From a virus: a stretch of DNA of 23,848 bases. A model generated the notes under the pieces. The model was not told the origin of the DNA. It did no database searches and saw nothing but the letters and a program-made list of their open reading frames with translations. Position numbers and translations under genes: made by a program. Where the stretch lies: positions 1 to 23,848 of the IMG/VR virus record IMGVR_UViG_3300008120_000608; one strand, written 5' to 3'. Shown here one piece after another: positions 1 through 23,848 of this stretch. The number at the start of each line of letters is the position of its first letter. Position 1 is the stretch's first letter.

Positions 1-721
1 TCCTTTCAGCGTGGTTGGAACGGGATTCGATCGGGGTGTGAAGTTCCCCAGACACGTCTGGGGCCCGATCTGCAAACGATGCGCCCTGCATGCCCTCCTG
101 CCGGCGCTCCTCGGCCTCTTCCTGGCTGGCCGCGGCAGCCGTGTCGCTCAGGCCGTCCAGTTCCCACTGGGGCAGCACGGCGTCGGCCTTCTCCAGGCCG
201 TCACGCTCCACCAGCCAATCGCGCAGGCGGCGCAGCAGCCGAGTGACCGAACTGCCGAAGTAGCCGGACAGTTCGCCAAAGCTCACCGCATCCAGCTCCA
301 CGGTGGCCAGCTCTTCGCCATCGGCAAAGCTCACGGCCGGCAGGCCCTTGATGGCGGGCGGGTTGGCGCCCAGGAAACCGATGTGGGCCAGATGCCACTT
401 GCCCGGCGTCGGGTTGTTGCGGCTGGCCGGCGGGTAGAACTGCGCGGAGACTTTGCTGAACAGGCGCTGCTTGACCCAGCCCACCAGCTCGGGCTGGGGG
501 TCCACGTCGGCCACCAGGTGGCCATCGGCGAACGACAGGCCGCGCACCCAGCCGTAGGCCGGCGCGGTCAGCTTGGGGTGGCCGATGACCAGCGGCGCCT
601 CATGCGTGCGCGGGCTGTAGGTCTGCGCCACCTCGGCCAGCAGGGCCGGGGTGAACTCCAGGTCGACGCCCTCAACGCTGACAGCGCGGGCTCCGGCCTT
701 GGCAATGTGGATGGATGGCAT
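1..721 (-). CDS. Mu gpI-like protease/scaffold, partial (C-terminus beyond window)
   Basis: Reading leftward from the ATG at 719-721, an open frame runs off the window edge after 240 codons, so the gene is partial. The N-terminus begins MPSIHIAKAGAR and continues with VIGHPKL, then AYGWV, LFSKVSAQFYPP, and HIGFLGANPPAIKGL. This is the pattern of the Mu-like prophage I family, the capsid maturation protease whose C-terminal part acts as scaffold during prohead assembly. The position directly after the MuG-like gene is the same as in Mu. A second in-frame ATG lies 9 bases upstream, at 728-730; neither has a good Shine-Dalgarno. After about residue 150 the protein becomes acidic and Gln/Glu-rich, as expected before the scaffold region. 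The intergenic region upstream carries the palindrome and tandem repeat described separately. The family assignment is by motif and order only. Confidence 0.85.
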   Translation of the reverse strand, partial: MPSIHIAKAGARAVSVEGVDLEFTPALLAEVAQTYSPRTHEAPLVIGHPKLTAPAYGWVRGLSFADGHLVADVDPQPELVGWVKQRLFSKVSAQFYPPASRNNPTPGKWHLAHIGFLGANPPAIKGLPAVSFADGEELATVELDAVSFGELSGYFGSSVTRLLRRLRDWLVERDGLEKADAVLPQWELDGLSDTAAAASQEEAEERRQEGMQGASFADRAPDVSGELHTPIESRSNHAER

Positions 722-759
722 GCCTCGCATCGTCGCGAGGCGGGGGTGCTCAAGGCATG

Positions 760-773
760 GTGACGTGCGTCAC
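760..773 (-). promoter_or_regulatory. Perfect 14-bp palindrome upstream of protease I, putative late-promoter activator site
   Basis: The site is GTGACGTGCGTCAC, a perfect dyad. Its centre is 45.5 bp upstream of the protease start codon at 721. A near-identical palindrome sits 44.5 bp upstream of the endolysin start at 8807. In phage Mu, a Mor/C-family activator drives separate late promoters before lys and before I. Use as an activator operator is therefore inference from position and sequence sharing. I see no convincing -10 hexamer. Confidence 0.5.
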
Positions 774-829
774 TGCCTGGGCGTCACTGCCTGGGCGTCA
801 CTGCCCGGGCGTCACTGCCCGGGCGTCAC
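767..829. repeat. 14-bp tandem repeat, 4.5 copies
   Basis: Units start at 767, 781, 795 and 809, with a 7-base partial at 823. The plus-strand unit is GCGTCACTGCCTGG; the two right-hand full units have C in place of T near the end. The first unit overlaps the right half of the 14-bp palindrome at 760-773, so each unit repeats the half-site CGTCAC. The last partial unit contains the stop codon of the MuG-like gene (826-828). Junctions between later units create the 8-bp palindrome GCCCGGGC. Confidence 0.9.
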
Positions 830-1395
830 GGGCCGCGGGCCTGGTTGCGCGCAATGGCGCGGGCGTGGAAGGCCTGGGCATCCTCGACGATGTCGCGCAG
901 ATCGCGCGGCGTCAGGCGCAGGAACGGCCGGGCCGGGATGTTACTGCCTGGGTGATTGACTTGCCGCACCACGATGCCGCCGAAGGACAAGGCGCGCTTG
1001 TTCCGGGCGCGGATGACGTGCGGCTTGGTGCGCCCGCCGAACTGGTGGATGGCGGCATACACCTTGTTGCTGCCCACCACGGCCTCAGAAGCCGACCAGC
1101 GCTGGCTGATGGAGCCGGCCAGGCCGCCGCTGCGCTGCAGGATCTTGCCCTGCAAGCCGCCCTTGCGCATGACAAGGCCCTGCTTTGTGTTCGTCGTGGC
1201 CAGGCCCAGCTTGGTGCCGGGGTGCAGGTCCACCCACTTCGGGCGGCCCTCCTGGGCGAAGTTCTCCTCCACCGAGTTCAGCATGGTGCCGGCCACTGAC
1301 TTCATCAGCGCCACCGTGTTGCGCATCTCGCCGGCAGCGCGGCGCAGGGCCTCGATCACGGGCCGGTACTCAATGCTGGTTTCGATGATGGGCAT
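826..1395 (-). CDS. MuG-like virion morphogenesis protein
   Basis: This 189-residue protein belongs to the phage virion morphogenesis (Mu gpG) family, which has roles in head-tail connection and tail assembly. Diagnostic stretches are the N-terminal MPIIETSIEYRPV, the central region with KILQRSGGLAGSISQRW, then VYAAIHQFGG, and the C-terminal IPARPFLRL followed by a short helix. Length and motif order are normal for the family. The start ATG at 1395 has no clear Shine-Dalgarno and lies 98 bases after the end of the MuF gene. The leader contains a small GC hairpin (CGGGG/CCCCG, roughly 1466-1483) that could attenuate or terminate the MuF transcript weakly. The stop codon lies inside the 14-bp tandem repeat, so changes in copy number there could alter the C-terminus or the spacing to protease I. 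Confidence 0.9.
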   Translation of the reverse strand: MPIIETSIEYRPVIEALRRAAGEMRNTVALMKSVAGTMLNSVEENFAQEGRPKWVDLHPGTKLGLATTNTKQGLVMRKGGLQGKILQRSGGLAGSISQRWSASEAVVGSNKVYAAIHQFGGRTKPHVIRARNKRALSFGGIVVRQVNHPGSNIPARPFLRLTPRDLRDIVEDAQAFHARAIARNQARGP

Positions 1396-1496
1396 GGTGC
1401 GGTAGTAGGATGCGGAAGCCGGCGTCGGAATCTGTCCGAGGCAGCGCTATCAGGCGCGCGCTCTAGCGGGGAGTAGATGCCCCGTGCCGGCACCCT

Positions 1497-2735
1497 TCAC
1501 CGAAGACGCTCCTGCTTGTTGGCAAGGTTGGCCCGGAAGCGGGTATCGTCCCCGGCCCCCGCGAGCGACTGGACGAAAAGCTGATCGCGTCCTTTGGTTG
1601 TCTTGAGCGCCAGGCGCCACCACCGTTGGGTCTGCGTTGCCAGGTACAGCAAGGTGTAGCCGTCTTTGTCTCGGTAGACCTCGCCCTCGTCCACGATCTG
1701 AGGGATGAGTTTCCAGTCATCCAGCGTCAGGTCAGGACGCTGGCTCTGCTTTTTGGCCAGGGTATCGCCGCTGAGGTAGGCGACGGATGCCTCAGCCTGC
1801 AGTGCTGCGCGGTCAGCCTCACGCAGCACGGCCACCGGAAACAGGGTGCCCGCCCCCGGCTGCTCCACAAAGCGCCGGAAGGCCGGGCCGGCCACGGCCG
1901 TCTCCACGTACTGCCGCGACAGCGCCACGTCCATGCCCTGCAGCCGGGGCTGCCAGGTGTCCCGCCCGGGGTTGCTGCTGAAGCCGGGGTCTGGCGTGAA
2001 GCCGCCACCGGGCAGGCTGGCGTCCACATACCGGGTGCCCGTGGCCTCGCCGCCGCCTTTGAGCGGCACGCGCACCTCGCGCAGCTTGCCCTGGCTGGAC
2101 TCCACCGACACCCCCGCGCGCCTGACATCGCGCTCGCTCAGGGCGCGCACACGGCAGCGGCAGTTGAAACCGTTCGGCGGGAACGCCGTGCCCCAGGCGG
2201 CGTCGTCATATCTGAACACCTTGCCGTTGAGCGCACGGTGGGCGGGGCGGGTGCGGCTGTCCAGCACCGCCACGTACTGCCAGAACGGCCGCTCGTCCAC
2301 CTGCTCGATCATCTGCTGGTAGCGCCCGGCCATGTAGGCGCTTTGCATGTTGGTGGCAAAGATGGTGCGCAGACGGTGCGGCGTCAGGCCCTTGCGGATC
2401 TCGCCGCTGGCCTCGTCCACGCGGCCGGCCTGGCGCAGCTCGGCCGTGGTGCCCTCTCGCTGCCACCAGCCTTTGCGCTGCAGGGTGGGAATCAGCCCGT
2501 CCCGCCACTGCTGCAGCGTCTGGCCCTTGGCCAGGGCGTCCTTCAGGCTGGCCTGGATGTCCTGCAGCACCTCCAGCTTGGCCACGTTGGCCACGGTGAA
2601 GGCCCGCGCGTGCTGGCCGTCCAGCCACTCACGCCAGGACCCCGTGACCTGCGCACCCTTGGCCTGCAGATGCGCAATGGCCTGTTCAGGCGGCAGCCCG
2701 ATGGCGGTGGTGACGGCGGGGGTGGGGATGCTCAC
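1497..2735 (-). CDS. MuF-like minor head protein with C-terminal PBECR2-type nuclease/toxin domain
   Basis: The protein has 412 residues in two parts. Residues about 60-210 are the Mu F/SPP1 gp7 head morphogenesis domain, with TIFATNMQSAYMAGRY, then DSRTRPAHRALNGKVFR and the characteristic FPPNGFNCRCRVRALSE ending. Residues about 290-410 look like the PBECR2 domain (phage-Barnase-EndoU-ColicinE5/RelE-like nuclease): an ETLAK-like segment, then IPQIVDEGEVY, YTLLYLATQTQRWWRLALKT and DQLFVQSLAG. In the MuF family, toxin or enzyme domains are known to be attached to this virion protein and may be injected with DNA. The start overlaps the stop of the upstream 74-residue gene by 4 bases. Nuclease activity is inferred; the catalytic residues cannot be assigned by eye. 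Confidence 0.85.
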   Translation of the reverse strand: MSIPTPAVTTAIGLPPEQAIAHLQAKGAQVTGSWREWLDGQHARAFTVANVAKLEVLQDIQASLKDALAKGQTLQQWRDGLIPTLQRKGWWQREGTTAELRQAGRVDEASGEIRKGLTPHRLRTIFATNMQSAYMAGRYQQMIEQVDERPFWQYVAVLDSRTRPAHRALNGKVFRYDDAAWGTAFPPNGFNCRCRVRALSERDVRRAGVSVESSQGKLREVRVPLKGGGEATGTRYVDASLPGGGFTPDPGFSSNPGRDTWQPRLQGMDVALSRQYVETAVAGPAFRRFVEQPGAGTLFPVAVLREADRAALQAEASVAYLSGDTLAKKQSQRPDLTLDDWKLIPQIVDEGEVYRDKDGYTLLYLATQTQRWWRLALKTTKGRDQLFVQSLAGAGDDTRFRANLANKQERLR

Positions 2736-2956
2736 GCTGCTTCCTTCTTGCCGTGCTCGCGTCCGATCTCGTACCAGAAGTGCGCGTGGCCGTCGACCTC
2801 ACCCTCACAGTTGGTGCAGCGGTAGCGGTGGCGCAGCGGCTGGCTGCCTGGCAGCCTCTCGAAGGTGTGTCGGGGGCAGTCGCGCAGGCGCGCTGCGTTG
2901 GCCTGGACCTGGGCCAGCAGTTCGCGGCCCGCTGCAAGGCGCGCGGGATCGGTCAC
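2732..2956 (-). CDS. Small zinc-ribbon-like protein between portal and MuF
   Basis: This 74-residue protein is charged and mostly helical at its N-terminus, followed by RYRCTNCEGEVDGHAHFWYEIG. It contains one CxxC with nearby His residues (HAH and, further upstream, HTF and HRY), which may form a single small metal site. It overlaps the portal gene stop by 4 bases and the MuF start by 4 bases, so it is part of the same translationally coupled operon. I do not recognise a named family. Tight coupling and sensible composition support a real gene; a structural or assembly role is only a guess from position. Confidence 0.75.
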   Translation of the reverse strand: MTDPARLAAGRELLAQVQANAARLRDCPRHTFERLPGSQPLRHRYRCTNCEGEVDGHAHFWYEIGREHGKKEAA

Positions 2957-4515
2957 TGCTCACTCCCCACCGCGCTGTCCCGCCCCACCACGTCGGCCAC
3001 GAAGTAAGCCTGTTCCATGAGCGTTTCAAGGGCGCTTGCATCCATGTCGGGCCAGGCCTCGGCCAGGGCCTGCTGCACCTGCTCTGGCGTGGCGGCGTCC
3101 TGGATGGCGGCCAGCGCGGGCGCCAGCAGCTTGGCCATCGCGGCCTGGATCTCGTCGGCCGGCAGCCGCGCAATGGCGGCGTCGATGGCGGCCTGGTCAG
3201 CCGGCACATCGGCTGCAGCGCCCTCGGCAAAGCTGGCCAGGGTGGCGTCAGCCCCGGCCGCCGCACCTGGTGCACCAGGTGCAGCACCAGGCGCACCCGG
3301 CACACCACCAGGCGGGGCGGCGTCGGCCAGGTCGCCGGGCTGCAGCTTATACGCGCGCAGGAAGTACTGCGTAGTGAAGGTGGCCCCGGCCTTGCGCAGC
3401 GTCTCGTCGCGCTTGGCCAGCGTCTCGTCAATCTCCTCCGTCTGCCAGAAGGCGAACACGGGCGGCGTGGCGCCTGGCCAGTTCACGGCCACAAAGTGGG
3501 CCAGCAGCTCGTTGATGCCGGCGGCCACCATTGCCGCATCGTCATCGCGCAGCGCCGCCTCTACGGACTGCGCGGCCGTGGCGCTGGCCCGGTTGCTGTT
3601 GGCCTCCACACTTTGGTTGTTGCCCAGCAGCGCCACCGAGATCTCGGCGTTGCACCAGTTCAGCATGCGCTCGTGCATGTCGCTGTTGGCGCTGCCGCTG
3701 ATGGACAGCAGCTCCACGCTGGCGTCATCGGGCACGGTGGCAATGGCGTCGCGCACCATTGCAGAGAGCTTGTCAGCCAGTGCGTCGTGCTCCTCCTGGG
3801 TAGAGGTGCGCGGCAGCTTGCCCACGGCCCAGGGCATGCCGTACTTCTCCACGAACTGCACCCAGAACTTCAGCCCGCCGCGCTTGAACGTCACCGGCCA
3901 GAACACGCTGGCCAGGTCAGGCTCGCCGTAGGGGTTCTCCCAGCTGCGCATGCTGCCCACCACGATGAACTTGCGCGCCGGCACCAGCTCACCCTGCAGG
4001 CTTCCGCGCGGGCGGAACTTCAGCGCGGCCGTCTCGGGATCGAAGCCGAACCACTCGCCGGGCTTGGCCACCAGGTCAGCCGGCTGGATCAGGCCGTCCA
4101 TCGGGGCCCACATGATCTCCGCCACGCGGAAGCCGTACATCGCGCCGTCGGTCAGTTGCCGCACGATGCGCTGCAGATCCAGGCGCGCCAGCAGCGCCTC
4201 ACAGGCCTTGCGCACACGGGCCGGGGTGGCGGTGGACGCCTCCCGGGCCAGGCCGTGCTCCATAGACAGCACTGCAGACCAGCGCCGCTTGCGCGCCGAC
4301 TTCACCCGCGGGTCCGCCAGCAGTGAGCGGTACACGCGCATGTCCGCCCCCATCGCCTTGAGCACCGGGTCAGGGTTGGGCAGCAGCCCGAAGATGCTTG
4401 TCAGGTCACCCGCGCGCAGGCGGCTGGCGATGGCCGGGCCGGTGAGGACGGCGGCATCCACCTGTTGCGCGGATGCAACGAACGTTTGGGCGTTGAGGGT
4501 CTGATCGGGGGTCAT
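2953..4515 (-). CDS. Mu gp29-like portal protein (DUF935)
   Basis: The 520-residue portal forms the dodecameric ring at the head vertex through which DNA is packaged. DUF935 signatures include the N-terminal ADMRVYRSLLADPRVKSARKRR, then GFRVAEIMW, KFIVVGSMRSWENPYGEPDLASVFWP, KFWVQFVEKYGMPWAVGKLPR, and LLGNNQSVEANS followed by an Asn/Arg/Ser-rich segment. Beyond about residue 405 comes a low-complexity Gly-Ala-Pro linker (repeating GAP units, coding DNA about 3240-3320), then a helical C-terminal domain of about 95 residues. The ATG at 4515 is preceded by GGAACGGCC, a moderate ribosome site. A 166-base non-coding gap separates it from the terminase gene upstream, unusual in an otherwise overlapping operon. 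Confidence 0.93.
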   Translation of the reverse strand: MTPDQTLNAQTFVASAQQVDAAVLTGPAIASRLRAGDLTSIFGLLPNPDPVLKAMGADMRVYRSLLADPRVKSARKRRWSAVLSMEHGLAREASTATPARVRKACEALLARLDLQRIVRQLTDGAMYGFRVAEIMWAPMDGLIQPADLVAKPGEWFGFDPETAALKFRPRGSLQGELVPARKFIVVGSMRSWENPYGEPDLASVFWPVTFKRGGLKFWVQFVEKYGMPWAVGKLPRTSTQEEHDALADKLSAMVRDAIATVPDDASVELLSISGSANSDMHERMLNWCNAEISVALLGNNQSVEANSNRASATAAQSVEAALRDDDAAMVAAGINELLAHFVAVNWPGATPPVFAFWQTEEIDETLAKRDETLRKAGATFTTQYFLRAYKLQPGDLADAAPPGGVPGAPGAAPGAPGAAAGADATLASFAEGAAADVPADQAAIDAAIARLPADEIQAAMAKLLAPALAAIQDAATPEQVQQALAEAWPDMDASALETLMEQAYFVADVVGRDSAVGSEQ

Positions 4516-4681
4516 GGCCGTTCCGGGGGGGGTTCTGACAGCCGGCAGCGGCCCGGCAAGCCGTTTAGACCCCGTTTAGCTTTTGCGATCGGGGCTTGGG
4601 CAATACCCAGGTAGCCGCAAAGACTTCCGGCGCCTCCTAGGCCCTGTTTTTGAAAAGTGCTCACTAACTTTTGAAGCGGGG
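4516..4681 (-). other. Non-coding gap between large terminase and portal
   Basis: This is the only gap of more than 100 bases between the endolysin gene and the MuF gene. On the coding strand it holds, in order, an AAAAGT/ACTTTT inverted repeat next to the terminase stop, an unused AGGAGG, an imperfect hairpin CCTGGG-TATTG-CCCAAG, and a doubled CTAAACGG element within CTAAACGGGGTCTAAACGG. I see no ORF with a plausible start. It could hold an internal promoter or processing site for the portal-head genes, but nothing in it resembles the palindromes seen before lys and I. Confidence 0.45.
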
Positions 4682-6013
4682 TCATCCGAGGTACCCCTGC
4701 AACTGGCTGACCACGGCCTCGCGGCCGGGCGACGGGCGGCTGGAAACGTGGACGGGGCCCTGGACGCCATGCGCTGCCAGGCAGGCCAGCGCCTTGGCCC
4801 AGAACCGGTCGGCGTGGCCGTTGGCGTCGGCGTCGGCATCGAACCGCGGCGCGCCGGTCGGGCTGGTGATCTTGCGCACCCGGTGCAGATCGCCGCGCAG
4901 CTTCTCGTCACCCATCGGGATCCGGCTCTTGCGGTCCTCGAAAGACTCTTTGATCAGCGTGGCCAGCGTCTGCTTGTTGGCAGCGGTGAACAGCACACCC
5001 TCCACGCGGGTGTGGCCGTAGCGGCGCTTGGCGTCTTCCACCGGCTTTTCGCCCATGCCGGTCTGGTCCATGCAGTAGCGCGCAACCTTGTAGCGCTGCT
5101 CCACGTCGTCCTGCAGGGCGTCCATCTCGGCAAACGAGATCCGCTTGCGCACGATCACCTCGCGCGTCCACAACACGTCGCCCACCAGCTCGTCCACCCA
5201 GATCACGAAGTTGTCGCTGCGGGTGGCGATGTCCACGCCCACGTAGCAGGGCCCGCCCATGTAGTGGTCGGCGATGCCGGCGTGATCGTGCTCGACACTG
5301 TTGATGAGGTCATAGCTCAGCCAGCTGGTGGCTTCGTCCAGCCACTGCAGCTCGAACTCCTGGGCCCAGGCGTCCTCGTCCATGAGTGCGGCGCGCAGTT
5401 GCTGCGGGTCGCGGGGCAGGCCTTCCTTGACGGCCTGGTAGATGTCCACCGTGTGCTGGCTCCAGCCGGCCTCGGGTCCGGCCGTGGCCAGGTCATAGAA
5501 CTTGTTGCCCTTGCCGTTCGGGGTGGAGGTCACCCGGATCCGCCAGCCGGCGCTGATCACCGGGAACAGCGCCGTCCAGATCTTGCGGCTGTCCTTGTGG
5601 AAGGCAAACTCGTCCAGAAACACATTGGCGCTGAAGCCGCGGGCGGTGTCCGGGTTGGCCGGCAGCGCGGTGATCTTGTTGCCGCTGGGGTAGATCAACT
5701 GCAGCGCGCGGCGGCGGATGCCAGACTCCTCGTCGTAGAAGTCCGCGTCTTCCCGCAGCACCTTCAGCGCGGCGCCATAGGCCGCGTTGTGGCGCATCAC
5801 GCCCTCTTCCATCGCCTCCTGCGCCTGGCGCTCGCCCCGGGAGAGGATCACCCACGGCGCCCGGGCCTTCTTGATCTCGGCCTCGTGGACGTCGTCCACG
5901 ATCTCAAGCGTGGTGGTGAAGGTCTTGCCGGTCTGGCGGGCAAAGCGGCCCAGTTTGAAGCGGCTTCGATCCTTGAACCAACGCTGCTGGTAGGGGTACA
6001 GAAGGCCGCTCAC
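4682..6013 (-). CDS. Large terminase subunit (Mu gp28-like TerL)
   Basis: This is the DNA packaging motor ATPase and headful nuclease. I chose the GTG at 6013, which gives 443 residues and an N-terminus VSGLLYPYQQRWFKDRSRFK, as expected for the family; the frame is open further upstream but there overlaps another gene. The Walker A-like motif FARQTGKT is at residues 24-31. The Walker B with catalytic acid, VFLDEF, is at 131-136 (D134, E135). A coupling motif STPNGKGNKFY follows. The C-terminal RNase H-like nuclease half shows YVGVDIATR, RYCMDQTGMGEKPVED and a late acidic DADADANGHADRFW. The GTG overlaps the stop of the 57-residue gene upstream (GTGA), so it is probably translated by coupling. 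Confidence 0.93.
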   Translation of the reverse strand: MSGLLYPYQQRWFKDRSRFKLGRFARQTGKTFTTTLEIVDDVHEAEIKKARAPWVILSRGERQAQEAMEEGVMRHNAAYGAALKVLREDADFYDEESGIRRRALQLIYPSGNKITALPANPDTARGFSANVFLDEFAFHKDSRKIWTALFPVISAGWRIRVTSTPNGKGNKFYDLATAGPEAGWSQHTVDIYQAVKEGLPRDPQQLRAALMDEDAWAQEFELQWLDEATSWLSYDLINSVEHDHAGIADHYMGGPCYVGVDIATRSDNFVIWVDELVGDVLWTREVIVRKRISFAEMDALQDDVEQRYKVARYCMDQTGMGEKPVEDAKRRYGHTRVEGVLFTAANKQTLATLIKESFEDRKSRIPMGDEKLRGDLHRVRKITSPTGAPRFDADADANGHADRFWAKALACLAAHGVQGPVHVSSRPSPGREAVVSQLQGYLG

Positions 6014-6183
6014 GCGTACCTCCACCACCGGAAGACGTGGACGAACCACCAGGTCACCGCCCAGCCCCCGCGCCAGCCATCCGGCGGCCGGCGGTCCACC
6101 TGCGGCAGCAGCACCCACCAGCGCGGATGCCACGCCAGCGCCACGCCAGACGTGATCTCCTGGTCAGGCCGGTGCAGCGCCAT
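6010..6183 (-). CDS. 57-residue tryptophan-rich small phage protein
   Basis: A short gene sits exactly between the small and large terminase genes. Its ATG (6183-6181) shares one base with the small terminase stop (TGATG), and its TGA (6012-6010) overlaps the GTG of the large terminase. The product starts MALHRPDQEITSGVALAWHP and contains nine Trp in 57 residues, in WW pairs, with Arg and Val between them. It could be a membrane-associated or packaging accessory peptide. The precise start/stop coupling on both sides is the main evidence that it is real. The codon phase also explains why the large terminase frame appears to extend upstream. No family is recognised. Confidence 0.7.
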   Translation of the reverse strand: MALHRPDQEITSGVALAWHPRWWVLLPQVDRRPPDGWRGGWAVTWWFVHVFRWWRYA

Positions 6184-6716
6184 CAGAGCGCGCCCTCGTA
6201 AACGGCCCGCACCTTGGCCAGCATCTCCAGGGCCACGTCGCGGGTTTCGCCCTTCATGGCCTTGGCCTGGGCCTCCACCTGGGCCAGCTGCGCGGCGACC
6301 TTGGCGCGCACGTCCATCTGCCAGCGCTTCTGCGTCACACTGGCCCGCGCCAGGTCGGCAATGCTTTTGGTCACCTTGGTGATGTTCACGGACTCCGGGT
6401 CCACGTCCAGCTCCACCAGCAGGCCGAACAGCTTGTCCTGCGTCAGCCGGATCAGCGCCTCGTTCATGGCGCCTTCGTCGTCCGGGCTGGCCTGCACCAC
6501 GGCGCGGGCCTGCTCGGTGCTGACTTTGAGTTGCGCCAGGCGCGCCTCGAACTGGGTGCCGTACCGGTGCACCGCGCTCTTGCTCACCTCGGCGCCCTGG
6601 GCCTTCAGGTCTTCGGCCAACTGCACATAGTCAGCAAAGCCGCGGCGCACCAGCTCGGCGTCCAGCCACTCTTTCAGCTCGGGCGGCAGCCCGGCAATCT
6701 TGCTGCGGCGGGGCAT
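6183..6716 (-). CDS. Small terminase subunit (Mu gp27-like, DUF3486)
   Basis: The 177-residue protein begins MPRRSKIAGLPPELKEWLD, the hallmark of DUF3486. This is followed by a helix-turn-helix region with AEDLKAQGAEVSKSAVHRYG (residues about 34-55), then a long helical region and a C-terminal alanine/lysine-rich helix. In Mu this protein recognises the packaging site and partners with the large subunit. The length is usual for the family. It starts 4 bases after the gp26-like stop and its stop overlaps the next start by one base. Confidence 0.9.
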   Translation of the reverse strand: MPRRSKIAGLPPELKEWLDAELVRRGFADYVQLAEDLKAQGAEVSKSAVHRYGTQFEARLAQLKVSTEQARAVVQASPDDEGAMNEALIRLTQDKLFGLLVELDVDPESVNITKVTKSIADLARASVTQKRWQMDVRAKVAAQLAQVEAQAKAMKGETRDVALEMLAKVRAVYEGAL

Positions 6717-6720
6717 GCGC

Positions 6721-7032
6721 TCACCCCACCTGCGGCCGCAGGATGCCCGGCTCCACCGGCACGGTGTATTCCGCCACGTCCACCCCGGCGCGCGTCAGCT
6801 CGGCGTGCCAGGCGCCCAGTGGGTCTCGCTGGATGGTGACCAGATCCCGGTCGGCCAGGTAGTCCAGCTCGCGCTTGAGTTCGAGGTCCGTCGCGTCCGC
6901 GTAGGTGGCCGACACCACCGAGCGGATGGCCGCCAGGCTCATGCCCACCGGGCGGGCCACGTTCAGGGCCACCAGCAGCAGCCAGCGGATGGTCTCGCGC
7001 CGGGCCTTGGCCATCTGCAAGTTGATGTCCAT
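6721..7032 (-). CDS. Mu/BcepMu gp26-like small helical (winged-helix-like) protein
   Basis: This protein has 103 residues from the ATG at 7032; a GTG lies directly upstream at 7035. The upstream gene's TGA overlaps the ATG (TGATG). The sequence has MDINLQMAKARRETIRWLLLVALN, then SLAAIRSVVSATYADATDLELKRELDYLADRDLVTI, which reads like a winged-helix fold with a recognition helix and a final wing strand. It occupies the slot before the small terminase where Mu carries gp26. The function of this family is unknown; a role in packaging or DNA binding is inferred from position. Confidence 0.8.
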   Translation of the reverse strand: MDINLQMAKARRETIRWLLLVALNVARPVGMSLAAIRSVVSATYADATDLELKRELDYLADRDLVTIQRDPLGAWHAELTRAGVDVAEYTVPVEPGILRPQVG

Positions 7033-7373
7033 CACGTATCCCCACGGGTGTTGTTGTTCTGGCTGGCGCGCAGCACCACGTTTTCAAACCGGATGGCCAT
7101 CGCGTCCAGCTTGGTCATGATGGTGGCGATGGCCTGCGTGTAGTCCTCACGCCGCACATAGTCACGCGGCAGCTCGGCCTTCAGGTCCATCAGCTCGCGC
7201 TCCAGGCGGCGGCTGGTTTCGTCCTGCCGGCCCAGGTGGGCCTTCACCTCGGTGAACTGCTCGCGGATGGAGTTGACGGCGCCGGCCAGCAGCACCTTGG
7301 CCAAGGCCCAGAACGCGGCTACCAGCGTGAACGCCACCGTGAGCACATGGAAAAGAGACAGTTCAAAGGTCAC
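7032..7373 (-). CDS. Membrane-anchored coiled-coil protein (DUF2730-like, Mu gp25 slot)
   Basis: The protein has 113 residues from a GTG at 7373. One N-terminal membrane span (about residues 8-30, VLTVAFTLVAAFWALAKVLL) is followed by a charged coiled coil (REQFTEVKAHLGRQDETSRRLERELMDLKAEL) and a conserved-looking PRDYVRREDY. Membrane anchor plus periplasmic or cytoplasmic coiled coil fits the DUF2730/Mu gp25-like family placed after the lysis genes. A spanin-like function is an alternative. It follows the holin-like gene by 6 bases, and its stop overlaps the next start. Confidence 0.75.
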   Translation of the reverse strand: MTFELSLFHVLTVAFTLVAAFWALAKVLLAGAVNSIREQFTEVKAHLGRQDETSRRLERELMDLKAELPRDYVRREDYTQAIATIMTKLDAMAIRFENVVLRASQNNNTRGDT

Positions 7374-7379
7374 GGGCGC

Positions 7380-7919
7380 TCACTCCTTGATGCCGGCAGG
7401 GTTGATCTGGGCCAGCAGCTGGTCTTTCTCCTTGCTGCCGCGGCTGCTGCCGAACTCGAACTGGTGGGCATCGCGCAGGCACAAGCCGAAGATGCCGGCG
7501 ATGGTGGACAGCAGCGTCACCACCTCGGCGGGCATCTTGTCGCGGTACAGCGCCAGCACCCCCAGGCAGGCCACCAGGCCCACCACGTCCATCACCACCA
7601 TCAAGTCGGCCCGCCTGTTGCGCATGCCTGCCTGGGCCAGGGCCACGTCGCGGCGGCGGGCGTCGGCGCGGTCATTCAGGTAGGCGCGCTCCAGCTCGCC
7701 GTCAATCTCGATCAGCCGCTGCTGGTACTGCAGCACCAGGGCAGGGTCAGCCTGCAACTGCTGCACCGCCTGCGCCGGGGTGGCGGCGCCGGTTACCTGC
7801 TGGGCCACCTGCACCACGCGGTCTACCACCGAGGCGGCCGGCTCCCCGGCGCCAAAGTAGCGCATCACCGTGGGCGCCATGCTGGCCAACTGCAACGCAA
7901 TGGGAATGAGCGGGGCCAT
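7380..7919 (-). CDS. Holin-like membrane protein
   Basis: The 179-residue protein has an N-terminal helix MAPLIPIALQLASMAPTVMR, a soluble helical middle with PAQAVQQLQADPALVLQYQQRL and a charged segment DRADARRRDVALAQ. Two membrane spans follow (about residues 108-125, VVMDVVGLVACLGVLAL, and 131-148, VVTLLSTIAGIFGLCLR), then a polar tail. This arrangement matches the phage holin 3TM-type proteins that release or time endolysin action. It starts one base after the lipoprotein stop, within the lysis cluster. The family call is from topology and context. Confidence 0.75.
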   Translation of the reverse strand: MAPLIPIALQLASMAPTVMRYFGAGEPAASVVDRVVQVAQQVTGAATPAQAVQQLQADPALVLQYQQRLIEIDGELERAYLNDRADARRRDVALAQAGMRNRRADLMVVMDVVGLVACLGVLALYRDKMPAEVVTLLSTIAGIFGLCLRDAHQFEFGSSRGSKEKDQLLAQINPAGIKE

Positions 7920-7920
7920 G

Positions 7921-8127
7921 TCAGCGAGCTTTCTTGAGGGCGCGCCGGTGGCGTGCCTGGTTTCGGCGCTTGCGCGCCATGCGTTGCACGTGCCGGTTGC
8001 TCAGGCCGCGGCTGCGAGCTTGCGCCGTGGGCGCCACGGTTCCGCCCGTCACGCCTGGGGTCGGCGTCCATGCACACGCGGCCGTGGCCAGCGCTGCGGC
8101 CAGCACGGAAGCCAAGGCGCCCCTCAT
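7921..8127 (-). CDS. Small lipoprotein in lysis cassette
   Basis: The chosen start is the ATG at 8127 because it overlaps the endolysin stop (ATGA). Starting there leaves a clean signal peptide, MRGALASVLAAALATAACAW, with lipobox-like TAAC at the cleavage site (Cys18). The mature part is short: TPTPG, a Thr/Gly/Ala linker, and a very basic C-terminus rich in Arg/Lys/His. The total is 68 residues. Small lipoproteins next to endolysin and holin are often Rz1-type outer-membrane spanins, but this one is less proline-rich than usual and no Rz partner is embedded in another frame. The outer-membrane lysis role is therefore tentative. Confidence 0.65.
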   Translation of the reverse strand: MRGALASVLAAALATAACAWTPTPGVTGGTVAPTAQARSRGLSNRHVQRMARKRRNQARHRRALKKAR

Positions 8128-8807
8128 GCCGCACCGCCTTCCAGCACGTTCACCGCCAGCGGCTGCATGCCGGCCTGCAGCCAAGCGGCCACGTCGAAGC
8201 CTGGGCAGGTTTTCAGCCACTCCTGGCGGGTGACCTGGCCGTCGCCGTTGGTGTCAGGTGACAGGTCACGGTGGCCGCACACGCGCACCTGGCTGCGCGC
8301 CAGGGCATCCAGCTCGCCCTTCAGGCGGGCCACCAGCGTCCGCAGCGCACGCCACTGCGCCAGGGTGTAGCGCGCCACGGGCTCTGCGCCGCCCACCATG
8401 CAAATGCCCACCGAACGGGCGTTGAAGCCCGCCACGTGCGCGCCGGGCTCGGGCAGGCCACGGCCGGTGGCAATGCGGCCGTCCAGGTCAATGACGTAGT
8501 GGTAGCCGATGTGCGCCAGGTTCGGGTTCAGCCGGGCGGCCGCGCGTGGCAGGCGCGCAAACCCGCGCGCCTTGTGCCAGCCGTCGATGGCGGTTTCCGC
8601 CTCAGGGGCCAGCCGGACACCGCTGCGCGTGGCGCTGCAGTGGATGACGATCAGGTCTATCGGCCGCATGGCGCTGCGCTCGGCCAGCGTGCGCGGCAGC
8701 GAAGCCCTCACGGCCGCATGGGCAGCCTCGACGGCCTGCAACTCCAGGCCGGGATAGTCCGCAGGCGCAGGGGCTGCGCGGAGGTTGGGGAGCGGGGTCG
8801 ATTGCAT
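8124..8807 (-). CDS. Endolysin: N-acetylmuramoyl-L-alanine amidase (Amidase_2)
   Basis: The protein has 227 residues from the ATG at 8807. The amidase domain begins near residue 47 (MRPIDLIVIHCSATRSG, zinc ligand H56). It continues with IGYHYVIDLDGRIATGRGLPEPGAHVAGFNARSVGICMVGG and ends with CGHRDLSPD and LKTCPGFDV, whose Cys is the last expected zinc ligand. Between these, DTNGDGQVTRQEW has the spacing of an EF-hand loop. The enzyme cleaves the lactyl-Ala bond of peptidoglycan at lysis. The first 46 residues are extra to the domain. Met47 (8669) is a plausible alternative start, because the start at 8807 has no Shine-Dalgarno and instead abuts a hairpin. It is the first gene of the late operon. 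Confidence 0.9.
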   Translation of the reverse strand: MQSTPLPNLRAAPAPADYPGLELQAVEAAHAAVRASLPRTLAERSAMRPIDLIVIHCSATRSGVRLAPEAETAIDGWHKARGFARLPRAAARLNPNLAHIGYHYVIDLDGRIATGRGLPEPGAHVAGFNARSVGICMVGGAEPVARYTLAQWRALRTLVARLKGELDALARSQVRVCGHRDLSPDTNGDGQVTRQEWLKTCPGFDVAAWLQAGMQPLAVNVLEGGAA

Positions 8808-8824
8808 CCGGGCAGGATGCCCGG
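8808..8824 (-). promoter_or_regulatory. Hairpin directly abutting the endolysin start codon
   Basis: The inverted repeat CCGGGCA-TCC-TGCCCGG (7-bp stem, 3-base loop) ends one base before the ATG at 8807, in the place where a ribosome binding site is expected. It could restrain translation of the endolysin, or indicate that the true start is downstream at 8669. Confidence 0.5.
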
Positions 8825-8844
8825 ATGGGGAGAGCTATCGCATC

Positions 8845-8858
8845 GTGACGTGTGTCAC
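8845..8858 (-). promoter_or_regulatory. Palindrome upstream of endolysin, putative late-promoter (Plys-like) activator site
   Basis: The plus-strand sequence is GTGACGTGTGTCAC, extended by one more pair to CGTGAC-GTGT-GTCACG (8844-8859). It matches the site at 760-773 in 13 of 14 positions. Its centre is 44.5 bp from the endolysin start codon, against 45.5 bp for the protease I site. The coding-strand bases just downstream also agree in part (ATGC, then a run of four C at the same offset). It separates the lysogeny genes to its right from the late genes to its left. Confidence 0.55.
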
Positions 8859-8870
8859 GGCATGCGCTGG

Positions 8871-9332
8871 CTACGCGGGTTCAGCAGGCGCAGCCTCGGC
8901 TTCCATCTGTAGCGCCGCCCGAACTGGAATGAACAGGTAGTCATCGGTGGATTGCCACACCCCATTCTCGACGTCCGCATAGAAGGTATCCGCGCGTGCC
9001 GAAGTGGTCAAAAGCACAGCCGCTGCGAGGCCACCAATCGCCCCGTACCACCAAGGCGACCCCATCAAGGCAGCCAAGCTCGGGCCAACGATCAGGCAGG
9101 CAGCCATGAACTTGGCCGACAGCGGCGCCGTGGCTGCGGTTGTTCCTGAAATCGTCGTCTTGGTGTACGTGTAGGTGAACGGTACCGCAACCTGCATTGT
9201 CGGGGATGCCCTGACGAAGCTCTCGACCAACGGATGGCGCCATGAATTCGGATGTCCGCAGCTTGGGCAAGCGTCTGCCAGCTTGGACAGCGAACGGTCG
9301 CATGCAGCGCACGTAATCAGATCTGTTGTCAC
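8871..9332 (-). CDS. Zinc-ribbon membrane protein, candidate lysogenic-conversion gene
   Basis: I chose the GTG at 9332 because GGGAGGTGG lies 4-12 bases upstream; ATG codons at 9347/9350 sit before that ribosome site. The 153-residue product starts with a double-CxxC zinc ribbon (TCAAC, then ACPSCGHPN, residues about 7-27). A linker rich in Thr follows, then two membrane spans (about residues 77-112) and a short soluble tail. Zinc ribbon plus membrane anchor is a common build in small prophage-encoded proteins of unknown function. It is the last gene of the regulator-led unit and lies outside the late operon. Surface exclusion or a membrane effector role is speculation. Confidence 0.75.
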   Translation of the reverse strand: MTTDLITCAACDRSLSKLADACPSCGHPNSWRHPLVESFVRASPTMQVAVPFTYTYTKTTISGTTAATAPLSAKFMAACLIVGPSLAALMGSPWWYGAIGGLAAAVLLTTSARADTFYADVENGVWQSTDDYLFIPVRAALQMEAEAAPAEPA

Positions 9333-9346
9333 CGTGCCACCTCCCA

Positions 9347-9595
9347 TCAAGGCGCGTCGACCCTACAGCTGGGGCCTAGCTGAAAGACACGCTCTGGCGG
9401 CGCGTTGAAGGATGAACATGGCTGCTTGCCGGGCTCCTGAACTGGAAGGAAGAGGCCGGCGCACGCGATCGCTGCGACGAACGCAATGAGCCCAACGGTC
9501 CACCGGTCCGGCCCCTGCATCAGGATCACGTCGCCAATGACGTTTGCTACTTGGATGCCCGAACCGTGGTTCTGCTGTTTGCTTGTACTGATCAC
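9347..9595 (-). CDS. Small single-span membrane protein downstream of the HTH regulator
   Basis: The protein has 82 residues from a GTG at 9595 that overlaps the regulator's stop (GTGA). The N-terminus contains GSGIQVANVIGDVIL, which closely resembles the C-terminal GSGSYQIANTGGDI of the upstream regulator. One membrane span follows (about residues 33-51, TVGLIAFVAAIACAGLFLP), then a Cys-containing polar tail. No family is recognised. Coupled translation with the regulator suggests that it is expressed in the lysogen. Confidence 0.65.
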   Translation of the reverse strand: MISTSKQQNHGSGIQVANVIGDVILMQGPDRWTVGLIAFVAAIACAGLFLPVQEPGKQPCSSFNAPPERVFQLGPSCRVDAP

Positions 9596-9966
9596 CGTGA
9601 AATCCTCCTGTGTTTTATGTCGCCTCCGGTGTTGGCGATTTGGTAAGAGCCGGATCCTTTCATTTTCTGCACTGCGGACATCACAGGTTCACGCGTGGCG
9701 GCCACCTCGGCGGGCGCGCCTTGCCCACCTCGCAGCAGCAAGTCTAGGTTGACGTCAAAGCCGACACCCAGCTTGTGCAGGTAGACGGCATCCAGCAGGC
9801 GCTTCCCTGTCTCTAGCCGGTACTGCTGGGCCAGGCTCACGCCTAGCTGCTTGGCCATGTCGATGGCATTGACACCAATCTCCTCCCGCACGGCTTTCAG
9901 CCGGCCACCGATGAGGCGGCTCAGCTCCTTATCCGTATCGCTTTCAACTCTGGCCTTGCGCGGCAT
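9592..9966 (-). CDS. XRE-type HTH regulator, candidate phage repressor
   Basis: The protein has 124 residues. Residues about 18-80 form a Cro/CI-type helix-turn-helix domain: GRLKAVREEIGVNAIDMAKQLGVSLAQQYRLETGKRLLDAVYLHKLGVGFDVNLDLLLRG. The ATG at 9966 is preceded by GAGGGGG at good spacing. It is transcribed leftward, away from the early genes, from a region containing repeated operator-like elements. That is the position of the repressor c in Mu-like phages. The protein lacks any LexA-like peptidase or large C-terminal domain; it ends with GSGSYQIANTGGDI and a basic tail. It could be the master repressor or an accessory Cro/Ner-like regulator. Confidence 0.8.
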   Translation of the reverse strand: MPRKARVESDTDKELSRLIGGRLKAVREEIGVNAIDMAKQLGVSLAQQYRLETGKRLLDAVYLHKLGVGFDVNLDLLLRGGQGAPAEVAATREPVMSAVQKMKGSGSYQIANTGGDIKHRRISR

Positions 9967-9992
9967 GTAACCCCCTCAAGTTAGTCGGGTAT

Positions 9993-10031
9993 TTTCGCTA
10001 TTTGACGCATTCGCTATTTGGCGAAAACAAT
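9993..10031. promoter_or_regulatory. Divergent early/lysogeny control region with repeated operator-like elements
   Basis: Two perfect copies of TTCGCTATTTG (9994-10004 and 10010-10020) are spaced 16 bp apart. The second is also the left arm of TTCGC-TATTTG-GCGAA. A rightward promoter can be read as TTGACG (10002-10007), an 18-bp spacer and AACAAT (10026-10031), so the repeats overlap it. The region lies between the leftward regulator (start 9966) and the rightward early genes. It is locally AT-richer than its surroundings. Binding by the 9592-9966 regulator is inferred. Confidence 0.6.
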
Positions 10032-10056
10032 CCCACATCGTCACCGTGTGTCCCTG

Positions 10057-10344
10057 ATGCTACCTATGCCAAGGCCAAGAATCAAAGCACCAGATATCAA
10101 AACACCAGATGCAGTCCGAGCAGAGCTGCAGGAGGCGGGGCTGTCCTTGGCCGAGTGGGCGAGGGCCCACAACGTGTCCTATGAGGTCACCAAGGCCGTG
10201 CTCGCGGGCCGGCTCAAGGGCAAGCGCGGAGAGGCCCATCGGATTGCCATTGGCCTGGGCTTGAAGGTTGGCAAGGTCATTGCTCCGCAAGCCTACGGCG
10301 CACCCCCTCCGAAGCCTCATCGTTCACTGAGGGTGGTGCCGTGA
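10057..10344 (+). CDS. BcepMu gp16-family DNA-binding protein
   Basis: The protein has 95 residues from the ATG at 10057 (the ATG at 10066 is equally possible). Upstream TTG and GTG codons are in frame but fall inside or close to the operator repeats, and no Shine-Dalgarno supports them. The core, LSLAEWARAHNVSYEVTKAV followed by GRLKGKRGEAHRIAIGLGLK, is the signature of the phage-associated BcepMu gp16 family, a small helix-turn-helix-like fold. As the first rightward early gene it is in the place of Mu ner, the negative regulator of early transcription. That role is inferred from position. Confidence 0.8.
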   Translation: MLPMPRPRIKAPDIKTPDAVRAELQEAGLSLAEWARAHNVSYEVTKAVLAGRLKGKRGEAHRIAIGLGLKVGKVIAPQAYGAPPPKPHRSLRVVP

Positions 10345-11180
10345 TGAAGCCGCAGAGTTTCCAACAAGACAGCGACGATGACGCGGGGGTGCCGCAGCGC
10401 TTGCGGGCGGTCATCGCGGATAGCGGGATGTCCCAGGCCAAGTTCGCTGCGCACGTCGGCATCGATCTGGACCGCCTGAAGGGCGTTCTGAGGGGGAAGA
10501 CACGCCGCCCCCCCCTAGATCTGCTACAGAAGGTGATCAAGCGGTGCAACGTCGATTCGACGTGGCTGTTCACCGGCATGAAGCTCGACGTGGGCGAGAC
10601 GACGCCACTTGAAAAGGCGCTGATTGCCGACTTCCGTTTGCTCAAGCCCGCCGAGCAGTACGCGATTAGACGTGCAGCGGCGGCGAGGGGCGACGAACCC
10701 AAGCTGAAGACGCTTCTTGATGAACTAGCCGCCCGCCGTGCGGAGGCGCTTGATCCCAGCCCGCCGCCCGACCAGGCACCAGCGTGCGCTGCGAGGAAGC
10801 CCCATTTCAAGCTCCGCTTGTCCGGCCAGATCGACCTGGTGTCGCCGGGCACCGAGGCGGTGTCGCGTTTTGAGACACAAGCATTCTCCACCGAGCAGCT
10901 AGCTCAAGCCAAAAAACGCATCACAGACACCGGCCAAACGTTGGCCGACTGGGCTCGCAAACGAGACCTTGACTACAACACCGTTTCCCTCGCGCTGCAA
11001 GGGCGGTTGAAGGGCCTGCGCGGTGAAGGGTATCGCGTTTGCGTCGCCCTCGGCCTTCGGGAGGTGTCAAGCAAGCACAGGCGGCAGTGGGCGGCAGTCC
11101 CTAGCCACGAAGAAGCGGCCCTGGTTCATCTCCACGACAGGGGGAACTTGGAACGCCGCGCGGGAAAGGTCCAACCATGA
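10344..11180 (+). CDS. HTH regulator fused to a second BcepMu gp16-type domain
   Basis: The protein has 278 residues from the ATG at 10344, which overlaps the preceding stop (TGATG) and follows GAGGGTGG. Residues about 16-75 are a CI/Cro-type helix-turn-helix (RLRAVIADSGMSQAKFAAHV, then KTRRPPLDLLQKVIKRC). A charged linker and proline-rich segment follow. Residues about 188-232 repeat the gp16 domain (GQTLADWARKRDLDYNTVSL, then GRLKGLRGEGYRVCVALGLR). The C-terminal 45 residues match nothing I know. Two DNA-binding domains in one chain suggest bridging of operators. GC content is somewhat lower here than in the structural genes. Confidence 0.8.
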   Translation: MKPQSFQQDSDDDAGVPQRLRAVIADSGMSQAKFAAHVGIDLDRLKGVLRGKTRRPPLDLLQKVIKRCNVDSTWLFTGMKLDVGETTPLEKALIADFRLLKPAEQYAIRRAAAARGDEPKLKTLLDELAARRAEALDPSPPPDQAPACAARKPHFKLRLSGQIDLVSPGTEAVSRFETQAFSTEQLAQAKKRITDTGQTLADWARKRDLDYNTVSLALQGRLKGLRGEGYRVCVALGLREVSSKHRRQWAAVPSHEEAALVHLHDRGNLERRAGKVQP

Positions 11181-11410
11181 GCAGCCTCACCACCCAGTTG
11201 GACCCCGCCGCACAACGCCGCGCTTTGCAGCGCGAGGTGCTCACGCGCCATCGCCTGGAGTTGGCCGCCGCGGTATCTGAAGCAGCTCGGCAAGTTGCCG
11301 AAGCGCTGCAGCCACTTCGGGCTCTTCCGGCCACTGGCCAGCCTCATTCATCAACAGTGCGGCCAGTTGCGGACGCAAAGGCCCCAGCGGACCCGGGAAT
11401 CGATCAATGA
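11177..11410 (+). CDS. Small Ala/Arg/Leu-rich early protein
   Basis: The start overlaps the preceding stop (ATGA). The product has 77 residues, and the first 40 form a plausible amphipathic helical protein (PAAQRRALQREVLTRHRLEL, AVSEAARQVAEALQPL). After about codon 35 the third-position GC preference weakens and the protein becomes low-complexity. The same stretch is antisense to the 3' end of the minus-strand gene at 11241-11546, so the C-terminal part here may not be conserved. No family is recognised; the coupling to the regulator supports it being translated. Confidence 0.6.
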   Translation: MSSLTTQLDPAAQRRALQREVLTRHRLELAAAVSEAARQVAEALQPLRALPATGQPHSSTVRPVADAKAPADPGIDQ

Positions 11411-11546
11411 ATCGCACCGTCTCGTGCAACGCTGTCTGCAGGGCCACGATCTGCCCCGCCAGATGCGCGTGCGAAAGCTCCAGGGCGGCGCTCTGGTGCT
11501 TCGCAAGCAGATCCAGCAGTTGCGCCAGTTCGTCGTCAGTGAGCAT
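11241..11546 (-). CDS. Antisense-oriented 101-residue helical protein inside the early operon
   Basis: This frame is on the strand opposite to all neighbouring early genes. It encodes 101 residues of natural composition (MLTDDELAQLLDLLAKHQSA, then AGQIVALQTALHETVRFIDR and MNEAGQWPEEPEVAAALRQL). Third codon positions are mainly G/C through most of its length, weakening only at the 3' end. The plus strand has no believable gene from 11411 to 11588, so this ORF explains that space. It converges with, and overlaps by 170 bases, the small gene at 11177-11410. No clear Shine-Dalgarno is visible. It is either a real counter-transcribed gene or a relic. Confidence 0.5.
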   Translation of the reverse strand: MLTDDELAQLLDLLAKHQSAALELSHAHLAGQIVALQTALHETVRFIDRFPGPLGPLRPQLAALLMNEAGQWPEEPEVAAALRQLAELLQIPRRPTPGDGA

Positions 11547-11588
11547 GGGCGCGATCGTATCCGGTGGCCGCCCTGCGGAGGCCCAGCC

Positions 11589-13739
11589 ATGAGCGCCTGG
11601 GCCACCGCCACAGACCTGGCCGGCCTGCCCGGCCTGCCGGCCAGCGCATTTCGCATCCGTGAAGTGCTCACCCGCCTGTCGGTGCCCTCACGCCGCCGGG
11701 CGGGCCGGGGCGGCGGTGTGGAGTTTGCCGTCGCCGCGCTGCCCGAACACACGCGCCTGGCCTTTGTGCAGCGCTGCGGCGCTGATGCGCAGGTGTCTGC
11801 CAACGATGCCCGCCTGGCCAGCGTGCCCCCGCAGGCCAGCGCCCGCGCTGAAGAAGCCCGCCAGGCCGCGCTGGTGACCGGCTGGAGGAAGGACCGTCAG
11901 GACGAAGTGGCCCGGGTGCTGGTGGCCTTCCAACGCTTCTGGGCGGGCTTTGGTGGGCCGGTGACGCCGGCCCTGCACGCCTTCTGCAGCCTGTGGGCTG
12001 CCGGCAAGGTTCCGGCCGATGAGGCGCTGCGCACGGCCTACCCGCGCCTGAGCTTTTCAACCCTGCGCGGCTGGTACGTGGCGGTGGAGCGCGGCGGGCT
12101 GGCGGAGATCACCCCACCCAAGCACTGGCGCAAAGGCCAGTTCTCGGCCCTGGCCGGTGAGGTGGGCCACGCGGTGCTGGCGCTGCTGATTGACAAGCCG
12201 CACCTCTCGGCCCAGGCCATTTACCGGGTGCTGCAGGCGCAGTTCGCCGGCCTGCCGAGTGACCGCGCTTTCCGGCGCGGCCTGGCCGCCTGGAAGACGC
12301 ACAACGCCCAGTTGCTGGCCGGGCTGACCAACCCGGACGCCTGGCGCAGCCGCTACATGAGCGCGGCCGGCAGCGCCAGCGCCGCCGTCACCAAGCCGAA
12401 CCAGTTGTGGGAGATGGACTCCACCCCGGGCGACGTGATGCTGGCCGATGGCAAGCGGCACGCCGTCATCGCGGTGATTGACGTGTACACGCGGCGCCGC
12501 ATGTTCTTGGTGGCCCGCACGTCGAAAAGCGGCGCCATCATGGCCCTGATCCGCCGCGCCATTGCGGCCTGGGGCGTGCCCGAGGCCATCAAGACGGACA
12601 ACGGCCAGGACTACACCGCGCGCCAGTTGGACCAGGCGCTGGTGGGCCTGGGCATCGAGCACCCGCTTTGCACGCCGTTCTCACCCCATCAAAAGCCCCA
12701 TGTGGAGCGCTGCATCGGCGCCCTGATGCGCGAGCACTTTGAGTTGTTGGACGGCTTCATCGGCCACAACGTGGCGCAGCGCCAGGACATCGAGGCGCGC
12801 CGCAGCTTTGCCGAGCGGCTGTTTGACGCGGACGGCAGCACAGAGCTGCGCCTGAGCCCTGAGCAGTTGCAGGACACGCTGGACGCCTACTGCACCCGCC
12901 GCGAGGCCCAGCCCGAAGAGGCGCTGGGCGGCATGACGCCGCTGCAGGCTGCGGCCGGGTTCAGCTCCGCCACCGTGAGCGAGCGCGCCCTGGACATCCT
13001 GCTGGCACCTGCAGCCGATGGCGGCACCCGGGTGGTGGGGAAGAAAGGCTTGCGCATCGGCCGCGGTGACTACAACCACGCCGCCCTGGGCGGCCTGGAG
13101 GGCAGCACCGTGCAGGTGAAGGTGGATGACGCCAACCTGGGCCGCTGCTGGGTGTTTGACCTGGACGGCATCTATCTGTGTGAGGCCATCGACCACGCCC
13201 GCCTGGGCATCAGCGCGGCCGAGGTGGCCGCTGAGCGCAAGGCTGAGCAGGCCAGGAAGATGCGCGAGGCCAAGCGCCGGATCAAGGCCGAGACGCGCGA
13301 ATACGACACCCGCGCCGCGGTGCAGGCCATCACCCACCGCCGTGTGCAGCAGGCGGTGGAGGCATCGCCCAACGTGGTGGCCCTGCGGCCGCAGCGCGAG
13401 CACACCAGCACGGCGATCGAATCCATTGACGCCGCAGGGGTTGACCTGGTCACCGCCGCGCAGGTGGCCAGCAGCCAGCAGGTGGTGGCCGCGCGCCTGG
13501 CCGCCGTGCCCGCACCCGCCGTGGCGCCGGCCCAGGTGCTGCGCCTGGATGACACGCCGCAGCTGCGCTACGCGCGCTGGGTGCGGCTGGAGCAACGCGT
13601 GCAGCGCGGGCAAGCGCTGACGCCTGCTGAGGGCACCTGGTTCCAGGGCTACCCCGCCGGGGCGGAGCACCGGTCCATGCGCGACTACTTTGAAAGGTTC
13701 GGCCTCGACGCCGAGACGGTGCTGGCCGGCGCAGGCTGA
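11589..13739 (+). CDS. Transposase, MuA/BcepMu type (DDE, rve core)
   Basis: The protein has 716 residues. The ATG at 11589 has GGAGG seven bases upstream; the frame is open further left but without a start signal. The N-terminus (WATATDLAGLPGLPASAFRI) matches the MuA end-binding wHTH domain. A helical DNA-binding region with STLRGWYVAV and LIDKPHLSAQAIYRVL comes next. The catalytic core has WEMDSTP (D277), IKTDNGQDY (D337) and KPHVERCIG (E373), a DD-35-E arrangement that is tighter than in MuA. A beta-barrel domain and a long charged helical tail follow; the tail would contact the ATPase partner. It performs strand transfer for integration and replicative transposition. The MuB-like gene begins 105 bases later. 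Confidence 0.95.
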   Translation: MSAWATATDLAGLPGLPASAFRIREVLTRLSVPSRRRAGRGGGVEFAVAALPEHTRLAFVQRCGADAQVSANDARLASVPPQASARAEEARQAALVTGWRKDRQDEVARVLVAFQRFWAGFGGPVTPALHAFCSLWAAGKVPADEALRTAYPRLSFSTLRGWYVAVERGGLAEITPPKHWRKGQFSALAGEVGHAVLALLIDKPHLSAQAIYRVLQAQFAGLPSDRAFRRGLAAWKTHNAQLLAGLTNPDAWRSRYMSAAGSASAAVTKPNQLWEMDSTPGDVMLADGKRHAVIAVIDVYTRRRMFLVARTSKSGAIMALIRRAIAAWGVPEAIKTDNGQDYTARQLDQALVGLGIEHPLCTPFSPHQKPHVERCIGALMREHFELLDGFIGHNVAQRQDIEARRSFAERLFDADGSTELRLSPEQLQDTLDAYCTRREAQPEEALGGMTPLQAAAGFSSATVSERALDILLAPAADGGTRVVGKKGLRIGRGDYNHAALGGLEGSTVQVKVDDANLGRCWVFDLDGIYLCEAIDHARLGISAAEVAAERKAEQARKMREAKRRIKAETREYDTRAAVQAITHRRVQQAVEASPNVVALRPQREHTSTAIESIDAAGVDLVTAAQVASSQQVVAARLAAVPAPAVAPAQVLRLDDTPQLRYARWVRLEQRVQRGQALTPAEGTWFQGYPAGAEHRSMRDYFERFGLDAETVLAGAG

Positions 13740-13765
13740 GCCAGCCCTGGCAAAGAACAGGCGCC

Positions 13766-13817
13766 AGGGGGCTGGTGGCCTGAAAAGAAAAGGCCGCTAG
13801 GGGGCTGGCGGCCTGAA
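13766..13817 (+). repeat. 19-bp direct repeat between transposase and ATPase genes
   Basis: AGGGGGCTGGTGGCCTGAA at 13766-13784 recurs at 13799-13817 with one change, 33 bp apart. The intervening DNA has GGCC-TGAAAAGAAAA-GGCC. The repeat occupies most of the 87-105-base gap before the ATPase gene. Its function is unknown; a transposase or regulator binding site and simple duplication are both possible. Confidence 0.75.
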
Positions 13818-13844
13818 GTTCAAACAGTGATTAGCGAGGTGATT

Positions 13845-14591
13845 ATGACAGCAGGAAAGATGGCAACCACAGCGGGCTCGGCAATCGCGCCGACGTCCAA
13901 CGTGGCCCTGGTTCACACCCTGATGGACCAGCTTACCCAGCGCGAGCCGGGCATGCCGGGCATCGGCACCCTGTACGGGCCCAGCGGCTACGGCAAAACC
14001 GTGGCCGCGGCCTACGCCAGCCACCCGGCCGGCCACAACGGCATCTATCTGAGCTGCCGCAGCTACGACACCAAGAAGAGCTTTGTGGAGCAGATCTGCA
14101 AGAGCGCCGGCATCCAGGCCAAGGGCCCCATCGCCCACGTGGTGGACGACATCGTGTCGCTGCTGGCGGTGACGGGCCGGCCGCTGGTGATTGACGAGGT
14201 GGACCACATCGTGGAGAGCCGCATCCTGGAGCTGGTGCGCGACATCCATGACGCGGCCAACGCGTCCATTCTGCTGATCGGCGAAGAGGCTCTGCCCACC
14301 AAGCTCAAGCGGCATGAACGCTTTGACAACCGCGTGTTGCAGCACCAGCCCGCCACCAAGTGCAGCGCGGCGGACTTTGACCTGCTGGCGCGCCAGTACA
14401 TCCCCGGCCTGGCCATTGACGCTGACCTGAAGAAGCGGGTGCTGGCCGAGACGGCCGGCATCACGCGCCGGGTGGTCACCAGCCTGCAGTCCATCAAGCG
14501 CTGGTGCGACGCCCAGGGCCTGAGCGCGGCCCCGGCCGACTGCGCCGCCACGCTGTACACGGGCGCCGTGCCGGGCCGGAGGGCCGGCTGA
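13845..14591 (+). CDS. MuB-type AAA+ ATPase, transposition target-selection partner
   Basis: The protein has 248 residues from the ATG at 13845, chosen over a GTG at 13827 because GCGAGGTG sits 6-8 bases upstream of it. Walker A is LYGPSGYGKT (residues about 45-54). Walker B is PLVIDEVDHI (about 114-123). A sensor-like ILLIGEEALP follows. The C-terminal helical part ends near LSAAPADCAATLY. AAA+ proteins in this position (MuB, TniB) bind DNA with ATP, choose target sites and stimulate the transposase. The gene follows the transposase and its stop overlaps the next start. Confidence 0.9.
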   Translation: MTAGKMATTAGSAIAPTSNVALVHTLMDQLTQREPGMPGIGTLYGPSGYGKTVAAAYASHPAGHNGIYLSCRSYDTKKSFVEQICKSAGIQAKGPIAHVVDDIVSLLAVTGRPLVIDEVDHIVESRILELVRDIHDAANASILLIGEEALPTKLKRHERFDNRVLQHQPATKCSAADFDLLARQYIPGLAIDADLKKRVLAETAGITRRVVTSLQSIKRWCDAQGLSAAPADCAATLYTGAVPGRRAG

Positions 14592-15250
14592 TGCGGCCGC
14601 AAGTGGAACCCTCAGCGCCCAGCGCGCGCCGCTCTGGCCGGCTGCCGCTGCACATGGAATGCGCAGGCATGCCCACCCAGCGCCAGCGCATCTGGACGGC
14701 TCTGCGCCGCCACCAGCCGGCCACGGCCGAGCAGCTGCAGGAGCACGCCGGCAAGCCCTGGGTCAGCGTTGACCAGGTGCAGCACTACCTGACTGAGCTG
14801 ACGGCCGCGGGCTGGGTGCAGCAAGCGGTGAAGCCCGGCCGCCGGCGCGGCGGGCAACAGTTCACGGCTGCCAGCTATGTGGTGGCGCGTGATGCCATCG
14901 AGGCCCCGCGCACGGGCAAGAGCGCCACGGCCGGCCTGGGCGTGCTGGCCATGTGGCGTGCGATGCGGGCGCTGAAAGAGTTCGACTACCAGGACGTGGC
15001 CGCGGCCGCATCCATCCCCGGCTGCCAGGTCAAGGCGTCCACCGCCAAGACCTACCTGCTGCTGTTGGCGCGCGCCAAGTATTTCGCCGTCATCCGCCCG
15101 GCCAAGCCGGGCACGCCAGCGCGCTACCGCCTGGTGCGCGACACGGGCGCGCACGCCCCCGCCGTCACCCGCCGCAAGTGCGTGTTTGACCGCAACTTGG
15201 GTGCCATCACCTGGGAGCAATCGGTTCAGGAGGTGGGCGATGTCCAGTAA
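14591..15250 (+). CDS. Early winged-helix-like DNA-binding protein
   Basis: The protein has 219 residues from the ATG at 14591, which overlaps the ATPase stop (TGATG). It contains two segments that read as winged-helix units. Residues about 30-90 have RQRIWTALRRHQPATAEQLQEH and the wing VQQAVKPGRRRGGQQF; residues about 118-180 have AMWRAMRALKEFDYQDVAAA, YLLLLARAKYFAVI and RYRLVRD. I do not recognise a named family. A role in early gene control or replication is inferred from the fold and from its position just after the transposition genes. Confidence 0.75.
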   Translation: MRPQVEPSAPSARRSGRLPLHMECAGMPTQRQRIWTALRRHQPATAEQLQEHAGKPWVSVDQVQHYLTELTAAGWVQQAVKPGRRRGGQQFTAASYVVARDAIEAPRTGKSATAGLGVLAMWRAMRALKEFDYQDVAAAASIPGCQVKASTAKTYLLLLARAKYFAVIRPAKPGTPARYRLVRDTGAHAPAVTRRKCVFDRNLGAITWEQSVQEVGDVQ

Positions 15251-15596
15251 GCCCCCTGCCAAGCCCCTGCCGGCCGACGCGCTGGAGGCTTTGCGCGGCC
15301 TGTGCACCACCACCAGCCAGGCTGCAGTGTCCCGGCGCCTGGGCGTGACGCCCGGCTCCATCAGCCAGGCCCTGAACGGCCGGTACGTGGGCAACGTGGA
15401 GCGCCTGGCCGAGCGCATCCGCGGCGAGGTGCTGGGCCAGCAGGTGGCCTGCCCGCTCTGGGGCCAGCTCACGCTGCGCATGTGCCAGGACAAGCGCGAA
15501 ACCCCGCTCAACGCGGGCAACCCGCTCATGGTGCGCCAGTGGCAGGCCTGCCGCGGCTGCATCCACAACCCCAAGGCCGAGCAGGAGGAAGCGTGA
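15240..15596 (+). CDS. Small HTH protein with Cys cluster
   Basis: The protein has 118 residues. The ATG at 15240 has AGGAGG eight bases upstream, and it overlaps the previous gene by 11 bases. Residues about 20-60 are a helix-turn-helix (TTTSQAAVSRRLGVTPGSIS followed by QALNGRYVGN). The C-terminal half has four Cys (ACPLWG, RMCQDK, QACRGCIHN), which could hold a metal. Small HTH-plus-Cys proteins are frequent in the early regions of Mu-like phages of this group; no specific function is assigned. Confidence 0.78.
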   Translation: MSSKPPAKPLPADALEALRGLCTTTSQAAVSRRLGVTPGSISQALNGRYVGNVERLAERIRGEVLGQQVACPLWGQLTLRMCQDKRETPLNAGNPLMVRQWQACRGCIHNPKAEQEEA

Positions 15597-15853
15597 TGCA
15601 CCACGCCACTGAACACGCCACTGACCCCACCACTGTGCCCACCACAGACCGCACCAGGTTCACCGCCCGCCCGCCCCTGGGCTGGATCAAGCGCCGGGCG
15701 CGGCGCCTGGAGCGGTTCTACGGGGTTCAGCGCCGCATCGCCGTCTGGGATGCCGCGCTGGACTACCTCACGTTCTTCCACCCGCACCTGGTGCCCGTAA
15801 AGCCCATGAGCAAGGGAAACGCCAGGCTCATCGTCATCCAAGGAGGCCGCTGA
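15596..15853 (+). CDS. Small basic hypothetical protein
   Basis: The protein has 85 residues. The ATG at 15596 overlaps the previous stop (TGATG) and follows AGGAGGAAG. After a His/Thr-rich start comes a basic segment GWIKRRARRLERFYGVQRRI and a short aromatic helix YLTFFHPHLVP. It is translationally coupled on both sides. No family is recognised. Confidence 0.65.
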   Translation: MHHATEHATDPTTVPTTDRTRFTARPPLGWIKRRARRLERFYGVQRRIAVWDAALDYLTFFHPHLVPVKPMSKGNARLIVIQGGR

Positions 15854-16077
15854 TGTTCAAACGCATGTCCTTCCCGCGCCTGCGGCGCCCCTCGGCCCTG
15901 CCGGGGCTTTCACGGGCAGCGCGCCGGCACGCCTTCGCCCCTGGGGTGATTGATGCCGGGCCGCGCCTGCATGCGCTGCGCGTGTGGCGCACCGTCAGCC
16001 CCTTGCTGGTGGCTGTGCTGCTGGTGGCGTGGGTGGCCGGCTGGGTGCTGTTGGCAACGTGGCTGGTGTGGCCATGA
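15853..16077 (+). CDS. Small single-span membrane protein
   Basis: The protein has 74 residues, starting with the ATG that overlaps the preceding TGA. The N-terminal half is basic; one strong hydrophobic segment follows at about residues 48-73 (VSPLLVAVLLVAWVAGWVLL), ending at the C-terminus. The predicted topology is cytoplasmic N-terminus with a C-terminal anchor. The stop overlaps the next start (ATGA). The function is unknown. Confidence 0.68.
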   Translation: MFKRMSFPRLRRPSALPGLSRAARRHAFAPGVIDAGPRLHALRVWRTVSPLLVAVLLVAWVAGWVLLATWLVWP

Positions 16078-16949
16078 GCACGGCCCCCTCCACCCCCTCC
16101 ACCCCCGCCAGCGCCGCCACCCACGGCGCCCTGCCCATCGCACGCCGCGGCGGGCCCATCACGCCCGATGCCGTGTTGGTGGCCTTGCGCGGCCACGTGG
16201 GCCGCGACAACGGCATCCACGCCCGTGACCTGGCGCGGCGCCTGTGCGGCGCCCTGACCGTGGCCGCTGACGAGCGCGCGCTGCGCGCCGTGATCACCGA
16301 TCTGCGCCTGGCAGGCCACCACCTGTGCGGCACGCCAGAGACCGGCTACTACCTGGCCGCCACGCCCGAGGAACTCAACGAGACCTGCAAGTTCTTGGTC
16401 AACCGGGCAATGGCATCGCTTTCCCAGGTGGCACGGATGAAGGCCATCGCGCTGCCAGATCTGCACGGGCAGATCACCGACTGTGCGGCAGACGTCAAGA
16501 AGCTGGGCGATCTGCAGCGCGAACAGGCCCGCCTGGCCACGCACCTGAACGACGAGATCGCGCGCATCACCCAGAGCTACGAGCCCAAGCTCAAGGCGCT
16601 GCAGGAGGCGATCAACGTTCTGCACGGCGGCATCCAGACCTGGTGCGAGGCCCACCGCAGCGAGCTGTGCAAGGGCGACAGCAAGACGGCCAACCTCATC
16701 ACCGGCGAGGTGAGCTGGCGCGTGCGGCCGCCCAGCGTGCGCATCACCGGCGCGGACTCCGTGCTGGAAACGCTCAAGCGCATGGGCCTGCACCAGTTCG
16801 TCCGCACCAAGGAAGAGCCGAACAAGGAAGCCATGCTCAACGACAAAGACGCCGTGCGCGGCATTGCCGGCATCACCATCGTCAGTGGTGTGGAGGACTT
16901 CGTGGTAACGCCGTTTGAAGCCCCTACCGCCACCACGGAGGCCGCGTGA
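16074..16949 (+). CDS. gam: Winged-helix domain fused to Mu Gam-like host-nuclease inhibitor
   Basis: The protein has 291 residues from the ATG at 16074 (ATGA overlap). Residues about 25-100 form a small wHTH domain (GRDNGIHARDLARRLCGALT, ALRAVITDLRLAGHHLCG, ETGYYLAATPEEL). Residues about 125-285 are the Gam family: a long coiled coil (LGDLQREQARLATHLNDEIA, SYEPKLKALQEAINVL), then GEVSWRVRPPSVRI, EEPNKEAMLNDKDAVRGIAG, and the ending ITIVSGVEDFVVTPFE. Gam binds double-stranded DNA ends and protects them from RecBCD-type exonucleases, a Ku-like function. Mu Gam is only about 174 residues, so the N-terminal domain is additional. Confidence 0.9.
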   Translation: MSTAPSTPSTPASAATHGALPIARRGGPITPDAVLVALRGHVGRDNGIHARDLARRLCGALTVAADERALRAVITDLRLAGHHLCGTPETGYYLAATPEELNETCKFLVNRAMASLSQVARMKAIALPDLHGQITDCAADVKKLGDLQREQARLATHLNDEIARITQSYEPKLKALQEAINVLHGGIQTWCEAHRSELCKGDSKTANLITGEVSWRVRPPSVRITGADSVLETLKRMGLHQFVRTKEEPNKEAMLNDKDAVRGIAGITIVSGVEDFVVTPFEAPTATTEAA

Positions 16950-17710
16950 TGGACCGCTCCATGAACACCACGCCCGATGGCATCCGGGTCAACTTCACCG
17001 CGGCCGAAGGTTCGCAAAAAGTGCTGGTGCTGGACATGATGGCCGCGGCGGCCGAGGAGCGCTTTGAGATTGCCGAGGTGCAGGAATGCACCAAGGCCCA
17101 GAGGCCCGTGGCCCTGGCGCTGATGAGCGTGCTGCGCCGCGACGGCTGGATCACCACCACCACCGAGCAGCGCGGTGACGATCGGCTCAAGGTGCACGGC
17201 ATGAGCCAGCGGCAGGCCGACACCTGGGCCCAGTGGCGCAGCCGGATCGTCGGCGCCAAGCCCACGCGCGGCGCGCCCCGGGCCGTGAAGCTGGCCAGCC
17301 CCGAAGGCGCAGACCAGAACCGCGCCGCGGTGCTCAGCCGTGCGCCCATCCTGAACCTGGGCATCTGGAGCGACGGCTCGCTGTCCATCGAGGGCCTGGC
17401 GGCCAAGGCGGTGCGGGTGTCCGCCCACGACGTGGGCGTCTTGTCCACGCTGGTGGCATCCCTGCCCGAGGGTGCTCTGCAGGCCCTGATTGACAGCCCG
17501 CTGCAGCCGCAGTTCACGCTGCACAGCAACGGCCGCAGCTACCGGCTGCAGGGGCAGCAGACCCGCCAACTGGTGGACTACCTGGAGACCCTGCCCAAGC
17601 GCTGGGTGCGCACCGAGCAGGCGCCCGCCCTGCCGTGGGCCGGCCTGCTGCGCCCCGGCACAGACCACCGCACCCACCGCATCGCGCAAGCGGGGGAGGA
17701 CGAGGCATGA
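16949..17710 (+). CDS. Early hypothetical protein, possible DNA-binding
   Basis: The protein has 253 residues. The ATG at 16949 overlaps the Gam stop (TGATG), and GGAGG lies nine bases upstream. Residues about 18-75 resemble a winged helix (QKVLVLDMMAAAAEERFEIA, QRPVALALMSVLRRDGWITT). The C-terminal half has GIWSDGSLSIEGLAAKAVRV and LVDYLETLPKRWV, with no family I can name. Similar two-part proteins occur after gam in related phages, but I cannot confirm this. The stop overlaps the HD-domain gene. Confidence 0.72.
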   Translation: MDRSMNTTPDGIRVNFTAAEGSQKVLVLDMMAAAAEERFEIAEVQECTKAQRPVALALMSVLRRDGWITTTTEQRGDDRLKVHGMSQRQADTWAQWRSRIVGAKPTRGAPRAVKLASPEGADQNRAAVLSRAPILNLGIWSDGSLSIEGLAAKAVRVSAHDVGVLSTLVASLPEGALQALIDSPLQPQFTLHSNGRSYRLQGQQTRQLVDYLETLPKRWVRTEQAPALPWAGLLRPGTDHRTHRIAQAGEDEA

Positions 17711-18234
17711 CGCCCGACATCCTCACTTCTGCAGGCCGTCTTTTCCGCTTCGATGCGCCTTTGCACAACGTGATCGAGATCGACGAGATTGCGCACGCGC
17801 TCTCGCACCTGTGCCGCTTCTGCGGCCACACCCAGCAGCTCTACACCGTGGCGCAGCACAGCGTGGAGGTGTCCTGGATCGTGCCCGCGCACGACGCGCT
17901 GGCCGGCCTGATGCACGACGCGGCCGAGGCCTTCGTGGGCGACATGCCCGCGCCCCTGAAGCGGCTGCTGCCGGACTACGCGCGCATCGAGCGCCAGGTG
18001 GAAGAGGCGGTGGCCCACCGCTTTGACCTGCCGCTGACCCTGCCCGACAGCGTCAAGCACGCAGACCTGGTGCTGCTGGCCACCGAGATGCGCGACCTGA
18101 TGCCCGCGCACGAGGGCCCCTTCGCCTGGCAAAGCCGCGGCGACGTGCAGCCCCTGGGCAAGCGCCTGGTGGCATGGAGCCCCCTGATGGCCAAGGTGGC
18201 CTTCTTGAACCGCTATGAGGAGTTGACGCAATGA
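17707..18234 (+). CDS. HD-domain phosphohydrolase (YfbR/YfdR-like 5'-nucleotidase)
   Basis: The protein has 175 residues from the ATG at 17707 (ATGA overlap). HD-family metal ligands are all present: H51 in VAQHSVEV, H70-D71 in LMHDAAEAFVGD, and D120 in KHADLVLLATE. The beginning, LTSAGRLFRFDAP, and PAPLKRLLPDYARIE are typical of phage YfdR-type proteins. The family's enzymes remove phosphate from deoxynucleoside monophosphates and may tune nucleotide pools during replication or blunt nucleotide-based defences. The precise substrate is not visible from sequence. Confidence 0.88.
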   Translation: MTPDILTSAGRLFRFDAPLHNVIEIDEIAHALSHLCRFCGHTQQLYTVAQHSVEVSWIVPAHDALAGLMHDAAEAFVGDMPAPLKRLLPDYARIERQVEEAVAHRFDLPLTLPDSVKHADLVLLATEMRDLMPAHEGPFAWQSRGDVQPLGKRLVAWSPLMAKVAFLNRYEELTQ

Positions 18235-18911
18235 GCAGCCCACACAAGACCGCCGAACAGATCGCCGCCGAGATGGCCGCGCTGCAGGCCATCAAGCCCT
18301 CACTGCCGCCCGAATCCGACTGGGGCGACGACATCAGTGCCGCCGTTGACGCGCAGATCGCCGTGCTGCGCGACCGCCTGACGCTCAATGAGGTGTACGA
18401 AGCCTATCAAGGCTGCACGTACACGCTGCACAGGGCGCTGCGCGCGCACTTCTGGGCGGCCGGCAAGCTGGCCCCGCTGGCGTACAGCCCCGCCAAGATG
18501 TGGGCCAGCACGCTCACGGCCGACGATCAGCTGCCACCGCCCGCGCCCGCCGCCGCGGATGCGATGGAGCAGCAGATCCAGGCCAAGGGCGCCGACGTGG
18601 CGCCGCGCGTCACGGTGGCGGACGTTGAGGCCAACATCGCCAGCGAGCACTACGGCACTGCCGACCACCTGGGCGACCTGGGGCTCATCAAGTGTGGGAG
18701 CGATGAGCGCCCGCAGAGCCTTTCTCTTCTGACCATCTGTGTCTTGGTGTTGAAGAACGGCTTCACCGTCACCGGTGAGTCCGCTTGCGCTTCGCCCGAG
18801 AACTTCAACGCCGACATCGGCCGCCAGGTGGCCCGCGCCAACGCCATCAACAAGATCTGGCCGCTGATGGGGTATGAGCTGCGCAGCAGGCTGGGGGGGG
18901 TGACGCGATGA
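18231..18911 (+). CDS. Gp49/gp66-like phage protein with N-terminal extension
   Basis: The protein has 226 residues from the ATG at 18231 (ATGA overlap). The C-terminal 90 residues match the N4 gp49/Sf6 gp66 family of unknown function: SLLTICVLVLKNGFTVTGES, ACASPENFNADIGRQVARAN and INKIWPLMGYELRSRL. The N-terminal half includes a helical segment with AVDAQIAVLRDRLTLNEVYE and a proline/alanine linker. The N-terminal half appears to be a second, unrelated module. The family is common near early phage genes. Confidence 0.82.
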   Translation: MSSPHKTAEQIAAEMAALQAIKPSLPPESDWGDDISAAVDAQIAVLRDRLTLNEVYEAYQGCTYTLHRALRAHFWAAGKLAPLAYSPAKMWASTLTADDQLPPPAPAAADAMEQQIQAKGADVAPRVTVADVEANIASEHYGTADHLGDLGLIKCGSDERPQSLSLLTICVLVLKNGFTVTGESACASPENFNADIGRQVARANAINKIWPLMGYELRSRLGGVTR

Positions 18912-19216
18912 AACCCGCCACCGCCCCCATACGCCTGCAGCTCTCGTCCCGGTCCAACGTCTGGCTCAACGTCGACACCTTCGACGGTTCCAACGCCGAC
19001 CAGCGCATGGACATCCTGGATCGCGCCGCCGATCTCGTCGACGCGCTGACCTCAGCAGGCAACACCCGCGTGCAACTGCGTGTGCTGGACGCCACGAAGA
19101 GGCGCGGCGAGCCCGACCAGGTGCTGGGGTTCTATGACAGCCGTAGGGGCTGGTACCCACGCGCTCTGCATGACCTGCCCGTGCCTGGATCTTCCGGGGT
19201 GGGAGGCCAAGCGTGA
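18908..19216 (+). CDS. Hypothetical early protein
   Basis: The protein has 102 residues from the ATG at 18908 (ATGA overlap). The N-terminal half is beta-rich (APIRLQLSSRSNVWLNVDTF), then a helix DQRMDILDRAADLVDAL, and a strand VQLRVLDAT. The last 25 residues are Gly/Pro-rich and may be disordered. No family is recognised. It ends 28 bases before GemA. Confidence 0.65.
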   Translation: MKPATAPIRLQLSSRSNVWLNVDTFDGSNADQRMDILDRAADLVDALTSAGNTRVQLRVLDATKRRGEPDQVLGFYDSRRGWYPRALHDLPVPGSSGVGGQA

Positions 19217-19244
19217 CCGCTCGCCTGTCCGTGAGGCCCACGCC

Positions 19245-19691
19245 ATGAGCAAGCTGGCCCGAGACCACCGCAACGCCGAGTTGGCCAAGATCCACCTGGC
19301 CAAGAAGGACCTTTGCATGACGGACGAGGAATACCGCGCCATGCTGTGGTCGGTGGGCCGCGTCAACTCGGCCAAGGATCTGGACTACGCAGGCCGCCAG
19401 GCCGTGCTGCAGCACCTGCAGGCGTGCGGCTTCAAGCCTGCCGCGGCCAAGAAGGCGGGCCGGCAAAAGCGGCCCACGCCATCGGCCGAGAACCTGCCCC
19501 TGGTCAGGCGGATCCGCGCGCAGTTGATCTCGCTGGGCAAGCTGCCCGACGAGTATGCCGACGGCATCGCCCGGCAGATGCTGGGCGCTGACGCACCGCA
19601 GTTCTACGAGTGGGCGCACACCGATGCCCTGCACCGTCTTTCGGCCGCGCTGGGGGTGGAGCAGCGCCGCAAGGGAGCGCCCACGCGATGA
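19245..19691 (+). CDS. gemA: GemA-family regulatory protein (DUF1018, Mu gp16)
   Basis: The protein has 148 residues from the ATG at 19245. DUF1018 signatures: LARDHRNAELAKIHLAKKDL, MTDEEYRAMLWSVGRVNSAK, LDYAGRQAVLQHLQACGFKP, then a basic linker and a second half with LVRRIRAQLISLGKLPDEYA, DGIARQMLGAD and ALHRLSAALG. In Mu, GemA modulates host gene expression and DNA topology. It directly precedes and overlaps the Mor gene, as in Mu. Confidence 0.92.
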   Translation: MSKLARDHRNAELAKIHLAKKDLCMTDEEYRAMLWSVGRVNSAKDLDYAGRQAVLQHLQACGFKPAAAKKAGRQKRPTPSAENLPLVRRIRAQLISLGKLPDEYADGIARQMLGADAPQFYEWAHTDALHRLSAALGVEQRRKGAPTR

Positions 19692-20152
19692 GCAGCAGCG
19701 CCAAGCAGCGCCACCAGTTGGCTGACAGACACGGCCCGCAACACGGCCCGCAGATGGACCTCTTCGAGGCCACCAACGTGCTGCGCGAGCCAGCGCGGGC
19801 AGACGAGCTGCCCGCCACGGCGCGCGAGCTGGTGCGCATGATCGGCCTGGACGCCACCATCCAACTGGTGCAGATGTTCGGGGGCGACGAGCTGGTGATG
19901 CCCCAGAAAGTGCGCGGCACCAGCCGCCTGTGGGATCTGCTGGTGGAGGTGATCGGCGAGCACGCCGCCACACGCCTGGTGGACGAGACCGCAGGCACCC
20001 GGCTGTACGTGCCCACCTGCCAGGCCGCGCTGCTGTCAGAGCGCAACCGAGAGATCGCCCGCGCCTACGACGCAGGCGAGCACTTCGACGCTATCCGCCG
20101 CCGCTACAAGGTCTCGCGCCGGCACCTGTGGCGCCTGTTGAAGAAGGGGTAA
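19688..20152 (+). CDS. mor: Mor-family transcription activator (middle/late)
   Basis: The protein has 154 residues from the ATG at 19688 (ATGA overlap with gemA). Mor/C-family features: TARELVRMIGLDATIQLVQM, LWDLLVEVIGEHAATRLVDE, then GTRLYVPTC, and the C-terminal HTH SERNREIARAYDAGEHFDAI followed by RRRYKVSRRHLWRLLKKG. Mor and C bind as dimers to dyad sequences just upstream of -35-less promoters and recruit RNA polymerase. It is the only Mor/C-like gene visible here. It is therefore the best candidate to act, directly or through an unseen C, on the palindromes before lys and I. Confidence 0.9.
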   Translation: MSSSAKQRHQLADRHGPQHGPQMDLFEATNVLREPARADELPATARELVRMIGLDATIQLVQMFGGDELVMPQKVRGTSRLWDLLVEVIGEHAATRLVDETAGTRLYVPTCQAALLSERNREIARAYDAGEHFDAIRRRYKVSRRHLWRLLKKG

Positions 20153-20157
20153 GGACG

Positions 20158-20394
20158 ATGGCATGCCCAACGTGCGGTTGCCAAACCGCGTACCCGTTCG
20201 ATGACAAGGACGACCCGCAGGATGACCGGCTGCAACGCTGTGCAGCCTGCGGCGAGGTGTTCGACCTCGAAGACCAGGCCGACGAAGGCGACGACGACAT
20301 GCAACCCTGCCCACGCTGCCGCGGCGACGGCATGGACCCCTTGAACGACCATCTGCTGGCATGCCCGGCGTGCCAGGGAGAGCAGAGACCATGA
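20158..20394 (+). CDS. Cys-rich double zinc-ribbon protein
   Basis: The protein has 78 residues. The ATG at 20158 has AAGGACG upstream. Four CxxC-type knuckles (CPTCGC, CAACG, CPRCRGDG, CPACQG) in two pairs are separated by an acidic linker (FDLEDQADEGDDD). The second pair resembles a DnaJ-type zinc knuckle. It probably forms two small zinc ribbons; the partner is unknown. It begins the accessory gene tail after mor. Confidence 0.75.
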   Translation: MACPTCGCQTAYPFDDKDDPQDDRLQRCAACGEVFDLEDQADEGDDDMQPCPRCRGDGMDPLNDHLLACPACQGEQRP

Positions 20395-20720
20395 TGATCA
20401 ACAACGAAGACTCAGCCCTGCCCGAAGTGAGCGAGGACGAGGCCTGGTATGACGCCGAGATTGCGCCAGCCCTGGCTGCGCTGGCGAAGCGGTGCTTCGA
20501 ACGCGGCATGGCCTTTGTGGCAGCGGTTGAGTACCAGCCCGGCAACCAAGCTGGCACCTACTGCATGACCGAAGGCGCTGGGCTGGCGATGGAGATGCTG
20601 AACCTGTGCGCGCAGACCGCGCCCAACGTAGACAGCTACATCATGCACTTGCGCAAGCTGTGCAAAGAGCGCGGCCAGGACATCAGCGGCAGCTTCGTGC
20701 TGCGCGGCATTGGGGCCTAA
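20391..20720 (+). CDS. Hypothetical accessory protein
   Basis: The protein has 109 residues from the ATG at 20391, followed by a second ATG; the previous stop overlaps. The acidic N-terminus (SEDEAWYDAEIAPALAALAK) is followed by a helical/beta core (CFERGMAFVAAVEYQPGNQA, GLAMEMLNLCAQTAPNVD) and DISGSFVLRGIGA. The stop codon TAA is part of GCCTAAC (20715-20721), the same 7-mer that forms one end of each attC-like element downstream. Confidence 0.68.
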   Translation: MMINNEDSALPEVSEDEAWYDAEIAPALAALAKRCFERGMAFVAAVEYQPGNQAGTYCMTEGAGLAMEMLNLCAQTAPNVDSYIMHLRKLCKERGQDISGSFVLRGIGA

Positions 20721-20722
20721 CG

Positions 20723-20908
20723 ATGGAGCTAAGCGTGAATTACCGAGAGACTGACAACGAATGCCCTGCCTGCGGGGCAACTGCCAATGACCGCAAGTGC
20801 AACAAACCCGAGGAGCCGCAAGGTTTAAGCGAGTGCCCTCGATGCGGGTCTGACAAGTGCTGCATGTGCGACATGGGTGACGACGTTGAGTGCCCGGCCT
20901 GTGACTAA
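20723..20908 (+). CDS. Small Cys-rich (zinc-binding) protein
   Basis: The protein has 61 residues from the ATG at 20723, two bases after the preceding gene. It has ten Cys, including CPACGATANDRKC, CPRCGSDKCCMC and a final CPACD, consistent with two zinc sites. It is short, acidic at the end, and lacks a signal peptide. No family is recognised. The attC-like element follows 6 bases after the stop. Confidence 0.7.
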   Translation: MELSVNYRETDNECPACGATANDRKCNKPEEPQGLSECPRCGSDKCCMCDMGDDVECPACD

Positions 20909-20914
20909 AGCGTG

Positions 20915-20974
20915 GCCTAACGGGCCGGGTGAGCTGCCCGCCTTTGGCGGGTCAGCTCGACCCGGGTGTTGGGC
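20915..20974 (-). other. attC-like integron recombination site 1
   Basis: This is a 60-base imperfect palindrome. On the minus strand it opens with GCCCAAC (RYYYAAC) and closes with GTTAGGC (GTTRRRY). Inside is an 18-bp stem (20925-20942 with 20946-20965) around a 3-base loop. The stem is perfect except for two unpaired bases, T20952 and G20959, six base pairs apart. Read on the minus strand these are an extra C and an extra A in the first arm, the arrangement of extrahelical bases in classical attC sites such as that of aadA cassettes. The alternative is a strong intergenic hairpin without a recombination role. Confidence 0.7.
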
Positions 20975-21007
20975 GGCCGGTGAGCGAAGCAAACAAGGGC
21001 TTGAGCA

Positions 21008-21256
21008 ATGAGCATGGACTACATACGTCGCACCTACGGGGTGCCGGCAAAGCGCGGCATGACGGTCACGATCCTTGGCGACGGAGTGCGTTTCCAGGCG
21101 CGCATCGTCGGATCGCACGGCCAATACCTGCGGCTTTGGATTTCTGGCGGCAGGCGCTCGCACCTGTACCACCCGACCGATGCGCTGGAGTACCCGGCGG
21201 CGGCAAGCGGCAAGACGCCCAACGCGCCGGGCCAGCCGGGGAGCGCCTACAAATGA
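21008..21256 (+). CDS. Small beta-rich hypothetical protein
   Basis: The protein has 82 residues, ATG at 21008. The core (RGMTVTILGDGVRFQARIVG, QYLRLWISGGRRSHLYHPTD) looks like a small SH3/KOW-type barrel, possibly nucleic-acid binding. The C-terminus is low-complexity. It is the first gene after attC-like site 1. It has no strong ribosome site. No named family is recognised. Confidence 0.65.
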   Translation: MSMDYIRRTYGVPAKRGMTVTILGDGVRFQARIVGSHGQYLRLWISGGRRSHLYHPTDALEYPAAASGKTPNAPGQPGSAYK

Positions 21257-21537
21257 CCGGAGCCGAGAAAGACACGCTGATTGCCCTGGTGGAGCAAGGC
21301 CCGCTGTGGGATGGCGACGTGCCCAGCAAGACCGGGCGCGACGCGCTGCTGGCGCAGGGCTTGGCGGTGCGCGTGGTGGTGAAGGGCGAGGACGGATGGC
21401 AGGCTGCGACCTATGCAGGCCGCGACGCCTACCGGGAGATGTTCCCCGGACCCGATGGCCCGGCAGCCACGATCAAAGAAGCCAAGGTGAACCGGCTGAC
21501 GCGCCGCGCGATCAACAGCGCGTTGCGCGCCGCGTGA
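21253..21537 (+). CDS. Small winged-helix-like hypothetical protein
   Basis: The protein has 94 residues from the ATG at 21253, overlapping the previous stop (ATGA). The pattern TGAEKDTLIALVEQGPLWDG, SKTGRDALLAQGLAVRVVVK, DGWQAATYAGRDAYREMF is that of a one-domain winged helix with a C-terminal tail. Similar short proteins are frequent in phage accessory regions. The function is unknown. Confidence 0.7.
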   Translation: MTGAEKDTLIALVEQGPLWDGDVPSKTGRDALLAQGLAVRVVVKGEDGWQAATYAGRDAYREMFPGPDGPAATIKEAKVNRLTRRAINSALRAA

Positions 21538-21568
21538 AGCACAACGAGAGATAGCCCGAAGGTCAACC

Positions 21569-21994
21569 ATGACTGACACGATCAACCTGAAGACAGCCGC
21601 CCAGCGCCTGCTTGAAGCCTGGGACACCACCCCGCTGATGCGCCAGGGCGACGGCATGCTGCAGGAGCGCTTCGAGGTGCTTCGAGACGCGCTGGAGCAG
21701 CCGTCCACTGATCCTGCGCACGAGTATCGGAAGGGCTTCGTTGACGGTCAGCTTGACATGCGTGATCGCCCAGAGGAGCAGCCAGAGCGCACCGACGGCA
21801 TGCCGGCCTCGGCTGATGAGCGTTACCTGCGCCGGCTGCTGGCGGTGCGCGTGGGCATTCCCGGCGCGTACTACGACGACGGCGAGGCGGCGGCCGAGAT
21901 TGACGCGAAGCTGAGGGCGCTGAATGTGGCCAGGGCGGAAGTGGCGCAGCCGGCTGGAGTTGATCTGTTGGGTCCAAAAGGGGAACACTCATGA
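21569..21994 (+). CDS. Hypothetical protein
   Basis: The protein has 141 residues, ATG at 21569, with GAAGG at 21558-21562. The sequence is helical and acidic (LKTAAQRLLEAWDTTPLMRQ, MLQERFEVLRDALEQ, AHEYRKGFVDGQLDM, ERYLRRLLAVRVGI). The centre resembles linker regions of phage proteins of unknown role. The stop overlaps the next start. Confidence 0.65.
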   Translation: MTDTINLKTAAQRLLEAWDTTPLMRQGDGMLQERFEVLRDALEQPSTDPAHEYRKGFVDGQLDMRDRPEEQPERTDGMPASADERYLRRLLAVRVGIPGAYYDDGEAAAEIDAKLRALNVARAEVAQPAGVDLLGPKGEHS

Positions 21995-22329
21995 TTCTTT
22001 TCGAGGCCACCAAGCCACTTGGACTTGATTGGAGCGAGGGGCAAGGAGTGGACGAGTACCGCAAGCAGCACGAGCAGGAATGGCAGCCGACGGTGCAGGA
22101 ACTGAAAGCCGTGGAACTTGCCGAGCGCTACCACCATGAGACGGAAGCCTATGACCGAACGGTGTGCGCAGGGCGGGTTCTCGATGGCTCGATCATGCCG
22201 ATGAACCACCGTGAACTGGCGTTGGTGAACGGCAACGCGCGCCGCGTGCTGGCGCAGATCATGGCCGAAGCTGCAGCGGCTGGAATCAGCGCAGAAGACA
22301 TGCGCCGGTCCATTGGCCGCCACGCCTAA
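21991..22329 (+). CDS. Hypothetical protein ending in an attC-like end
   Basis: The protein has 112 residues from the ATG at 21991 (ATGA overlap) with GGGGAA upstream. The acidic N-terminus ILFEATKPLGLDWSEGQGVD is followed by helices LKAVELAERYHHETEAYDR, LALVNGNARRVLAQIMAEAA and ISAEDMRRSIGRHA. The stop codon TAA lies inside GCCTAAC, one end of attC-like site 2. No family is recognised. Confidence 0.68.
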   Translation: MILFEATKPLGLDWSEGQGVDEYRKQHEQEWQPTVQELKAVELAERYHHETEAYDRTVCAGRVLDGSIMPMNHRELALVNGNARRVLAQIMAEAAAAGISAEDMRRSIGRHA

Positions 22330-22381
22330 CGCCGCACATTGAGCGGCGCCGTTCGGCGGCCGCTCGAATTGCTTGTTCGCC
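22324..22381 (-). other. attC-like integron recombination site 2
   Basis: This is a 58-base imperfect palindrome. On the minus strand it begins GGCGAAC and ends with a canonical GTTAGGC. The inner stem pairs GAGCGG and CGCC segments and carries two extra bases in the first minus-strand arm, C and C, again six base pairs apart. Orientation is the same as site 1. The first box deviates from RYYYAAC, and the outer stem has mismatches, so it is the weaker of the two. The 1.35 kb between the two sites holds four coupled or closely spaced plus-strand genes. Confidence 0.6.
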
Positions 22382-22402
22382 CTCGCGGCGATGGAGAACG
22401 AC

Positions 22403-22765
22403 ATGAGCTATGCAAGCGAGTACCCAATTGCAGCGAGCCTGCCGAAGACGGCGCACGCGCTGCGGCCGATGCGGATTGACCGCGACGAAGACCCGGTGCA
22501 CTACGAGGCCACCACGTTTCCGCGCGACCCGTACAAGGGTTGCGAGCTGGTGATCCGGCGCATGGAGTGCTTCGGCATGCTGACCAAGCGCGCCGGGCCG
22601 CTGCAAGGCGCGTGGTTCTTGGATGTGCTGGACGTCGAGGCCGACATCCTCGACACGCTGGAAGTGAACGCGGAGGGCGTGAAGTACATGCGCCGCGTGC
22701 TGTTCATGAAGCGCGAGGACAAGGCGCTGCGCGACGCCTTCGACAAGCTGGCGGCCGCTGCGTGA
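22403..22765 (+). CDS. Hypothetical protein
   Basis: The protein has 120 residues. The ATG at 22403 has GGAG six bases upstream; an ATG at 22391 is also in frame but coincides with that ribosome site. The sequence has RPMRIDRDEDPVHYEATTFP, CELVIRRMECFGML and ILDTLEVNAEGVKYMRRVLF, an alpha/beta protein without a recognised family. It is the first gene after attC-like site 2. Confidence 0.68.
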   Translation: MSYASEYPIAASLPKTAHALRPMRIDRDEDPVHYEATTFPRDPYKGCELVIRRMECFGMLTKRAGPLQGAWFLDVLDVEADILDTLEVNAEGVKYMRRVLFMKREDKALRDAFDKLAAAA

Positions 22766-22806
22766 GGCCGAACGCGCCCATGTTCGGCGGCAAAGAGGCC
22801 GAGGCG

Positions 22807-23274
22807 ATGGAGCGCAGCGCGACGCTGAGCGATTGCCGCGCGTACCGCTACGCTCTGTGGCGTCGCTGGGGGCGCGGACCCTACGCCATGTTCATCGGCC
22901 TGAATCCGAGCACCGCTGACGAGCTGAACGACGACCCCACCATCCGGCGGTGCATCGGTTTCGCGCGGGCCTGGGGTTACGAGGCGCTTTGCATGACCAA
23001 CCTCTTTGCCTACCGCGCGACCAAGCCCGCCGACATGAAGAAGGCCGCCGAGCCCGTGGGCTGGAACAACGACAACACTTTGCGCGAGCTGTCGCACGGT
23101 GCTGGGGTGGTGGTTGCCGCGTGGGGCGCGCACGGCACGTACAAGGGCCGCGATCAGTCGGTGCGCCTGCTGGTGCCGGGCCTGCACTACCTGCGGCTGA
23201 CAAAGGACGGCCACCCAGGACACCCGCTGTACCTGCCCGCAAGCCTGCGGCCGGTGCCGTGGGTGAAGTGGTGA
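22807..23274 (+). CDS. DUF1643 family protein
   Basis: The protein has 155 residues from the ATG at 22807, supported by AGAGG; an ATG at 22780 would add nine residues. DUF1643 signatures: MERSATLSDCRAYRYALWRR, FIGLNPSTADELNDDPTIRR, CIGFARAWGYEALCMTNLFA, YRATKPADM, VVVAAWGAHG, and the C-terminal TKDGHPGHPLYLP. Conserved Asn/Asp/Arg residues suggest an enzyme, but no activity is known to me. It is the last convincing gene before the non-coding tail. Confidence 0.88.
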   Translation: MERSATLSDCRAYRYALWRRWGRGPYAMFIGLNPSTADELNDDPTIRRCIGFARAWGYEALCMTNLFAYRATKPADMKKAAEPVGWNNDNTLRELSHGAGVVVAAWGAHGTYKGRDQSVRLLVPGLHYLRLTKDGHPGHPLYLPASLRPVPWVKW

Positions 23275-23361
23275 CGCCGACGACGACGTGGGGCCGCTAC
23301 AACCGGCCGAGAGGTACGGCCTGGCCGTCGATCTGAAGCCTGGTTCTGGCGGCTTCTCAGC

Positions 23362-23402
23362 CCTGTGGATAACTTCCCTGGGCGGCCTGTGGATAACTTC
23401 CC
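23362..23402 (+). repeat. 17-bp direct repeat containing two perfect DnaA boxes
   Basis: CCTGTGGATAACTTCCC occurs at 23362-23378 and 23386-23402, identical and 24 bp apart. Each includes TGTGGATAA, the complement of the consensus DnaA box TTATCCACA. The repeat lies in non-coding DNA. Confidence 0.85.
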
Positions 23403-23420
23403 CTCCAGGTCAGCCCAGCA

Positions 23421-23534
23421 CGTGCAAGTTCCCGGCGGGCTGGTTTTCAGGGCTTTTCACAAAAGCCTTTGCGCGACAGGCACTTAGCGCGAACCTGCAC
23501 GGAACCTCGAACTTGCACGAAAACGTGCAAGTTC
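23421..23534. repeat. Array of 11-bp CGTGCAAGTTC elements with perfect palindrome
   Basis: CGTGCAAGTTC is found at 23421-23431 and 23524-23534, and its complement at 23509-23519, with a one-mismatch complement (GAACCTGCACG) at 23491-23501. The 23509 and 23524 copies form a perfect inverted repeat with an AAAA spacer. Copies of both orientations within about 115 bp suggest a protein-binding array such as an origin, an operator or transposase end sites. Confidence 0.8.
23451..23470 (+). terminator. Possible Rho-independent terminator of the early transcript
   Basis: GGCTTTT-CAC-AAAAGCC followed by TTT forms a 7-bp stem. The stem is AT-rich and the T tract is short, so it is only a moderate candidate. 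It lies 177 bases after the last rightward gene and within the CGTGCAAGTTC array. Confidence 0.4.
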
Positions 23535-23848
23535 CGGTGGTTTCCACGAGCCCGCAGTTGCTGCAGCCGGCCCAGTTGCAGCGTGGCCTTCCAGGGCGTC
23601 TACCGAGGGCAAGAAGGCCCTTCAAAGCGCATTCCAGGGGCATGTGACGGGCCGGTCAGGTGGTGCCAGCCAGGCGCCTTGGAGGCCATACTGCATGCGT
23701 CCGGCCGATTTGCCCCCGATAGGTGCCGACCTGGCCGCCCCGACCTGCCTAACCCCTTGATTTGGCGGACCTTTTCCCAGGTCTTCCCACCTCAGCCTGC
23801 CACTTCCCGGACCGCACCGGCCAGTTCAGGTCCATGCGTCCGCTCACA

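Follow-up and report, generated by a model that had tools for sequence, protein, structure and literature searches.

Integrons have mainly been viewed as bacterial platforms for collecting genes, and their occurrences in phages as captured host integrons. Phages also shuffle small genes in a modular way by means of T4-type promoter-stem-loop cassettes, which have hairpins between small genes, as do the phage arrays described below, and which differ from them in having neither attC boxes nor an integrase and in being exchanged by homologous recombination. Qi et al. 2023 (PMC9892861) describe attC sites and cassettes in phages, some of which carry intI, and report that IntI1 recombined five of the six phage attC sites tested.

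Here we analysed the virus record IMGVR_UViG_3300008120_000608, the whole 23,848 bp of which we refer to as the window. An earlier note on this DNA had pointed to two integron-like hairpins and suggested host integron activity as their likely source. Our analysis indicates that the hairpins are very probably attC sites of a phage-type integron array with reversed genes, here partly decayed and without its integrase.

Results

The carrier phage

The window derives from a transposable phage, because it encodes a MuA-type transposase (Table 1); the Mu portal and Mor are also present, and the carrier can be described as Mu-like. Left-hand genes on the minus strand encode the Mu portal, terminase, Mu F protein and Gp27. 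A rightward operon encodes a repressor-like protein, the MuA transposase, an AAA protein, Gam and Mor, and the attC region comes after Mor, in agreement with the earlier assignment of the hairpins to the accessory region of a Mu-like phage. As had also been noted, there is no integron integrase on the contig. The contig is itself a fragment that ends only 574 bp past the last gene, so an intI farther to the right is conceivable. Its non-coding right end (23275-23848) contains CCTGTGGATAACTTCCC twice (23362 and 23386), together with ACGTGCAAGTTCC in direct and inverted copies (23420, 23509 and 23523); these repeats are possibly transposase-binding sites near a phage end.

Two attC sites in the window

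Folding confirmed both hairpins at their reported coordinates. The earlier note had placed them on one strand and had proposed a search with an attC covariance model; the model that we built gave significant matches at both, each on the minus strand. It was trained on 26 attC sites from bacterial chromosomal and class-1 plasmid integrons only, each written in gene direction, leaving out near-duplicates and a few atypical bacterial hairpins (including L047:2355-2427, where the gene call was ambiguous). The plus strand of site 1 scored merely 21.2 bits, and the next independent place in the window had an E-value of about 1 or worse, giving no further significant site. A strict box-plus-stem detector likewise recovered site 1 in the window and found nothing in three dinucleotide shuffles.

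On the plus strand site 1 reads GCCTAAC...GTTGGGC with a long stem, and on the minus strand, the canonical top strand, R'' is GCCCAAC and R' is GTTAGGC, both in full accord with the inverted attC boxes RYYYAAC and GTTRRRY. When site 1 is folded on the plus strand its 3' arm leaves T20952 and G20959 unpaired with exactly 6 bp between them (T-N6-G). The bottom strand of this site is the coding (+) strand. Site 2 reads GCCTAAC...GTTCGCC on the plus strand, with an intact R' (GTTAGGC) and a degenerate R'' (GGCGAAC), and its 3'-arm bulges, G22358 and G22366, are 7 bp apart in the fold (G-N7-G rather than T-N6-G). Each site thus leaves two bases outside the helix on a single arm of its folded bottom strand, as attC sites do, and the R-box-type ends and 6-bp spacing claimed for the pair hold fully for site 1, whereas site 2 keeps one box and has a different spacing. 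Sites of the T-N6-G type were the most readily excised by the integrases tested in PMC3053210, with exceptions for one integrase. Judged by sequence and fold, the window hairpins are attC sites. Lying 1.35 kb apart on the same strand (such clusters comprising at least two sites within about 4 kb) on a contig without intI, they correspond to a CALIN and not to a complete integron.

Table 1. Positions of the features discussed in the text (numbering of the window)
Feature	Position	Strand	Evidence and remarks
MuA-type transposase	11424-13739	+	Pfam rve, Mu-transpos_C and HTH_Tnp_Mu_1; PHROG transposase, E 1e-98
Mor-type activator	19610-20152	+	Pfam PF08765, E 6e-14; no Mu-like early gene can be recognised between it and the array
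Probable attC remnant, GCCTAACGATGGAGCTAAGC	20715-20734	-	Matches the 5' arm GCCTAACGNNNGAGCTAAGC of phage attC; sequence only
Cassette gene, small Cys-rich protein	20735-20908	+	GTG start inferred; homologues in array phages L003/L008 and L004/L005
attC site 1	20915-20974	-	Fold; covariance model 38.6 bits, E 6.6e-9
Cassette gene, function unassigned	21008-21256	+	L003 and L004 homologues, 86-90% identical, with other attC-like sites at their flanks
Remnant recombination box GCCCAAC	21217-21223	-	Alignments with L003 and L004
Small gene between attC sites	21253-21537	+	ORF; PHROG families of unknown function
Small gene between attC sites	21569-21994	+	ORF with coding signal
Cassette gene, ends GCC TAA inside attC box	21991-22329	+	Homologues in L098 (beside an attC) and L078, both array-bearing
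attC site 2, partly decayed	22324-22381	-	Fold; covariance model 25.8 bits, E 2.5e-5
Gene directly 3' of attC site 2	22391-22765	+	ORF with coding signal
DUF1643 protein	22780-23274	+	Pfam PF07799, E 9e-45; 88% identical stretch in array phage L029

The four small genes described between the sites are indeed present, and the GCCTAA of site 2 provides the stop codon of the last of them. Several window genes have relatives in phage array loci. The first of the four is alike in the window and in two array phages (L003 and L004) as far as GCCCAAC and unrelated directly after it, where the relatives have another hairpin; in the window the gene extends beyond its lost recombination box. In the probable remnant upstream of site 1, one attC arm runs straight into the GTG (20735) with which the next gene begins. 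After the gene that ends at 22765, positions 22767-22788 read GCCGAAC-8 nt-GTTCGGC, with perfectly complementary boxes and hardly any stem; this is possibly a collapsed attC, below significance in the covariance model. A scan for one type of promoter, sigma-70-like, found none in 20600-22900. When the window region was compared directly at the DNA level with isolated phages and plasmids, the DUF1643 part alone was matched, and a search with the hairpin consensus matched no isolated phage. With two attC sites, two box remnants and a contig lacking intI, the window is best read, on its sequence, as a decayed fragment of a phage integron. Having no intI, one strong and one weak attC and two box remnants, the array may be inactive.

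Cassette genes are reversed relative to attC

In a canonical cassette the gene lies on the attC top strand, with attC downstream. The window has the reverse arrangement, its genes being on the plus strand and both attC top strands on the minus strand; in class-1 plasmid integrons used as controls the extrahelical bases always place the bottom strand opposite the genes. We fetched well over 100 viral loci with one hairpin pattern and two arm patterns, in none of which gene direction is encoded, and 27 bacterial loci with the same hairpin pattern, and combined the strand given by the covariance model with the output of a separate gene caller. Among the best 150 model matches in the related viral loci (51 loci) 144 were inverted and none was canonical, a ratio that describes loci mostly fetched from IMG/VR, which is metagenomic, by patterns of one attC type and not all phage attC; the best 150 matches in bacterial integrons included 9 inverted and 119 canonical sites, and in both sets the sites within a count are not independent events. 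Per locus, 51 viral loci had inverted sites only and none was canonical, whereas 29 bacterial loci had canonical sites only, 6 had both kinds and 1 had inverted sites only. A separate count based on the bulges gave inverted to canonical ratios of 87:8 for viral and 4:30 for bacterial hairpins. Bulge counting was noisy on hairpins longer than 80 nt, and this count was therefore confined to short hairpins, with the covariance model used instead for the main one.

Positions 3052-13648 of locus L008 (G002) form a long inverted phage array, in which the small genes share one strand and the strict detector recognised 15 attC-like sites; no integron integrase was found on the 36.9-kb contig. Among previously reported phage CALINs, Tetrasphaera phage TJE1, MW202573 and Polaribacter P12002L gave no match with the stringent hairpin detector. 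Contamination of the viral contigs with host integrons was considered and rejected on the basis of the orientation, the presence of capsid and tail genes and the phage integrases.

A core clade of phage integron integrases

A full integron integrase was found in one of 50 array contigs (G015, 428 bits), which suggests that most arrays, that of the window included, are fragments or rely on an outside enzyme. G015 also encodes capsid and tail genes and its own phage integrase. An attI-like core, GTTAGGC, lies 43 nt from the start of its intI, and its cassettes are reversed, with stop codons that fall inside the core. The encoded protein shows 56-57% identity to IntI1 and aligns with the Vibrio IntI of solved structure at an E-value of 7e-80; its catalytic residues R, K, H, R, H and Y are all conserved. 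This protein or its relatives occur on 28 viral contigs, and an attI-like sequence, AATTCGACCGC...GCGGCGTAACACC, is kept upstream of intI in many of these phages. The gene next to intI is on the strand of intI in 19 of the 22 phage contigs with a callable neighbour, compared with 3 of 14 bacterial loci, and 5 of 25 further bacterial IntI loci have a co-directional gene beside intI. The orientation of the hairpins relative to intI, however, is the same in the phage and bacterial sets, so that it is the genes that have been flipped and not attC. A search for Mu transposase in the 50 array contigs matched nothing, and neither did its control.

At 18372-18734 of L193 (G041) an inverted phage array ends in a truncated intI that covers 67 model residues, and the integrase of this integron is apparently being lost. 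In virus Rctr41k (L207, KX853513), which comes from a methane-oxidising enrichment, the IntI at 4680-5678 is annotated as an integrase-like xerD, and a single weak hairpin lies near it.

In a tree of 65 IntI sequences a core clade of phage proteins has support of 100/99. Three viral sequences fall outside it, suggesting that IntI probably entered phages more than once. One bacterial sequence (L284) groups with a phage sequence. Its locus on a bacterial chromosome (L288:9273-15399; G374, C2 at about 589-595 kb) is probably a prophage: adjoining phage-type DnaB and integrase genes is an array of seven attC sites, every one of them inverted, which ends in intI and includes DUF5131 and methyltransferase-like genes.

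These data bear on the source proposed in the earlier note, namely that ordinary host integron cassettes (a CALIN) were captured by a Mu-like phage through a host integrase. The attC sites are real, 17 of 21 bacteria with the same attC type encode IntI, and PMC9892861 already documents phage CALINs. Capture of this kind, however, predicts the canonical orientation, and the phage set is reversed. None of the sampled phage cassette proteins was found in the bacterial integron loci searched, and related arrays adjoin a phage IntI. Phage and bacterial IntI are, moreover, mostly separate: among 301 genomes of one bacterial family, 120 had an IntI at E ≤1e-80, and the closest of these to the phage IntI was 63% identical. 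We therefore regard host capture as improbable, and the window seems instead to belong to a pool of phage cassettes.

Cassette exchange at the expected box

Comparison among related phages, which the earlier note had proposed, revealed cassette-like swaps with breakpoints at the GCCYAAC/GTTRGGC box. Two otherwise unrelated phages (L026 and L034) have 428 bp in common at 100% identity, from GCCTAACG to GCCCAAC, and L027 and L045 have a similar unit in common at 91% identity. In three phages that are about 99.7% identical elsewhere (L032, L033 and L044), one and the same gene is followed by a different unit in each, and L044 is without one unit that L033 has. L215 and L226 agree at 97% identity in intI and over much of the flanking sequence, yet the arrays that they carry between a GCCTAAC box and the attI core differ completely. 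When all ends of homology inside arrays were assigned (n = 203), 27 fell at R' and 5 at R'', compared with 1.4% and 1.6%, respectively, of random points; this directional test supersedes a looser count of all homology edges, of which 8% were at boxes, as against 1.3%.

R' is the box at which an integrase acting on the coding strand would be expected to cut, and homology between hairpins would not by itself predict the asymmetry between R' and R''. This argues against reading the hairpins as conserved intergenic linkers for homologous gene exchange, in the style of T4 promoter-stem-loops and with no integron integrase. Near-identical hairpins within one phage could indeed recombine by homology (L033 and L044), and one unit indel crosses over at the other box (L027 and L040). 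Yet the hairpins after the same gene are often unrelated between phages, their boxes, bulges and sequence all match attC, and intI and an attI-like site adjoin related arrays; we give this explanation even less credence than capture from a host. That the hairpins work in RNA, as terminators or processing sites after small genes, with an accidental likeness to attC, is hardly credible even though they lie directly 3' of stop codons on the coding strand, since terminators were rejected for want of a terminator-like site at either window hairpin, Rfam gave no match in the window, the attC-specific match has an E-value of 7e-9 and the breakpoints fall at the cut box.

Cassette contents

The 126 genes adjoining attC sites have a median length of 98 residues and form 105 clusters, the majority without an assigned family. 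Among 91 cassette genes scanned, 7 of them from the window, were genes for DNA methyltransferases, two Lar restriction-alleviation proteins, an Acb2/Tad1 hairpin domain, NinX and DUF1643.

Discussion

At the level of sequence it is shown that the hairpins are attC sites, that they are inverted, that breakpoints fall at the box where they would be expected and that there is a clade of IntI with intact catalytic residues. From these we infer that the enzyme acts on these sites and that an ancestor of the window either had intI or used one in trans. More broadly, we think it likely that temperate phages possess a long-standing integron system of their own, with an IntI clade for the most part specific to phages, with a conserved attI and with cassettes whose inverted genes are expressed as a phage operon ending in intI, and that this system shuffles counter-defence and other accessory genes among phages, transposable ones included.

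In arrays of this class attC is oriented as usual with respect to attI and intI, and it is the gene within each cassette that is reversed. The coding strand is therefore the recombinogenic bottom strand of attC, the unit is a hairpin with the gene downstream of it, and the stop codon of the gene is often supplied by the TAA in the GCC-TAA-C core. The array makes up, with intI, one co-directional phage operon in which intI comes last. An IntI from the array phage itself or from a co-resident phage would cut the folded coding strand at GTTAGGC, excising or inserting cassettes, with the outcome that small accessory genes, some of them for counter-defence, would be shuffled among phages. The reversal may possibly be explained by the operon promoter, which would lie distal to attI, so that the reversed cassettes would be those expressed; if replication is co-directional, the reversal would also place the bottom strand on the template for lagging-strand synthesis. 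Cassettes may be transferred by Mu-type transposition.

If this is true, a separate phage lineage with reversed cassettes would amount to the phages' own system of site-specific gene shuffling. It would help to account for the mosaicism of small accessory genes in temperate phages, would provide a defined place in which to seek counter-defence genes, given that DNA methyltransferases, Lar-type restriction alleviation and an Acb2/Tad1-type domain are encoded in the sampled cassettes, and makes testable the question of what fixes gene orientation relative to attC.

We found no earlier description of the inverted architecture, the phage IntI clade or the directional breakpoints in the open-access literature, and take these three to be new; attC sites in phages and their recombination by IntI1 were already known from PMC9892861. 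The integrons and CALINs in that paper are captured ones, of the class-1, Vibrio and Shewanella kinds, two virulent phages having arrays of the typical form, and its accessible text contains no description of a phage IntI clade or of genes on the attC bottom strand, as found here. The chromosomal integrons of Proteobacteria and class-1 integrons are like the phage arrays in their attC boxes, bulges, attI and IntI and in the geometry of intI, attI and attC. In these bacterial integrons, however, the gene runs in the direction of the attC top strand and leads away from intI, whereas the phage genes are turned around and lead toward it. Treponema-type integrons (PMC3607928) resemble the phage arrays in having intI and the cassette genes on one strand, but there intI is read toward attI, whereas in the phages attI lies upstream of intI, as usual, and it is the cassette genes that are flipped.
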